From the IMG/VR virus record IMGVR_UViG_3300033146_005439, positions 47,383 to 111,382 of that record: a stretch of DNA of 64,000 nt. One strand, 5' to 3'. The position numbers and the translations under genes were made by a program. The notes beneath the pieces are model-generated. The model was not told the origin of the DNA and did no database searches. It saw nothing but the letters and a program-made list of their open reading frames with translations. Within the stretch, counting starts at the first letter, position 1. Each line of letters opens with the position of its first letter. This document shows, piece by piece, positions 1 through 64,000 of the stretch. Source of the stretch: a virus.

Positions 1-2576
1 ACTGTTGCGGAAAGTCCTTTTGTATAAACAGCGGTATTAAGTGATTCCTGAGAATTATCATTATTAGTAGCTAAAACACTAGTAATTTCTACTAAAGAAC
101 TACTGTATAAACTTTTAGTATAAATCTCTATCTCAAATAATTTTGTACTATAATGTAAATCTGTAAAAAATCTAAAACCTTTACATTCTACAGGTGTAAA
201 TGTATATTCTAAAAAATTCCAATATAATAAATAACTACATAAATATATATCTTGAGCATGTTCTTCATAAGAAGGTAGTTTTTTAATAACAGGATTTCTC
301 CATAAATAAATATCAACATTAGGATCATCACCTTTAAAATAAGTAGTATCATTTACATTAATAGTTTCAAAAGTAGTATCTTTAATATAACTAAAACGTC
401 TATCAGATAAAACAGAACCATTAGTATAATTCAAATCATGCAAATAAGCTAAATAAAAATTTTTAAAATTATTAGATTCCTTAAAATATATAGCGATTTT
501 ATGTATAGGTAATTGTATATCTTTAGGAAAATATAAATCAAAGGCTATAGGATCTTCTTCATAATCAATTAACTTATCAGGACAAACATAAAATTCAGCT
601 ATATCTGGATAAGAGCCCCTCAACCATTCAGCATCACCATTAACATAAAAATAAGCATGTTTACCATAAGTTTCTAAGCCGTCGGTTGAGGTACCTAAAC
701 CTACATTAACATAATCTATACCTAATAATCCTGAATCTAAGAATACTTGACCATCGGATAAAGCGTCTTTACCAAAATACATATTTTTATGCTCAACCCA
801 CTGTGTATATACTCCATCACAAGTTGTCCACCTATGAAAGTGGGTTTCTTCAAATAAATCCACATCAAAACTTAAATCTTTACAAATAGCTACATTATAT
901 TCATAAAAAGAATCTTCTATATTACCTACTACAAAAATATTGGAAATATCCAAAGGCTTATCAAAAAAAATATCTAAAGATAAATCAACTGCTTTATATT
1001 TTGAATGACCATAAAAGGCTAAACCAGATAAACCTGTAGAGTGTACCTCCGTAGGAATAACAGTATCTATTATTTCTCCTTCTGCATAAAAATAAGTAGC
1101 ATCTATGGCTAAGTCACTATTTAAACTAGCTAAAATTGTAACATTATATAAACCTATAACATCTCCTTTACACAGCATAAAATTACAATCTACTTTAATT
1201 AAATTTAAATTTTTAGAATATAATTTATCTTCAGCTAAGTTAGGCGTTATCAATTTAGAATAAACCACCTTATAAGAACCATCATTTCTTGGCCTTAAAA
1301 CTTTTAAAGCTGCACCTTCATAGGCATAACCTGAAAATCTAAATATATGCATACGACCATTAGCTGTGGCTACATGTGTTATATCTACTATAGTTCTACC
1401 AATACTATTAATATTATAAAGTTCAGTTAAATTCTTAAAAGTAGAAACATCAGATAAGGTAGTAAAAGTATTTACAAAGTCTGCTCTTCCTATTTCAACA
1501 CTATAATTATCAGGTTTATGCGTATAAGCGTCTCTAAAAGCATCATTATCGCGTAATTTATTTTTAGTATTAGTATCTAATAAAACGGTAGCCTTATACT
1601 CAAAACCATCAACTATATCTAAACCTTGTTCACTTATACCAATAAAGTTAAAAGCACCGTCATAAAAACCTAATAATTCTGCACATTTGCTATATAATAT
1701 AGTAACTACACTATCCTTACCTAAAGTACCACTTATGATTTTAAAAGTAGAAGATTCTGTATAAATTACTTGAGAATAAGCATAACTACCCACACCTACT
1801 AAAGCCAAAGCATTTTCTATAAGTACTGCTAATTCTTTACCAGAAATATTTGATAAAGTGCCTAGTTCAATTTTTTCAATACCATAATTATCTATATTTA
1901 TATATAAAAAATCAGAATAATCTGTAATTAAATTAAAATAAGCATCCGTAGAAAAACCTTCTATATAACCTTCTTTACCTGCACCTAAACAATTTTTCGT
2001 ATAATTAACATAATAAGAACAATTTCTATTAGTACATAAAGAAACATCATTAGAATCAAAACTAATATGACTAATATAAAAAATATCATATAATTTAACA
2101 TCTAAACCTATATAAAATCTAATGTCCTTAATGTCATCTTGCCAAGTAATTTTTTCTCTCAAGTCTAACATATAATTATGCCAAGTATCTCTACTAGCAT
2201 CTATATTAAATTCAAAAGAGCACTCTTCTGACCAAGTAGTATCTTGTATTCTTTGCCACATAAGTTTAGCTTTAGAAATACCAGGCACTGATCTTTCTAT
2301 ATTTTTATCTTCCCATTTTAATTTAACATTAAATATATAAAAATCAGCAGCTTTAAAAGGAACAACACCATCAGATCTACCTATATAACAAAAGGTATCT
2401 AAAGCAGTGCCAAATAATATAGAATCCCAAACACCATATAAGGCTATATTAGTGTAGATATCCCAACCTTCTACATCACCATTAATACCAAAAGTAGATT
2501 GTAATATAGAGTAGGTTTCAAAACGACAACCCACACTATTACACATATTACGTGACTGTTTTAAAAAATTATACAT
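1..2576 (-). CDS. Large tail-tip/baseplate structural protein (3' end outside window)
   Basis: An open frame with no stop runs from an ATG at 2576 to the left edge, giving at least 858 residues that begin MYNFLKQSRNMCNSVGC. The ATG lies 8 bp inside the end of the upstream gene, so translation is probably coupled; the upstream purine tract AAGAAAAAAG is a poor ribosome binding site. The protein looks rich in beta structure, with many Tyr, Asp and Asn residues. Around nt 1665-1865 it has a segment of the form ISGKELAVLIENAL, then FKIISGTLGKDS, then ELLGF. The same pattern occurs in the genes at 8363 and 17416 and is common in phage structural proteins. The setting behind the tape measure, hub and adhesin genes points to a tail-tip or baseplate role. 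The specific function is not recognised. Confidence 0.8.
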   Translation of the reverse strand, partial: MYNFLKQSRNMCNSVGCRFETYSILQSTFGINGDVEGWDIYTNIALYGVWDSILFGTALDTFCYIGRSDGVVPFKAADFYIFNVKLKWEDKNIERSVPGISKAKLMWQRIQDTTWSEECSFEFNIDASRDTWHNYMLDLREKITWQDDIKDIRFYIGLDVKLYDIFYISHISFDSNDVSLCTNRNCSYYVNYTKNCLGAGKEGYIEGFSTDAYFNLITDYSDFLYINIDNYGIEKIELGTLSNISGKELAVLIENALALVGVGSYAYSQVIYTESSTFKIISGTLGKDSVVTILYSKCAELLGFYDGAFNFIGISEQGLDIVDGFEYKATVLLDTNTKNKLRDNDAFRDAYTHKPDNYSVEIGRADFVNTFTTLSDVSTFKNLTELYNINSIGRTIVDITHVATANGRMHIFRFSGYAYEGAALKVLRPRNDGSYKVVYSKLITPNLAEDKLYSKNLNLIKVDCNFMLCKGDVIGLYNVTILASLNSDLAIDATYFYAEGEIIDTVIPTEVHSTGLSGLAFYGHSKYKAVDLSLDIFFDKPLDISNIFVVGNIEDSFYEYNVAICKDLSFDVDLFEETHFHRWTTCDGVYTQWVEHKNMYFGKDALSDGQVFLDSGLLGIDYVNVGLGTSTDGLETYGKHAYFYVNGDAEWLRGSYPDIAEFYVCPDKLIDYEEDPIAFDLYFPKDIQLPIHKIAIYFKESNNFKNFYLAYLHDLNYTNGSVLSDRRFSYIKDTTFETINVNDTTYFKGDDPNVDIYLWRNPVIKKLPSYEEHAQDIYLCSYLLYWNFLEYTFTPVECKGFRFFTDLHYSTKLFEIEIYTKSLYSSSLVEITSVLATNNDNSQESLNTAVYTKGLSAT

Positions 2577-2979
2577 GCTTTTTTCTTAGTCTACATTTAT
2601 CTTTCAAATCTTTATAACAATTACCCTCATTATCTACACCAGAACATACACCACAATAAAATAAATCTGTATCAGCATTAATTTTTATAAATTGCTTATT
2701 ATATTTTACAAAAAAAGCCTTCTTTTTATAATATAAAGCTTGTTCTAATAAGTATAATCTTACCTTATATTCAATGTCTTTTAAGGTATACTCCACAGAT
2801 TTACCGCAAGCATCACATTTATAGTATAAAGTATCTAAATCAACATCCTCTACTTTTAACTTTAATAATTCTTCTTCAGAATAATCTTTTTCTAATTTAA
2901 ATACATAAGAATATCTAGTAGTATCTATATCTAAATCCATAAAACTACCACAATCACAAGGTATCGGTATAAAATTCAT
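2569..2979 (-). CDS. Small zinc-ribbon-like protein
   Basis: A 136-residue protein with paired cysteines: CDC near residue 8, CDAC near residue 54 and CGVC near residue 112, plus two later cysteines. This pattern fits one or two zinc-binding ribbons, but no family is recognised. The ATG overlaps the TGA stop of the 1791-residue gene by ATGA, and its own end overlaps the next gene by 8 bp, so the three genes form one translational unit. The C-terminus is basic (RLRKKHV). It may be a small structural or assembly factor for the large Cys-rich proteins around it; that is inferred only from position. Confidence 0.75.
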   Translation of the reverse strand: MNFIPIPCDCGSFMDLDIDTTRYSYVFKLEKDYSEEELLKLKVEDVDLDTLYYKCDACGKSVEYTLKDIEYKVRLYLLEQALYYKKKAFFVKYNKQFIKINADTDLFYCGVCSGVDNEGNCYKDLKDKCRLRKKHV

Positions 2980-5900
2980 TCCTCATCTTCCTCTTCTGTA
3001 GGTTGTTCTTCTTCATACTTATTATGCGCTATATAATAATGATCAGCACCAAAATAATCAGGATCTTTTACTATATATTGATTTTTAAATATATTGTAGT
3101 AACGCGTTAAAATACCAGCTGTATTATAAAATTCTCCAGATTGATTTGCTCTAACATATCTATATTCTATAGTACCTTCACCACAAACTATAGTTTCGTA
3201 AGGAGGAAAAACATACCATTCCCATAAATGACCGCCTGGATAAAATAAAGATTTAGCTTCCACAGGTATAAGAGTACCTGTATCATTATTTCTTAATGTA
3301 AAAGACCATTCAGGCACTCGAGTAACACCTACTCTTTTAAAAAAATTACCTAAAACATCTTTAAGACAAGAATCATATACTATAATACCACTAATAAGTT
3401 GACTAGTTTTATCATAAAGCTCTTTTTGCTTATTTTCAAGTTCTAAATAATCTCCTTCAACTATAACAAACTCATCTTTAATTTCTGATAAACTACGACT
3501 ATAAAACTTACTTATGGTTTTTAATTTATGTTTAGTAACTAAAGCTGCACCACTTATACCATAACGAGTGTCTACTTGTACAAGTGTACTTATTTCTTCT
3601 GGGTGTCTATGTAAAGTTCTATATATATCTGTCCCTTGAACAGGAAAATTTCCACAAGAACCTTTTGATACTTTAAATAAACGTTCATAAGTATTTAATT
3701 TAACATCTACATCCATATAAATACTTTCTCTTAAAGAAAAACCTATTAAATGTATAAATTCTCCTAAATAATTACTTTTATTATTTTCTTCATAATAATT
3801 ATTTAAATTCCTTATATAAATAGGATCTATACTTAAAACAAGTTTTACATAAGAAATGCCATATTTAGCTTCTTCAAAGGTCAATTTATGACGCAATTGA
3901 AAATCTTTAATCGTAAAATCTAAAGTATCTTCGGAAAAAGTTTGCATTATATACTCTTTTTCTACATCTTGACCATTTATACCAAAATACAATCTTATAT
4001 TAGGTATAGCAAACCACTTATCAAAACCCAAAGCATCCGTAAATTTACCGTAATTAAAACTTAAATTCAAATACTCTATTAATTTAGGTAGTTTAAAAGT
4101 AATCAATATAGTTAAAGAAGTTAATAAACTCGCTTGTTTATATAGTAGGTCTAAAGGTATAGAACCTGGTATATCTATTAAATTATCCATAGATGAAAAC
4201 ATAGATTCTGGGTCATCAGTTGGTAAATTTAAATTAACTAAATAATCATCAATAACAAATACTTGTTTAGGTATACCAGTGTCTAATAAGTCTCTCTTTA
4301 TATGTATAGCTAGGCCTCTATTAAAAAAGTATTCTTTTTCTTCACCCATATTATTAAAGTAACCTATGGTACGTCTTTCTTTTCTAGCTAATTCCTCTAA
4401 TTCTTCTGTGGAGTCTTTTGATTCTTTTTTTTCATATAAAACCCTACCTGCTTTATATTCAGCAATATTATTAGGCATAGACAATGTATATACACCATTT
4501 AACCAATCTATACCAGAACATAACTTATAATAATGAATATCTTCTTCTATATTAGTAATATCAGAAAAAACAATACCATCTGGAACATCACTAGGATCTT
4601 CTACTATATTAAAATCAGAGTCATATAATAAAGCAGGCCCTTCATCTAAGTAAAAAGCATAATAATATAATTTTGTTTGCTCTTCCTCATTTTCTAAAAC
4701 ACCTATTCTAAAACTAATAGTATGTAGCCCTTCAGTAGGTACGCGTCGTCCTTCCCTTAATCTATAGTCATAACCATATTCAGGATAATTAATATCTAAA
4801 AAAGGTAAATAATCATAAATTAGTTCATCTAAAGTATCATTTAAAAAAGATTCTTCAAATAATTCTGTACGATCCTGCTCTATAATCACCTCTAAAGATT
4901 TCCACTCCTGTCTCCAAGCATGCATAATTGATTCATGTGGTAAAGCTGCATTAGGACTTGCAACATTTAAAGGTTTATAAGTTACATAACCATTTACTCT
5001 TTTTAAACCTTCTAAAGTTTTCTTATTATATTCTGGAACACTCTGTGGATAAGTTATACCAGCTATAGTATGATGATCATAAAAAACATCATTGTATCTT
5101 AATGACTCTTCTACAAATACCTCATCTAAATTATGGCTATCTACATTTGTACCTAATAAAATGCCTAATTGATTAATATAACTTGATATATTATCTTCAT
5201 TAAAATATTTTTTATATTGATAATCTTCTGCCGCAAAATCTAAACTTGTTAAAGCATAATTTTGTGGAACAGGCATCCATTTATCTCCTAAAAATGAAAA
5301 TATAGTATCACCAATAGTTTGATTATAGTAATAATTAAAATTACCTTCACTTCTAAAAGATATTAATTGGTCTCTATAAGTATCACCAAAAGGTGGCATA
5401 TTTTCACTAGAACATTGTTGCATATTATATAAATTTTCACCTTCTAAATGCGTTACCATACGAGCAGTACCAGAAAACCAAGCATCACTAGTACGTGTAC
5501 CATTTATAAAAGTATAATCACAGGAACAATCATTAAAAGATAAATGTGTAAATAGTACTCTTCCTAAATTATCTTCAGGCCCTAACATGCGCATATCAAA
5601 TCTATTATGTTCCCAATGATCATAACATTTTTTAGGTACCTGTCCTGGCTCAGTTTCATCATCTTCATAATCTTCAGCTGTACATTCCCATAATTCCATA
5701 ACACCTAAGTCACCACCACCTTGTATGGCTAAACTAGTTTGCTCGTATTTAGCAAAATCTTTACAAGAAACATAAGGATACCACATCCAATAATCTATAT
5801 GACAAGAAGGTGGCGGATAATAAGTATGATCACCACAAGGAGGTGCACTACCTTGAATATCCGTTCTATAATATATTTTAGATGCTTGAACTACATTACA

Positions 5901-8351
5901 ATAACCATTAGGTTTTATAATATGCCAATCATATGTAGCTGACCAAAAATATTTAATTTCTACAGAACTACAATAAGGCTGTTTAACCCAACTAACAATA
6001 TCTGTCTTAATTTGTCCTTTAATATAACCAGTTAAAGTACTTTTAAAAGGCACTGATAAAATAATAGGAGCTCTTTCTAAATTAGAAAATATGAATTTAG
6101 TACCTTGCCACTCCACTTCTTGATTAATTTTTTTTACAGCATCTCTATTAGGTTTAGGAGGTTTATTCAAAGGATAAAAAGTTATAAAAGCATCATCTAT
6201 TTCTTCATAAGAAGCATAAGGTTTTGTGTTTAACTGATCTGTATCACTATATTTTTCATATATAATAACTTTTTTTATAAATATATTAGCTTTATATAAA
6301 GTTGTAAAAGAAGCATAATCTTTAGGAGCAATAACTATAGCATTATTTTCCATAGAAGTTAAACCTACATATTTAGTCATGTAATCTATAGTTTTTTCCT
6401 CGCCAAATAAAGTTACACCTACTAAACTTAAACCTTCTAATTCTAAAGGTCTAATTAAACTATGTAATAACTTAAATTCATCTGGTATATTTAATAAGAT
6501 TAAACCACTATTACCTAAAAAATTTAAAGCATTAGTAGCAATACTTATATTTTTATATACAGTTATTTTATACAAATTATAACCTAAAGTATATGACTCT
6601 ACTGAAGGTGTATAAGTAGGTGGTTTTTCATTATGATAACAAGTATCTAAGTACCATCCTATAGGTTGAGCTTGTAAACCATCACCACAAACAGATAAAA
6701 AATTTACTTCTGCTTTTACTGAAAGTGTTTTTAAATGAAATCTTAAATCAAAATAAGGTAAATATGAATATTGATTATGTGAATTATAACAAGTAAAAGA
6801 AGTTTGAGCTAATAAAGCACCACAAAAAAGTTTCGTTATTTTTATACTATCATACTCAAAGTAAGTATCATTATAAGAAATAACTACTATAATATTTTCC
6901 CCAAAACGCGTTTCTACATCTATATCAAAATAAGAAGCCCAAATATCTTTATTTAAATTATTAAATACTTTGTCTGAATAAAAAAAAGTTAATAAAAATA
7001 AAAATTTTTGTAGTTTATTAAAAACATTATCATAATAAAGTCTAGCTTCCTCTGTATCAGGTAAATCTTTTTTTAAAAAAAATAAAGAACTATAATCTAC
7101 TAATTCTGCAGGATAACCTATATCTAGTAAACTTAAATTAATAGCTACTACTTTAGTATTTATCTTAGGATTATCACCTAATAATTTTATATACTTATCT
7201 TTTTCTCTAGATACTTCAAAAATATAATCAAACTCTTGAGAGGAAGAAGTCTTATTATAAAAAGTAGAATAAATAATAGGTAAACAAGGAGACTCTTCTA
7301 ATTCAGTAATTAATGTAGGATAATCTGCAACTATACCATCTGAAGCATTGCCTTTTGTTAATAAAGTACTCTCGTTTTCTAATTTAAAAGTATCAAAATT
7401 AGAAATATATACTCTAAAAGAATCAATTTTAAAATCTACTATTTCATTATTTAAATAAATTACATCTGGCCTATCACCCCCAAAAGTAAAAATCTCAGGA
7501 TTAATAAAATAAGTATAAAAAAAATCAGAAGTCCACCTATTACGTAAAGAATTATATCTTACCTCAAAAATACTATAAGCATTAACTTTTTCCCCAGACT
7601 GTAATTTTATATCAGATAAAGCAGTAAAATCATTATTAGCACAAACAACATAACCATTATAATACTTACACTCCGCTTTAGCGCCGTTACAAGGGTAAAT
7701 AATAAAATCTTCCTCTTCTGAAGTATCTATATTTAAAGTTTTAAATTTTTGAGTATATTCAGAATCTGAATGTGTGCATTTAAATTCTGGAAAAATAATA
7801 GTATAAAAACCACAATCTGTAAGTTGATTTTTATCTAATTTATAAAAATAATCTTCATTTCTCCACCAATAACATCTACCAAAAGATACTCTATTATTTA
7901 ATAAAGCATAATTTATAGGTAGATGATCACAAACACCAGAATAAGTGGTAAAACCTAAAATAGAAGGTGTATAACAAGAACAATTTAAAGATGTACCATC
8001 TGATATAGCATCTGTATCTGGATTATGAAACACACAATGGTCTTTATTATAACTACTAATAATAGAATAATCTATAGTAGTATCACTTATAGTAACTCTA
8101 CAACAATCTCTTATGGCATCTAACTGATATAAACTAGGTAAAATACAACAAGGTTCTACTTTATTTAGACGAGGTTTATATTTAGTACACCTAAACTCAT
8201 TACCTATTAAATTACATCTAGGATAAAAACTAGGTAAATTACCTTGTGTATAATCTACAAAAGTACAAGTAGTATCTTCAAAATTCCAATAAATACAAGT
8301 ACTAGAAGCATAAATATCCCAATACTTACAAGGGACCCCAAAATCTTCCAT
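2976..8351 (-). CDS. Giant Cys-rich tail-tip/baseplate protein
   Basis: A 1791-residue protein. The first 230 residues or so are exceptionally rich in Cys (PCKYWDIY, STCIYWNFEDTTC, EPCC, RDCCR, NCSCY), and a second Cys cluster lies near the middle (around nt 5400-5980: PYCSS, PPCGD, SCHIDYW, CSCDYTF). The rest is Tyr/Phe-rich and looks beta-structured. There is no signal peptide or membrane segment. The C-terminus is acidic (EEEQPTEEEDEE). The start has an AAGGGT-type ribosome binding site. Its size and place at the end of a tail gene series suit a baseplate wedge or receptor-binding protein. The cysteines could bind metal or form disulphides outside the cell. I do not recognise a named family. 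Confidence 0.8.
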   Translation of the reverse strand: MEDFGVPCKYWDIYASSTCIYWNFEDTTCTFVDYTQGNLPSFYPRCNLIGNEFRCTKYKPRLNKVEPCCILPSLYQLDAIRDCCRVTISDTTIDYSIISSYNKDHCVFHNPDTDAISDGTSLNCSCYTPSILGFTTYSGVCDHLPINYALLNNRVSFGRCYWWRNEDYFYKLDKNQLTDCGFYTIIFPEFKCTHSDSEYTQKFKTLNIDTSEEEDFIIYPCNGAKAECKYYNGYVVCANNDFTALSDIKLQSGEKVNAYSIFEVRYNSLRNRWTSDFFYTYFINPEIFTFGGDRPDVIYLNNEIVDFKIDSFRVYISNFDTFKLENESTLLTKGNASDGIVADYPTLITELEESPCLPIIYSTFYNKTSSSQEFDYIFEVSREKDKYIKLLGDNPKINTKVVAINLSLLDIGYPAELVDYSSLFFLKKDLPDTEEARLYYDNVFNKLQKFLFLLTFFYSDKVFNNLNKDIWASYFDIDVETRFGENIIVVISYNDTYFEYDSIKITKLFCGALLAQTSFTCYNSHNQYSYLPYFDLRFHLKTLSVKAEVNFLSVCGDGLQAQPIGWYLDTCYHNEKPPTYTPSVESYTLGYNLYKITVYKNISIATNALNFLGNSGLILLNIPDEFKLLHSLIRPLELEGLSLVGVTLFGEEKTIDYMTKYVGLTSMENNAIVIAPKDYASFTTLYKANIFIKKVIIYEKYSDTDQLNTKPYASYEEIDDAFITFYPLNKPPKPNRDAVKKINQEVEWQGTKFIFSNLERAPIILSVPFKSTLTGYIKGQIKTDIVSWVKQPYCSSVEIKYFWSATYDWHIIKPNGYCNVVQASKIYYRTDIQGSAPPCGDHTYYPPPSCHIDYWMWYPYVSCKDFAKYEQTSLAIQGGGDLGVMELWECTAEDYEDDETEPGQVPKKCYDHWEHNRFDMRMLGPEDNLGRVLFTHLSFNDCSCDYTFINGTRTSDAWFSGTARMVTHLEGENLYNMQQCSSENMPPFGDTYRDQLISFRSEGNFNYYYNQTIGDTIFSFLGDKWMPVPQNYALTSLDFAAEDYQYKKYFNEDNISSYINQLGILLGTNVDSHNLDEVFVEESLRYNDVFYDHHTIAGITYPQSVPEYNKKTLEGLKRVNGYVTYKPLNVASPNAALPHESIMHAWRQEWKSLEVIIEQDRTELFEESFLNDTLDELIYDYLPFLDINYPEYGYDYRLREGRRVPTEGLHTISFRIGVLENEEEQTKLYYYAFYLDEGPALLYDSDFNIVEDPSDVPDGIVFSDITNIEEDIHYYKLCSGIDWLNGVYTLSMPNNIAEYKAGRVLYEKKESKDSTEELEELARKERRTIGYFNNMGEEKEYFFNRGLAIHIKRDLLDTGIPKQVFVIDDYLVNLNLPTDDPESMFSSMDNLIDIPGSIPLDLLYKQASLLTSLTILITFKLPKLIEYLNLSFNYGKFTDALGFDKWFAIPNIRLYFGINGQDVEKEYIMQTFSEDTLDFTIKDFQLRHKLTFEEAKYGISYVKLVLSIDPIYIRNLNNYYEENNKSNYLGEFIHLIGFSLRESIYMDVDVKLNTYERLFKVSKGSCGNFPVQGTDIYRTLHRHPEEISTLVQVDTRYGISGAALVTKHKLKTISKFYSRSLSEIKDEFVIVEGDYLELENKQKELYDKTSQLISGIIVYDSCLKDVLGNFFKRVGVTRVPEWSFTLRNNDTGTLIPVEAKSLFYPGGHLWEWYVFPPYETIVCGEGTIEYRYVRANQSGEFYNTAGILTRYYNIFKNQYIVKDPDYFGADHYYIAHNKYEEEQPTEEEDEE

Positions 8352-8362
8352 TAAATAAACCC

Positions 8363-9919
8363 TTAAGAATAATCAAAAAATAATCTATAAATTACTTGAG
8401 AAGCACCTGTTTCTGAAGCACCTAACTTTATACCAAACCATATAGGATCAGAAATTAAAGAGGTATTACCTACTAACTCTGAATCATCTGCATTAGTTAC
8501 TTCACTTAAATTAGCTTTTGTTGCATGTAAATAAGCCGGAGGTATATCAGAATCAATATCTGTTGGTTGTATATTAGGATAAAATTCAATACCATCTTCG
8601 TTACCTGAACCTGCCGGCTGTCCTGGACCAGCAGTACCAAAATGCATTAAGGTATCCATATTACCGGCATCATGATGTAAAAAAGAACCATGACTATGTA
8701 AACCAAAACGAACACTACTTAAAATACAAGCACCACTTAATACTTCAAAGCCCACACATTTAACATCGGATTCTGTAGATACAGTAACATTTCCAAAATT
8801 AATGCTATCTATATCGTAATATTGAGGTAAAGGCCCATGACAAGTAACTTTAAAAGTATCACCCGCCCTCAATTTATCTGAAGAACCATTTGATTTAAAA
8901 GTAATATTAACTCCTCTAGATCCTAAAGACATACTTACACCAGAAGCTGAAGTTAACGCAGCTCCTGCCATATCACCACGTGTAGAAGAATATGCAAAAT
9001 AAGCTTGACCAGGTAAAGCATCTAAATTAGTTCCTTCAGCATAATCAGGTTTATAACAATCAATTGTCCAACTTCCAGTATCAAACACTGCATCAGAAAA
9101 TTTAACCATTAAACCTAAAGTACCTACATTATACCAATAATCCGGGTATAATAACTCTGTAGCTGAAGTTGAGGAATCACTTACAGGAGAAGAACTCCAA
9201 GACATCTTTGGAACATTCCCCGTACCAGCACCCATCGTAGTACCATTAGTAGTATCTATACTCAAAGTATAAGTAGTATCAGCACTTCCATTATATATAC
9301 CACCAGTAGTTAATACACCATCATAATTTATATTAGATACTGGGTCACCTATACCACGTGAATAGCCTGAATTATCATTTGTTATTACAATAGTATAAAT
9401 TTCAGGCAAAAAACCTTTATACACGCCAGATACATCTAAATAACCTTGATAATTATTATTACTAGCAGCACCCCCAACTTCATCACGAGTATCAAAACCC
9501 AAAACTTGATAAGCATTATGATCACCTGAAGTACTTATGGCCACAGATGAAGATAAACCTAAACTACCAGAATATATTTTAAAACTATTACCAATACTTT
9601 TATTATTTTCCCATAAACATAAAGATTTATCCCAAGTGTCATCATTTTTACCTAAACTTCTTAATTTATTAGTAATATCTTGAGCTATCATACGTGGATC
9701 TAAATCTATACCAGAAGTTAAAGTTATGTAAGGTCCTGAAGAACCATCTAATTGTAAATATAATCTATTTGTTGTAGGCCCTATATTAATTGTATCTCCT
9801 ATATTACTAAGAGCTGTAGCTGTTCCTGATGTACCTTTACAGCCTGCACCTCTACCATCACTTATAGTACCACCCAGAGTTACATCATATTGTACCCACC
9901 TTGTTTCAGCTGCACACAT
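8363..9919 (-). CDS. Virion structural protein with LGF-type and tandem GxYxG domains
   Basis: About 518 residues beginning MCAAETRWVQYD. A GTG start two codons earlier is possible, but the ATG at 9919 lies 8 nt from a perfect GGAGG (9928-9932), whereas the GTG would be only 2 nt away. Near the N-terminus is the pattern LTSGIDLDPRMIAQDI, then FKIYSGSLGLSS, then QVLGFDT, shared with the genes at 1 and 17416. Two tandem segments follow, of the kind GVYKGFLPEIYTIVI and GIYNGSADTTYTLSI, resembling small beta domains of phage tail proteins. It sits among the distal tail genes and is probably a tail-tip component. Confidence 0.8.
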   Translation of the reverse strand: MCAAETRWVQYDVTLGGTISDGRGAGCKGTSGTATALSNIGDTINIGPTTNRLYLQLDGSSGPYITLTSGIDLDPRMIAQDITNKLRSLGKNDDTWDKSLCLWENNKSIGNSFKIYSGSLGLSSSVAISTSGDHNAYQVLGFDTRDEVGGAASNNNYQGYLDVSGVYKGFLPEIYTIVITNDNSGYSRGIGDPVSNINYDGVLTTGGIYNGSADTTYTLSIDTTNGTTMGAGTGNVPKMSWSSSPVSDSSTSATELLYPDYWYNVGTLGLMVKFSDAVFDTGSWTIDCYKPDYAEGTNLDALPGQAYFAYSSTRGDMAGAALTSASGVSMSLGSRGVNITFKSNGSSDKLRAGDTFKVTCHGPLPQYYDIDSINFGNVTVSTESDVKCVGFEVLSGACILSSVRFGLHSHGSFLHHDAGNMDTLMHFGTAGPGQPAGSGNEDGIEFYPNIQPTDIDSDIPPAYLHATKANLSEVTNADDSELVGNTSLISDPIWFGIKLGASETGASQVIYRLFFDYS

Positions 9920-9940
9920 ACACACAACCTCCTTATAAAA

Positions 9941-10591
9941 TTATTTTTTTTGTTCTATAGTAAAAATATACTTAACTGTAGGCATATAATTATTATTCAT
10001 ATCTCTTACTCCAGAAATAGTTACAGTATAAGTTCTTCCATACATAAAATACATACTTTGAGGTGTTATACTACAAATTAAATCTTTATATGCAGAACCT
10101 GCAGCAGATATTGTAGCTTTTAAATACTTATGTCTAAAATTATAGGTTCTAAATGATGCTGAAAAAAAAGAGGACTCTTTAAAAGTAACATCATTAACCA
10201 TATTAATACCAAAAGTAAGCACGTAATCAGTAGGAAAATATTTAACTTTATTATAAATAACTTTATAACCAAAAGTTAAAATATACTCTTTTTCAATACT
10301 ATCTACACCATTAGTAGCTACTGCTCTAACTACACAAGATTTTTTAGGATAAAACTTATACTTTATATTATATCCTCCTAAAATAGGTGTATATATACCA
10401 GATAAAGTTATAATACCACTTGTAGTAGGTAAAAAACAATGAGTTACCTTAGAATTATCTATATAAAGATATGTTCCTGAACAAGTGACACTATTACTAT
10501 AATCTACAAGATCTACACTTAAAGATAACCCTTTATCAATATTTACTATTTCATCTTTTGCTATATTAAAATTCTTAATTTCTATACTCAT
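9941..10591 (-). CDS. Ig-like tail-tip structural protein
   Basis: A 216-residue protein that looks wholly beta-stranded, with alternating hydrophobic residues and a C-terminal stretch (TYTVTISGVRDMNNNYMP) typical of bacterial Ig-like or fibronectin-like domains. No catalytic motif is seen. It has a TAGGT-type ribosome binding site and is preceded by an intergenic copy of the CTAACC element. It lies just after three paralogous adhesin-like genes and probably belongs to the same tail-tip complex. The function is inferred from context. Confidence 0.7.
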   Translation of the reverse strand: MSIEIKNFNIAKDEIVNIDKGLSLSVDLVDYSNSVTCSGTYLYIDNSKVTHCFLPTTSGIITLSGIYTPILGGYNIKYKFYPKKSCVVRAVATNGVDSIEKEYILTFGYKVIYNKVKYFPTDYVLTFGINMVNDVTFKESSFFSASFRTYNFRHKYLKATISAAGSAYKDLICSITPQSMYFMYGRTYTVTISGVRDMNNNYMPTVKYIFTIEQKK

Positions 10592-10601
10592 AATATACCT
10601 A

Positions 10602-10624
10602 CTTATTAAAAGGTTAGATTAATC
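10602..10624 (-). promoter_or_regulatory. Intergenic CTAACC element, copy 4 (divergent)
   Basis: On the minus strand this reads as TTAATCTAACCTTTTAATAAG, resembling the element upstream of the tail tube and chaperone genes (CTAACC, a short T-rich gap, then TTAAG-like). It straddles the stop of the gene at 10623 and lies about 12 nt before the start of the gene at 9941. It is the weakest of the four copies. Confidence 0.3.
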
Positions 10625-13202
10625 AACTTAAACGTTTCATTATAGGTCTAAATTCGACATCAACTTTAGTGTTATCTAAAACAAAAATACATTGGTCTGG
10701 ATCTATACCATCATATTTTGAAAAAATATTAAAAGTCAAATAAGTTAATCTTGTAGGAATAACATCAGCACAAATAGGTAGTAATATAGAATCGGTATCT
10801 AAAATTGGTTGTTCTGAAATTTTTGTATAAAAAACCCAACTTTTCTTCAATTTATTACCTTTAACAGAATTATCAAAAACTTCTACATAAACAGATACTT
10901 TATCTGAAAAATTATAACTATGTAAATCACTATAAATAGTATAACCACCAGAAATAGTAGTATAACTATAGTTACTAAACCTATTGTTAATCTTTAAAAT
11001 TAAAGTATCTAAATTAATACCTGTTCCTTTATCTATAATATCAAAAGTTATACTGTTTTCAATTAAAGCATAGGTACTATTAGGTAAAGGTTCTATATTA
11101 CATATATATGGCAATATATAATCTTCTATCAAACTAAACCAATAATCTAACCTAAATAAATTAGGCTCAGGTGCAGTATCATACACTTCTAAATAAACAT
11201 ACACTAAAGCATTATAGTGGTACTTATTAGGATTTTTAAAAGAAATCTCTAAACCTTTTAAACCTACACCAACATTAAATTCAGTCACTTTAAAAAAAGA
11301 AGATTCTTCTAATAAAATATAACCTGTGTCACCAATATAAGAAACTTCTCTTACTTTAAAAATTAAAGAAGTTTTATCTAAACTATAACCATAAGGACTT
11401 AGTCGTAACCATATTTCAGAATTAAGTGCATTACCATCAGAATAAGGTACAGGCTTAATAGCTTGTATAAAACTAAACTGTGCTATTGTAGAAGTTACTT
11501 CATTTGACCCTATAGGTAAATGCCTACTTAAATAGTTATAAAAAAGAGAAGTATCATCACTAAACTCACTTAAAAAATTTATAGGGCTGGTATGTACTGA
11601 ATCACTTAACATAGTACAAAAAATAGCACTGCTTTTTTCAGTTAATTGTAAACAAAATACATTTGATTTAAATAAATAATCTAAATAAAGAAGATTTAAA
11701 TAAGAAATATACTCTTTATAGTAATTAACTTTAAAATAACCAAAAAAATCTAAAGGTTTAAATGTAATAATCTCATAACCATGCGGAGAACTTTCAGCAC
11801 CTGCTATAAAACTAGGTTGTAATTTAATAGAAAAAGTACCTTTAACTAAATCTGTACCTAAATTAATATTACCACCATCAGTTGAAGCATAAAAAGTAAC
11901 AACTTGATCATAAATCACATCTTTAGTGGTATCATACCAACCACTGGTATAATTTATAAGGCACCAACCATCTATATCTGTTAAAACCTTACCATCAGGA
12001 TCAGAAAAGGTACCACCTTGATCTCCTGTTCTTGAAAAAGTTACTTCTTTATTAGAAACACCTACATTATATTGATCTAAAACCAGAGCTTTTAAAGTAA
12101 TTGTAGTATTATTACACATAAAACTCGGACCATCCACATAAAGGGTGATGGTATTAACATATGGTAACATAGTATCACTTATAATATTATAATAAGACCA
12201 AGGCTTAATACCTAAAGAACCGTCTATTTCACTTCTAGCCATATAGTACTTTTGTAATCTTACTACTTCATCTTTATACAAAGCTATATCATCAATAACT
12301 AAATAATTACCATAAGCATCCACAGTATTCAAAATATAAGATCTTTGTACCTCTTTTTTAATTAAATCATAATACAATAATTGACTTTTTTTTACTATAC
12401 ATAAAAAACTTATATAGTAAGAACTAAAACTTAAAGCCTCCACATCTTTAAATAAACCTGACTTAAAAAAGGTAAGCACAGCACCAGAAGATTTATCTAA
12501 TTTATATAAAATACCTTTATCTTTATTTAACTCATTATATTCTGCACTTTGTAAATATAAATCATTAAAAATAACAACAGAATCATTTATATTATAATAA
12601 TTAAAAGGAGCTTGCTTATTTTTTAAATATACTAAAGTACCTGAAACAGAAGAAACTTCTACTTTTTCCAAAGCATTTAAATTATTAACATTAGAACTTA
12701 AACCTAAGTATAAATAACTAGTAGAAGTTATATTAGAAGTATCCGCTATATTTATATAACCTGTACCAGAAACTGTAGAACTACTTAAATGTGTATAATA
12801 TACTTCAGGTGTAAAAGATTGAGTATTAAAAATATAAGAAGAATCACTATAAGATTTAACTAATGAATAATACTTTACTAAAGTACTAGTACTAACTTCT
12901 AGTTGCCAAAAAGTCACTTCTGTATAATAACCAGAAATTGTAGTATAAAGATACTGACTAGTAAGAAACAACATATTATCGACATATACAGTAGTATCTC
13001 TAGGCCCAATGTAGTCTAACGATATAAAAGTAGTATGTTGTTTAAAATTAGTATTAAAAGAAAAACTATCAATTAAAGTACCACTAGTATTTTTTATATA
13101 TAAAAAAGAATCTATATTAGACGTATCAATACTACCATAAGTTCCTAAAATAGGCGTAATACAAAAATTAGAATTATTAAACCTAACATTCTCTTGTACC
13201 AT
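10623..13202 (-). CDS. Tail-tip adhesin paralog C (Big_1-like plus Ig-like domains)
   Basis: An 859-residue protein, the longest of three consecutive paralogs. The block GILYKLDKSSGAVLTFFKSG followed by LFKDVEALSF matches equivalent blocks in the next two genes. A Big_1/invasin-like domain follows, with TITLKALVLDQYNVGVSNKE and VLTDIDGWCLINYTSG. Beyond the region shared with the paralogs, a C-terminal Ig-like domain (ENSITFDIIDKGTGINLDTL) resembles the one in the gene at 16910. There is no signal peptide. The ribosome binding site is AAGGTGG. Such modules usually build tail-tip or fibre structures that contact the host surface. The stop is TGA. Confidence 0.75.
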   Translation of the reverse strand: MVQENVRFNNSNFCITPILGTYGSIDTSNIDSFLYIKNTSGTLIDSFSFNTNFKQHTTFISLDYIGPRDTTVYVDNMLFLTSQYLYTTISGYYTEVTFWQLEVSTSTLVKYYSLVKSYSDSSYIFNTQSFTPEVYYTHLSSSTVSGTGYINIADTSNITSTSYLYLGLSSNVNNLNALEKVEVSSVSGTLVYLKNKQAPFNYYNINDSVVIFNDLYLQSAEYNELNKDKGILYKLDKSSGAVLTFFKSGLFKDVEALSFSSYYISFLCIVKKSQLLYYDLIKKEVQRSYILNTVDAYGNYLVIDDIALYKDEVVRLQKYYMARSEIDGSLGIKPWSYYNIISDTMLPYVNTITLYVDGPSFMCNNTTITLKALVLDQYNVGVSNKEVTFSRTGDQGGTFSDPDGKVLTDIDGWCLINYTSGWYDTTKDVIYDQVVTFYASTDGGNINLGTDLVKGTFSIKLQPSFIAGAESSPHGYEIITFKPLDFFGYFKVNYYKEYISYLNLLYLDYLFKSNVFCLQLTEKSSAIFCTMLSDSVHTSPINFLSEFSDDTSLFYNYLSRHLPIGSNEVTSTIAQFSFIQAIKPVPYSDGNALNSEIWLRLSPYGYSLDKTSLIFKVREVSYIGDTGYILLEESSFFKVTEFNVGVGLKGLEISFKNPNKYHYNALVYVYLEVYDTAPEPNLFRLDYWFSLIEDYILPYICNIEPLPNSTYALIENSITFDIIDKGTGINLDTLILKINNRFSNYSYTTISGGYTIYSDLHSYNFSDKVSVYVEVFDNSVKGNKLKKSWVFYTKISEQPILDTDSILLPICADVIPTRLTYLTFNIFSKYDGIDPDQCIFVLDNTKVDVEFRPIMKRLS

Positions 13203-13206
13203 TTAA

Positions 13207-15027
13207 TTATACCACCTTAGCCTTAATTAATACTATCCTATCTTCGATACCAGAAGTATAAGCAGTTTGTGCTTTTCCAGAATAATCAAAATAACTTGTA
13301 AATACTACAGAACTAGTAACATACCCTATGGTATCATCATCGGATACTAAAACTTTCTGACCTATCATACCATCTGTATATTGATCCTTTATTACTATAT
13401 CTATAGTAGAATAATTATGAGTAGTAGCAGGAAGAACAGTAGGATACACATGCATAGATATAAAATCCTGATAAGGTCGTAAAGGAGTTATTTGATAATT
13501 AAAATATTTTCCAAAGTCATAAGTTGTCCCATAAAAAGTAGCTTTATTTTGTAATCTATATATGTTATCATCAAAAACAGCTAAAGCTTTTACAGGTATT
13601 ATAGTGTTTCCTATAGTCTCTAAATTGTCTAAAGTAATACTACCATAATAATTAACGTTATCTAAATTTTTTGTTACTACTCCTGAAATAGCTGTAACAT
13701 AATCTATATATGTAGCATTAATAGAACATACATTAGCTTCCACCAATAACTCCATAGATAAAGCATAATCATTTAAAGAAATCTCAATAAAATTAGAATC
13801 TTCTAAAGAAGTAACTTTCAAAAAAGCATTATTTTGAAAACGTTCAATATTAAAAACATATGACACACCTGATAAAGAACTAAAATAATATATTTGATCA
13901 TCTATTAAAGTATAAGGTCTTCCTCCTACAGAATAAGTATCTTCATTTATTATATAACCAAATTCATAATTCTTATGTTCATACACTTCAGAAAGTTTTA
14001 TACAAAACTTATAAAAAGAAATTCCAGAACAATTAACATAATTAGGTGTTGAAACTTTAACTTCGAAATTAATGTTTTCTAATAAGTAATAATTAGACCT
14101 TAAAGAACTTAAACCTGTAATAGGTGTTTGTAATATTAAATTAGAACCATCCATATAATAAGATCCTGAAACTAAGGACCATTTATCTAAATCTAAAGTT
14201 AAAGCATTAAAATTATCAGAAAAAGTTGTAGCAGCAGAGTAACCTAATAAATAATCCATTGATAATAAATTTAAAATATTACCTTTTACATATAAAGTTG
14301 TATGAATATCTTTATAAAAATTTAATTTGTCCACTATATGAGTAAACATAGCAGCACTTACATTCTTATATTGATCAGAAACACTAGTTAAAAGCAAAGA
14401 ACCATTCATACTAGAATATCTAGATAAAGTACCATTATTATAATTACTAAATATAAAAAAACTACTTATAATAACAACAGAATCACCTTTTTTATAATTA
14501 TAACTTAAAGTATTATCAAAAAATAAAGTGTCATCGACTACTTTAACAACACATAAAGTATCAAAAAAGCCTTCCTTATTAAAACCTAATATCACAAAAT
14601 TATTTGTAAAAATACACTTATCAAAATAAGCATCTACTTTTATAAAATTATCTGATATAAAACAGTCTTCCGATAAAGTAGTTACATAACTTTCTACAAA
14701 AAAAGCTGAAGAATCTTCTACAAAAGGTTGATCTATTAAAAAAAATTTATCCAGACTAACTATTCCTTGATTTCTATATAAATGTAATCTTATAACATAA
14801 AAATAAGTAGTTTGTTTTTCCTTAACTAAACACCAAAAACCTATACCATCATATACTAAATGATATAAGTCATATAAATATAAATTAAAATCAATAGTAA
14901 AAGTATAAACTTTCTTACCATTCGAAGTTATAGCATATAATAAACAGGCCTTATTATCAATATAATAAAAATATATTCCATCAAAAGCCATATGAGAATA
15001 GGGGACATTTAAATTAGAAAAATCCAT
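13207..15027 (-). CDS. Tail-tip adhesin paralog B (ConA-like plus Big_1-like domains)
   Basis: A 606-residue protein, clearly paralogous to its upstream neighbour. Shared landmarks are HLVYDGIGFW near the N-terminus, FIFSNYNNGTLSRY and YKNVSAAMF in the middle, a lectin/laminin-G-like start (FNALTLDLDKWSLVSGS), and a C-terminal Big_1-like domain (TVLPATTHNYSTIDIVIKDQ ending TAYTSG). The ribosome binding site is weak. The order of domains suggests an N-terminal docking part, a carbohydrate-binding-like middle and an Ig stalk. The receptor is not predictable from the sequence. Confidence 0.75.
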   Translation of the reverse strand: MDFSNLNVPYSHMAFDGIYFYYIDNKACLLYAITSNGKKVYTFTIDFNLYLYDLYHLVYDGIGFWCLVKEKQTTYFYVIRLHLYRNQGIVSLDKFFLIDQPFVEDSSAFFVESYVTTLSEDCFISDNFIKVDAYFDKCIFTNNFVILGFNKEGFFDTLCVVKVVDDTLFFDNTLSYNYKKGDSVVIISSFFIFSNYNNGTLSRYSSMNGSLLLTSVSDQYKNVSAAMFTHIVDKLNFYKDIHTTLYVKGNILNLLSMDYLLGYSAATTFSDNFNALTLDLDKWSLVSGSYYMDGSNLILQTPITGLSSLRSNYYLLENINFEVKVSTPNYVNCSGISFYKFCIKLSEVYEHKNYEFGYIINEDTYSVGGRPYTLIDDQIYYFSSLSGVSYVFNIERFQNNAFLKVTSLEDSNFIEISLNDYALSMELLVEANVCSINATYIDYVTAISGVVTKNLDNVNYYGSITLDNLETIGNTIIPVKALAVFDDNIYRLQNKATFYGTTYDFGKYFNYQITPLRPYQDFISMHVYPTVLPATTHNYSTIDIVIKDQYTDGMIGQKVLVSDDDTIGYVTSSVVFTSYFDYSGKAQTAYTSGIEDRIVLIKAKVV

Positions 15028-15035
15028 TAAAACTA

Positions 15036-16892
15036 TTAAGTCTGAGGTGCACGAGCAGTAACTAAACCTTTACCATATTGTGTTCCAGCAGTTAATTCTG
15101 TAACAGCTTTACCATTTTCATCAGTATTAACATAAGAAGGACCAGAGATATCTCCTAAATTAGCATCAAAACTAACACGACGTCCTACTATAGGCTGTAA
15201 GTATTGATCTGTTACATAAGCTGTAATTATACTTTTACTATAACTATCTGCGGGTAACACTGCCGGTGAAGCAGTTAATGCTATAGCTGCTATAAAAGAT
15301 TTCATAGGACTTAATATATAACCATGTCCAGTAGTTAATATATAAATATTTCCTGAATCAACGCTTAAATCTTTAATCCTTGAAAAATCAATATCATTAT
15401 CTACTATTTCTGACACATAAGCTGAACCATAATAAGGTAAATCATTGGTAAAACTTTTTATATATACTCTACCTCGTGTAAAAATAAAATTGTCATAGAT
15501 TAAATCTAAAGAACTAGTACTATCTGTTTTAACACTAAGAATAAATTGTGCTTCTGTATCATACATATCTACTGTATATAAAGTAGTTTCAGAACTTACT
15601 ATACCTGATTCTACAGTTTTATAAAAAAAGCTTACTTTTGTATCATCTAAGCCCTGATTCCTACGCATACCTAATATATAATTAGTAGCGTTAGTACTAA
15701 TGCCTGAAGCTACAGTGTCTGTTTCTTTTCTATAAACCACTGAAAAATTACTAAAAGTATTACTACCAAATTCTGTACTATAACCCCTAGAAATAATACA
15801 ATATCTATTAGATTCCTGAGGAAAAAGTAAACCTAAAGACTGTTGATAATATTCACCTGAAGAAATATTACTATCAATAATAGAACCACTCACAGTAACT
15901 TCAAAATAATCATCAGTATAATACTTAGAAATAATAGTATTATTAGTTTCAGAAGTAGAATAAGACCTTAAAGTATTATTATTTATAGTCAAAGAACCAC
16001 TTAAAGTAACCCATTTATTTGAATCAGGTAAACTACCATTAGTACCTGTAAACTCATCATCATATGTAGACCCTTCAACATAAGTTTTATTAATAGTACT
16101 AACATCTAAAAAAAGTATAGAAGGCCCTTTTAAATATAATAAAGCATCTACTTCTCCGACATCTTTAAATATATCAATGGTTGTAAATGTAGCAGCTTTT
16201 ACATCTTTATATACACCACTACCATATTTTTCTTTAAAAAAACCTGAATGAGAGTCGAACTTATATAAAGCTCCTGAAGTTTCATCTGAACCATTATAAT
16301 TATTAAACATAAATAAATGTTTATGAAATAATATTGAAGTGTTTTGTGCATAATCATGTTGTAAAGAAGAAGTTAAACGTACTCCTCCATATAAAACACT
16401 ATCCACAACCACTTCTTCTGATTTACCTAAAGCATTAGGCCCTATAAATAAAGTTGCTCCTTCTATTAAAAAAATATTATTGTAATATTTATTTAAATAT
16501 AATACGGTATCTCCTTGAGAAGCATTCTTACTTAAAGTTGTATGATAATGTTCCACAGTAAACGCATCAGCATTATATTTATGAGAACTATTTGCTTCAA
16601 AATTAAATGTTTGCTTTAATTTACAAATGTAATTCTCTACTCTCCAACGTTTAATAACCATAGAAGTAGAAGGTTTTTGCTCATCATCACCATCTAAATA
16701 TAAAGGTTGTAAAGACCAAAAATTAATCCCATCATATTCCATAGATACAACAGGCTTATATAAAACTGTATCTAAAGGATAAGTATAAGCATAATTACCA
16801 TTATCAACCTCTATAACCAAAGCATCTACGTCAACATCAAATGTATAGAAATAACCCTCTTTTACACTAAAATTATCACTATTTATAACCAT
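15036..16892 (-). CDS. Tail-tip adhesin paralog A (ConA-like plus Big_1-like domains)
   Basis: A 618-residue protein and the first of the three paralogs. It has SMEYDGINFW near residue 50, then FMFNNYNGSDETSGALYKFD, VYKDVKAATF and ALLYLKGPSI. A ConA-like lectin fold start follows (FTGTNGSLPDSNKWVTLSGS). The C-terminus is a Big_1/invasin-type Ig domain (AVLPADSYSKSIITAYVTDQ, then GRRVSF, then DENGKAVTELTAG). The AGAGG ribosome binding site is well placed. It is likely a virion surface protein for host binding. Paralogs B and C appear to be duplications of this architecture. Confidence 0.78.
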   Translation of the reverse strand: MVINSDNFSVKEGYFYTFDVDVDALVIEVDNGNYAYTYPLDTVLYKPVVSMEYDGINFWSLQPLYLDGDDEQKPSTSMVIKRWRVENYICKLKQTFNFEANSSHKYNADAFTVEHYHTTLSKNASQGDTVLYLNKYYNNIFLIEGATLFIGPNALGKSEEVVVDSVLYGGVRLTSSLQHDYAQNTSILFHKHLFMFNNYNGSDETSGALYKFDSHSGFFKEKYGSGVYKDVKAATFTTIDIFKDVGEVDALLYLKGPSILFLDVSTINKTYVEGSTYDDEFTGTNGSLPDSNKWVTLSGSLTINNNTLRSYSTSETNNTIISKYYTDDYFEVTVSGSIIDSNISSGEYYQQSLGLLFPQESNRYCIISRGYSTEFGSNTFSNFSVVYRKETDTVASGISTNATNYILGMRRNQGLDDTKVSFFYKTVESGIVSSETTLYTVDMYDTEAQFILSVKTDSTSSLDLIYDNFIFTRGRVYIKSFTNDLPYYGSAYVSEIVDNDIDFSRIKDLSVDSGNIYILTTGHGYILSPMKSFIAAIALTASPAVLPADSYSKSIITAYVTDQYLQPIVGRRVSFDANLGDISGPSYVNTDENGKAVTELTAGTQYGKGLVTARAPQT

Positions 16893-16909
16893 TACTATAA
16901 CCTCTTATT

Positions 16910-17413
16910 TTAGTCATTATGCGCTCTTTCTGGTTGCCATTTAAATTTAACATTAAAAGGATCTCCCTGCAATAAAAACTTATCTGTAACATCAAAAATA
17001 AAATCACCATTATTTAAAGTAACTACCATTTCTGAAAAATCTAAACCAGAAGCAGGCATAGTATCCTCTATACCAAATTCTATATAAGAAGTTATACTAA
17101 CATTATTACCTTCTGGATAAAAATAATACAAATTAGGTGCTTCTGTATCTTCTAAAATATCATCCCAATTAATTTTTTTACATAAAGCACTAACAATATT
17201 ATCTATAATATCATCTAAATATTTAACATTTAATACACCTACATAAACAGGAGCTATTTTATTACCTTCTAAATCTAATTCTAATGTGCCTACTTCTAAA
17301 TACCAACGAGATTCACCGTCTTTTTTATTAAAGTCTACAAATTCTTTTAAACTTATATTAAATTTAACTGCCTTATAAGGATTTAAATTAGACTTAACAA
17401 ATAAATCAGCCAT
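16910..17413 (-). CDS. Ig-like baseplate/tail-tip protein
   Basis: A 167-residue protein. The N-terminal 100 residues include an acidic LDDIIDNIVSALCKKINW segment. The C-terminal part is an Ig-like domain starting APNLYYFYPEGNNVSITSYI with FGIEDTMPASGLDFSEMVV, the same style as the C-terminal domain of the gene at 10623. The start lies close behind the previous gene without an obvious strong ribosome binding site. Probably a small baseplate or tail-tip subunit. Confidence 0.7.
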   Translation of the reverse strand: MADLFVKSNLNPYKAVKFNISLKEFVDFNKKDGESRWYLEVGTLELDLEGNKIAPVYVGVLNVKYLDDIIDNIVSALCKKINWDDILEDTEAPNLYYFYPEGNNVSITSYIEFGIEDTMPASGLDFSEMVVTLNNGDFIFDVTDKFLLQGDPFNVKFKWQPERAHND

Positions 17414-17415
17414 AT

Positions 17416-18399
17416 TTAACTAGAAAAATCTATCTGATTAATTAAACTTTTAGACATGTAGCGTAATAAAGCATCAATATCCTCAAAATAATTATCAGGT
17501 TTATTATCAGGATCTTGTTTTCTCAATATTTGAACATAAGAACCATCAGTTACAGCATAACTATGTTGTATACCAATAAAACCATTAGCTGCTTGAGTAG
17601 GAACTGTAATTTGAGTACCAGAAACAGTTATGGCCGTAAAATAATCAAAATTCTCACCATCTGTAATATACAAACTATCACCATCTTGAACACCAGTACC
17701 TAAACCTATATTTAAAATAGATGTACCTGCATTATAATCAGCTGTTATAGAAGCTTCTGCTATAGTAGTGCCCCATAAATCTTCAGAAGTAACTGCATGA
17801 TCAAAACCTAAAACTTCTGTACAATTATTTGTAGGTGCGGAAGCTACTGCTACTGAAGTTCTATTTGGTCCCACATAATCTGAACTTATGGTACCAGATG
17901 TTATATAAAATTTTCCTGATTTAAAAGTAACATCACAATTAGTATAAGCTAATTGAAAACCTTTATCACCATCCACACACTGAATGTCTCTTATTTTGTC
18001 CTGCATATCTGCAGCTATATCTTCACCAGTCTTCAAAGTATTATCCGTATTATATTCTAATTCGATCTCATAATAAGCCTTTCCATTATAAGTATAAGTT
18101 CCACTAACTGTAGCATCCATACTAACACCCATACGATTAGTTGCTGCTGTTAAATTAAATTTTCCAGCTACACCGGCCAAACCAGAAGATTTGGCCCAAC
18201 CAACATAAGGATGCATAACATATAAGTCTTGTATAGGTGTTCTATTTGTATTATTAGCATATGCTGTTGTTGAAGCTATAAGCATTAATTTTTCATCACC
18301 ATAAGTATTTGTAGGTACTATTTGATCTACATCTAAAGTAACTCTTTTTGTTATCCCTGGATAAAGTATTAAGTCTTGCACATCTTGATTAATAGCCAT
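17416..18399 (-). CDS. Virion structural protein with LGF-type domain
   Basis: A 327-residue protein. Residues 120-215 or so have the pattern TGEDIAADMQDKIRDI, then GKFYITSGTISS, then TEVLGFDHA, shared with the genes at 8363 and 1. After this comes a beta segment (GTSILNIGLGTGVQDGDSLY). The C-terminus ends in a helical stretch (FEDIDALLRYMSKSLINQID). A strong GAGGAG ribosome binding site precedes the ATG. It is probably a tail or baseplate protein; no enzymatic motif is seen. Confidence 0.75.
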   Translation of the reverse strand: MAINQDVQDLILYPGITKRVTLDVDQIVPTNTYGDEKLMLIASTTAYANNTNRTPIQDLYVMHPYVGWAKSSGLAGVAGKFNLTAATNRMGVSMDATVSGTYTYNGKAYYEIELEYNTDNTLKTGEDIAADMQDKIRDIQCVDGDKGFQLAYTNCDVTFKSGKFYITSGTISSDYVGPNRTSVAVASAPTNNCTEVLGFDHAVTSEDLWGTTIAEASITADYNAGTSILNIGLGTGVQDGDSLYITDGENFDYFTAITVSGTQITVPTQAANGFIGIQHSYAVTDGSYVQILRKQDPDNKPDNYFEDIDALLRYMSKSLINQIDFSS

Positions 18400-18427
18400 A
18401 ATTATAATCTCCTCTAATAACTAATTT

Positions 18428-18775
18428 TTATTTATAAAAGTAAGCAATACCCTTATTCAATTTATGAGGGCAATTATCAAATGTACATCTATACCCCCAA
18501 GAAACTTGTGAAGCTGTCTCCATGTAATAGGCCCTCCCAGTAAGATCTGTATGATCAACTTTAGTAGGTAAAGGATCTGTAGCAGACAACCCTAACATGT
18601 AACGTGTTTTTTCATCAGACACTCTAATATCATAAGGACAAGGCATCCAACAGTGCCCAGAATGTTGATTTTTTTTATATTGTGGTAAATTACCATAAGC
18701 ATCAGTTCCATAAATTAACTTCCATTTTTCTTCTTTAGTTAAATTAGGATTAGAACAAATATCTTTACTTCTCAT
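18428..18775 (-). CDS. Small Cys/His-containing hypothetical protein
   Basis: A 115-residue protein with HCWMPCPYDIR near residue 41 and YRCTFDNCPHK near residue 95, a Cys/His spacing that could bind one metal ion. The N-terminus LTKEEKWKLIYGTDAYGNLP looks helical. It overlaps the upstream gene by about 11 bp, so the two are probably co-translated. It is the second small Cys-rich gene in the baseplate cluster (compare 19902). No family is recognised. Confidence 0.65.
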   Translation of the reverse strand: MRSKDICSNPNLTKEEKWKLIYGTDAYGNLPQYKKNQHSGHCWMPCPYDIRVSDEKTRYMLGLSATDPLPTKVDHTDLTGRAYYMETASQVSWGYRCTFDNCPHKLNKGIAYFYK

Positions 18776-19184
18776 AATTATATACCTGAGTATCTAAATT
18801 TACAATATAAGTTTTATAGTTAGGGTGCCAATCATGAACACTTCTATCATGATCACTACAATCTATAACCATATAATCAGTATCACTTAATTTAGGTGCT
18901 TTATTTAACTCTGTTTTATGTTCTAACTTACAATTATTTAAATATACTTTATCATTTTTATATAAAATTTTTTCCCAAGATAATTTCCCTATATACACAT
19001 TTTCTACCACTATATAATACTGTTCAAAAAAATCCAAATGTATACTATCATTATCTTGAATTTTCTCTGCTATAGTTAATACTGGACCACAAAAATAAGC
19101 ATCCTCAAAAAAACAAACGCCTTCTTTATATAAAACCTTAGACCAATGCACTTCAAGTCTAAATAAGTCATTTAATAATCTCAT
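18765..19184 (-). CDS. Hypothetical baseplate-region protein
   Basis: A 139-residue protein with many aromatic and acidic residues. Two similar halves may be present: HWSKVLYKEGVCFFEDAYFC and LSWEKILYKNDKVYLNNCKL share the pattern W-x-K-[VI]-L-Y-K, suggesting an internal duplication of a small beta unit. No known domain is recognised. It has an AGAG-type ribosome binding site and overlaps the next gene. Its place among baseplate genes suggests a structural role. Confidence 0.65.
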   Translation of the reverse strand: MRLLNDLFRLEVHWSKVLYKEGVCFFEDAYFCGPVLTIAEKIQDNDSIHLDFFEQYYIVVENVYIGKLSWEKILYKNDKVYLNNCKLEHKTELNKAPKLSDTDYMVIDCSDHDRSVHDWHPNYKTYIVNLDTQVYNYEK

Positions 19185-19193
19185 AAAGCTCTC

Positions 19194-19850
19194 TTACAAA
19201 TATAAAGGTGTATAAGGCATAGAACAACTACCTTGACCTATATCACCAGAACCACTTTGAGAATTACCTACACTAGATACAACAGCTGTCTGCACTCTAT
19301 CTGCTCTACCTATCTGCCCTGCGGATACACTACCTGAAGTTCCTTCTGAAATGGAACCTCCAAAATTAACACCAACAACACCTTGATCTGGAGGATCACC
19401 TGTAACTGAACCTTCAGAAATACCTCGCAGTACATAATCAGGTAACACAACTTCTGTATCGCCCAAAGTAACATAATTCATCATTGACCAAGTCTCTTGG
19501 CCTGGTTGTCTAGCATCACCCTTAGAAAAACTATAACTAGTAACAAACCATTGCGTAGAACTAGGCCCTAAGTCATCTCCTGTAGTACATCCAGCTGGAA
19601 ATACTCTACAAAACATAGTATTAGCATCAATACAAGTTGTAGTAGGAGTAGTATCGTAAGTTGGTGTATTACCAGAATACAATGTTATATTTATAGTTTC
19701 TGTAGGACTTTTTATCTCTGCTGGATCATAAGGTAACCAATCACCTAACACATAAGCTCTCTGCACATTAGGATTAATTTCCCATGATACTTGAGTAGGA
19801 TGACCTCCTCCCATATCAACTATAGTTCCTGCACCTATTATAACTCCCAT
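19194..19850 (-). CDS. Baseplate/tail structural protein
   Basis: A 218-residue protein beginning MGVIIGAGTIVDMGGGHPTQ. Its central part looks beta-structured (VQRAYVLGDWLPYDP, INITLYSGNTP, TQWFVTSYSFSKGD). The C-terminal 70 residues are low-complexity and rich in Gly, Ser and Val. A good AGAGG ribosome binding site precedes the ATG. It is probably a minor tail or baseplate subunit. No family could be named. Confidence 0.68.
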   Translation of the reverse strand: MGVIIGAGTIVDMGGGHPTQVSWEINPNVQRAYVLGDWLPYDPAEIKSPTETINITLYSGNTPTYDTTPTTTCIDANTMFCRVFPAGCTTGDDLGPSSTQWFVTSYSFSKGDARQPGQETWSMMNYVTLGDTEVVLPDYVLRGISEGSVTGDPPDQGVVGVNFGGSISEGTSGSVSAGQIGRADRVQTAVVSSVGNSQSGSGDIGQGSCSMPYTPLYL

Positions 19851-19901
19851 AAATTTTACCTCTAAAAATAAAGTTAAATAATTTATTATATTATAGTTAG
19901 A

Positions 19902-20093
19902 TTATTTAGATTTACATTTTTTATACATAACATAATTACATATATATCTTTTATCACATTTTTTACAAAATCTTTTTTTAAAAATATTTAAACGAGCTCT
20001 AATTTGTCTATCAGGTAAATAAGCATAACCACCCATAACATCATATTCTTCTTCTGTTAAATTGCGACGTTTAACACATTTAGAGCAACCCAT
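19902..20093 (-). CDS. Small zinc-finger-like basic protein
   Basis: A 63-residue, Lys/Arg-rich protein with CSKC at residues 3-6 and a second cluster CKKCDKRYIC with a following KKC. The spacing fits a small zinc finger. The segment EEEYDVMGGYAYLPDRQIRA between them looks helical. It starts 2 bp after the preceding gene. It is short but has a clear frame within the operon. Function unknown. Confidence 0.6.
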   Translation of the reverse strand: MGCSKCVKRRNLTEEEYDVMGGYAYLPDRQIRARLNIFKKRFCKKCDKRYICNYVMYKKCKSK

Positions 20094-20095
20094 GT

Positions 20096-20335
20096 TTAAT
20101 CTGTTGTAGCTATTAAAGTTACTCTAGTCTCATACCAATTTACTGTATCTCTTACAGGTGAAAGAGACATATCAGTAATATATCCAGAAAAATGTTGTCC
20201 GCCGGCGTTTAATTCTGTAACATAACAATAGTCTGCATTTTTATGTACCATCGTATAAGATATAGATACAATACCCATAATATTATAATTAAAAGACAAT
20301 GATGTACAGTCTATAAAAGATTCTTCACAAGCCAT
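20096..20335 (-). CDS. Small baseplate-associated protein
   Basis: A 79-residue protein, probably a single small beta domain (NIMGIVSISYTMVHKNADYC, then GQHFSGYITDMSLSPV and WYETRVTLIA). Two bp separate it from its neighbours on each side. A similar strand order occurs at the C-terminus of the gene at 20632 (IPIVSFDFIYNI), so the two may be related folds. No family is named with confidence. Confidence 0.65.
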   Translation of the reverse strand: MACEESFIDCTSLSFNYNIMGIVSISYTMVHKNADYCYVTELNAGGQHFSGYITDMSLSPVRDTVNWYETRVTLIATTD

Positions 20336-20337
20336 AA

Positions 20338-20622
20338 TTATCTAACAAACTCCTCATCAACATAAACTGGATTATGTATAATTTTACCTTGAAAACTTTC
20401 TTGTTCTTTATCTAAAAGTCTAGTAAAATTAGCTGATACGTAATCACCATCTTGACCTCTAAAATCAGAACTAGAAGGTAATTCAGTAGTATATAAAAAA
20501 TTATCTACTGTATTCTCCTCTGCCATAAAAGTCTGTAAAACAAAATGACCTATAGAAATAGGCATAGGAGCTCCAGCTCTTAATTTATAAGTATTACTAG
20601 TTATCTTAATCTCATTTGCCAT
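20338..20622 (-). CDS. Small hypothetical baseplate-region protein
   Basis: A 94-residue protein beginning MANEIKITSNTYKLRAGAP. It has no catalytic residues, membrane segments or repeats. The AAGGTG ribosome binding site is good. It lies in an unbroken series of small genes behind the hub, so a structural role in the baseplate or tail tip is the simplest reading. Confidence 0.65.
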   Translation of the reverse strand: MANEIKITSNTYKLRAGAPMPISIGHFVLQTFMAEENTVDNFLYTTELPSSSDFRGQDGDYVSANFTRLLDKEQESFQGKIIHNPVYVDEEFVR

Positions 20623-20631
20623 AATAACACC

Positions 20632-21252
20632 TTATTCTTTAATATTATATATAAAATCAAAAGAAACTATTGGTATTTTTCCTGGAGTACATTGTAAATT
20701 TATACTTTGTAACATACAAACACCGTACCCACCTATACCATAATTAGTTAAATTAATTTTACAATTAGCTTCATTAGATGTATTTATATGCCAAGGATTA
20801 CCAGAATAAACTAAACCTATACCATCATATTGAGTATCTTCAGTATATAAAGAAGCAGGACCAGAAGACGCTGAAGCATCAACAACATCATAAGAAATTA
20901 TAGGGTTAGATATACCTCCTAAACTAGGAAATGATGCTAACCCTTGTACATCACCAGATATAGTAGACCTACCAGCACCCCCAAATAAATATATAAAATG
21001 ATCACAATCAGTTCTTCTTTGCCAATTAATACTTACAGTAGCTTTTCCAGCACAACCACTATGAACTTTAGAACTAGCATAAGCTGAAATAGACACTGTA
21101 CCTGAACTAGGTTCCACTGCAACACTTGCATTATTACCTATAAAAAAATACTGAAATCCTGTATTACCCCTAGAAGATACAGAAATCAAACCTTTTGCTG
21201 TAGTAGGAAAATTACCTACAAGTTTACAACAATCTACTTGTGCCTTAACCAT
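20632..21252 (-). CDS. Beta-rich baseplate/tail-tip protein
   Basis: A 206-residue protein rich in Gly, Ser and Ala with a repeated Gly/Ser character (TGFQYFFIGNNASVAVEPSS, GKATVSINWQRRTDC, IGGYGVCMLQSINLQC). It looks all-beta. Its C-terminal strands resemble those of the 79-residue gene two genes downstream. The position after the hub genes suggests a baseplate role. No family is recognised. Confidence 0.68.
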   Translation of the reverse strand: MVKAQVDCCKLVGNFPTTAKGLISVSSRGNTGFQYFFIGNNASVAVEPSSGTVSISAYASSKVHSGCAGKATVSINWQRRTDCDHFIYLFGGAGRSTISGDVQGLASFPSLGGISNPIISYDVVDASASSGPASLYTEDTQYDGIGLVYSGNPWHINTSNEANCKINLTNYGIGGYGVCMLQSINLQCTPGKIPIVSFDFIYNIKE

Positions 21253-21263
21253 CTAAATTACCT

Positions 21264-21665
21264 TTAATTAGTATTATCTACATTATAGTCTACAAAATAA
21301 GTACCAAAAGCAGGACCACCCTGAACAATACTTGAATGATCATGTATTGGTATGTTTAATACATCTACTGTTTGATAAATCTTATTATCCGAAAAAAAAT
21401 ATATTTTATTTTCTTGTTGTTTTAAATGAGTATAAATAATTTCAGGATCTCCAGTACGTAAATTTGAAGGTACCACATGTAATTCCCCTATATTAGAATA
21501 CCTTATAGCAAAACCATTAACTAGCTTCAATTCTTTACCATCTATATAAATAGTATCTTCTTGTGAAGGAAAAAAACCATGACCTGATTTTAAATCAGAA
21601 GGCACCCTTAATTTAATACTTGTTCCAGCAGGTAAAGAAATAGTATAAGAACTTTGACCTTCCAT
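21264..21665 (-). CDS. Small baseplate protein with DHSSIVQGGPAFGTY motif
   Basis: A 133-residue protein whose C-terminus has HDHSSIVQGGPAFGTYFVDY, a pattern I associate with small phage baseplate or hub-accessory proteins. The N-terminus is beta-rich (SYTISLPAGTSIKLRVPSDL). It is preceded by GGAG and starts 2 bp from the end of the hub fragment gene. It is probably part of the hub or spike complex. It lacks the usual markers of a PAAR tip. Confidence 0.7.
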   Translation of the reverse strand: MEGQSSYTISLPAGTSIKLRVPSDLKSGHGFFPSQEDTIYIDGKELKLVNGFAIRYSNIGELHVVPSNLRTGDPEIIYTHLKQQENKIYFFSDNKIYQTVDVLNIPIHDHSSIVQGGPAFGTYFVDYNVDNTN

Positions 21666-21667
21666 TA

Positions 21668-22246
21668 TTACTCCAAATTAATATTAGTAACTTCTAATAA
21701 AATAGATTGCCCAGGACCACTGGTTATAGGCACACCATAACGACTTAAATCTGTTATATAAAATTGTTTATCACTTTTTTGATCATCCGTTGCAATATCA
21801 CCATCTGTAGGTAATAATACGTCCTCTTTAACCAGTTTAAATTGTGCTCCTTTTGGTGCTTTCCGTTGAACTCCTGTAATTAAAGCCCAACGACTAGACA
21901 TAGATGTCTGTCTTCTAGTATAACGTTCATTTTCTAATCTATATAAAATATCCGAACCTGATAAATTTAATATCACATACTTAGGGTCATCCCAACAAGG
22001 ACTAGGTGTTGAATTTAATATAAAACCAGTAAAAATTTTTTTTTGCTTTCTTTTAGTACCTGCTAATATAATTATAGTATTATCAGATATATGCTGTAAG
22101 TCATAAGCATCTATTTTTAAAGAAGCAGAAAAAGTAGATTTACTATTACGCACTTTATTAACATTAAAACTTAAAACATACGGTGTCTCAACTTCAATAT
22201 TACCTAATCTAACCGTTGCTCTTATAGGTTCTTCACGTATTGACAT
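21668..22246 (-). CDS. Hub-like protein, N-terminal-domain type
   Basis: A 192-residue protein. The segment VLSFNVNKVRNSKSTFSASL, then IIILAGTKRKQKKIFTGFIL, then LNLSGSDILYRLENERYTRR, is typical of the first domain of tail hub proteins (gp27/gpD-like family), where a tube-like barrel contacts the tail tube. The other hub parts are in the next larger gene upstream, so the hub appears split over two genes. The GGAGG ribosome binding site lies inside the end of that gene, giving coupled translation. Confidence 0.72.
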   Translation of the reverse strand: MSIREEPIRATVRLGNIEVETPYVLSFNVNKVRNSKSTFSASLKIDAYDLQHISDNTIIILAGTKRKQKKIFTGFILNSTPSPCWDDPKYVILNLSGSDILYRLENERYTRRQTSMSSRWALITGVQRKAPKGAQFKLVKEDVLLPTDGDIATDDQKSDKQFYITDLSRYGVPITSGPGQSILLEVTNINLE

Positions 22247-24235
22247 TTAAACCTCCACTGCATTATTATGTATAACAACATTAACTTTATCTCCTATATC
22301 TAACACACCTGGATAACCATTAATTGCTATCATATCACCAACTCCATCAACTCTAATCTTAAAATGTACATGATCTCCAAATTGTTGTATAATTGTTCCA
22401 GTAGCTGTAATATCTTCTACTTGTTTTTTATACATACCACCACCTATACCAGAAAAATTACCAAAAGAAATGTCACCTTCTACAACAGTTATTAAATAAG
22501 AACCACTATCAGAATAACTATAAGTAATTGTATTTATAATCTTACCTTGCGGTCCTTTAGAACCTACCTTAGGAACACTATTAGGGCCACAAGTATGTGT
22601 ATAATTAATACCAGCATCTTTTTTTAATAATTTATATAATTGATTTGATAAATTTTTAGTACCTCTTTCATCTAAAGAAGCCATATTAATAGAAAGTGTC
22701 CTACCTCTCATACTATTTTGAGCACGTTCCATAGGTGTATCATCAAAATCCTGCTGTGTTGTAGGATCATTATCTTTAATACCTACAGTTTGATCTACAA
22801 GTTCTCCATTTAAAGCTATAGGAGGAGGTTTTTCTTCTAATACTATGGGTGTTATAGAAATCTCCATATTATTTGCAATTTCAAAAGCTTTACCCATAGG
22901 ATCACTAACTATAAAACAAGGTGTATCTAAGTCCACTTGTGCCCATACTTGTAAAACTAAATAACCTGTACCATTACCATCTGTAGGCAATAAATTACCC
23001 TTAGCTACATAACCTAAATTATTTTCTTCTATTATAGGATTTAAAAAATCTAATAAATCTGATGAAGTATAATCTACATAAAAATTAACATTAGATCCAT
23101 AACGCCCATTATCATTATACATAGCATTATTGGCAAATTGTATTTTTATAATACCACTAGCCTCTTCAAAAGAAGCGTCCGTATAGTCTTCTATATAATG
23201 TATTCCTGGACTTAACTTATATATATTAGTTTCAGCAGAATTAGCTGACACAAAAACAACTGTATTTTCAGGTTTATTTCCTTGATAAGCTTTAGAAGGT
23301 ATAGGAATGCCTCTACACATATCTAATTTTATTCCCACTATATAAAGCTGATTTATACCCATAAATTTATTAACTAAAGTACCTCTATAAGATTCATAAG
23401 TTAAATTTTCTATCATAGGCACAAAAAACTCTACAGGGTAACCTTCATAAGAATTATTTAAATCTTCAAAAGGCTGACAATCTACAGTATCACCTGTCAT
23501 ATTAACATACTGTCTTCTACGAGGAATACCCAAAGAACCATTTTCTGATACCATTATAGGTACCGAAGAAGTATTTCTTTGTATTATATTAACTGCAGGA
23601 TTAGTTTCTGTATTCAAAGTTACTTGCCAAGCCCACCCAATTATACTTTGAAAAGGTGAAGTTAACTCAAATTTATTAGGAATGCCATCACGATAACTTG
23701 TTTTACCAGTAGTCAACAAAGGATCATCATAAGTTATAACTACGGATGTAGAAAAACCAGGAACTGTACAAGAAGAAGTAAGCCTAGTTGTGTCCCATAT
23801 AGTATATTTAGAATCACCTCCTATAATATGTTTAAATTCATAAGATACCCTAGTAGCTTTAGGTTTACCTCCTGTAACCATAACATTTACTTCTCTTGGT
23901 AGATAACCAACAGATTTAATTGTATAATATATATCTAAACTTGTAGATTTCTTACCTACAGCATAAACTTCCACTTCACCTTCAGAATTAACTCTTAATT
24001 CATATAAAGTACCTTCTATAGCTAATAATTCTAACAAAGAAGCTTTCATGGCTTCTAAAGGAGGCACTCTTTTTAAATCAACATTCTGCAATTTACCTGA
24101 TTTAATAAAACCATAAGGAATATCATAAGTATCAAGCACTTCTTCTATTATAGGCTTTGTATCAACATCTAAAGGTATTTCATAAGAATTATCTTGAAAA
24201 GTAGGCCATACAGTACTTGTATTAACTTCACCCAT
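22247..24235 (-). CDS. Tail hub / baseplate protein
   Basis: About 662 residues starting MGEVNTSTVWPTFQ. An ATG 12 codons earlier exists, but the one at 24235 has a G-rich ribosome binding site (GGGGGGT) and overlaps the tape measure TGA by 8 bp. The N-terminal part (IIEEVLDTYDIPYG, then LEAMKASLLELLAIEGTLYE) and the C-terminal part (GKIINTITYSYSDSGSYLIT, VVEGDISFGNF) fit a hub/tail-associated protein lying directly under the tape measure. The final 60 residues (QFGDHVHFKIRVDGVGDMIA) look like an OB-like end domain. A role in closing the tail tube tip and anchoring fibres is inferred from context. Confidence 0.75.
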   Translation of the reverse strand: MGEVNTSTVWPTFQDNSYEIPLDVDTKPIIEEVLDTYDIPYGFIKSGKLQNVDLKRVPPLEAMKASLLELLAIEGTLYELRVNSEGEVEVYAVGKKSTSLDIYYTIKSVGYLPREVNVMVTGGKPKATRVSYEFKHIIGGDSKYTIWDTTRLTSSCTVPGFSTSVVITYDDPLLTTGKTSYRDGIPNKFELTSPFQSIIGWAWQVTLNTETNPAVNIIQRNTSSVPIMVSENGSLGIPRRRQYVNMTGDTVDCQPFEDLNNSYEGYPVEFFVPMIENLTYESYRGTLVNKFMGINQLYIVGIKLDMCRGIPIPSKAYQGNKPENTVVFVSANSAETNIYKLSPGIHYIEDYTDASFEEASGIIKIQFANNAMYNDNGRYGSNVNFYVDYTSSDLLDFLNPIIEENNLGYVAKGNLLPTDGNGTGYLVLQVWAQVDLDTPCFIVSDPMGKAFEIANNMEISITPIVLEEKPPPIALNGELVDQTVGIKDNDPTTQQDFDDTPMERAQNSMRGRTLSINMASLDERGTKNLSNQLYKLLKKDAGINYTHTCGPNSVPKVGSKGPQGKIINTITYSYSDSGSYLITVVEGDISFGNFSGIGGGMYKKQVEDITATGTIIQQFGDHVHFKIRVDGVGDMIAINGYPGVLDIGDKVNVVIHNNAVEV

Positions 24236-27200
24236 TATATAAACCCCCCAATGCAGATACAGAATAAACATGTGTTAATATACGATTTAATTTAGCTTCT
24301 TGTTCCATAAAACGTGTATTCATTTCTTGAGAAAGACCTGATTTATCCGAACGAAGAACATTTAAATCAGAAATTAAGTCATTTATTTGTTTTTCTAAAT
24401 AGGCAGTATCTAAAGTATGTTTTTCTTGTATATCTGATAATACTGCTATACTAGAGGTATCTTCTATCTTAGTATTTAACATAGTTATATCTTCTGTATG
24501 CCTTACCTTTAAATCAGTTATTTGATTACTTAAATTATCTAACACAGTAGCTAATTGATCATTTTTTTCCGCACCTACTGCTGCACCAACACCTTCTAAG
24601 TTAAGGGAGGTTAATTTATTAACAGCCGCCTCAAAAGAAGATGTATCCACCTTTATAGTTGCCTCAGGTAAATCTACAGGTACTTTAACTCCTGTAACAT
24701 CTACACCAATTTTAGCTTCACCTACATCAACTGAAACTTTCGCATCATTAACATCCACAGGAACTTTAGCATCACCTACATCAACCTTAACTGTAGCATC
24801 ACTTACATCAACAGGCACTTTTGTATCAGAAACATCCACTTTAAATTCTACAGATTTTAATTCTTCTATAGCTTTATTTAATTCACCAATATTATCAATT
24901 GTTATAGAAGTAGTTGGTATATTTAAACTTTTACTATCCAATTCATCAGATAAAGCTAAACCTCCATTCTTAAAATTTTTAGAAACAACCAGTTCCCCTT
25001 TTTCTAAGAAATAATTACCTGTAGAGTTAATCATACCTCCAGTATGCTTATGTCCTTTTACAAAACCGCCTAAAAGATGCTTCTTTAAAAAAGCTTCAGG
25101 TGAATAATCTTTAGTAATAATATTCATAAAAGCATTTTCCTCAGTGCCCGCTTTTATTACAGAAGATTTACTAGAAATACCTGGCGTTTTAAAATAAGAG
25201 GAGCCTATAAAAGAACTAAACTCTTTTCTATCTACATAAAGTTTTCCTGTTTTAGTATCTTTATAAATAGAACCATCTTTAATACGTTGATTTATACCTG
25301 CTGAATCAATGCCTATGTGCTTTAAATAAGAAACGCTTACTGGAAAATACCTTCTATTTCTTCCCCCTGATAAGTCAAAAGTATCTCTTTTTTCAGCTAC
25401 ATTTTTAAACACTGTACCTGCTAATTTATCTTCAAATAAATAACGCATATTAGCAAAAAGATTACTTTTTTCAACTACGTCAGAAGTATTCTTATATTGA
25501 GACATCATGCCTTGTAAAGTCTTAGTACCTTCAACTAAAGATTTCATCATAAGTGCTTTAGTTTTTGGATTCTTTACATCTGCCCAATTCTTAATATTAG
25601 CTACATCAGTATCCCCAAATACAGCAATATTCATATTACCTTTATTAGCTTCTATAAATTTAGTTAACTTAGCTTCATCACCACCAAAACGTAACAATGA
25701 GTCTATATCTTTAAAAAGTTTTCCAGATTTAGTTGTAACATCATACTTAGTATTTTTAGCTCTACTAGGCATAGCTTCTACATCGGCAGAAGCTTTCCCA
25801 AAAATATCTATACCTCCGGACATCTTATACTTATTTAAGTCGTCTTTCCTTAAAGCTTCATAATCAGGACGAGCAGCAGATAATTGTCTCGATCTCAAAA
25901 TTCTACGAGCTTTCATTTCTTTTTTCTGCTGATCAAAAACATTAGCTCTATTAGCTACATGCATATCATAAGAATTAGTATAATAACCTAAATAATTATC
26001 TTTTATCATAGGTGATGCGTTATTTACTTTAACACCGCCACGTAAACCTGTATTACCTACCATTTTTAATAAAGTAGCATCACTTATAGTTTTAAAACCA
26101 GCTTTAGTTATACGTTTTCTTTGACTGTTTAAATCCATAAAACTAGGTGCTGGTGCAAACATTGTTCTATTTGTAGCTCTTGTTACGTCTTCACCACGAT
26201 ATTTCTTTTTATTTCTATAATAATTATCTATTTTATTAGCATCTATACCTTGAGATTTAAAATATTCTGAGATAGTCTGTAACTCTGGTAAAACCATTTC
26301 TTCCCAAGCTCCTTTACTATTCAATTTTTGTATCCCAGGACCAAATAAATTGGTATAAACATGCTTTTTATTTTTTATAGAACCACCTAAAGCGAACTTA
26401 TAAAAGTCTTTTGTTGCATCACCTACATAAGGAACTCCTTTAGGTACTTGTCTATTTATTTTAAATTCTTTTTGAACATTCTTATTTGTTAAAATCTTAA
26501 CAAACATCTTTTTTATTTCATTAGGTGTTTGTGCAGAATACATAGGTTCTTTAATACCTGCTAAATCATGTAGTCTAAATAATTCTGCTAAAGGTTCGTC
26601 CGAAAGTTTAAGTTCATCTGCGCCCATACTTCTATAATTTTTTAAACTTTCCTTAGCATATTCCGTAGCATATTTATCTTTTAAAGCTAAATTTCTCCAG
26701 TATTTATGAAGATCAGGAGCATCTTCTAAAAATTTACGAGAAGCTACATGACCTATTTCATGCACCATAGTAGCTCTTAAAAGTTTATCTTGATCTTGAG
26801 CTATACTACGCATATGACCAGAAAGAACTTTTACATTAGGATTATAAATATTACCCGCAGCTATATCTACTTTAGAACGCCCAGTACGTAAATCTTTATA
26901 AGCTCTGCCTAAGTTACCTTTCTTTTTATTTATAGCACTTAAAGCTGATACATCTAAATCAACATCACCTAAAATATCTTTATACTTTGACATAACAGAC
27001 GATACTGTTTTAGTATAACCAGGTAAAACATCTGCGGGTAATCCTGATGCTCTAGCCATTAAAGAAGCTATAGAACTGCCTCCAGATTTAACATTTGTAC
27101 CAATAGCTCCTATCTCATTAGACAAAGGATTAAAGCCCTTTAAACGAGAAGCTACACCCCCAGATAGAGCTGTTCCAGCTAAAGCACTTAAAATACCTGA

Positions 27201-30200
27201 AGTTACTCCTAAACCACCTTTTTTAATATCCCCCATAAAACTAGTTTTAACACTAGCACCTATTTCCTTCAATTGTTCAATATTAAGATTAGAAACAAAA
27301 CTACCAACACCTTTAGCCATAGAAACACCTTTAGCTAAAGTGGTTTTCATACCTTTCTGTGCTTGATATGTTGAAATATTCTCTATAGTCTTAAGAGGGT
27401 CTAAAGCTAAAGTTTTACCTACTCTAGCACCTAGTTCTAAAGTAGCAGCACCAGCTTGACCTAAAATATTATGAGTTCCTTTTAGTCTATAATCTTCTAA
27501 AGATTGTATTCCTTTACCAGCTTGCGTAGATAGCCAATTAAAAACACCACCACCAGAAGCGTAGCCTTTACCTTGATTCAACTTTCTAGCAGCAGTAACA
27601 CCACCTATAGCTTTAACTTCATCAGGTGTTAAAAGTAATTCACCATTACTAACATTTACAGGAACACCTCCCTTAGCAAAATTATTTAAAGAAGTTTTAG
27701 CCTTATTAGCATATTTAGATTGTATAATAAAAGAACCTTCTGGCACACGCATACTGATACTATCAGAGGTACCTGTTCCTGGACCCTTTATAGTGGTTCC
27801 TATAGTACCACCTAAAGCTTTTTCTTCAGAAGTTAACTTCTTAAAATAACGAGCTGGTGAAAAAGGCATAGTTTTAGAACTAAAAGGTATACTACCAGGA
27901 AGAACATGTTGAAATAAGGTTTTTAATTTGTCGCCAAAAGATTTTAATTCATCTTCCGGAAAAAATTTAGTTGAATCTATACCTAAAGTACTTAGAGTAT
28001 CTTTTGCCTGTTCCTTACCTCCAGACATAACTTCTAATATCTTAGCCAAAATAAGTGTTTGAGAATCTAAAGCATTAACTACAGGTGTATTAGCATTTTT
28101 AAAATAATCAGCATATTTAGTTTCATCACCACCAAAAGCTTTATTAATTAAACCTGTCTTTATATCTTCTAAAATAGTCATGTCAGGTTTTTGAGCTACA
28201 GCATTATTACGTGTATTTTCACCAGCCTGTTTAATCATATCATATAACTTAGAAGCCTGTTGCCCAAAATAACCTCGTTGCTCTTCATTAAAATTATAAT
28301 TAGGATTATTAGCAAAAGAAGACAACTTATCAGCAAATTCTTTTATAGGAGCAAAATTAGTTCTTGTTATATCTGAAATTTGTTGTAATTTTTCAGACTT
28401 CTTATAAGCAGCTTTTTCAGAAGGTATTAAATTAAGTTGAGTTAAAATATCAGAACGTTGAGTCCCTTTAGAAGTTCTTAATTGTTCCATTAAATTTGCT
28501 CTTTTTATATCAAACTGATTGGATGCGCCTAAAGTAAGTTGAACACCCGCTTTAGATGCCTTGTATTGAGCATAAGGATCAATAAATTGAGGAGCAAAAG
28601 AAGAAGAACCTCCATACATAGATTCTAAAGAACGTTTAGCTTCAAAACTACCATACTTCAAACCAGATAAAGAATCTGTAGCCTGCGAAATACCTTGTTC
28701 TAATTGAAGCATAGCAGCAGACAAACTTTTAAAACCATTTAAAGTTAAAGAAATGGAAACTAATTCTTTTTTCAATTTATTTAAAACATTATCAGTTTCT
28801 TTTGCAGATTTGGATAAAAGTTCAAGTTCAAGTCTAACCTGTTTTTGCACTACTGATTCTGAAGTTGAAAACCAACCTTTATTACTAGGTAAAGCATTAT
28901 ACTCCTGAGTCTTTAAAGCTAACTGTTTAGCTATACTAGAACGTTCAGCTAACTTAGCTTCATATAAAAATTGCCTATCTTTATAAGAACGCATTAAATT
29001 TTTAGCTTTAGCTCCTCCAGCCAAACCCATAAATTGTTCAACATTTAAATCATTAATATTATTAGGAATTAATTGTAAACCTGAAGGAGTACCACGTAAA
29101 TTACCATTAAATCCTTGATTTTGTAAAGAATTTAAATCATCTAATCTTTGTGACATTAATTCTGCTGTCATATCTGTAGCAGAACTAAAACGATTCAAGG
29201 CTTGTTCTGCTAAAAGTGATGCTTTTAATAAAGCTCCGCCATGGGCTAGTTGAGATTTAACCAATTTAGCTAATTTATCAGATTCTTTTTTAATTAAGGT
29301 ATCCCATTTTTTCTGTTCACCTGAATTAACAGCTTGAGATCTATTAGATACCATAGCATTAATTCTACTTTGTGCATCTATTATAAGTCTATCTAAAGAT
29401 TTATAAGCAGTTAAAGCTTTTGTTGTATCTGTAGGAGATTTAAAAAAAGAACTCGTTTTTTCAACTAAAGTTTTAGGCTCTTTACGACCTTCTAATAACT
29501 GCATCAACTGGAACTTATCTAAACCTCGCATAGATGTTTCACCTAAAGAAATATTAGTAGAAGGTACACTCATACCAGCATAAATACCTTTACCTATTTT
29601 TAAAGAATCTTGTATATCTTTAGCAAAATTAGTATTTTTTATATCTCTTTCTATAGTTTCTAATTGAATCTTAAATTTCTCTGCTAATTCTAATTTAGTT
29701 AATTCTGCTTTTAATTTTTTAACATCTTCTGTAGTATCATCAAAAGTAGTTTCAAGATTCTTTTTTAATTTTTCAGTATCTTTTACAGCTTTTTTATAAG
29801 CCTCTTCAGAATCCAATATAGTAGATTCTTTTACAGTAGATTGATTACCACCAACTTTAGTACTATTAACCGTCTGTTTATGTAATTCATCGTAAACTTG
29901 TTGTGCTGCAACCGAATTTTCTGAAATAATGGCACGTAACTTAGCAGCTTCTACATCAGCCCCTTGTTTTAAATCTGCTGCTCTAACTTTTTGAGTATCC
30001 TTTTCTGCTACATAACGTGCTAAAGTGGAAGCTGTTGCTGCAGTAGCTATTTGAGCCACTTTATTATAATCTATAGGATCTACAGATACAGTAGGACCTT
30101 TAACTTCTCCCCCTGCAGCAAAACTACCAATAATACCACCGTGAGCTAAAGTATCTAATTGACCTTTTTGTAATTTAAGTAACTTGTCCCTACCTATAGC

Positions 30201-33200
30201 CTTAGCCATAGTAGGTGGTATAATTAACTCACCATTACTAACTCGTATAGTGGCAGTTTTGCCAGAAGAACCTGTATTATTAGTAGCATAACTAGATTTA
30301 GCAATCAATGCTTTTGCTTTATTAGCATATTTAGAAGGTATTACAAAAGAACCTTCAGGCACATCTTGCAAAAGTATAGAATCAGAAGTACCTGTGCCAG
30401 GCCCTTTAACAACACCTCCTTGAGCAAAAGATTGCACGTAGCCTCCAAAAGCTTTATTATCTTTTTTAGTAGCCATCTTATCAACAGCTTCTTTCATTTT
30501 ATCAGCAGCTTCATTCATCTTGTCCGAAGCTTTTTCCATACCAGGTTTAATATAGTCTTCCCTAACAGATTTAGGTTTAGTAGCACCTGCAACTTCTTTA
30601 ATCCCTAAAGATTCTTCTGCAAAATCTTTCATAAAAGTTGATGAAGCTTTTTTCAAACCTCTAAAAGCAAAAAATTCTTTAACTTTACCAAATATACCTT
30701 CGGATTCTGATACAGTTTTAGCAAAATCTTTTAAAGCTTGTCCATATTTCTTAAAACTTTCGGGTAGTTCTTCACCAGTTAAACCTGTTTGCATTTTAGC
30801 TGCAGCATAAGTCCCTATAGCTCCTCCAACTGCTCCGGAACGCATAGACCATTTATCACTAAGGCCCATTTTACGCGCAAATAAAGTTGCTGCACCAGTA
30901 CCTGCAGACATACCTTGTAAAGAACCATAAAAACGAGCTTTTTTATACTCTTGAGCTTTTTGAGCTAATAACTCTTCTTGACGTTTTCCATACTCTCCTG
31001 ATAGTTTATATTTCTTACCTTCGGGTGTAATAGTAGAAGATACTACTTCACCTGCCTTTAAAGCGCGTTCTGATAATTTTTTTAATTCTTGATCAATAGC
31101 TTCTATCTTTTTACTAGTATAATTTCTTTTATATGTAGCAAATACTGCTGTTCCTGCAGCTAAACCGGCCATATTTTTAGAATTAAGTAAAGAACTCTCT
31201 GCTACCTTAGTTTTATTCTCTTTTTGTAGAGCTTCTAAAGTGGCTACTTGTTTATCAAACTCCGGAGTACCTCCCTTACTTCTTAAACCAAACCATTTAC
31301 GTTCATCTGGCATTTTATTACGTAATTCACCTAATAACGTATTAGCATTCATACCGGCAAACGCTCTACTATACATTTCTTTACTAGAATATGATCCTGG
31401 ACCACCAACACTTTTATTGTCTATCATCTTAGCAGCGCCAGCCAAACCTTCTCTAGAAATGAGTCGTTTAGTCAATAAATCTAAAGCTCTATTAGATTTA
31501 ATTAACATCTCAGAATCACCTGTTTTTGCAGCGGTATCTCTTATTTTGGCTACTCTATCTAAAGCGGATACTATTTTACCACTTTCTGTAACAAAGCCCG
31601 GTAATAAAGCAGAAACTATATCATTAGGTGTAAGCATTAAATCATCTAATAAAGTAGAAAGATTACGTACTTCACCTTGTTTATCAAAACGCTCTATTAA
31701 TTTGTCTAATCTATCTACGGTATTAGCTGTATTTTCAGCAGTTTTTGTAGTATCTACTTTTAATTCTTTTAATTCATTACCTGGCCCTGCTACTTCAGTT
31801 AAATACTTCTGAAAATCTTCAGGTTTAACAGCTGTTCCAAAACCTTTAGATACCTTTCTAATACTATCCAAAGCTACTTTAGTTTTATCTATAGCGTAAA
31901 TATTATTTGCTGTACCTTCACGTTTAGCTTCTAAAACCTTTAATTGTTTGGCCATAGCCTCAAACTTAGGATTTTTAATAAGCAATCTTTGCTGAGCAGT
32001 TAATTTAGTTTTATCTTGTATGCCTAAATCTAAATTAGCTAACTCTTTACTTTTTCCTGACATTAAACCAGCAGTTTCTCTAGTTAATTTTAAACGTGAT
32101 TCTGTAACAGCAACATTCTCAGCAGTAGCTCTACTATTAGCTTCCATAGCTTTAGTTAAATCTACAAAAGCAGCTCTATATTGCATTATAATTTGATTAT
32201 TCTTCAAAACATTCTGAAGTTGTACAATCTGATCATATAAACCAGTAGTCATTTTTATAGATTTAGCGTCTATACCATCTAACTTCATTTTTTGAAGACG
32301 TTCTAATAAGAAACGATACTCTTCCATAGGTTTAGCATAATATTTCTTAAAATCAGCTGCCCAACCCTTTTGAAAAGGTGACTTACCAAAAGATTTTTCT
32401 AAAGGATTATAACCTTTTGCACCTTGTAAAATAGTAGAAGTACTTATTTCACTAAAAAAACGTTCTCCTAGATTAAAATTACGCTTAAAATCTTTTGGTG
32501 AAATACCTCGTAATCCAGCCCCCGCTCCTGCCATAAATTCATTTAAAGCACCTATTCTATCAGATAAATCTTTTTCTATTTGTCTAACAGGTAATACAGA
32601 ATCAACGATAGCTTGCATATTACTATCAAACTTATGTGTTTCTACTTTTAAAGTTTTAGTGTTAAAGTAAGTAGCTACCCAATCATAAGTTCCATCAATA
32701 GTCTTTTTATATTCTACTATAGCTTGACGACCTGCCATATTAAATTTCTTAGCTGCATCATCCATAAAAGTTACAATATCACCACTTAACACTTTACCTT
32801 GACGCTTAGCAATACCAGCACTTTCAACATTAGCTGTAGTTAATTCTTTAGTAACATCTAATAAACCAGATTTAGTAGGATAAACACGTTTCATTACTTC
32901 TTGACCTAAAACATCTTGCCAAGAAGCTTTACCTTTCATAGCACCTACTTGAAATTTTGGTTCTATTTTAAGAGCCATCTCATAACCTTTTTGTAGTTCA
33001 GGACTACTTAAAATTCTTGAAATTTCATCAGTAGGTAAACCTTTTAGTGACATACTACTTAAAGTTTTTCTAAAACCTTCATAAGAACCCTTAAGTTTAT
33101 CACTTAATTTTGTTACTTTCTCTTGTAATTTAGAAATATCTTTATCATAAATATCACTTAAAGAATATTTATTTTTCTGTGACATCATATAATTAAGTTC

Positions 33201-36200
33201 TTTTACTGCCTCTTTTAAAGCCTTGGCTGGTGTTACATTTATACCTTTTGATAATAAACCACCAATAGCAGGAACCTCTTTAGCTAAAGCTTTTAATTCA
33301 TATTTCCATTTCTCTGAACCACCCGTAGCAGTCATATCTTTTATATATTTAGAAGCAATACTTACATCAGTTTTAGCCATTTCCCGTAATTTTGATTTTT
33401 CTAAAACAGAAAATAAATTTTCAAAATCTCCAGAAGCTTTTAATACAGCATTACCTAGTTCATCATAACCAGCTACTAAAGAGTTATTTACTTTAGCTAA
33501 ATCATTAGCCATCTTTGTAGCTTCCTGTTGTTTATCCACCATTTCAAGTAGAGGACTTCTATAAGTTCCTAAACGTTTAGATTCTTTTTGGGCTGCTGGA
33601 GACATACTTTTAATTATGTCTTGATAACCTTTTTTAAAAGTAGAATAACCATGAGCTACATTACGTAATGTTTTTAATTGATCTTCTTGTGAACGTTTTA
33701 AACCATACATAGATTTTTCAAAAGCTTCTGCAGATTGCATAGAAGCTATAAACTCTTTACTTAAAGATTTAAAAGCAGGAAGTAAAGTCATAATAGTTAA
33801 ACCTAAAGGTGCTATAGACTCAACTAAACCTGAATTCTTTCCTGCCCATTCTTTAAATAAATCGCCTCCGGCTCCTAATTTTTTGCTAAAAGCATCTACA
33901 AACATACCTGCAGCAGAAGCTCCTAAACCAACAAATTCACCGGCAACAGCCGTAGTTGCTCCAGCTAGTTTACCTAAACTCTTAAAACCGTATTTTTTAA
34001 ATAATTCTTTAACTCCTTTAGCAGAACCATAAGTTCCTGCAGCACGAAGACCTATATCTTTCCAGGTAGTATCTTCACCCTTATCTTTAACGCCAGCAGA
34101 ACTTGCCCCAGACAATGCAGTTGAAGTAAAACTTAAAAAATTACCAATTTTCTTTAAAGTTTTTCCTACAAAACCTGTGGCACTTGCAGTACCTTTTGCT
34201 GTGGCTGCAACATAAGAATTAAACTTCTTACCTAAATTAGCTATTAAATAAGTGGACTTGCCTAAAGCAGAATTAAAATCAGATAATTGTTTTCCTCCAG
34301 CAACACCACTTACTACTCCTGGAGTTACAGTTTTTAAACCTCTGACTGAAGTAGTGCCTGCTCCAGCTCCTAAAATTTCAAAAGCCGCTGTTTTTAATTC
34401 ATCTTTAATAGAACCAAATAAACCTCCAGCAACAGGTGTTCCTGTAGATAAAGTATCAGCTATTGAACTAATAATTTTATCGCCTTTAGATAAGAAAACT
34501 AAGAAACCTAACATTGCGGCGCCGGCAGCTTTTATAGAATCAGGGATACCTGCTAATGTTTCAGCTATAGTCTTTACTGCCTTTAAACCAAATTTAAATA
34601 CAGGAAAAGCTACTTTTCCCACAGAAGTTTGTAATTCTACCATAGCAGCTTTAGTTTGCTCTAACTGTTTAGCATAAGTTTTCATTAACTCTTGATTTTT
34701 ACGCTCAGCTGAACCTTTTGAATCTACACTATGCCTAATAGCCTCTAAAGCTTGTCCCCAATTATCCATTAAAACTAATAAAGCATTATATTGACGAGTA
34801 CCACCTATGGCTTGAGCGATATTCATCTTTTGTGCTTGAGTTAAATCTTTCCATTTACCGGCTAATTCATCTAAAATATTAAAACCACCTTTTAACTCAC
34901 CAGAACCTGTAATTGTAGAAATACCTAATTTACCTAACTCTTTAGGACCTTTCTCTGAAGTTAATCTACGCATAATAAAACGCATAGAAGTACCAACTTC
35001 TTTACCAGACTGTCTTGTAGTAGAACCTATAGCAGCAACAATACCATTTAATTGATCAAAAGTAAATCCAGCATTTTTTGCTGCAGAAGCCGCCTTCTTA
35101 ATAGCATCCGCCATATCACCAGCAGTAATAGCATGTTTAGATTCTACCTCTGACCAAGCATCTAAAAAATGCATAGAAGTTTTACCTTCTTTATTAAATA
35201 CTTTCATAGCTGCAGTTAAAGCTTCTGTAGCATCTTTAGCATTCAAAGTAGTAACATTAGCTGCTAAAGTAGCTGTTTGTGTTCTTTCTAGTATTTGAGG
35301 TTCAGGTAAACCTTGTTGTGCAAATACTTTCATACCTTGAAGAACATCTGTTACAGCTACTCCATATTGTTTAGCCATATTAATAGCTGATTTTTGTAAA
35401 TTATCAAAATCACTAGTTAAAGGATTCATAACCATTCTTAAACTAGCCATTTGTACTTCTATATCAGCTAATACGCCCACAGACTCTTTTAATTTATTAA
35501 AACCTCCATAAACTATGGTAGAAGCAGCTCCCCACATAACAGCTCTTTTAATAGCTCCTTGAATACCTCTATGAGAACCTGCTAAAGATTCATTCATATC
35601 AATTTGCTTCGTTGTAAATTTACCTATAGTATTACCAGTTGCATCTACAACTTCTTTATATTTTGTAAAAGCTGTCTGAACATTTTTTACAGCATTACCA
35701 GCTTGATCAAATACTTTTGCTTTATAAATGTAAGTCTCTCCTACTTTAGCACCACCTTTTGCTGCAGGAGTCTTCATGTAATCCCTTATTTTAGCTATAT
35801 TACGTTTATTTAAAGCTTCTTGTGTTTTTGGATCTAACCATTTAGGAACACTAACAACACCAGTTTCTCCCCAAGCTCCTGGACCTTTTTTAGTGGTTTG
35901 ACGACCTAAATCCATATAAGTAAGCTTATTTTCAGCATCCTTTAACATTTTAATAGTCTGTTCTAAATTCTTACGTTCTACAGACAAAGGAGAATCTGAA
36001 ACATTATACTGCTTAAATAATTCTAAAGCATCCCTTAAACGTGTTATCTTTTGAGCACCACCTTTAAAATCCCAAGCCTCTGCTATTTCAGGTCCTAAAC
36101 GTTCTAATAATTTACCATCTTCCATTAATTTTATAAGTTCATCATCCATAGAAGTTAAAGACTTGATAGCAAAACGAGCTTTTTCCATAGGAGAAGCCAT

Positions 36201-39200
36201 TGCATCACGTTTATCACCAGAAAGATCACCAACTATTTTTTTATAAGTTTCATATAAATCGGAATCACCTTCTATATCTACAGCAGCCTTGGACTCTATC
36301 TCTGAAGGAGACATGTAAACACCAGCGGCTTTAGCTATATCTGGTTGTGACCATACTTTATTTCTAGTGTATATATCACTACGTTTACCCACACCTTTTT
36401 TAACATGTGCTTGAACATCACCAACAGCCTTTGTAAAATCAGTATAAGCTAAACTTATTTGTCTAGAATCTTCAGTCTTCTTTACATTTTCTAAATACTG
36501 TTTTGCTTGCTCTGCTTTTTTAATTAAGTATTCTAATTGAGCGTCTTTAAAAAGTTTCCAAGCATTAGCTAATTTAGCACCATCTAATTCAGGGTTTTCT
36601 CTAGATTTATCTAATATTTGAACATCTTTTATATACTTAAAAAAATCAGAAGCCTTAACATTACCAGTTTTAGCCCCTTCTATCATATCTTGTGCTTGAC
36701 GAGGTAATTCTTTCGCAGCTTTTTCTAAATCAACTCCATGAGAAGCTTGCATAGTTTTAGCTGCAGCACGCAATAATTTTATATTCTTTAATTCTGCTAC
36801 AGGTCCCGAACCACTATAAGGTGTTAAATTTAAAGTTTGTGGTTTTTGATATTCAGGTTTTGTAAATTTATTAATTTGATCTTGAGAAATACCTGCAGAA
36901 CCAGTACCTTTAGACTTATAAAAAGCACCCTTATTTCTATAAGCTTCATAGTAAGAACGGCCACCTTTTAATAATTCTTGAATTTCACTTTTAGAAGGTC
37001 TGCCAGGAACTTGTGCACCCTTAGCTTTATAAAGAGATTCTTCCTTAGCTATTTTTGATAAAGTCTCTAAACTCCCTGTTTTAGCAAATGAAATAGGTTT
37101 ACCAGAAGCAATTTCTTTTTGTATAGCTTCTCTAGCAACCTTTATGGCTTTCATATCTTTTTTAAATAAATTCTCATCAAACTTAAATCTAACTACTACA
37201 GGCTTTTCATTTTTTGGATCTCCCATCCTATCATAAAAATGAACTTCTGCTTGCTGCACATCATCACCAGCTTCCTGTAAAGCCTTCATATAAAAATTAA
37301 GTTGTGAACGAACTTCTTCTATCTTATAACGAGCATAACTAGATGACTTTTTATTGCCTAATTTACCTAAAACAGCTCCTACATCTGCAGATCCAGCGCC
37401 TTCAACAGCTTTACCTAAAGTATCTTTTAATTTACCACTAACTGTTTTAATATCAACTGCTGTAGTCATCTTACCTTCAGCATTAGTTAATATAGCATCC
37501 ACATGCCCTGTAATAGCACCCACAGCATCATCAGCATAACTAACAAATTTTTCTATTATAGGTGTTCCTTGACCTTTAATTTTATTAGAAGCTTCTACCA
37601 TACGATCTTCAATCATCTCATGTAAAGCAGTACCAATCAAAGAGGTAGAATCTAATAAATCCTTATCAACATCTTTCATTGCTGTTCCCAGCATAGTTTC
37701 TTTAATACTAGCTACTTGTTTTTCAAAATCAGGGCCTTTATAATTCTCTTTAAAACTAAATTTGCCGCCGCCATGAAAAGCACTAGCTCTATACATAGTT
37801 TCAAAAGAAGCATCTTTTAATTCATTAGCACCACCAGAAGCTCTAGCAGCAATGTCTTTCAATTTATTTATATAAGTAGTTTGATCACTTCCTGCACTTA
37901 CAGTATTTGCAGCAGCTTTAACCATAGAAAAAGTATTAGCAAATTTAGTAAATACATCAGAATTAACACTAACTAAATGAACAGGAACTATACCAGAACC
38001 CATAGAGTACTTACCTACACTAGGTTCTGTGGGTGTAGGAGGTAAAACACCTCCAGATTTTGATTGAGCACCACTTAAACCCTTGGCTCTATTATATTTA
38101 GCCTCTGCAAGCTTAGCTCTAGTTTCCTGTATTTGATTCCTTCTTGGTAATTCTGTAGTACTAGTAGAAGTAATATCTTTTGCTTGCACTGATAAAGCTG
38201 TATTTAAACGCTTTATTCTTTCTGTCAAAAGAGCTTTAGTTTCTATAAAAGAATCATAAGCTTTATAAAAAGAAATTAATTCTTCCTCTGACATACCACT
38301 TTTAGGTGGGGCAGGCTTATTAGTTAATTTACCTATAACAGATTTACTCTGAAGAATTTGCGTTCTTTTATTAACACTTATAGGAGCTATTCTTAAAGCA
38401 GTTTCTAAAGAATCTAGTTCATCAATAAAAGCCCTCAAAGATTGTACAGATTTAGCACTGTCAAAAGTGATATTTTCTATAGCTAACCCCATAGCTTCTA
38501 ATTTTTTAGAATCTATAGAAGAATTAACTCTTTGTAAATCTTTAGAAAAACTACCAGTCATTAAAGAATAAGCACCTCCTCTAGTATCTTTAGTTGGGTG
38601 CTTAATATCGGAAGCAAATGTTTCCATTAAACCACTTTTTAAACGGCCTGAAGCTGCTCCTGTTCTATATTTATATAAAGGATCAAAAGGTTCTGTAACC
38701 ATCTTTGACATATTAATACCTTTACCCTTTTCATATAAAGAAGTTAAATACTTTTTAGCTCCGGCTTCACCTAAGGGTTCTCCTGTCTTCTCATCTTTAG
38801 TTTGAGATAAATAAGCTATAGCTTGTTTTTCTATCGATTTTTGTAAACTACGTAAAAAACCCTCAAAACCCATAGCTTTTACCATAGCATTAACTAATTC
38901 AGGTCTATTTAGCTGCTCAGCATTTTGAATATTCATATAAGGTTCTTGAGCAGCTTTTCTTAAATCTTCTGTTTTATACCTACCTAAATTTAATTTAAGT
39001 GCTTTATCATTCTCTTCCATAAAATCTTTTAAACCACCATAATTCCCCCCAGCTTTAATTTTACCAATTAAAACCTCTAAAGCTTTGGGACCTTTAGTTA
39101 AAAGAGAAGATAACTCCCCGGCTACAGGAGTTTCACCAGCATGTTTAACATCCATACCTTTTTGCACAGCAAATCTATATAACTCATTTAACTGTGTCTG

Positions 39201-42200
39201 TCTTTCTCTTAATAAATTAGTCCTATCTAATTTATTACCTGAACGAGCATTATTTATTTCCCCAGAACCAAAACCTATTTGAGCCTCATAGGAACGCATC
39301 AATTTTGTTAAACTCTCAACATCAGTACCTGTATGTAGTTTAAATAACTGAGCATTAACTGCATTATCGAATTTTAAATTAGATAAAGATTCCTTTAAAT
39401 AACCTTCTACTAAACCAGCCATAGGTTTATCTTGTTCTGTTAATTTATCTAGGGCTTCAGCTGCTTTTTGTGCAGCTTCATCTAAAGTTTCTACACCTTC
39501 TATAGATTTAAAAGAAGCTCCCGCTTTAGTAAACATTTCAGTCATCAAAGTATTTACAGCATCTGGACCAGTTAAATTATCAGTATCTACTTTCTTACTA
39601 GCTAAAATATTTATTTTTTCTTTATTAGACAAATAACTTAAATTTTCCGTATAAAAAGGTTTTTGTAGATAATCAAAACCATGTTCTTTTGGAAATTTTT
39701 TAGTATAAGCTTTTGCCATAAATGCTAAAGGTGCTGCACCTTGAGTAGGCTGCATAGCATCATAAGTAAAAACGTCTCTAAAACGAGCTGCAGTGCTATC
39801 AACTTCTTTCGTTAAAAGATCAAAATGACGTTTTATTTCTTGTCTAGCTTCTTTTATGGTAGCAGTATGTATTTCTATTTGATCACCATCATAATCCAAT
39901 TTTTGAGCTTGAGCAATGTATTTCGGTAAAGCATCTGATAAAGCTTTACTTAAAGCATCAATGTATTTTGTAAGCTCATCTGCTTTTTGATTAGTTTCTG
40001 GAGTACCTATAGTTCTAAGTTCTTCTCGTTTAGTAGAAGCCTGTTCCATACGAGCCTTAATACTCTTAAATAAAGCATCAAATTTATTTACATCCATTTC
40101 AGGAACGCCAGGTACTAATAAAGAATCTTCGTTTAAACCTTTAGTTGTTTTTAATAACTTAGCTTTGTAAGGTTGAACAGAAGAAGTTCCTGTAAAAGGA
40201 AATCTTACAGACTCTATATAAGGAGCCAACTCTTTATCAATATAATCCCTAACTTCTGGTTGGGCTGAACCTTCAGCTAAAGACTTCTCTAGTTTTTCAA
40301 CATAAGTTAATAAAGATGTTAAAGTACTTTTTACATCAGAAGATTTTGTAACTTGACCTTTAGTATCAAATTTTTTGGTATAAGAAACCGATAATTTATC
40401 AGCTAATTTCTTTGGAATACCCAATTCATTTTGCTTTAATACTGGAAGTCCTATCTTTTTATAAGAAGCTACTTTCTTTGCATGTTCAGCCCCTAAGCTC
40501 TTTACTAAAGAAACGTCTTTAGTAAAATCAGCTTGACCTAAATCCTTAATTACTCCAGCATATTGTTTATTAATATTATCTAACATAGAACCAAATTTCT
40601 TCATATCAGCTGTTTTATCTACCATAGCATTAGTAGCTTTAGCTAATACAGCAGGAATTTTCTTAGTAAAAAAAGTTTGTGCTACAGCCCCACTTTTTCC
40701 TACAAGTTCTTGTTCTAAAGATTTAAAATATTCTTGTTTAGCTTTTTCTAATTGGGCTAATTTCTTAGTAAGAATTTGGTTCTCATCTTTTTTAAATAAA
40801 GCTACTTCATTAAAATCCATACCCATAGAAGCCTTTATATCTTCTAAAACTTTAAATTGTGCATTAGTACCTTTTTTAGAAGATACTATAGAAGGACCTG
40901 AGGAACCCTTACCTGGTTGATAATCACCTAAAAGTAAAGTTTTTAATTCTGCGGCTGTTCTATCAAGAGGGCCTAATTTATTTTTAGCTGATATTTTATT
41001 ATTTACAAAAGCCTCTTTTAAAGCTGCGACATACTCTTTTTGAGATGCTGTACCTACTCCCTGTAACCCAGCAGCATTATATTTTTTAATACTTTCAGGT
41101 AAAAGACCTTTTTCCGAAGAAGCATTCTGCTCTGCTACTTTGAATAATTGTTCTATATAAGTTTTCTTAGAAGACTCATCAGTATTTTTTAATTTACTTT
41201 GAAGATTACCCCCAAAATATTTTAAAATAGTCTTTTTATCATTCTCATTTAATAAAGATAAGTCTTTATTTTGATAAGCACTTAAAGACCTAGCAGAAGT
41301 TAATACATTTTGAAGTGCACGACCAGTACCTGTTATACCATAACCACCGGCTACATTAGGATCTGCGAAAGGCTGTCTAGCTATAGAACTAGGAACATAA
41401 AAATCTTCTTTAACATTACGATTTGCTGTAGGTAATTTAGTTTTAAAAGCAGTAGGAAATTTATCTGTATCAAAAACGGACCCTAACATTGAATTAGCAG
41501 CACCTTTTTCAAAAGTGCCAAAAGAGCCTTCAAAAGGTTTAATATCTTTTAAACTTACCGTATTTAGTTCTTTTAAAAATTGTTCGCCATAATCTTTATT
41601 AGAACTTATTAGATAAGTTAAAATGTTTTCATAGGCTTCAGCTTGTTTTGCATCATAAGCAGCGTTTATCTGCTTTAACATGTTTGAATCCGGCCCAAAA
41701 ATTGATTGATAAGCAGCATAAGCAGGTAGATTTAATTTTAAACCTTTTGCTCCTGAGGCTATATCTCCTTTAGACCATTCTTGAAATTGTTTTGCATCCT
41801 CTATGATCTGAACAAATTTAGGACCCACTAAACTTTTATGTTTATTCCCTAACTCATCTATAACATCTACATAAAAACTAGAGTCACTTTCTAACTTAAC
41901 TAAAGCATCTATAAATTCTTTATTTTCTGCAGCTTTATCACCATACATCTTTTCTATAGCTTTACGTATAGCTGCTTCAGATTTACCAGTGCCTGCATAA
42001 CCTAATGTAGCAGCATAAGAGCTTAAAGTTCCTTTTTTAGATGTAGGACCTAACAACTTTTTATAATCAATTTTATCCTTTATTACAGTAGTACCAGTCT
42101 TACTAGTTGAAGCTAAATTACCTGTGATCATTTCTAAAGCTTCTGTTTGTAAACCACGTTTAGCTGCACCAAAAGAACTTATTCTTATATCTATAGGTTT

Positions 42201-45200
42201 AGCTTTAACCAAAGATTTGGAAGGAAATATCTTAGAATATTGTGTTTTTAATTGTTGTATACCTTCTATACCATCTTTTAATTCTATACCTAGTTGTTTA
42301 AAAACTTGTTGTGTTTGTTCAAAAACTTTTTTATTTACATTAGCTTCTCCACCTACAACTAAACCTTTTTCTGGATTTTTAAAAAGTTCCAACATAAATT
42401 TATTACCTGAAGTTTTTAAAGCTTTAACTAGATCTTCTACAGGTATAGAAGCTGTACCTTTTAACTGTGAAGCATTTTGTTTAATAATTTCAGAGGCTAA
42501 CTCACCCATACTTTTAGGTAGCATTGCTACACCAAGACCGGCCTTTTTCTGCTCGGCTGCCGTCATAACCTTTATAGAAGGTTCTTTATATTTCTTTAAA
42601 ATCTCTGCCATACTTCCAGACTTAGTAGGTGTTATAGAAACACCTTTAGACCCATAACGTGTAGTAAATTTTCTGCCAAAATGGTTCATAAAAACTTCTG
42701 CAAGTTTAGCTGTCTGAACTTCAGTACTTTCACCTCTAACAGTAGATAATTCCTTTTTAACTTCTTTAATTAGTGCCACATCAGCACGACCTTTATATTT
42801 CTCAGGCACTCCCATAATACTCATAATTTCACTACCAGCTTTACTAATATCACCTTCTTGAATAGCAGTAGCCTTACCTCCTGCGGAAGTAGGCCTAACC
42901 AACTTTTTAGTAACAGTAGTAACAGCTTTAGCTAAATCACCAGCAACAACTATTTGGTCCTCAAAAGTACTAGCAGTATGACTTAACTCTGCTAAAACAT
43001 TAAAGCCATAACCTTGAGTACCCATACGGCCACTCATAATAGCTTCATTTTCTCTATTAGAACGTAATGTAGGAAATTGAGATTTAATACCTGAAGCTTT
43101 AGCGTAAGCTGTAGGATCAAAAATTTTAGCAGAAGAAACATTAGATATATTACGACCTAATTGCTGAAATTGTTGGCCGAAAGGAGCCATAGCTTTTAAG
43201 TCATCTTTATATAAAGAAATCATTTTACCATGAAGAGTATTTAACTCATTTATACCTTTAAAATCAACTTCATCTGTAAAATTATAAGTATTATTTTTAG
43301 AAAAATCTACTATAGCACCAGCAGTTGATTCTGGTAAACCTAAACTAGATAACGCACGAGCATTACCCAAATTAATTTGCTTTTTCCTGGTTTTAACTTC
43401 TGGAACATCAAGCTTATCTAAATTTTGATATTCATACAATAATTCTCTATTTCTTTTATTAACATTACGAATAAATTCTTTTTGTTGTTCAGGGCCAAAC
43501 ATAGGTTCAAATTCAGTATCATCCTTAAACTGTTTCTGATAAGCTGAAGAAGTTTGATACATAGACTTAACTATATTAGATTGATGCATACCTCTTCGAG
43601 GTTTATCATATTCAACTATAGGTAGTAAACCTTCCATTTGAGATATAGCTTTTTCAAACTTTCTAAAACCTCTTTCTGAAGTATCAGCATGTTTAGTTAT
43701 AGCTTCAATTTTTTGAGGTAAAGTCTTATTTAAAATATCATAAAAATTAGAAAAAGAAATCTCATCTAAGGACTTCACTACTTTATAGGCACTCATTCCA
43801 GCAGTATCCATAGCATCTATAAAAGCATCCACAGACTTAGCACTGGCAGCAGTTCTATTAATTAAGGCTTCAAATTCTTTTTGAGCAGTCTTAGCTTTTA
43901 CTGGTGCTACCGTCCCTGAAGTAATTCTTTGTTTCTCTATAGCCATAGGAATAGTGGCTTGTTTGTAAATCTTTTTCACATCCTCTAAACCTATATCTTG
44001 TAAATTTCTAGCACGAGTATTACCAGGTAAAGCTAAAGCTTTAACTAAAGCTTTAGTTATAGCATCCATATTAGCAGGTACTTTTCCTGAATCTAAAGCT
44101 CGGGTTCCCTTAGCTAATTCCATAGCTTTATTAGAATTTAAACTACCTCTACTCTTTAATTCTGAAACATAAGTATCAAAAGCTTTTTCAAACCCTGATT
44201 TATAAGTAGAATATGAAGATAAAGCTCTTTGTCTACCTGAAGGTGTCTCTACTATAGGAGTACCTTTAGAAGTAATTTTAGCGGAAGGTAGAGAAACCGT
44301 TTTAAGCACACCCTGCTTAGATAACAACTGACGTATCTCACCTTCACCTAAAGTAGCTCCATAAAGTTCATCTAAGTGATCCTTAAAATTTTTCTGTAGT
44401 AAATCACTAATATTTTTAGTTGAAGCTGCAGGATCTTTACTGATTTTATTTACTATCTCTTTTAATTTACCATCGTAAGTTCTAGTATTTAAATTATTTT
44501 TTAACCATTCAGCTACATTATCAAAATGCTTTTCTACTTCTTTGGACACTACATCTTTCTGACCACCCTCTCCAAAGAGTTGCTTAGATAATTTTCTTTT
44601 ATAATCATTAAGTAATTTATCTATAGGTCCTTTTTTACCCGTATAAGATTCTAAAGCTTTAGAAGAAGCGATATCTACATTCCATTGTCTGCCTCTTAAT
44701 TTAAAAGCTTGTCCTGGTGTTTTACCTACAACATTCCATCTACCAGAATTATCAGAAGATTGTTTTAAACCTTTATTTAATTCATCAAAAATTCTTTTTT
44801 GAAGTACTTGTAAAGATTTAGCTAAATTTTTAGCATTAGCATAAACTTCTTTTTCATAAGGATTTTTTATAGAAGAAGCTGCTTTAGAAGTACTTTGTAT
44901 AAAAGATTCTCCTGGATAAATAGGCATTTCTTTAAAAGCTTTAGTAGGTACTGTGCGTCTAAAGCTACGTAAGCCAGCGGTAGAAGTGCTAGCTTGTTTT
45001 CTTATATTACTTTGTATAGTCCGTGCTTCTAATTCACGTGCTTTATTTAATTGACTAGTAGTTTTAACTTCTTCTTTTCTAACTTTAACTACTTCTTTAT
45101 TAATAGTAGTAATATCTTTATAAGATTGATCAACATCATCAATAGCTTTAGATAATAAAGCACCTTGTTTAGTAGATAGTTGTTCTAATGTTTTATTTAA

Positions 45201-46640
45201 AGTAGTTAAGTCTATATTGCTTAATTGTTTTTCAAAAATAGAAATACTATTTAAAATGTCTTTTCTTAATCTATTAGCTTTACCTACACCAGCACCTCCT
45301 GGAGTAGCTTCAGGTAAAGGTTTCTGTAAAGTACTTTTTACAACACCTAATGGAGCAGAAACTTTTTTATTAGCTACAATATGATTAACACGCTGTGGCT
45401 GAGTTGTATTCTTAAAAGAAAAAGCCTGAGTCTTGTCTTGTAACTTTTGTAAACTCTTATAAGCTTGCTCTAACTCAGAAACTAAACCTTCACCTATACC
45501 TTTTGCAGATTTAAACTTAACTATCGTAGCTTTTAAAGCATCCAACTTATCAATAATATATTTTAACTGATCTACAGCTACAGCTAAAGATCTGGGATCA
45601 CCTATGACTGATGAAATAGTAGTGTCACCTTTAATTTTAAGTTTATGCTCTTCAGATAAAACTTTCTGAACTACTTCTAACTGCTGCAATAAATCTATTA
45701 AATCATTCTTTTTAACGTCTACTTTTAAAGATGCTTTTTTCTCACCTTCAATAGCTTCTATTTGATCAGTAATCTTACCTAATTTTTGAGTAGCTTCTTG
45801 GTCATCAACTTTAACTTTAACTTTAACTATTTTATCTGCTACATTTTTAAAAGTAGATACTACTGTATTTAAACTACTAACTATCTTTCTTAAATTATTT
45901 AAAGAATCTTTAGATACCTCTATTTCTGGTATATTAGCTACTTTTAATACTATATCAGAAAGAACTTTCTTTAGCCCCGAAGCATCAGCTCCTGTAGTGG
46001 AATCTAATTTTTTAATTAAAGTTGTAATTAATTTTATAAATTGTGAAAAGTCGCCTTTAAAATCTTTAAAAGGATTTTCTAACTTATAATTAGAACCTTG
46101 CTTATTATATCTGGCTAATTCTTTGGCTAAAGCTTTAGCAATAGCTTTTGCTAAAGCATTATTATCAATATTCAAATCTGTGCGTTTAGACACAGTAGTA
46201 CTAATTGATTTTGTTAAAGAAGTAATTAAACTAGCAAGTTCTTTTTGATCTTGAGATGTACCTAAAGAAGAAACAGATCGAGTTAAAGTACCTTTTAAAC
46301 CTTTTAATTCTGATAATTCTTTAGCTAATACTTTAATTACTTTTACAAGATCTTGTATTTCTTTTACATTTTGGGGTTTTTGGGTAGTTTGTAGTTTACT
46401 TAAAAGTTTAGTAATTTCTGAAATTTTATTATTATACTCTTTTAATACTGCAGCCACTTCTGAAGAAGCACTACCCTTACCTTTATCACCGGCTTTTGCC
46501 GCTTTTTCTAATATAGCTATTAATTTTTTATTAAGACGTTCTAAAGTCTGTGCAGACTTTTGTGTAGGAGCCTGAGTTTTTGTATTAGATGTAGAATCAG
46601 TATTCTTAATATTTACAGTATAAGTAGTATTATTAGCCAA
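24228..46640 (-). CDS. Giant tape measure protein fused to RNA polymerase-, nuclease- and peptidase-like domains
   Basis: A 7470-residue protein, far beyond usual tape measure lengths. The start codon is TTG (46638-46640) behind GGGAG with 9 nt spacing; no in-frame ATG is near. Order of parts: coiled-coil N-terminus (1-600); RNA polymerase-like motifs (about 1150-2450); PD-(D/E)XK nuclease motifs (about 2990-3160); TP901-type tape measure core with hydrophobic segments (about 3690-4050); long helical region; two copies of a GPGTGTSDSI module (near 5410 and 6285); zincin HEIGH (6627-6631); nine-residue VDV repeats (7268-7333); terminal coiled coil. Two paralogous chaperone candidates precede it and the hub follows, the normal tape measure setting. 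It should set tail length and enter the cell with the DNA. The stop is TGA, overlapping the hub start. Confidence 0.93.
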   Translation of the reverse strand: MANNTTYTVNIKNTDSTSNTKTQAPTQKSAQTLERLNKKLIAILEKAAKAGDKGKGSASSEVAAVLKEYNNKISEITKLLSKLQTTQKPQNVKEIQDLVKVIKVLAKELSELKGLKGTLTRSVSSLGTSQDQKELASLITSLTKSISTTVSKRTDLNIDNNALAKAIAKALAKELARYNKQGSNYKLENPFKDFKGDFSQFIKLITTLIKKLDSTTGADASGLKKVLSDIVLKVANIPEIEVSKDSLNNLRKIVSSLNTVVSTFKNVADKIVKVKVKVDDQEATQKLGKITDQIEAIEGEKKASLKVDVKKNDLIDLLQQLEVVQKVLSEEHKLKIKGDTTISSVIGDPRSLAVAVDQLKYIIDKLDALKATIVKFKSAKGIGEGLVSELEQAYKSLQKLQDKTQAFSFKNTTQPQRVNHIVANKKVSAPLGVVKSTLQKPLPEATPGGAGVGKANRLRKDILNSISIFEKQLSNIDLTTLNKTLEQLSTKQGALLSKAIDDVDQSYKDITTINKEVVKVRKEEVKTTSQLNKARELEARTIQSNIRKQASTSTAGLRSFRRTVPTKAFKEMPIYPGESFIQSTSKAASSIKNPYEKEVYANAKNLAKSLQVLQKRIFDELNKGLKQSSDNSGRWNVVGKTPGQAFKLRGRQWNVDIASSKALESYTGKKGPIDKLLNDYKRKLSKQLFGEGGQKDVVSKEVEKHFDNVAEWLKNNLNTRTYDGKLKEIVNKISKDPAASTKNISDLLQKNFKDHLDELYGATLGEGEIRQLLSKQGVLKTVSLPSAKITSKGTPIVETPSGRQRALSSYSTYKSGFEKAFDTYVSELKSRGSLNSNKAMELAKGTRALDSGKVPANMDAITKALVKALALPGNTRARNLQDIGLEDVKKIYKQATIPMAIEKQRITSGTVAPVKAKTAQKEFEALINRTAASAKSVDAFIDAMDTAGMSAYKVVKSLDEISFSNFYDILNKTLPQKIEAITKHADTSERGFRKFEKAISQMEGLLPIVEYDKPRRGMHQSNIVKSMYQTSSAYQKQFKDDTEFEPMFGPEQQKEFIRNVNKRNRELLYEYQNLDKLDVPEVKTRKKQINLGNARALSSLGLPESTAGAIVDFSKNNTYNFTDEVDFKGINELNTLHGKMISLYKDDLKAMAPFGQQFQQLGRNISNVSSAKIFDPTAYAKASGIKSQFPTLRSNRENEAIMSGRMGTQGYGFNVLAELSHTASTFEDQIVVAGDLAKAVTTVTKKLVRPTSAGGKATAIQEGDISKAGSEIMSIMGVPEKYKGRADVALIKEVKKELSTVRGESTEVQTAKLAEVFMNHFGRKFTTRYGSKGVSITPTKSGSMAEILKKYKEPSIKVMTAAEQKKAGLGVAMLPKSMGELASEIIKQNASQLKGTASIPVEDLVKALKTSGNKFMLELFKNPEKGLVVGGEANVNKKVFEQTQQVFKQLGIELKDGIEGIQQLKTQYSKIFPSKSLVKAKPIDIRISSFGAAKRGLQTEALEMITGNLASTSKTGTTVIKDKIDYKKLLGPTSKKGTLSSYAATLGYAGTGKSEAAIRKAIEKMYGDKAAENKEFIDALVKLESDSSFYVDVIDELGNKHKSLVGPKFVQIIEDAKQFQEWSKGDIASGAKGLKLNLPAYAAYQSIFGPDSNMLKQINAAYDAKQAEAYENILTYLISSNKDYGEQFLKELNTVSLKDIKPFEGSFGTFEKGAANSMLGSVFDTDKFPTAFKTKLPTANRNVKEDFYVPSSIARQPFADPNVAGGYGITGTGRALQNVLTSARSLSAYQNKDLSLLNENDKKTILKYFGGNLQSKLKNTDESSKKTYIEQLFKVAEQNASSEKGLLPESIKKYNAAGLQGVGTASQKEYVAALKEAFVNNKISAKNKLGPLDRTAAELKTLLLGDYQPGKGSSGPSIVSSKKGTNAQFKVLEDIKASMGMDFNEVALFKKDENQILTKKLAQLEKAKQEYFKSLEQELVGKSGAVAQTFFTKKIPAVLAKATNAMVDKTADMKKFGSMLDNINKQYAGVIKDLGQADFTKDVSLVKSLGAEHAKKVASYKKIGLPVLKQNELGIPKKLADKLSVSYTKKFDTKGQVTKSSDVKSTLTSLLTYVEKLEKSLAEGSAQPEVRDYIDKELAPYIESVRFPFTGTSSVQPYKAKLLKTTKGLNEDSLLVPGVPEMDVNKFDALFKSIKARMEQASTKREELRTIGTPETNQKADELTKYIDALSKALSDALPKYIAQAQKLDYDGDQIEIHTATIKEARQEIKRHFDLLTKEVDSTAARFRDVFTYDAMQPTQGAAPLAFMAKAYTKKFPKEHGFDYLQKPFYTENLSYLSNKEKINILASKKVDTDNLTGPDAVNTLMTEMFTKAGASFKSIEGVETLDEAAQKAAEALDKLTEQDKPMAGLVEGYLKESLSNLKFDNAVNAQLFKLHTGTDVESLTKLMRSYEAQIGFGSGEINNARSGNKLDRTNLLRERQTQLNELYRFAVQKGMDVKHAGETPVAGELSSLLTKGPKALEVLIGKIKAGGNYGGLKDFMEENDKALKLNLGRYKTEDLRKAAQEPYMNIQNAEQLNRPELVNAMVKAMGFEGFLRSLQKSIEKQAIAYLSQTKDEKTGEPLGEAGAKKYLTSLYEKGKGINMSKMVTEPFDPLYKYRTGAASGRLKSGLMETFASDIKHPTKDTRGGAYSLMTGSFSKDLQRVNSSIDSKKLEAMGLAIENITFDSAKSVQSLRAFIDELDSLETALRIAPISVNKRTQILQSKSVIGKLTNKPAPPKSGMSEEELISFYKAYDSFIETKALLTERIKRLNTALSVQAKDITSTSTTELPRRNQIQETRAKLAEAKYNRAKGLSGAQSKSGGVLPPTPTEPSVGKYSMGSGIVPVHLVSVNSDVFTKFANTFSMVKAAANTVSAGSDQTTYINKLKDIAARASGGANELKDASFETMYRASAFHGGGKFSFKENYKGPDFEKQVASIKETMLGTAMKDVDKDLLDSTSLIGTALHEMIEDRMVEASNKIKGQGTPIIEKFVSYADDAVGAITGHVDAILTNAEGKMTTAVDIKTVSGKLKDTLGKAVEGAGSADVGAVLGKLGNKKSSSYARYKIEEVRSQLNFYMKALQEAGDDVQQAEVHFYDRMGDPKNEKPVVVRFKFDENLFKKDMKAIKVAREAIQKEIASGKPISFAKTGSLETLSKIAKEESLYKAKGAQVPGRPSKSEIQELLKGGRSYYEAYRNKGAFYKSKGTGSAGISQDQINKFTKPEYQKPQTLNLTPYSGSGPVAELKNIKLLRAAAKTMQASHGVDLEKAAKELPRQAQDMIEGAKTGNVKASDFFKYIKDVQILDKSRENPELDGAKLANAWKLFKDAQLEYLIKKAEQAKQYLENVKKTEDSRQISLAYTDFTKAVGDVQAHVKKGVGKRSDIYTRNKVWSQPDIAKAAGVYMSPSEIESKAAVDIEGDSDLYETYKKIVGDLSGDKRDAMASPMEKARFAIKSLTSMDDELIKLMEDGKLLERLGPEIAEAWDFKGGAQKITRLRDALELFKQYNVSDSPLSVERKNLEQTIKMLKDAENKLTYMDLGRQTTKKGPGAWGETGVVSVPKWLDPKTQEALNKRNIAKIRDYMKTPAAKGGAKVGETYIYKAKVFDQAGNAVKNVQTAFTKYKEVVDATGNTIGKFTTKQIDMNESLAGSHRGIQGAIKRAVMWGAASTIVYGGFNKLKESVGVLADIEVQMASLRMVMNPLTSDFDNLQKSAINMAKQYGVAVTDVLQGMKVFAQQGLPEPQILERTQTATLAANVTTLNAKDATEALTAAMKVFNKEGKTSMHFLDAWSEVESKHAITAGDMADAIKKAASAAKNAGFTFDQLNGIVAAIGSTTRQSGKEVGTSMRFIMRRLTSEKGPKELGKLGISTITGSGELKGGFNILDELAGKWKDLTQAQKMNIAQAIGGTRQYNALLVLMDNWGQALEAIRHSVDSKGSAERKNQELMKTYAKQLEQTKAAMVELQTSVGKVAFPVFKFGLKAVKTIAETLAGIPDSIKAAGAAMLGFLVFLSKGDKIISSIADTLSTGTPVAGGLFGSIKDELKTAAFEILGAGAGTTSVRGLKTVTPGVVSGVAGGKQLSDFNSALGKSTYLIANLGKKFNSYVAATAKGTASATGFVGKTLKKIGNFLSFTSTALSGASSAGVKDKGEDTTWKDIGLRAAGTYGSAKGVKELFKKYGFKSLGKLAGATTAVAGEFVGLGASAAGMFVDAFSKKLGAGGDLFKEWAGKNSGLVESIAPLGLTIMTLLPAFKSLSKEFIASMQSAEAFEKSMYGLKRSQEDQLKTLRNVAHGYSTFKKGYQDIIKSMSPAAQKESKRLGTYRSPLLEMVDKQQEATKMANDLAKVNNSLVAGYDELGNAVLKASGDFENLFSVLEKSKLREMAKTDVSIASKYIKDMTATGGSEKWKYELKALAKEVPAIGGLLSKGINVTPAKALKEAVKELNYMMSQKNKYSLSDIYDKDISKLQEKVTKLSDKLKGSYEGFRKTLSSMSLKGLPTDEISRILSSPELQKGYEMALKIEPKFQVGAMKGKASWQDVLGQEVMKRVYPTKSGLLDVTKELTTANVESAGIAKRQGKVLSGDIVTFMDDAAKKFNMAGRQAIVEYKKTIDGTYDWVATYFNTKTLKVETHKFDSNMQAIVDSVLPVRQIEKDLSDRIGALNEFMAGAGAGLRGISPKDFKRNFNLGERFFSEISTSTILQGAKGYNPLEKSFGKSPFQKGWAADFKKYYAKPMEEYRFLLERLQKMKLDGIDAKSIKMTTGLYDQIVQLQNVLKNNQIIMQYRAAFVDLTKAMEANSRATAENVAVTESRLKLTRETAGLMSGKSKELANLDLGIQDKTKLTAQQRLLIKNPKFEAMAKQLKVLEAKREGTANNIYAIDKTKVALDSIRKVSKGFGTAVKPEDFQKYLTEVAGPGNELKELKVDTTKTAENTANTVDRLDKLIERFDKQGEVRNLSTLLDDLMLTPNDIVSALLPGFVTESGKIVSALDRVAKIRDTAAKTGDSEMLIKSNRALDLLTKRLISREGLAGAAKMIDNKSVGGPGSYSSKEMYSRAFAGMNANTLLGELRNKMPDERKWFGLRSKGGTPEFDKQVATLEALQKENKTKVAESSLLNSKNMAGLAAGTAVFATYKRNYTSKKIEAIDQELKKLSERALKAGEVVSSTITPEGKKYKLSGEYGKRQEELLAQKAQEYKKARFYGSLQGMSAGTGAATLFARKMGLSDKWSMRSGAVGGAIGTYAAAKMQTGLTGEELPESFKKYGQALKDFAKTVSESEGIFGKVKEFFAFRGLKKASSTFMKDFAEESLGIKEVAGATKPKSVREDYIKPGMEKASDKMNEAADKMKEAVDKMATKKDNKAFGGYVQSFAQGGVVKGPGTGTSDSILLQDVPEGSFVIPSKYANKAKALIAKSSYATNNTGSSGKTATIRVSNGELIIPPTMAKAIGRDKLLKLQKGQLDTLAHGGIIGSFAAGGEVKGPTVSVDPIDYNKVAQIATAATASTLARYVAEKDTQKVRAADLKQGADVEAAKLRAIISENSVAAQQVYDELHKQTVNSTKVGGNQSTVKESTILDSEEAYKKAVKDTEKLKKNLETTFDDTTEDVKKLKAELTKLELAEKFKIQLETIERDIKNTNFAKDIQDSLKIGKGIYAGMSVPSTNISLGETSMRGLDKFQLMQLLEGRKEPKTLVEKTSSFFKSPTDTTKALTAYKSLDRLIIDAQSRINAMVSNRSQAVNSGEQKKWDTLIKKESDKLAKLVKSQLAHGGALLKASLLAEQALNRFSSATDMTAELMSQRLDDLNSLQNQGFNGNLRGTPSGLQLIPNNINDLNVEQFMGLAGGAKAKNLMRSYKDRQFLYEAKLAERSSIAKQLALKTQEYNALPSNKGWFSTSESVVQKQVRLELELLSKSAKETDNVLNKLKKELVSISLTLNGFKSLSAAMLQLEQGISQATDSLSGLKYGSFEAKRSLESMYGGSSSFAPQFIDPYAQYKASKAGVQLTLGASNQFDIKRANLMEQLRTSKGTQRSDILTQLNLIPSEKAAYKKSEKLQQISDITRTNFAPIKEFADKLSSFANNPNYNFNEEQRGYFGQQASKLYDMIKQAGENTRNNAVAQKPDMTILEDIKTGLINKAFGGDETKYADYFKNANTPVVNALDSQTLILAKILEVMSGGKEQAKDTLSTLGIDSTKFFPEDELKSFGDKLKTLFQHVLPGSIPFSSKTMPFSPARYFKKLTSEEKALGGTIGTTIKGPGTGTSDSISMRVPEGSFIIQSKYANKAKTSLNNFAKGGVPVNVSNGELLLTPDEVKAIGGVTAARKLNQGKGYASGGGVFNWLSTQAGKGIQSLEDYRLKGTHNILGQAGAATLELGARVGKTLALDPLKTIENISTYQAQKGMKTTLAKGVSMAKGVGSFVSNLNIEQLKEIGASVKTSFMGDIKKGGLGVTSGILSALAGTALSGGVASRLKGFNPLSNEIGAIGTNVKSGGSSIASLMARASGLPADVLPGYTKTVSSVMSKYKDILGDVDLDVSALSAINKKKGNLGRAYKDLRTGRSKVDIAAGNIYNPNVKVLSGHMRSIAQDQDKLLRATMVHEIGHVASRKFLEDAPDLHKYWRNLALKDKYATEYAKESLKNYRSMGADELKLSDEPLAELFRLHDLAGIKEPMYSAQTPNEIKKMFVKILTNKNVQKEFKINRQVPKGVPYVGDATKDFYKFALGGSIKNKKHVYTNLFGPGIQKLNSKGAWEEMVLPELQTISEYFKSQGIDANKIDNYYRNKKKYRGEDVTRATNRTMFAPAPSFMDLNSQRKRITKAGFKTISDATLLKMVGNTGLRGGVKVNNASPMIKDNYLGYYTNSYDMHVANRANVFDQQKKEMKARRILRSRQLSAARPDYEALRKDDLNKYKMSGGIDIFGKASADVEAMPSRAKNTKYDVTTKSGKLFKDIDSLLRFGGDEAKLTKFIEANKGNMNIAVFGDTDVANIKNWADVKNPKTKALMMKSLVEGTKTLQGMMSQYKNTSDVVEKSNLFANMRYLFEDKLAGTVFKNVAEKRDTFDLSGGRNRRYFPVSVSYLKHIGIDSAGINQRIKDGSIYKDTKTGKLYVDRKEFSSFIGSSYFKTPGISSKSSVIKAGTEENAFMNIITKDYSPEAFLKKHLLGGFVKGHKHTGGMINSTGNYFLEKGELVVSKNFKNGGLALSDELDSKSLNIPTTSITIDNIGELNKAIEELKSVEFKVDVSDTKVPVDVSDATVKVDVGDAKVPVDVNDAKVSVDVGEAKIGVDVTGVKVPVDLPEATIKVDTSSFEAAVNKLTSLNLEGVGAAVGAEKNDQLATVLDNLSNQITDLKVRHTEDITMLNTKIEDTSSIAVLSDIQEKHTLDTAYLEKQINDLISDLNVLRSDKSGLSQEMNTRFMEQEAKLNRILTHVYSVSALGGLYNG
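24642..24839 (-). repeat. Nine-residue VDV tandem repeats in tape measure C-terminus
   Basis: Seven 27-bp units (residues 7268-7330), each of the form V-D-V-x-[DE]-A-[KT]-V-x, such as VDVSDTKVP and VDVGDAKVP, followed by a partial VDT. The strict alternation of Val and polar residues suggests stacked beta strands. It sits just before the final coiled coil of the tape measure. Confidence 0.85.
26580..26860 (-). other. Zincin peptidase-like domain in the tape measure
   Basis: Residues 6627-6631 are HEIGH, in the helix RATMVHEIGHVASRKF, with DEPLAELFRLH about 50 residues later providing a plausible third ligand (Glu). This is the HExxH plus distal Glu layout of gluzincin metallopeptidases. A DIAAGNIYNPNVKVLSGH beta segment precedes it, as expected for the fold. 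Targets could be the cell wall or envelope, or the protein itself during ejection; the sequence does not decide. Confidence 0.65.
27550..27815 (-). repeat. GPGTGTSDSI module, copy 2
   Basis: This segment encodes IKGPGTGTSDSISMRVPEGS, then KYANKAK, then VNVSNGELLLTPDEVKAIGG. It closely matches copy 1 at 30140-30435. The module is frequent in C-terminal parts of tape measure proteins. Confidence 0.75.
30140..30435 (-). repeat. GPGTGTSDSI module, copy 1
   Basis: This segment encodes VKGPGTGTSDSILLQDVPEG, then SKYANKAKALI, then IRVSNGELIIPPTMAKAIGR. It is an internal duplicate of copy 2 with the same order of blocks and a longer linker. Confidence 0.75.
34480..35585 (-). other. TP901-type tape measure core domain
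   Basis: Residues of about 3690-4050 have GAIKRAVMWGAASTIVYGGF, then DVLQGMKVFAQQGL, then GIVAAIGSTTRQSGKEVGTS, then LLVLMDNWGQALEAI. This matches the PhageMin_Tail/TP901 core found across siphovirus tape measures. A hydrophobic segment (AAGAAMLGFLVFL) ends the block and could insert into the host membrane. This domain fixes the identity of the whole gene as a tape measure protein. Confidence 0.85.
37165..37675 (-). other. PD-(D/E)XK (RecB/Cas4-like) nuclease domain in the tape measure
   Basis: Residues of about 2990-3160 contain the motifs in order: GTALHEMIED (His 3007), GHVDAIL (Asp 3048), AVDIKTV (Asp 3063, Lys 3065) and RSQLNFYMKAL (Gln 3113, Tyr 3117). This is the layout of RecB/Cas4-type PD-(D/E)XK nucleases: helix with His, metal-binding Asp, D/E-x-K, then Q-x(3)-Y. 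All key residues are present, so activity is plausible. In a tape measure the domain would enter the host early; host DNA attack or DNA processing are possible roles. Confidence 0.75.
39290..43193 (-). other. Two-barrel RNA polymerase-like region in the tape measure
   Basis: Residues of about 1150-2450. Beta-like signs: TFEDQIVVAGDL with Glu1227-Asp1228 (bacterial beta GYNFEDSILVSERV); KFTTRYGSKGV with Lys1324 and Lys1332, eight apart (bacterial KMAGRHGNKGV); PKSMGELASEI from Pro1375 (bacterial PSRMNIGQILE). Beta'-like signs: RFPFTG with Arg2146 and Pro2148 (bacterial RPPTLHR) and DYDGDQIEIH with Asp2249, 2251 and 2253 (bacterial DFDGDQMAVH), followed by an acidic helix as in beta'. Order and spacing agree with a beta-beta' fusion. 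The metal-binding aspartates and substrate-binding lysines are kept, so it may be active. Confidence 0.8.
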
Positions 46641-46661
46641 TTTTATTTTCTCCCAAAATAA

Positions 46662-47684
46662 TTATCTTCTTTTTGATACAGTGCGTTTTTTTATATCAGC
46701 ACGATCTTTAATTACTTGTGCCTCACGAGGTTTATCATATTCTATATCTTGATATAATTCATTAGACTGTGTAATAATAACCTCTTCTGCATCAAAAGCT
46801 GATAAAGGTCCCTTACCTTTAGCTTTATTACTACGTGCTATAGAAGCTTCATTACTTAATTCTTTATAATATTCCTCCATAAATTTATCTAATAATTCAT
46901 CATCTTCTATCACATCATCTGAAGGCCTTTGATCAGGCATCATATTATAAACATTGTCATAAAAATTAGACCAATAAACTAAATTTAATTGATCTGTAGT
47001 ATATTCAGAAGTTGCTCTATTAAACAAACATTCTGATGTTTTCATACTAGTTGTATATCTTATTCTCCATAAGGTGCTACGCGCTAAAAAACGTATTATA
47101 CTAGTATCTAAACCATTTAATAAAGTTATAAAAGTTGATAATGCTGTATTTTTTAATGTGGAAGGAGATGCCTGCATATAAGCAGTGTAAGTTGGCCATA
47201 ATAAATTACCAGTCATATCAAATAAACTAGCCCAACACATAAATTGGTTCTTTATCTCTTCAGCTTTAGATTCCGCCGACATCATTAATTTAGAATGTTT
47301 TTTATAAATAATAGCATCTATCTCTGATTGTAAATTAGCTATTACTATTTTTATTCTTTCTTGATTAGCCCGCACCTTTAAAGTTTTAGATAATAATACT
47401 TGTTGAGCTTCTAATTTACCACGTAGTTTATTTAAAGCATCTGTGTCTTCTTCAGTAAAAACACCTCTTTCCTCTAACAACTTTTCAAATTCTTGCAAAG
47501 GTAATAAACCTTCTTTTAATGCTTCTTGATAAGCATTATCATAAATTAAATTTGCTTGTTGTTTTACCTCTAATCTAGGGTAAGTTACTACTATAAAATC
47601 TTGCCTATCTTCTACAAATAAATATTCTTTCCCAGAAGAAATTCTACTAAGATAATTATCTATCTCTTCATGACTTAAAATCAT
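46662..47684 (-). CDS. Tail assembly chaperone candidate 2
   Basis: A 340-residue, highly helical and charged protein directly before the tape measure gene. It is paralogous to the gene at 47774: AYQEALKEGLLPLQEFEKLL and EERGVF match AYTKSLVEGI and MRRGII, and MCWASLFDMTGNLLWPTYTA matches LTSCIVVDADGNRVWNSFDE. The C-terminal half is extended and ends in a basic tail (KKRTVSKRR). Position and helical content fit a tape-measure-binding chaperone (the G/GT role), but no slippery frameshift links the pair; each has its own start (AGAGG site here). A terminator-like hairpin lies between them. Confidence 0.7.
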   Translation of the reverse strand: MILSHEEIDNYLSRISSGKEYLFVEDRQDFIVVTYPRLEVKQQANLIYDNAYQEALKEGLLPLQEFEKLLEERGVFTEEDTDALNKLRGKLEAQQVLLSKTLKVRANQERIKIVIANLQSEIDAIIYKKHSKLMMSAESKAEEIKNQFMCWASLFDMTGNLLWPTYTAYMQASPSTLKNTALSTFITLLNGLDTSIIRFLARSTLWRIRYTTSMKTSECLFNRATSEYTTDQLNLVYWSNFYDNVYNMMPDQRPSDDVIEDDELLDKFMEEYYKELSNEASIARSNKAKGKGPLSAFDAEEVIITQSNELYQDIEYDKPREAQVIKDRADIKKRTVSKRR

Positions 47685-47712
47685 TACTAACCTCTAAAGG
47701 TGCCGTTCCTTA

Positions 47713-47736
47713 TAATAAAAGTGGTTAGTTAAATAA
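47713..47736 (-). promoter_or_regulatory. Intergenic CTAACC element, copy 1
   Basis: On the minus strand the core is TTATTTAACTAACC, followed by a short T-rich gap and TATTA. It lies between the two chaperone genes and overlaps the hairpin there. TTGGTT and TATTAT are 17 nt apart across it, so it could act as a host-type promoter for the second chaperone and the tape measure. Nearly the same core is found at 48853 and 52162. Confidence 0.4.
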
Positions 47737-47748
47737 CCAACCACTTTT
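47717..47748 (-). terminator. Hairpin between chaperone genes
   Basis: Arms at 47717-47730 and 47735-47748 pair over 14 bp with one G-U wobble and a 4-nt loop. In the minus-strand transcript the 3' arm ends in UUUU and runs on into AUUAUAA. It could lower expression of the second chaperone and the tape measure relative to the first chaperone. It is weaker than the terminator at 50403 because the U-tract is short. Confidence 0.6.
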
Positions 47749-47773
47749 ACTATAATTTTTTATAATTTATATA

Positions 47774-48514
47774 TTATTTTTTAGTAGAACGTTTAGCTGT
47801 AGTTTTCCTTGTGGTTTTCTTACGTGTTCTTTTAACAGGTTTTTTCACTTCAGTTTTTTCTTCGGCGGCTTCTTCTGACATTTCTGCCATAACATTAGCC
47901 AAAGTCTCTTGTTCTATTTCACGCATAACTATAGCTTCAGGTGTTTGTTCCATAAAATCACTTTCTAAACCTTGTAAATAAAGCATTACTTCAAACCTAG
48001 CTTTTTGAGCTAAACCTTGTTCTTTTTCTACAAGATACTCATCAAAACTATTCCATACTCTATTACCATCAGCATCTACAACAATACAAGAAGTTAAAAA
48101 TTCTAACCTAGTATCATCTGCTATCTGCTCACAAGTATTTGCTAAGGGAGCCTGCAAACGTTGATTCCATTGAAATAATTCATCTCTAGCAGCAGCCACT
48201 TCTAAAGCCAAAGTCTGTTTTTCTTCAGTTGTTGATGCAGCAGCTAAAGCGTCTATTTTAACATTTAAAATTTCCGCTAATTCATTAGATCTCTGCTCAA
48301 ATTCTGGCCCAATGATACCACGACGCATTAAGATATCTGTCATTTCTGCTGTAGTAGTAATACCTTCTACTAAACTTTTAGTATAAGCTTTACTATACTC
48401 CCAATCAGCCCCTCTAATATCCTCAGCTGTAGGAGCTACTATATAGTAAGTAGCATCGCCATCTATACCTAAAAAAGACCTTAAACCTTCTGTATTAAAT
48501 TCTTGTTCACTCAT
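47774..48514 (-). CDS. Tail assembly chaperone candidate 1
   Basis: A 246-residue, mostly helical acidic protein with a strongly basic C-terminal tail (KKPVKRTRKKTTRKTTAKRS). It shares with the next gene the blocks A-Y-x3-L-x-E-G, R-R-G-I and D-x-x-G-N-x-x-W-x-x-[FY]. It lies between the tail tube region and the tape measure, the usual place of the first tail assembly chaperone. The histone-like tail is unusual for this role and could bind nucleic acid or the acidic partner. The ribosome binding site is purine-rich (AAGG...GGTG). Confidence 0.68.
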   Translation of the reverse strand: MSEQEFNTEGLRSFLGIDGDATYYIVAPTAEDIRGADWEYSKAYTKSLVEGITTTAEMTDILMRRGIIGPEFEQRSNELAEILNVKIDALAAASTTEEKQTLALEVAAARDELFQWNQRLQAPLANTCEQIADDTRLEFLTSCIVVDADGNRVWNSFDEYLVEKEQGLAQKARFEVMLYLQGLESDFMEQTPEAIVMREIEQETLANVMAEMSEEAAEEKTEVKKPVKRTRKKTTRKTTAKRSTKK

Positions 48515-48529
48515 AATATCACCTTTTCC

Positions 48530-48775
48530 TTATTTTTTATGTTTAATCTCAATAATTTCCTCAGTTTTAGGCACATACTTAATATCATAATCTGATAAAT
48601 TAGCATTAATTGTACGAATACAATCATTACCTACACGTAAGATTTTACTACGTAAAGCTTTAAATGTCATGGGATCTGAGCATGCAATCTGAGTATAATC
48701 GAGAACCGATTCGAACATTTTGGTTACTTCTTTTTTAACCAAACCTTCTAATTTCTTCCTATGTTTATCAACCAT
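48530..48775 (-). CDS. Small hypothetical tail-region protein
   Basis: An 81-residue protein starting MVDKHRKKLEGLVKKEVTKM. A longer frame begins at 48829, but the ATG at 48775 lies 5 nt behind a perfect GGAGG, which decides the start. It is helical with basic ends; FKALRSKILRVGNDCIRTIN is the most distinctive segment. It is located between the tail tube/endonuclease region and chaperone 1. It may be a tail completion or assembly factor, but no family is identified. Confidence 0.75.
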   Translation of the reverse strand: MVDKHRKKLEGLVKKEVTKMFESVLDYTQIACSDPMTFKALRSKILRVGNDCIRTINANLSDYDIKYVPKTEEIIEIKHKK

Positions 48776-48852
48776 AAAAACCTCCATTGTTGATAATTTA
48801 CCTTTAAATCCTGATTTACCTTTAATCAAGAAACCTTAACCTTTACATCTTA

Positions 48853-48874
48853 CTTAATACAGGGTTAGTTAAAT
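48853..48874 (-). promoter_or_regulatory. Intergenic CTAACC element, copy 2
   Basis: On the minus strand the core is ATTTAACTAACC followed by CTGTATTAAG. It lies 5 bp behind the stop of the broken endonuclease gene and about 80 bp before the start at 48775. The flanking bases also match copy 3 behind the second endonuclease (a shared CATCT about 10 bp further). Confidence 0.45.
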
Positions 48875-48879
48875 CTAAA

Positions 48880-50331
48880 TTAATTATAAATATACTTTAT
48901 TTTTCCACAATCCCAAATTCTATTATAACCATTATTTAAACAATTTTGATACTCAGTTAAATTAGGATCATAATTAATAAATAACTTTTTTAATTTTTTA
49001 TGTTGAAAATTACGTTTATGTAGTAACTCAAACTGATTACTAAAATAATAATAACTAGGAGCTACTTCATGCACAAAATCAAAACCATTATTAATATATA
49101 CATTACCAGAAAAATACCTTTTATCTGCAAAAGTTATTATGGGTTTATTATTTCTTGACTTTAAAAAAAACTTAAAAAGTTTACTAAAAGAACCATACAC
49201 CAAAGTATGCTTTCTATTAACAAAACGTACTAAATTATAATAAGTATCATACTCGAACAAAACCATTAAAGACATCAAAATATCTTTATAAAAAAGACCT
49301 ATATATTTGCCTGGAGCAAATCCTTGTATGTGGTTAGCTTCTAAAAATTTTTTAGCTAATACAATAGGTACTTCTTGGATAGTGCATTGTCTAGAACCAA
49401 TTTTATATTTATAAATATTACATTGAGCTAACAACATAGACTCAAGTATAGCATATTTTAACAGATACTCTGGCTCAAAAATTGTAATTAATCTATAATC
49501 TTTATTACTACATTTAAAATATTTATCTTTATGATAATTCTTTGGTTGAGGATATCTATGTAAAGCTTGCTCTGAGTGCCAATACAAACCACAGTATTCT
49601 ATGGCTAAATTAAAATCAGGTAATACTAAGTCTAATTCATAGGGTTTTATTAAAGACCTGTCACTTTGTCTATACTTTATGTTATTATCCTTAAATAAGG
49701 AGGCTAACACATTTTCAGGTTTAAATATTTTAGTAGTACATCTAGGACAACCTTAGCCTCGCAAATGTTTGTCTGGTGATTGTTTAAACATACCGTGTTT
49801 AGGGCAACGGATACTTACGGGTAATTTACTTTTAATATAAATAGTATCCGAATAAATATACTTATTAGCATACACCTTATGTGCCAGCACAACGAAGTCT
49901 TCTGTTGATAAAGTATGTTTAAATGTATTTTTCTCTCTAGCACAAAGCGGGCATCCAGCGCCCCTTAAATGATTATTAGGGGTTTGTTTAAAAACACCAT
50001 GCTTAGAACAAATTATATCCACTTTAGTCATACAATTAATATAATTAACTTTATTATAATTATATTTATTACTATGTATTTTTTGAGCTTGTTGAATAAA
50101 AGTAGTGACATCTTTAGATTTATGATTAATATTTTTCAAACTACCACATATAGGACAACCTTGCCCCCTCATATGTGCATCAGGAGTTTGTAAAAAGATA
50201 CCATGTAGAGGACAAACTATTTCTACTTTAGTTTTTGTATTTATAAAAACTACCTTATCATAATTATAAAAATTAGAATGTTTAAGTATAGATCTTTTTA
50301 AAAAATCCGATTTAGTTAATTTCTTAGGCAT
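48880..50331 (-). pseudogene. Homing endonuclease with zinc-ribbon repeats, broken by one TAA
   Basis: Two open frames in the same reading frame are separated only by TAA at 49753-49755. The first part has three repeats of the kind CPLHGIFLQTPDAHMRGQGCPIC; the stop sits at the x of HLRG-x-GCPRC in repeat 3, where the others have Gln or Ala, so a CAA-to-TAA change is likely. The second part holds a VSR-like PD-(D/E)XK nuclease (ELDLVLPDFNLAIEYCGLYW with WHS) and a C-terminal domain that looks GNAT-like (FLEANHIQGF, then YFSGNVYINNGF). The whole resembles the intact gene at 52185. The upstream frame has a GGAG site; a GTG at 49710 could restart translation of the nuclease part, but without a strong site. 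Confidence 0.82.
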
Positions 50332-50358
50332 AATATATTCTCCACAAAAATTTAAAAA

Positions 50359-50379
50359 CTATATCATATAATGATATAG
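50359..50379. promoter_or_regulatory. Inverted repeat over the endonuclease promoter
   Basis: A perfect 8-bp inverted repeat (CTATATCA, 5-nt loop, TGATATAG) overlaps the putative -10 box of the broken endonuclease. It could be an operator, or a hairpin at the start of the transcript, where it is followed by TTTTT. Confidence 0.4.
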
Positions 50380-50401
50380 CACTAAACATTTAAAAAGTCA
50401 A
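50373..50401 (-). promoter_or_regulatory. Sigma70-like promoter of the broken endonuclease
   Basis: TTGACT (50396-50401), a 17-nt spacer and TATATC (50373-50378), with TG one base before the -10 (extended -10). It lies just after the terminator of the tail tube gene. The bases TTGACTTTTTAAAT are identical to those of the promoter before the second endonuclease. Confidence 0.6.
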
Positions 50402-50402
50402 C

Positions 50403-50432
50403 AAAAAAACCCCATGGTTAAAAACCATGGGG
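50403..50432 (-). terminator. Rho-independent terminator after the tail tube gene
   Basis: A perfect 10-bp stem (CCCCATGGTT with AACCATGGGG, 3-nt loop) is followed on the minus strand by seven T. It is 40 bp behind the tail tube stop and is the strongest terminator in the window, suiting a highly expressed virion gene. Confidence 0.88.
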
Positions 50433-50472
50433 CTTAAGCGATTGATTCGTACCTTATACTAAAACTATTAGG

Positions 50473-52062
50473 TTAACCTACACGTCTAACCTTATTACCA
50501 TTTGTAACATTACCAATAGACACGTCGCCCTTAACTACATAAAGATCATTAGTAGATCTAAATGAGAAAGTCTGTGTAGCATTAGCACCCATATCTAAAG
50601 TCATACCTTCATCCGTAATCTTAAGATGCTCAACAATAACAGTCTTAAGTGGATATTCAGTATCCCCAGCAGCATAAGTTCCCATAACACCATCATGCCA
50701 ATAATTCTGACCTATTAATTTAGAACCAGCCGCTACTTTACGGGCAGAACCTGTACCACCAGCTTCCTCATCTGTTTGAGCATAAACTTTAACTATAAGT
50801 TTAAGATCTTCAGAAGTCATAAGATCAGCAAGATCTAAATCTTCTAAAGTATTAGCATCAAATTCAGCTAATTTATTAGCAACCTTAGCCCAGTTCTCTA
50901 AGTCGCCAGCAGTAGAATCTACAGATACTGTAATAGGAATAGGCATGGTAAGAGGTCTATCATAAGGAGCTAAATGCCCAAGCTCAGATAGAGGCTCACG
51001 AGTAAGGTCACAACTAATGGTACAACCAGTTAAACGCCAAGCAATATCATAAGCTGTGTCTGTTTCAGAAATTATATGAACTTCCACTTGACCCTGACGA
51101 AGAGCACCAATAAAATCAGGCCTATCAGTATCATGTAAAATTTCAAAATAAGTATTATGAGCACCAGTACCATAAGCATTAGCAGCATAAATAATTTCTA
51201 AACGATCATCTGTAGCAAATGTATTATTTGTTGGAAAATAAACACGGTGTTCTGTTCCGTTATCATGATATACAAAAGTATCAGCCGCAGCAGCTGAACC
51301 AGCAACAACTTCAATAGTTTTAGCAGTATTAGCACTTACATCATATACAGTTATACCAGGAGCACCATTCTCATCTTTTCTTAAGAAACCTAAACCCGAA
51401 GATAATACAGCTACATCATCCCCAGCGCCTAAAGAAAGAAGAACAGAACCCGCAGTTAAATCTGCAGAACTTAACTTAAATGAGTCTTGGTTAACAAAAC
51501 GACCATCATTTAATAACCACATTTTGTTATCAGTTTCAGCACCATAGTTCTCAGTTGCATTAGCACCCGAAGAATAAGCAAATTCAAGACTATTAATATA
51601 GACTTTGTCAAGAAATACTGTCTGATCAATATTATTAGCTAAAGATCCGATAGAGCACTCTTCCTGAACGGGAGCCCATAAACTAACGCCGGGCAAGTTA
51701 CCACAGGTAACAGCGAAGTCAGCCAAACAAGCACCATGTAGAAAAGTTCCTACAGGACTCATAGCGCTATCTACAACTTCAAGGTTAGCATTATTACCTG
51801 AAGCTGTCGTATCCATAGCACGTTTCTCAGGAAGAACCTGTGCTAATGTAGCAAGTGTTTTAACATCACCAAAATCATTGGTATTTAACGTTACAGCCAC
51901 ACTAGGAACATCATCAACAACGTCAATAATATCAAGGTGGCCCAATTCGAAAATATCTTCACTGGTAAAAGTAGTTGTAGAACCAAATGACTGGACTCTA
52001 TAGAGTACCTCGCCATTACACCACACACTTTGTGATGCATAAATTATTCTATTTCTAGCCAT
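50473..52062 (-). CDS. Major tail tube protein candidate with duplicated domain
   Basis: A 529-residue protein with more even codon use than its neighbours, an AAGGAG site and a strong terminator, as expected of an abundant virion protein. It looks all-beta. An internal duplication is visible: EDIFELGHLDIIDVVDDVPS then VAVTLNT near residues 35-60, and EPLSELGHLAPYDRPLTMPI then ITVSVDS near 355-385. Doubled tube domains are known in trimeric tail tube proteins such as that of T5. The place between the neck genes and the chaperones supports tail tube. Alternatives are another abundant tail protein; a sheath is less likely because no second tube gene follows. Confidence 0.68.
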   Translation of the reverse strand: MARNRIIYASQSVWCNGEVLYRVQSFGSTTTFTSEDIFELGHLDIIDVVDDVPSVAVTLNTNDFGDVKTLATLAQVLPEKRAMDTTASGNNANLEVVDSAMSPVGTFLHGACLADFAVTCGNLPGVSLWAPVQEECSIGSLANNIDQTVFLDKVYINSLEFAYSSGANATENYGAETDNKMWLLNDGRFVNQDSFKLSSADLTAGSVLLSLGAGDDVAVLSSGLGFLRKDENGAPGITVYDVSANTAKTIEVVAGSAAAADTFVYHDNGTEHRVYFPTNNTFATDDRLEIIYAANAYGTGAHNTYFEILHDTDRPDFIGALRQGQVEVHIISETDTAYDIAWRLTGCTISCDLTREPLSELGHLAPYDRPLTMPIPITVSVDSTAGDLENWAKVANKLAEFDANTLEDLDLADLMTSEDLKLIVKVYAQTDEEAGGTGSARKVAAGSKLIGQNYWHDGVMGTYAAGDTEYPLKTVIVEHLKITDEGMTLDMGANATQTFSFRSTNDLYVVKGDVSIGNVTNGNKVRRVG

Positions 52063-52161
52063 AATTTTTTCTCCTTAAAAATTAATTAAAATTTAAATAG
52101 GTTGGTATATTTTTTAGGCCTTTTCCACGACAAGTAAATTTATCGTAATTTCATCTCTTAT

Positions 52162-52184
52162 CTTAATAAAGGTTAGTTAAATAA
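52162..52184 (-). promoter_or_regulatory. Intergenic CTAACC element, copy 3
   Basis: On the minus strand this reads TTATTTAACTAACC then TTTATTAAG. It begins directly behind the stop codon of the intact endonuclease and lies about 100 bp before the tail tube start. It shares nearly all core bases with copies 1 and 2. Confidence 0.45.
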
Positions 52185-53600
52185 TTATCTATATTTTTTT
52201 ACATATTTTAAATTACCGCAATCCCAAATAATGTTATAACCCTGACCTAATCTATATTCTTGCTCAGTTAATTTAGTATTAATAGAAATAAGTTGTTTTC
52301 TTAAATTATACCTATAAATACGTTTAGTGTTAGTAGTAAAGTACCAATAGTTTGGAACTGTAGCTTTATCATAATTAAAACCTAATACCTCATATAATTT
52401 ACCAGAAGACCATCTTAAATCAGCATAAGATATTAAATAATTACAAATATAATTCTTTTCAAAATACTTTAATAATTTAGAAGCTATACCTATAATACTA
52501 AAACATTGTTTAGAACAAAAACGATGTAATTCATAAGTATTATTATACTGCTTAGAATAACCTTTCACTAAAGAAGGCCTAGCAAAAGTCATAACAGCTA
52601 CTAGATAACCTTCATAAAAAGCCCCTAATTTTATAGAAGCTCCTGCACCATAACCTTGAAGATGATTTTCTTCACAAAAAAGTCTAGCAGTAGTAGTAGA
52701 TATTTCTTTGATAACACATTTTCTAGCATATAATTTAATTAATAAATTAGAATTAATTAAAGAAATTAATCTAGATTTACAAATATCCTTTTTAGTAAGC
52801 CATTCATCTTCAAAAATAGTTATTAAAGTAATATCTTTTTTTAAACAAGCATCATACTTATTCCTATGATAATATTTATCTTTACCATTTTTTACACTAT
52901 GCCAAAATAGTCCATTATATTCTATAGCTATCTTTAGCTCAGGCAAATAAATATCTAATTCCTTTGGTTCTATAATGGTTCTATCATTATAAATAATAGT
53001 ACTTTTATAAATACTTTCTATAAAAAACCTTAATTCTAATTCTGAACGTGAAATTCCAGTTAAAGAACATACAGGGCATCTAACATTCTTAGAATTAAAA
53101 TTATCCCAAGAAATTTTAAATAAATGATTATTAGGACAAACACATTCTAAAAGTTGTTTATTATTAAAATAAGTAGTTGTTAATAAAGAGTACCCTTCTT
53201 TTTTAAAAACCTCTTTTATTTCAATAATAGATTTCTTTTTTCTACCAGAACACTCTGGACAACGATAGCCAGTACTCCAATTATTCCAAGATATAGTAAA
53301 TGTATGATTATTAGGACATTGTACTTTTAATAGACTACTACTATTAATATAAGATGTACTAATTAAAGTATAACCTTCTTTTTCAAAAGATTGTGATACT
53401 TGTTCAAAAGTTAAAGGACTGTTTCCAGCACATTTAGCACATCTAATTCCTCTACGCCAATGATCCATACGCATGGAGCCCTTATGACCTTTTGGGCAAA
53501 GATATTTAAATTTTTTTGTTTTGAAATCATAAGATAAACAGGTATAATTATCTATTAAAAGTTCTTTATTAATTTTAGATATAGTAAGTCTAGGGGGCAT
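52185..53600 (-). CDS. Homing endonuclease (zinc-ribbon repeats, VSR-like nuclease, GNAT-like C-terminus)
   Basis: A 471-residue mobile gene. Three repeats of the kind CPNNHTFTISWNNWSTGYRC then PEC (residues 30-185) are zinc ribbons likely to bind DNA. A VSR/PD-(D/E)XK-type nuclease follows: IEPKELDIYLPELKIAIEYN, then GLFWHS, then TLITIFEDEW. The C-terminal 180 residues (ENHLQGYGAGASIKLGAFYE, then LRWSSGKLYEVLGF) look like a GNAT-type fold often joined to such phage nucleases. It has its own promoter and AAGGAG site. It is inserted between the tail terminator and tail tube genes and is probably a selfish element that spreads by cutting phages that lack it. Confidence 0.85.
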   Translation of the reverse strand: MPPRLTISKINKELLIDNYTCLSYDFKTKKFKYLCPKGHKGSMRMDHWRRGIRCAKCAGNSPLTFEQVSQSFEKEGYTLISTSYINSSSLLKVQCPNNHTFTISWNNWSTGYRCPECSGRKKKSIIEIKEVFKKEGYSLLTTTYFNNKQLLECVCPNNHLFKISWDNFNSKNVRCPVCSLTGISRSELELRFFIESIYKSTIIYNDRTIIEPKELDIYLPELKIAIEYNGLFWHSVKNGKDKYYHRNKYDACLKKDITLITIFEDEWLTKKDICKSRLISLINSNLLIKLYARKCVIKEISTTTARLFCEENHLQGYGAGASIKLGAFYEGYLVAVMTFARPSLVKGYSKQYNNTYELHRFCSKQCFSIIGIASKLLKYFEKNYICNYLISYADLRWSSGKLYEVLGFNYDKATVPNYWYFTTNTKRIYRYNLRKQLISINTKLTEQEYRLGQGYNIIWDCGNLKYVKKYR

Positions 53601-53631
53601 AAAAACTCCTTATTATAATTGTATTTAATAA

Positions 53632-53660
53632 ATTATAATAAGATTTATTTAAAAAGTCAA
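53632..53660 (-). promoter_or_regulatory. Sigma70-like promoter of the intact endonuclease
   Basis: TTGACT (53655-53660), a 17-nt spacer and a perfect TATAAT (53632-53637), ending about 30 nt before the ATG at 53600. The predicted transcript would include the AAGGAG site. It is the best host-type promoter seen in the window and shares its upstream half with the promoter of the broken copy. Confidence 0.75.
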
Positions 53661-53666
53661 TACTAT

Positions 53667-54527
53667 TTAAGCATAACTTCGCAGATCACAAGTTATTTTA
53701 GCTCTATAAGCATTTAAATCAGATAACATAACTTTATCCATGCCCCGCGACATAGATAAGGGTAAACTTATATTTCTATGTGATACATTTTCAAACATTA
53801 AAGCACTAGAACCACTAATTGTTGCTCTACTAAATAAAGTTTCATCTTTATTCATATTATACCTACGTCCATAAAAAGTACCATCATAATCTAATACAGT
53901 GCCTTCAGGTAATTCATATAAAGGACAACTTTTTAAATATAAACCATCATACAAAACCTCTACAATATCATTTCTTTCTGCCGGGGAAGAAGCAAAAATA
54001 TGTAAAGTCATTTTACGATCTATTTGTTTACCACTACCAAGTTGATATCCTTTTTTATCAGTACCACTTATATCCAATACTACTACAGGAGGATCTGCAG
54101 CGGTAATAGCGCTCCATTCATCTACTAAACTAACATAATTCCAATAATAATCAATCATAACAGGTTTAACATATCTAGAAGTAATAATTCTACCATCTAT
54201 ATAATCTATCATGTACCGTGTATCATCTATAACATTACCATTCTGATCATAAACTTTAACCCTGTTACTTTGTTCAGGAGTTCCTGAATAAGTAGGCGTA
54301 TTAACTAAACAATTATCAAAATCACCATCAAAATAAACTAAACCTCTTCCTCTATCAAAGGGGGCTGGTTCTAAAACATTATCTATCTCATAAACACTTG
54401 TGTTACCTTCAGATAGTTCTTCTATATAAACTAATTTTTCTTGTTCTTGCTTCTCGATAAAAGCTTTTAAAACAACATCTTTTAAATATAAATAAACACT
54501 ATCATCTTCATGTCTTAATCTATACAT
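53667..54527 (-). CDS. Tail terminator / tail completion protein candidate
   Basis: A 286-residue protein. The N-terminal half has a beta-rich part with DTRYMIDYIDGRIITSRYVK. The C-terminal half contains KMTLHIFASSPAERNDIVEV then LYDGLYLKSCPLYELPEG, the helix-strand pattern of tail terminator proteins that cap the tube. The start overlaps the previous gene as TAATG. It is the last neck gene before the tube, which fits the role. Fold assignment by eye is moderate. Confidence 0.6.
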   Translation of the reverse strand: MYRLRHEDDSVYLYLKDVVLKAFIEKQEQEKLVYIEELSEGNTSVYEIDNVLEPAPFDRGRGLVYFDGDFDNCLVNTPTYSGTPEQSNRVKVYDQNGNVIDDTRYMIDYIDGRIITSRYVKPVMIDYYWNYVSLVDEWSAITAADPPVVVLDISGTDKKGYQLGSGKQIDRKMTLHIFASSPAERNDIVEVLYDGLYLKSCPLYELPEGTVLDYDGTFYGRRYNMNKDETLFSRATISGSSALMFENVSHRNISLPLSMSRGMDKVMLSDLNAYRAKITCDLRSYA

Positions 54528-55171
54528 TATATTCCCCTAATATCTAAATAAGTAAGTGCGTTATTTATACCTACACTTATCCAAGAATCTATATTAGCAT
54601 TTACATAATTCTCTAAACCTTCAAACACATTTAATGGAGGCATATTTGAAAAAGGAAAAAATACTAATTTTTTATCTAAAATTTCTTGTGCTATTTGTGA
54701 TAATTCACTTTTAATGTTTAATAATCTAAAACGTCTACTTGCTGGTAAATCTGAAGAAATAACTCCAGGTAAAGACCTAAAACGCCTTTTTACTTTATCA
54801 TCTAAACCTTTAGATTTTAATATCACATTTAAATCTTTTTCTGGTAATTCTAAATAATTACCAACAACACCTTCAGTTATAAATTTTAAAATAACTAAAT
54901 CATCACTAAAATCAAAAGTATCTTCATTAGGTATTTCTAATTGTACCTGAGAAGTATCTGATATAAATTGAAACTTAGTTAAACGTTCTATAAAACTATC
55001 ATAAAAAAATTCAGGATTAGCTAAACTATCCTTTTCTATAGTTACACCTAATAATAAATCTTCATAAAGATTGGAAGCTTCCTCTATAATATCTGGTATA
55101 TGTTTATTAAATTCTTCTGAAATAAAATGTTCTAAATTATATTCTATTTTTTTAACTACTTTTTTAGACAT
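54527..55171 (-). CDS. Neck protein candidate (HK97 gp10-like position)
   Basis: A 214-residue protein beginning MSKKVVKKIEYNLEHFISEE with long amphipathic helices and a central SLPGVISSDLPASRRFRLLN segment. It lies between the head-closure protein and the tail terminator candidate, the place of a neck (HK97 gp10-type) protein. The ATG overlaps the end of the previous gene by 8 bp and has no strong ribosome binding site, so it is probably translated by coupling. No signature motif fixes the family. Confidence 0.55.
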   Translation of the reverse strand: MSKKVVKKIEYNLEHFISEEFNKHIPDIIEEASNLYEDLLLGVTIEKDSLANPEFFYDSFIERLTKFQFISDTSQVQLEIPNEDTFDFSDDLVILKFITEGVVGNYLELPEKDLNVILKSKGLDDKVKRRFRSLPGVISSDLPASRRFRLLNIKSELSQIAQEILDKKLVFFPFSNMPPLNVFEGLENYVNANIDSWISVGINNALTYLDIRGI

Positions 55172-55763
55172 AATTCTTAATTATTTCACCACTATCTATT
55201 TTAGGTTTTTCTGTAGTAAAAGCAGTCACTATCATAAGAGACTGATTACCTAAACCTCTTAATACAGGTGCCCTGGATAATTTGCATTCTACACCATCAA
55301 CTATAATTTTAGTACTATCCTTAAATAAATTATAATATTTAGGATGTGTTTTTAATTCAACAATTGTGGAACCTTCTGTCCCGGCGGCAGTATATACCGT
55401 AGCATTTTCATAACCTCTAACAGATGGGTCCCAAGTAACTTTACATTTTGCCCAAGCTCGGCGATGTACTTCTAAGTAACCTTTACCTTTACACACAGGG
55501 CATCTACCTTTAGCAAAATATTTATAACGTAAGCCTGTTCCCCCAGACTGTTCATACTCATTTTGTTTTTGTATAGCTTCTCTTAAAGTCCACTTACATT
55601 CATTAATACTTTTATCTGTTAACTTATCATAATAACAATTAGGGCACTCAGATTTTATAGGTTGCTTATATACTAAAACATTTCTACCTAAACCATCTAT
55701 AACAGCATCTCTGATGCGTCGCTGATATTTCATTTTAGTTTTTGGTCTAATTCTATTCCTCAT
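55164..55763 (-). CDS. Head-closure (stopper) protein candidate with zinc ribbon
   Basis: A 199-residue protein with CPNC at about residue 40 and CPVCKGKGYLEVHRR at about residue 88, a zinc-binding pair inserted in a beta-barrel-like protein (AKCKVTWDPSVRGYENATVY, KTHPKYYNLFKDSTKIIVDG). Similar zinc-bearing head-closure proteins are known to me from long-tailed phages. The position after the adaptor fits. The N-terminus is basic (MRNRIRPKTKMKYQRRIRD). Confidence 0.62.
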   Translation of the reverse strand: MRNRIRPKTKMKYQRRIRDAVIDGLGRNVLVYKQPIKSECPNCYYDKLTDKSINECKWTLREAIQKQNEYEQSGGTGLRYKYFAKGRCPVCKGKGYLEVHRRAWAKCKVTWDPSVRGYENATVYTAAGTEGSTIVELKTHPKYYNLFKDSTKIIVDGVECKLSRAPVLRGLGNQSLMIVTAFTTEKPKIDSGEIIKNYV

Positions 55764-55785
55764 GATTATTTCCTAATTTTAAAAA

Positions 55786-56739
55786 TTAATCTACCCTAAC
55801 CCCTACAATACCTAACAACCTATTAGCTTTTATCGCATCATCTAATCTCTTTCTTAATTTAGATAACATGTCTGCTCTAGCTCTAAGTCCTGCAGAAGGA
55901 TCATATGTTGAACCTTCGTCTTTTATCAAAGCACCATCCTCATTAATATGTTCCCAAGATTCACTTGATAATAAATCATAAGATGTTTGTAAAATAAAAA
56001 TCTCTTGAGTACAATTAGTCATATTTAAAGGCGGTGGTGGAGGACAATGGTCATAAGCCTCCATAATATGTCTATCAGAAAATCTAAAAGTATAATACCA
56101 AAGATCTACACTATATTGCACACCACTAACTGTAGTTATAGTTGTATCTATAGCTTCTTGAAACTTTAAATATCTATAACCATTAACACTAGGATCATTC
56201 TTTTTAGTATATTGTTTTCCATACATATTAACACTAGAAGGCCATCCTGTTTCAATCATTTCATAAACGCGGCCATCAGGATGTATAGATGCTTCTGCTT
56301 CTGGACCAAATTCTCTATGAAGACCTATAGGATCACCTATTAAAATACGTATTCTATCTATAACTATTTGATCTGCGGCACTAAACGTTTTTTCTGGTGG
56401 ATATATTGGATTATAATATAGATCACCAGGATCACCTTGAACAGGATCTGACCAAGCACTAGAACCACTAGTAGTAGTATTTAAATACCTACTAATGTAC
56501 CAACTAGTATCATGCCCATTAGGATCAGTAAAATAATATTCTTCATAAGAAGACAATAATTTAACATCACTAACATTAGTACGATCACTCATATGATCTA
56601 TACCACTAATAGTAGCATAATCTGTTAAATCAATAGGTAAAGGAGGGGCTCCTTCCTTATTATATTTTAATAATTCTACAGTATCAAAAAGTTTTAATAC
56701 TTCCTTAACATTTTCTACAGTTATTGTTAAATTTATCAT
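55786..56739 (-). CDS. Head-tail adaptor protein candidate
   Basis: A 317-residue protein. DQIVIDRIRILIGDPIG in the middle and a long C-terminal helix pair (GLRARADMLSKLRKRLDDAI) are typical of portal-proximal adaptor proteins, which attach to the portal through their C-terminal helices. An Ig/fibre-like loop region (STYDPS and others) lies between. It is the first gene of the neck series. A proline run (CPPPPPLN) is notable. Confidence 0.65.
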   Translation of the reverse strand: MINLTITVENVKEVLKLFDTVELLKYNKEGAPPLPIDLTDYATISGIDHMSDRTNVSDVKLLSSYEEYYFTDPNGHDTSWYISRYLNTTTSGSSAWSDPVQGDPGDLYYNPIYPPEKTFSAADQIVIDRIRILIGDPIGLHREFGPEAEASIHPDGRVYEMIETGWPSSVNMYGKQYTKKNDPSVNGYRYLKFQEAIDTTITTVSGVQYSVDLWYYTFRFSDRHIMEAYDHCPPPPPLNMTNCTQEIFILQTSYDLLSSESWEHINEDGALIKDEGSTYDPSAGLRARADMLSKLRKRLDDAIKANRLLGIVGVRVD

Positions 56740-56740
56740 A

Positions 56741-59044
56741 TCAATGTAACCTTGGTAATGGGAATTTAGGCTTTCCTATTTTCGGTGTTTCTTTTTCAAT
56801 AATATTAGGTTTATTTTCTGATTGGCCTGTTACTACAGGAACCACTTCCTTAGAATATACTACAGGCATTACTTCCTCACCTTCTATAAATATAGCTCCA
56901 GAAGAAATACCTACCATATCTACTTCACATACTTGAACTGCTTTATAGAATACTTTAACAGCACTAAAATATACTGTATCTAAATAAAGACTTACATTTT
57001 TCTCGCCGGTTAAAATTATACTTGAAACAGCGTCTTGTATAAAACCAAAATCTTCCATATTAATTATAACACGCTGCCAAGTATTAACTTCTTCTAATTT
57101 AATATAGTTACTTAATTTAAGAACATCACTATACTTACCTGATTTAGTTCTCATCTTTATATTAATATCATCATCTCTACCATTACTATATAATTTTACA
57201 TAAAAAGATAAAGACTCATAACTATTAATATCAACACCTATAGGATGTGTAAATATAATTTGATTTGTATTTAAATTTTTAGCATCTAAACCATTTGTTC
57301 CAGAATATCTAGCATAAGAAGCTTCTGTACCATAACCTAATCTTGTCCAATCAGTCGGTTTATCTAAAGCACCTGTACCATCCCAAATAATTTCTTCAGA
57401 CTCAACAGGACATACTTCATCAATAAATAAAATCTCATCATCAAAAGTTGTTCCACCACCGTAAATATAACCTACTATCTTAAAATAACCTACATCAGTA
57501 AAACCAAGTTTTTTAGTTTTTTGATCTATACCTGTAGGTGATTCCCAAATAAGTTCCCAAGGACCGATCCCTGAAGTTGTAGTATCTTTATATACTTCCC
57601 AACTATAACCACTAATAGTACCATCTAAAGAGGTTCCTATAATATCTAACACATAATAACAATCTTCGGGAGTAACAGTAACTGTAGTATCAAAAATAAT
57701 ATTATCTTCAATATAAGCTGTTCTATTATCCCAACCATCATTCCAATGCCCACGCAAACCTATTATAGAATCAACAGCAGAAGGTATTACATTATATTTA
57801 TAGTTATAACTTACATCTAATTTTTCATCTACAATAGAACCATCCTGTTTAAAAAGCCAATCATATTCAATACAATTGGGGAGCCCTGTCCCTACTCTAT
57901 CAGTATTAGTAGAAGTATTTTCAAATTCAACTATATTATCTAATAAAGCTTTTGGAGGGTCTTGTACAAAAGAAAGTTGAGGTCCTGAAAATTTCTTTTG
58001 ATTAAATACTTCTGTATAATTAATAGTTAAATCATTAAAACCATCATTCCAATAAATAATAATATCTATATTATGATTACCTGGGTTAGTAAAAGCACCT
58101 GATGTTGCTGGATTACCACACCAAGTAGTACCTTCACCTTCAGAATGATAAACTATATCATCTTTTGTTGTATTATTAATAGTTGTAGATGTATCACCAT
58201 AGGAACCAGTATCATTAATTACCCAATCTATACGTGTAATCCTATCGTTAGGATCTGTGCCTGCATATTTAAAAGATACCAAAGTATTAGGTGTAAGTAT
58301 CTCATTTGAAACTGCTTGAAAACAAGAAATATTAGGCACAGGTTCTTTAAATCTTATATCAATTCTTTTAATATCTATAGTATAGTCAGAACATTCATCT
58401 AACACTGTTAACTTTACATCATAAGAGCCGGCGGTGCTCCAATGATGTTGCCCATTAGCTACACCAGAAAGCCTCTCAATAGTACCATCACCCCAATCAT
58501 AAACAGAACCAGAAATAGTATTAATTAATTGAATATTTTGACCATATCTAGTTCTATAATGATGCATTGAAGTACCATTAAAATCCCAAGCATGTACATC
58601 ATAAGAATGGTTAGTGGCCGTATAATAATCTCCCACTAAACCATCAGTACTTAAATACCATACTAAATTAGGTAGTATATTATCTTTTACTTGTATATTT
58701 AAAGTATAAACGTCAGCACTAGTTAAAGTTACTTCTGTTGCTCCCCATTCTAATAATCTATGAGGTCCTTCACATAAACTATTTCTATCAGAAGTATCTC
58801 CTGACCAAAATACTATAACTATTTTAGAATCAACTAAAGCAACACCTTCTTGGCCTAAAAAATCTGCATCCCCTAAATTAAAATTCCAATAAGAAGAAGA
58901 TTCACAAATTCTAACCGCATTCCAAGAAGTAGGCGAAGAAGCAGTACCATTAGGATAAAATAAAGCTTGATATTTAACAGTATCTCCAGCTAAACTACCA
59001 TCTTTTAAATAGGCAAATCCTGAAAATGTTTTATTTAAAGCCAT
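56741..59044 (-). CDS. PKD-domain virion surface protein
   Basis: A 767-residue, all-beta protein. Residues 165-220 or so form a PKD domain (VYDWGDGTIERLSG, then HHWSTAGSYDVKLTVLDE). Two or more similar Ig/PKD-like domains follow (TRIDWVINDTG, then FTNPGNHNIDIIIYWND). Residues 575-700 resemble a carbohydrate-binding jelly roll (LNTNQIIFTHPIGVDINSYE, then VNTWQRVIINMEDFGF). The C-terminal 60 residues are proline-rich. Its location between capsid-side genes and the adaptor suggests a head decoration or neck fibre that binds cell surfaces or polysaccharides. The stop is TGA. Confidence 0.78.
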   Translation of the reverse strand: MALNKTFSGFAYLKDGSLAGDTVKYQALFYPNGTASSPTSWNAVRICESSSYWNFNLGDADFLGQEGVALVDSKIVIVFWSGDTSDRNSLCEGPHRLLEWGATEVTLTSADVYTLNIQVKDNILPNLVWYLSTDGLVGDYYTATNHSYDVHAWDFNGTSMHHYRTRYGQNIQLINTISGSVYDWGDGTIERLSGVANGQHHWSTAGSYDVKLTVLDECSDYTIDIKRIDIRFKEPVPNISCFQAVSNEILTPNTLVSFKYAGTDPNDRITRIDWVINDTGSYGDTSTTINNTTKDDIVYHSEGEGTTWCGNPATSGAFTNPGNHNIDIIIYWNDGFNDLTINYTEVFNQKKFSGPQLSFVQDPPKALLDNIVEFENTSTNTDRVGTGLPNCIEYDWLFKQDGSIVDEKLDVSYNYKYNVIPSAVDSIIGLRGHWNDGWDNRTAYIEDNIIFDTTVTVTPEDCYYVLDIIGTSLDGTISGYSWEVYKDTTTSGIGPWELIWESPTGIDQKTKKLGFTDVGYFKIVGYIYGGGTTFDDEILFIDEVCPVESEEIIWDGTGALDKPTDWTRLGYGTEASYARYSGTNGLDAKNLNTNQIIFTHPIGVDINSYESLSFYVKLYSNGRDDDINIKMRTKSGKYSDVLKLSNYIKLEEVNTWQRVIINMEDFGFIQDAVSSIILTGEKNVSLYLDTVYFSAVKVFYKAVQVCEVDMVGISSGAIFIEGEEVMPVVYSKEVVPVVTGQSENKPNIIEKETPKIGKPKFPLPRLH

Positions 59045-59455
59045 TTAAACTTCTCCCCAAGAAATAACATATGGAGGAGTACTCCCTATAACCTTTATCC
59101 AAAAACCAGTAACTTCATCACCAGTTGTATCAGTATACATCAATTTAAAATTATGAATACTATCTATAGGAGTAACACCAACTACATAAGAATAAAACAT
59201 CTGAGCATCACCAGTGAAAGTATTAGCTACTTCAACAATACCTGTTCCATATTTATCAGTTATTTGATCTAAGATATAATTTTCAAATTTGGCTAAAGTA
59301 ACATTATCGTGCACATGCTTATGCTCTATGGATGACCAATAACCATACTTTACAGGCATAGCTATTAATTGCCAACCACCTTCTAATTCAACATAACCAC
59401 TACAAATACCACTACTAGTGGCTGAGCATGGACCATAACCTCGTGTAATTATCAT
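59045..59455 (-). CDS. Small virion structural protein (GGWQLIA type)
   Basis: A 136-residue protein with VELEGGWQLIAMPVKYGYWS, then KFENYILDQI, then GDAQMFYSYVVGVTPIDS and GFWIKVIG. I associate the GWQLIA...GFWIK pattern with beta modules in phage decoration and fibre proteins. Here it stands as a separate gene. The ribosome binding site is poor. Likely a head or fibre accessory subunit. Confidence 0.68.
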   Translation of the reverse strand: MIITRGYGPCSATSSGICSGYVELEGGWQLIAMPVKYGYWSSIEHKHVHDNVTLAKFENYILDQITDKYGTGIVEVANTFTGDAQMFYSYVVGVTPIDSIHNFKLMYTDTTGDEVTGFWIKVIGSTPPYVISWGEV

Positions 59456-59480
59456 CTGTTTTTAAAACTACCTAAAAGTA

Positions 59481-59813
59481 TTACATTTGTTTTATAACTT
59501 TAGCTTTAACTTTGATTAATTCCTCTGGTGGTGGTATAAATTCAAATTCAGTGGTACCATATAAACTACCAGCACTACCTGTTAATGTAACATTAATATC
59601 TTCCCAACCATTTTCTATATATAAAGCTACTAATTTATTTATTATTTCACTATCAATATTATATCTTATAACAACAGTTATATGTCCATCAGAACTAACT
59701 GAATTGGTCTTTAACGCATGATTTATAATATCTACAAAATACCACATAGACTTTGTAGACATATAATCAACACGTGCATCTAATATTTCTGGGCCTAAAA
59801 TTGGTTTATTCAT
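59481..59813 (-). CDS. Hypothetical small virion protein
   Basis: A 110-residue protein of mixed alpha/beta appearance (IINKLVALYIENGWEDINVT, then TEFEFIPPPEELIKV). It lacks membrane segments or catalytic signs. It sits inside the run of decoration/fibre genes, 1 bp from the gene at 59815. The function is not recognised. Confidence 0.62.
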   Translation of the reverse strand: MNKPILGPEILDARVDYMSTKSMWYFVDIINHALKTNSVSSDGHITVVIRYNIDSEIINKLVALYIENGWEDINVTLTGSAGSLYGTTEFEFIPPPEELIKVKAKVIKQM

Positions 59814-59814
59814 A

Positions 59815-61275
59815 TTATGTCACCGTATCTTGCATTGTTGTAGCTTCTATAATTAAAACTGCTTGATTATGTGTTATTACTTGATATTTATAAGGACCAT
59901 AATAATAGAAAGTTCCCGGAGGATAATTTCTAGGTAAAGTTATTATTGGTAAGGCTATATCAACATCAAAATATTGCCCCTGCAAAATATTTGTTGGTGC
60001 TACCCCTATAAAGTGATCTGTTCTAGTGATTGAAGTACTCATCATAACTACCTTATTAGACCAAGCATAATCACCCAAAACACCCACAGCAAAAGTAGCT
60101 CCAAACATTAAAGACCTTAATGCTGTAATATCTGAAGATAAATCTAGAGTAGAAATATAAACGGATTGAAAAGTACCTTGTAAAGTTCCTTCAAAAATTT
60201 CTATCCTATTATCATTACGTAATACAATATTATAACCTATACCAGAATCAGTCTTAATTAAATCAGCAGTTCTACCCTCTATAGGATTATCATACTGTGC
60301 TGGAGTATCTATACTACTTCCAGAATTATAAGAAGCAGCATAAGTATATAATCTAGTATCATATTTAAACTGAGCCATTATAATACCATTTTGAACTTCC
60401 AAACCAGCATGTTGAGTACAATGATCTACTTGTTGTTCGTCTGTTTGATCATCATATCTACCAGTACTCCAATAAGGTTTTCTCCAAGCAGCCTCCCTCC
60501 AATGACTCTTACCTTGATATACAGAAACAACTATTACATTACCCCCTTCTGTAGTACACCTTACATGCTCTCCATTCATCATCCACACACTATTATAAGG
60601 TGGTGCTTGTACATTATAATCATTTATTTGACAATATCTATTTCGTACTGCTGTACCATTTTCACTATAAACACCTACTAGATTTGCATGATCATCATCC
60701 CATACAACATCAGCACTTGTAGAATTACTAGTTGAAACTAATAGTTGTGAGGTTCCTAAAGTAGGCCCACTATTTAAACCATTATTACGTAAAGCTCCTA
60801 AATGAACACCTGAACCATCTACCCATATAAAACCAGCAGTATTATGATTTATTCTGCATAGTCTAATGTCTACAACATCACTACCTACATTTTTATCTGT
60901 TACTGCTGAATAAGAAACAGAACCATCAGGATTACCTTGAGCTATTATAAAATGAATGGTATCCTTAGCAGCATTACCTACCCAAGCTATAACACCCTGA
61001 TTATTACCTGAATTTAAAAAAGCAGCATCATGCATATCAACATTATCTGTTGTATACTGTGTATTCATTTCTCCACCAGTTGCTGGATATCTTTGAACAT
61101 TACCATTAACATCCATAGATAGTTCATCGCCGGCAGTTAAATCGCTTGCAGCTTTAGCATTTAACATATATTGTGGTACTAAAGTTAAATCTACAGGAGA
61201 TACGGTATTACCAGTTTCTCCATTAATTGTAGAAATTATATCTGCTTTAGTTTTATCTCTAAAATTTCTAGCCAA
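59815..61275 (-). CDS. Beta-propeller-like virion protein
   Basis: A 486-residue protein whose start is TTG at 61275 and overlaps the upstream gene's TAG stop by 8 bp, so translation is probably coupled; there is no good ribosome binding site. Residues 90-400 show repeated strand blocks ending in short turns (GVIAWVGNAAKDTIHFI, FIWVDGSGVHLGAL, NLVGVYSENGTAV), suggesting a beta-propeller. The first 70 residues (RDKTKADIISTINGETGNTV) may be an attachment domain. Likely a head fibre or decoration protein. Confidence 0.7.
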   Translation of the reverse strand: MARNFRDKTKADIISTINGETGNTVSPVDLTLVPQYMLNAKAASDLTAGDELSMDVNGNVQRYPATGGEMNTQYTTDNVDMHDAAFLNSGNNQGVIAWVGNAAKDTIHFIIAQGNPDGSVSYSAVTDKNVGSDVVDIRLCRINHNTAGFIWVDGSGVHLGALRNNGLNSGPTLGTSQLLVSTSNSTSADVVWDDDHANLVGVYSENGTAVRNRYCQINDYNVQAPPYNSVWMMNGEHVRCTTEGGNVIVVSVYQGKSHWREAAWRKPYWSTGRYDDQTDEQQVDHCTQHAGLEVQNGIIMAQFKYDTRLYTYAASYNSGSSIDTPAQYDNPIEGRTADLIKTDSGIGYNIVLRNDNRIEIFEGTLQGTFQSVYISTLDLSSDITALRSLMFGATFAVGVLGDYAWSNKVVMMSTSITRTDHFIGVAPTNILQGQYFDVDIALPIITLPRNYPPGTFYYYGPYKYQVITHNQAVLIIEATTMQDTVT

Positions 61276-62653
61276 ACCAAAAATCTGTATATACTTTAGT
61301 TCCTAATTGAGTGGCATAACCAGAAGCAGTATAAAACATATAATGTATTACAGCCTCTCCTCCAGTTAAATGAGTTAAATTACCATTATCATCGTAATAC
61401 TTTGGTATATTATCTTGAGGAGCTATAACCATTTGAGCTTGTTGATTAAAATACGGCATTAATATAGGAGTTAATCTATCACCTTCTTGTGCTACAACAA
61501 TATTATTTTGATTTTTAGGATCATTATGCCAATTAGCCCCAGGAATTAAAATAATGCCTTCTTCAACATAAACAGACAAACCTGTAGAAGGCTTAACTCG
61601 CAACCCCTCAGTTTTAGCTTCATCATTTAATATTCTAAATAAATCGGATAAAGAATGACTAGTTTGACCTATAACATAAGGGGCAGCAATAACTTTATTA
61701 ATCACATTATTAAATAGTTCTACCCAACCTAATCGTATTAAAGCATAACGATTTTCATTAGTTACATCTTGTGCAGGTATAACTAAAACAGAACCATCTG
61801 AATCAATGTATATATTATGTATTTCTTGTGTATCTACAGCTAAAGGAGTTATAGTTATTGTTTGGTCATTCCAGATAACATCTTTAAAAGTTACCTTAAA
61901 AGGATCTGTTACAGTATCTGAAACTAAACCTCTACCAGCAGCTATATCTACATCTAGATCATCTGTACCTTTTGTAATAATACCCCCATGATGAAGCCCC
62001 GTAGTCATAGGCTCTCTTCTATTATCGGTGGTGCTACTTTGTATTCTCCAAAAAAGCCTTACTCTATTACCATTAGAAAGAGTTCCTTGGTGTTCATAAG
62101 GAGACACAGGTATTTCCCAAACATCTCCATTTTTAGTAGGTGTAGCAATAATATCATATTTTTCAAATTTTTCTGTATCACGTTTAAAATGAAGATTTAA
62201 CCAATCACCTGCTCGCATCTCTTTAATAAATAAAGAAATATCACCATTAGTTTGATCACGTTCATGAAGATAAAGTACTGTAACATCATCAGGAGTATTA
62301 CCATCACGTGATAAATGTCTAGCAGAAGGTGTAGTATCTAAAGGTAAAGTTAAAGTATATTCAAATTCTTTAATACCCAAAGCACTAAAAGATCTTTTAG
62401 GTACCCAAACACCATTATCGTTATCATCTAATTCATAAGTTAAACGTTCTCCTACATAAGCAGGTTCTGTATTAACATCATCTAAATCATTAAGAAAATG
62501 TAAAAAAGGTAATTTAACAGGATTATTACTACTATCTCCCACCCAAAGATTTTTATCAACTATATTAATAGCTAATTCACCTTCCATTAGTGTTCCTGAA
62601 GCTGGAACAACCCCTGCTATACTACTCCTTTTAATTTGTAAAACGTCTGCCAT
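61268..62653 (-). CDS. Fibre-type protein with KRS/GELAiN N-terminal domain
   Basis: A 461-residue protein. The first 45 residues (LQIKRSSIAGVVPASGTLME, then GELAINIVDKNLWVGD) are the well-known N-terminal attachment motif of many phage fibre proteins. The rest is beta-rich, with TGLHHGGIITKGTDDLDVDI and VYVEEGIILIPGANW. A GGAG site precedes the ATG. The stop is TAG, one of the few in the window. It is likely a head or tail fibre. Confidence 0.78.
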   Translation of the reverse strand: MADVLQIKRSSIAGVVPASGTLMEGELAINIVDKNLWVGDSSNNPVKLPFLHFLNDLDDVNTEPAYVGERLTYELDDNDNGVWVPKRSFSALGIKEFEYTLTLPLDTTPSARHLSRDGNTPDDVTVLYLHERDQTNGDISLFIKEMRAGDWLNLHFKRDTEKFEKYDIIATPTKNGDVWEIPVSPYEHQGTLSNGNRVRLFWRIQSSTTDNRREPMTTGLHHGGIITKGTDDLDVDIAAGRGLVSDTVTDPFKVTFKDVIWNDQTITITPLAVDTQEIHNIYIDSDGSVLVIPAQDVTNENRYALIRLGWVELFNNVINKVIAAPYVIGQTSHSLSDLFRILNDEAKTEGLRVKPSTGLSVYVEEGIILIPGANWHNDPKNQNNIVVAQEGDRLTPILMPYFNQQAQMVIAPQDNIPKYYDDNGNLTHLTGGEAVIHYMFYTASGYATQLGTKVYTDFWFG

Positions 62654-62687
62654 TTGCTACTCCGTTATGCTTTTTTAAAATACAACA

Positions 62688-62716
62688 ATTATATTTGATA
62701 TTTTATAAATGTTCAT
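62688..62716 (-). promoter_or_regulatory. Weak promoter candidate before the fibre gene
   Basis: In the 111-bp gap there is TATAAT (62688-62693) on the minus strand with ATGAAC 17 nt upstream, a poor -35 box. A 6-bp inverted repeat (AATGTT, then AACATT) overlaps the -35. The TATAAT match could be chance in such AT-rich DNA. Confidence 0.3.
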
Positions 62717-62764
62717 AAATAACATTCTAAGAATTTTTATAATTTCTAATTTCACCGCCATTAT

Positions 62765-64000
62765 TTAATTAAACACACTAACTTGACCATGTCCCAATGA
62801 TCTACTTCCTATAAATATGTAATCGTCATTTATATCAATATTTACAAAAGAATTATATCCTGCATACTCATAAGAAGTTGTAGTAAGAACTTTCTGCACA
62901 CCATTCCATGTATCAGCATTTATATCATATTTATAAAAGAAAACTCCACCTTTTTCACTCCTATCTGAAAGCAAAGCATATACAACAATTATATCTTTAT
63001 ATATCCTACAAGTATATCCAAAATAATCATGTGTTTGAGGTGTTAAACCGTAAATAAAGAGCTCTTGTTTTTGTGACCAAGTTGATCCATTGTAAGTATA
63101 AACAACAACTTTGCCTGCATCAGTAGCATAAGTATCATCATTAGCTATACCTATTACTAAAGTATTATCATAAATATCTAAATAATGAAAAGAAACATCT
63201 AACTCAGTATCCAATGTGTATGTTCCATTATTAATGTCATATTTATATAATCTTACTTTAGTACCATTATAACTTACAGCTAACCATGTTCTATCTCCAG
63301 TAAGTGATAGGACATTTCCTAAATTACCAACACTAGAAGAACCTGTTAAAGTTTGTTTAGCAACCCATGAAGAACCATTATATTCATAAGTATATATTTT
63401 ATAATTATGTGGTTCTGAAATAATAACAAAATTACCATCATCAGATATAGCCATACTACTACCAAAAGAGTCACCATTACTTTTTGTAAAACTTTGTTCA
63501 AATGACCAAGTAGCTCCAGATCTTCTATAAAAATCAACTTTACCATTACCTGTTTGACCATTTTCATTTGGAGAGCCTATAAGTAACACATCATTTGAAG
63601 TATTAATAGCTATAGCTGCCCCAAACAAATCATATTCTGAATTACTACCGGAATCATTTTGTGTAAGTACATTAACTCTATTAAATGTCGGCAAATTAAA
63701 TTCTGTAACACTTCTATAATAAACATTAGGATGAGGAGCTCCGACATATAAAGTTGTTTTATTACTATAAACACAAACACCAAAGGATCTTCCTTCATGT
63801 TGAGTATCATCTTGAAAAATAATTGTTTCCGTTAATGGAAAGGTCATAGGTTCTTTATAAACCTTAACTTTAGTATTAGCTGGATTAAAGTCAATTTTAG
63901 TTGTTTCTATAGCATAACCTAAAATATGATTATACCCTAGTACTGGTTTATTTGAACTAAAACCACCTGTATCAGAAAGGTAAACCTTTTCACCTTTAGT
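62765..64000 (-). CDS. FG-GAP-like beta-propeller virion protein (5' end outside window)
   Basis: The frame is open from 62765 to the right edge (411 residues seen), so the ATG at 63847 is probably internal. The first visible part, GEKVYLSDTGGFSSNKPVLG then YAIETTKIDFNP, resembles the end of fibre/decoration modules. Then come about seven repeats of the integrin-like FG-GAP type (RSFGVCVYSNKTTLYVGAPH, DLFGAAIAINTSNDVLLIGS, DSFGSSMAISDDGNFVIISE), which make a seven-bladed propeller. Likely a capsid decoration or fibre that binds the cell surface. Confidence 0.78.
   Translation of the reverse strand, partial: TKGEKVYLSDTGGFSSNKPVLGYNHILGYAIETTKIDFNPANTKVKVYKEPMTFPLTETIIFQDDTQHEGRSFGVCVYSNKTTLYVGAPHPNVYYRSVTEFNLPTFNRVNVLTQNDSGSNSEYDLFGAAIAINTSNDVLLIGSPNENGQTGNGKVDFYRRSGATWSFEQSFTKSNGDSFGSSMAISDDGNFVIISEPHNYKIYTYEYNGSSWVAKQTLTGSSSVGNLGNVLSLTGDRTWLAVSYNGTKVRLYKYDINNGTYTLDTELDVSFHYLDIYDNTLVIGIANDDTYATDAGKVVVYTYNGSTWSQKQELFIYGLTPQTHDYFGYTCRIYKDIIVVYALLSDRSEKGGVFFYKYDINADTWNGVQKVLTTTSYEYAGYNSFVNIDINDDYIFIGSRSLGHGQVSVFN

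What the first reader, a model, noticed from the sequence alone, without database searches (positions are those of the whole stretch)
47713..52184. Recurrent intergenic element TTTAACTAACC...TTA upstream of virion genes
Three strong copies (47713, 48853, 52162) and one weaker copy (10602) lie in intergenic gaps on the minus strand, each before a structural gene or operon: chaperone 2 plus tape measure, the small gene plus chaperone 1, the tail tube, and the gene at 9941. I saw no copies within genes. It may be a promoter read by a phage RNA polymerase, possibly the one in the tape measure or another, or a preferred insertion site of the endonucleases (two copies lie right behind them, one is empty).
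Basis: partly seen in the sequence, partly recalled or inferred. Interest (0 to 1): 0.62.

Follow-up and report, generated by a model that had tools for sequence, protein, structure and literature searches.

The report
A new phage gene-start (promoter) signal
The short repeated sequence is real and is best read as a promoter (a "start copying here" signal) used by an undescribed family of long-tailed bacterial viruses to switch on tail, head and some other genes; it is not a landing site for the neighbouring selfish endonuclease genes.

Summary
TTTAACTAACC occurs exactly three times in the 111,382-bp viral record, all on the minus strand and in the 2.7% of the genome that is non-coding. The weak copy at 10602 would be chance-level on mismatches alone, but is position-conserved in two relatives.

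In about 45 relatives found through the tail-tube protein, the same element recurs: TAATWAACTAACC, 10-11 AT-rich bases, then TAG plus purines. A matrix trained only on relatives ranks the window's copies 3 and 1 highest in its genome (25-29 bits; shuffled maximum 15.9). Sites are sense-oriented (46:3). In one relative they also precede beta-clamp, PhoH and glycosyltransferase genes.

Two tests show a cis-acting signal. First, in 12 relatives lacking an intergenic copy the element lies inside the gene before the tube, and rare codons CTA ACC are frozen there (one has CTG). Second, several divergent gaps, with little or no room for another promoter, hold a copy aimed at the rightward gene.

I conclude: a clade-specific phage promoter, not sigma-70 type. 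The endonuclease-target reading is rejected.

The parts
52153..52183 (-). Copy 3: TATTTAACTAACCTTTATTAAGATAAGAGAT, upstream of the tail tube gene (box 52171-52181)
   Evidence: 25-29 bits with a matrix trained on relatives only, best or second best in the genome; about 31 of 40 relatives have an element before the tube
47705..47735 (-). Copy 1: TATTTAACTAACCACTTTTATTATAAGGAAC, before chaperone 2 + tape measure (box 47723-47733); also one arm of the palindrome AAAAGTGGTTGGTTATTTAACTAACCACTTTT
   Evidence: 25-27 bits; sequence
48845..48875 (-). Copy 2: GATTTAACTAACCCTGTATTAAGTAAGATGT, before the small gene + chaperone 1 (box 48863-48873)
   Evidence: 15.6-16.3 bits, no better than the best shuffled score of 15.9, but exact box; G017 has AATTAACTGACTATATAATAGTAGG at the same place
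10594..10624 (-). Copy 4 (weak): GATTAATCTAACCTTTTAATAAGTAGGTATA, before the 216-aa gene 9941-10591
   Evidence: 17.5-18.2 bits; element at the same place in G009 (101690) and G017 (about 157440)
24591..24621 (-). Element-like stretch inside the 3' end of the tape measure gene (encodes NKLTSLNLEG), before the 674-aa gene; not claimed
   Evidence: 19-20 bits but similar coding repeats occur in G017; ambiguous
50473..52062 (-).
   Evidence: used to find 49 relatives; no PHROGs or Pfam match
52099..52126 (-). Remnant of the conserved tube leader: GGAAAAGGCC (52117-52126) and ACCAACCT (52099-52106)
   Evidence: alignment by eye; structured, covarying version in relatives
50407..50435 (-). Intrinsic terminator behind the tail tube gene
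   Evidence: 13-bp stem plus T run
50373..50401 (-). Sigma-70-like promoter of the endonuclease at 49753-50331 (TTGACT-17-TATATC)
   Evidence: sequence, by eye
53632..53660 (-). Sigma-70-like promoter of the endonuclease at 52185-53600 (TTGACT-17-TATAAT, 11/12)
52185..53600 (-). Homing endonuclease gene just upstream of copy 3
   Evidence: phrog_559 and phrog_3339
48880..50331 (-). Homing endonuclease split into two ORFs, just upstream of copy 2
   Evidence: phrog_3339, phrog_559 and DUF723
39882..39896 (-). DYDGD RNA-polymerase signature (residues 2249-2253) inside the 7470-aa tape measure protein
   Evidence: region found in 30 of 40 relatives' records

Best explanation
The element is a promoter specific to this phage clade. 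It has a 12-13-nt recognition box (TAATWAACTAACC; ATTTAACTAACC in the window), 10-11 AT-rich base pairs that probably melt, and a TAG+purine stretch where RNA most likely starts. It stands at the head of operons (tail tube; small gene + chaperone 1; chaperone 2 + tape measure; the gene at 9941). In relatives it also precedes portal-like, other head-region and, in one genome, replication genes. It works beside ordinary sigma-70-like promoters that drive the homing endonucleases and some replication genes. Shown: a conserved, sense-oriented cis element under nucleic-acid selection, with positions kept between genomes. Inferred: that it starts transcription, where the start lies, and that a phage-encoded factor (a phage RNA polymerase, or host polymerase with a phage subunit) recognises it.
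For: Leave-genome-out matrix: G009 has 11 sites of 17 bits or more against 0.5 for permuted matrices, mostly intergenic and 25-140 nt before a gene. Sense:antisense 46:3 in relatives (the matrix was trained partly on these loci). G009's one minus-strand site precedes one of only five minus ORFs, with its own Shine-Dalgarno sequence. Divergent gaps: G009 15527-15620 (a site about 30 nt from the divergent start codon, 15.9 bits), G017 95806-95902 and G000 1543-1674 each hold an element aimed at the plus gene, with little or no room for another promoter upstream. Codon freezing: all 12 relatives without an intergenic copy encode NKLT with CTA/CTG ACC (usage of CTA and ACC 12% each), while 5 of 7 with an intergenic copy do not (Fisher p about 0.002 by hand). 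Position-conserved sites before p57323 in three genomes and before the small gene in two. Box 2 resolves to AT-rich then TAG-R at 10-11 nt in 39 of 48 sites.
Against: No transcript data. The second half also reads as a small CTCT...AGAG hairpin with marginal covariation (4 of 2000 half-swaps in the first set; only z 1.2-2.1 in a cleaner set), which an RNA element would also show. The divergent-gap copies in G000 and G017 are degenerate matches. Many genes in G017 and in the replication region lack the element.
Confidence: 0.8

Rival explanations
1. An RNA-level element in the 5' leader: single-stranded AAUWAACUAACC followed by a small hairpin (nut-like antitermination, processing or stability site).
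For: Second half can pair as CTCT...AGAG; half-swap test 4 of 2000 with G-U allowed; always sense; codon freezing fits equally.
Against: Covariation falls to z 1.2-2.1 in a cleaner set and is not seen for Watson-Crick pairs alone. Most of the window's copies fold to nothing. In divergent gaps the element begins about 30 nt (G009) or about 11 nt (G017) from the divergent start codon, leaving little or no room for a promoter upstream of it.
Confidence: 0.12
2. A preferred insertion site, or a carried flank, of the homing endonucleases.
For: Two window copies lie 4-7 nt behind endonuclease stop codons.
Against: Most relatives with the element have no endonuclease there. In L160 and L055 the endonuclease lies between element and tube. 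In G017 an element stands at copy 2's place without an endonuclease. The endonucleases have their own sigma-70-like promoters.
Confidence: 0.03
3. A transcription terminator of a phage polymerase (P23-45 has a 26-nt terminator motif for its virion polymerase).
For: Copy 1 lies in a long palindrome behind chaperone 1; elements often follow a stop codon.
Against: In 12 or more relatives it lies inside the upstream gene, well before its stop codon, where termination would cut off the coding sequence. It also stands in divergent gaps that need no terminator.
Confidence: 0.04

Closest known systems
Promoters and RNA polymerases of Thermus phage P23-45 (tail-tape-fused virion RNAP gp96, non-virion RNAP gp64; PMC10770324)
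   Same: Giant tape measure protein carrying a DxDGD two-barrel RNAP signature; short phage-specific promoter motifs before phage genes.
   Different: There the tape-fused enzyme reads an AT-rich motif at pre-early genes and late genes use host RNAP; here the element stands before structural genes and some others. The P23-45 motif letters were not available for comparison.
Single-subunit phage promoters (T7/T3/SP6 class)
   Same: Compact, start-site-spanning motif ending in TA(T)AG with purines after it (from memory).
   Different: Spacing varies by 1-2 nt; the box is 14-21 nt upstream of the putative start; no T7-like RNA polymerase was found in the 30 replication-half proteins and the tape measure scanned with Pfam.
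N4 virion RNAP hairpin promoters
   Same: Inverted repeat next to the putative start (from memory).
   Different: Repeat weak and absent in several window copies; marginal covariation.
Sigma-70 promoters
   Same: AT-rich -10-like stretch.
   Different: No -35 at 16-18 nt; alignment does not recover TATAAT.

Membership tests
Sigma-70 host promoter | TTGACA-like and TATAAT-like hexamers 16-18 nt apart | tested here: not met
   Motif has one 12-13-nt box 10-11 nt from TAG; no fixed TATAAT. Real sigma-70-like sites stand elsewhere in the window.
P23-45-type tape-fused virion RNAP promoter | RNAP signature fused to the tape measure protein | tested here: met
   DYDGD in the 7470-aa protein, DxDGD in the G009 and G017 homologues; homologous region in 30 of 40 records. 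Polymerase fold not shown.
P23-45-type tape-fused virion RNAP promoter | Motif restricted to pre-early genes | tested here: not met
   Sites before tube, portal-like, PhoH, beta clamp and glycosyltransferase genes.
N4-type hairpin promoter | Covarying inverted repeat at fixed distance from the start | tested here: inconclusive
   Half-swap tests strong in one set and weak in another.
Homing-endonuclease target | Intact site in empty alleles, interrupted by the insertion | tested here: not met
   Element intact beside insertions, on either side of them, and common without any.
Intrinsic terminator | GC-rich stem followed by a T run | tested here: not met
   None of the copies is listed by the terminator scan of 46600-54600; copy 1's palindrome is A/T-rich.
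Phage promoter in general | Transcripts start at it | not testable with these tools
   Needs 5'-end mapping.
Known Rfam RNA | Match to a curated covariance model | tested here: not met
   None at gathering scores; only chance-level hits in the tube leader.

The most novel reading that the evidence does not exclude
The element is the promoter of the tape-measure-fused RNA polymerase itself (or a derivative freed after infection), recognised partly as an extruded CTCT...AGAG DNA hairpin, so that in this clade one virion polymerase drives structural-gene transcription rather than only pre-early genes.
Probability: 0.15. Interest if true: 0.8.

Novelty: new variant of a known kind. Interest (0 to 1): 0.52.

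Why it matters
It gives an uncultivated clade of very long-tailed phages, whose tape measure carries an RNA polymerase signature, a concrete promoter sequence. That makes the question of which polymerase transcribes the late genes directly testable in vitro. The set of sites also shows a promoter moving between a gap and the neighbouring coding sequence while freezing rare codons, and it gives a handle for mapping operons in metagenomic phage genomes without RNA data.

Tried and rejected
Mismatch searching with the 11-mer: no signal beyond chance. Rfam: nothing. Hairpin as the core of the element: first test encouraging, repeat with a cleaner set weak, so demoted. The codon test on rows chosen for having the element was biased, so it was repeated on every homologue found by protein motif. 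Tape-measure 3'-end hits (window 24591 and G017) look like coding repeats and were not counted. Literature search for the sequence or this clade found nothing; the "moraphages" (PMC12619734) are sheath-bearing and reported without RNA polymerase genes, so they are not this group. Bacterial genomes: no match to a 21-mer consensus. Tail-tube homologue in named phages: none.
Full report
WHAT WAS CHECKED. The window is bases 47383-111382 of a 111,382-bp IMG/VR virus record, here G000. TTTAACTAACC occurs exactly three times in the whole record, on the minus strand only. All three places lie in gaps between genes, although gaps make up only 2.7% of the record. Comparison with relatives removes that selection problem.

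RELATIVES. The tail tube protein brought in 49 loci from viral contigs, and no named phage. Over all 8-mers, without choosing a motif, the intergenic words most enriched against coding sequence in about 41 non-redundant records are Shine-Dalgarno words, then ACCAACCTG, then ACTAACCT and AACTAACC. Listing them shows a common element 130-350 nt upstream of the tube gene in many loci. A degenerate version of the element (AACTAACCTCT, gap, AATAGA) occurs in only 21 stretches of 2.9 million viral contigs, at least 15 of them in contigs already found through the tube, and a 21-mer consensus occurs in no contig of 84,980 bacterial and archaeal genomes. It is therefore specific to this clade.

HELD-OUT TEST. 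A 31-column matrix built from 28 sites of relatives, with none from G000, scores G000's copy 3 and copy 1 at 25-29 bits. The best score in six shuffles of the genome was 15.9. The weak copy at 10602 scores about 18 and copy 2 about 16. In G009 (189 kb), with its own sites left out of training, 11 sites reach 17 bits against a mean of 0.5 for matrices with permuted core columns; in G017 (228 kb) the numbers are 4 and 0.35. Most sites are intergenic, in sense, and 25-140 nt before a start codon. In the relatives' loci the sense:antisense count is 46:3, with the caution that the matrix was trained partly on those loci.

CONSENSUS. Aligning 48 sites on the box and letting the rest slide, the second half resolves as 10-11 A/T-rich bases followed by TAG and purines, in 39 of 48 sites. 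The element reads TAATWAACTAACC - N10-11 (AT-rich) - TAG-R. In the window the box is TATTTAACTAACC or GATTTAACTAACC at copies 1-3 and GATTAATCTAACC at copy 4.

POSITIONS ARE CONSERVED. G000, G009 and G017 are syntenic. Before the gene p57323 (window 9941-10591) all three carry an element: G000 TTAATCTAACCTTTTAATAAGTAGG, G017 AATTAATCTAACTACGATTTAATATAGG, G009 TAATAAAGTAACCTAATTATATATAGG. Copy 2 has a counterpart in G017, behind a terminator-like hairpin that follows the tube gene. Copy 1 has no counterpart in G009 or G017.

NUCLEIC-ACID SELECTION INSIDE A GENE. In many relatives the element is not in the gap but inside the 3' part of the gene before the tube, where the protein reads NKLTSLFNRT. 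To avoid choosing rows by the element, every homologue was collected by a protein motif further upstream. The 12 relatives without an intergenic element all have CTA ACC (one CTG ACC); CTA and ACC are each used about 12% of the time for their residue. Of the 7 with an intergenic element only 2 keep CTA ACC; the others have CTA ACT, TTA ACT, TTA GAA, GAT GAA or a different sequence. By hand this gives Fisher p about 0.002, not corrected for relatedness. Flanking codons vary at background level. The element is therefore selected as nucleic acid, and it has moved between the two places.

PROMOTER RATHER THAN RNA ELEMENT OR TERMINATOR. Divergent gaps decide most. G009 15527-15620 holds CAATAAACTAACTAGTAAATATATGAG about 30 nt after the start codon of the leftward gene, pointing to the rightward gene; G017 95806-95902 and G000 1543-1674 hold degenerate versions in the same sense, the G017 one about 11 nt from the leftward start codon. 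There is little or no room upstream of them for another promoter, particularly in G009 and G017. The only strong minus-strand site in G009 precedes one of its five minus-strand ORFs, which has its own Shine-Dalgarno sequence. A terminator inside the upstream gene would cut that gene off. The alternative of an RNA box plus hairpin was tested: the half-swap test is significant in one set (4 of 2000) and weak in a cleaner one (z 1.2-2.1 with G-U pairs, not seen with Watson-Crick pairs alone), so it stays a minor rival.

ENDONUCLEASES. The two endonuclease genes have their own promoters (TTGACT-17-TATAAT at 53632-53660; TTGACT-17-TATATC at 50373-50401, by eye). A strong terminator follows the tube gene (50407-50435). 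In L160 an endonuclease lies between element and tube, and L055 shows the end of one just before the tube leader with the element about 1.7 kb upstream. Most relatives have no endonuclease there. The element is thus part of the phage backbone. My inference is that insertion of an endonuclease, plus the terminator, makes separate promoters for the downstream genes useful.

WHAT IT DRIVES. In relatives it precedes a small gene plus a portal-like protein (weak PHROGs match), a DUF1360 protein, a PhoH-like protein, other head-region genes, beta clamp and a glycosyltransferase. It is therefore not strictly late. In G000 no site at or above 15 bits stands before the replication genes at 5-38 kb on their strand; the one plus-strand hit there (10586) is antisense.

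WHO READS IT. Not shown. The 7470-aa tape measure protein has DYDGD, the catalytic signature of two-barrel RNA polymerases, but no Pfam or PDB sequence match there. The homologous region is in 30 of 40 records examined, and several of the others are short fragments. P23-45 is the precedent for such a fusion, where the fused enzyme reads pre-early genes, a second enzyme reads early and some middle genes, and host RNAP reads late genes (PMC10770324). A stand-alone two-barrel polymerase is present only in G017 and G013. No sigma factor was recognised by Pfam among 30 of G000's replication-half proteins. Host RNAP with an unrecognised phage factor and a phage RNAP are about equally likely. I put the tape-fused enzyme as reader at roughly 0.2-0.3, and the full novel case (that enzyme plus a hairpin) at 0.15.

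A SECOND CONSERVED FEATURE. Between promoter and tube gene, 22 relatives share a structured leader: AGGnAAAGG, a covarying stem, an inner hairpin with loop GCCTC, then ACCAACCTGA. Paired cells are 73% against 62% in shuffles (0 of 500), and the covariation score is 0.41 against at most 0.21 for slid partners. The structure was drawn from one of the sequences, which flatters the slid comparison. It matches no Rfam family. G000 keeps only GGAAAAGGCC and ACCAACCT. The loop CCTC could pair with GAGG of the Shine-Dalgarno sequence; this is an inference.

LIMITS. All records are metagenomic, many are fragments, and there are no transcripts. Gene boundaries are from a mechanical ORF caller.

Noticed in passing
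L013-L055, about 130 to 40 nt upstream of the tail tube ATG; remnant at window 52099-52126: Conserved structured RNA leader of the tube gene with strong covariation (stem of 7 pairs, inner hairpin with loop GCCTC, closing AGG...CCT), not in Rfam; lost or reduced in the window's subclade.
   Followed up: partly
Same leader: The invariant loop CCTC is complementary to GAGG in the Shine-Dalgarno sequence of the relatives that have it; a loop-SD pseudoknot controlling tube translation is possible.
   Followed up: no
window 24228-46640: 7470-aa tape measure protein with an RNA polymerase signature (LDYDGDQIEIHTA); homologues of 7000-8650 aa in relatives, a P23-45-like fusion in an uncultivated clade.
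   Followed up: partly
L190:3334-6591 (G017) and G013:113126-116329: Stand-alone 1085-1180-aa two-barrel RNA polymerase candidate (DFDGD) in two of the larger relatives only.
   Followed up: partly
window 48880-50331: One homing endonuclease split into two ORFs (zinc-finger half and catalytic half); perhaps decayed.
   Followed up: no
L029, L035, L037, L040, L043, L045, L052, L053 near the start of the tube gene: Tube gene interrupted by what looks like a group I intron (ACAGTC...GACTGGGT-type core, by eye).
   Followed up: no
G000 15725-18943 (outside the window): DNA polymerase A gene carrying an intein with a LAGLIDADG domain.
   Followed up: no
G000 1-1359 and 29970-30818 (outside the window): Phage-encoded DnaK-like (by tblastn to G017 and by eye) and DnaJ (Pfam) proteins.
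   Followed up: no
L088 (G009 19426-19466) and L097 (G010 29849-29885): Before the PhoH-like gene the box occurs as a perfect palindrome, one copy on each strand.
   Followed up: no
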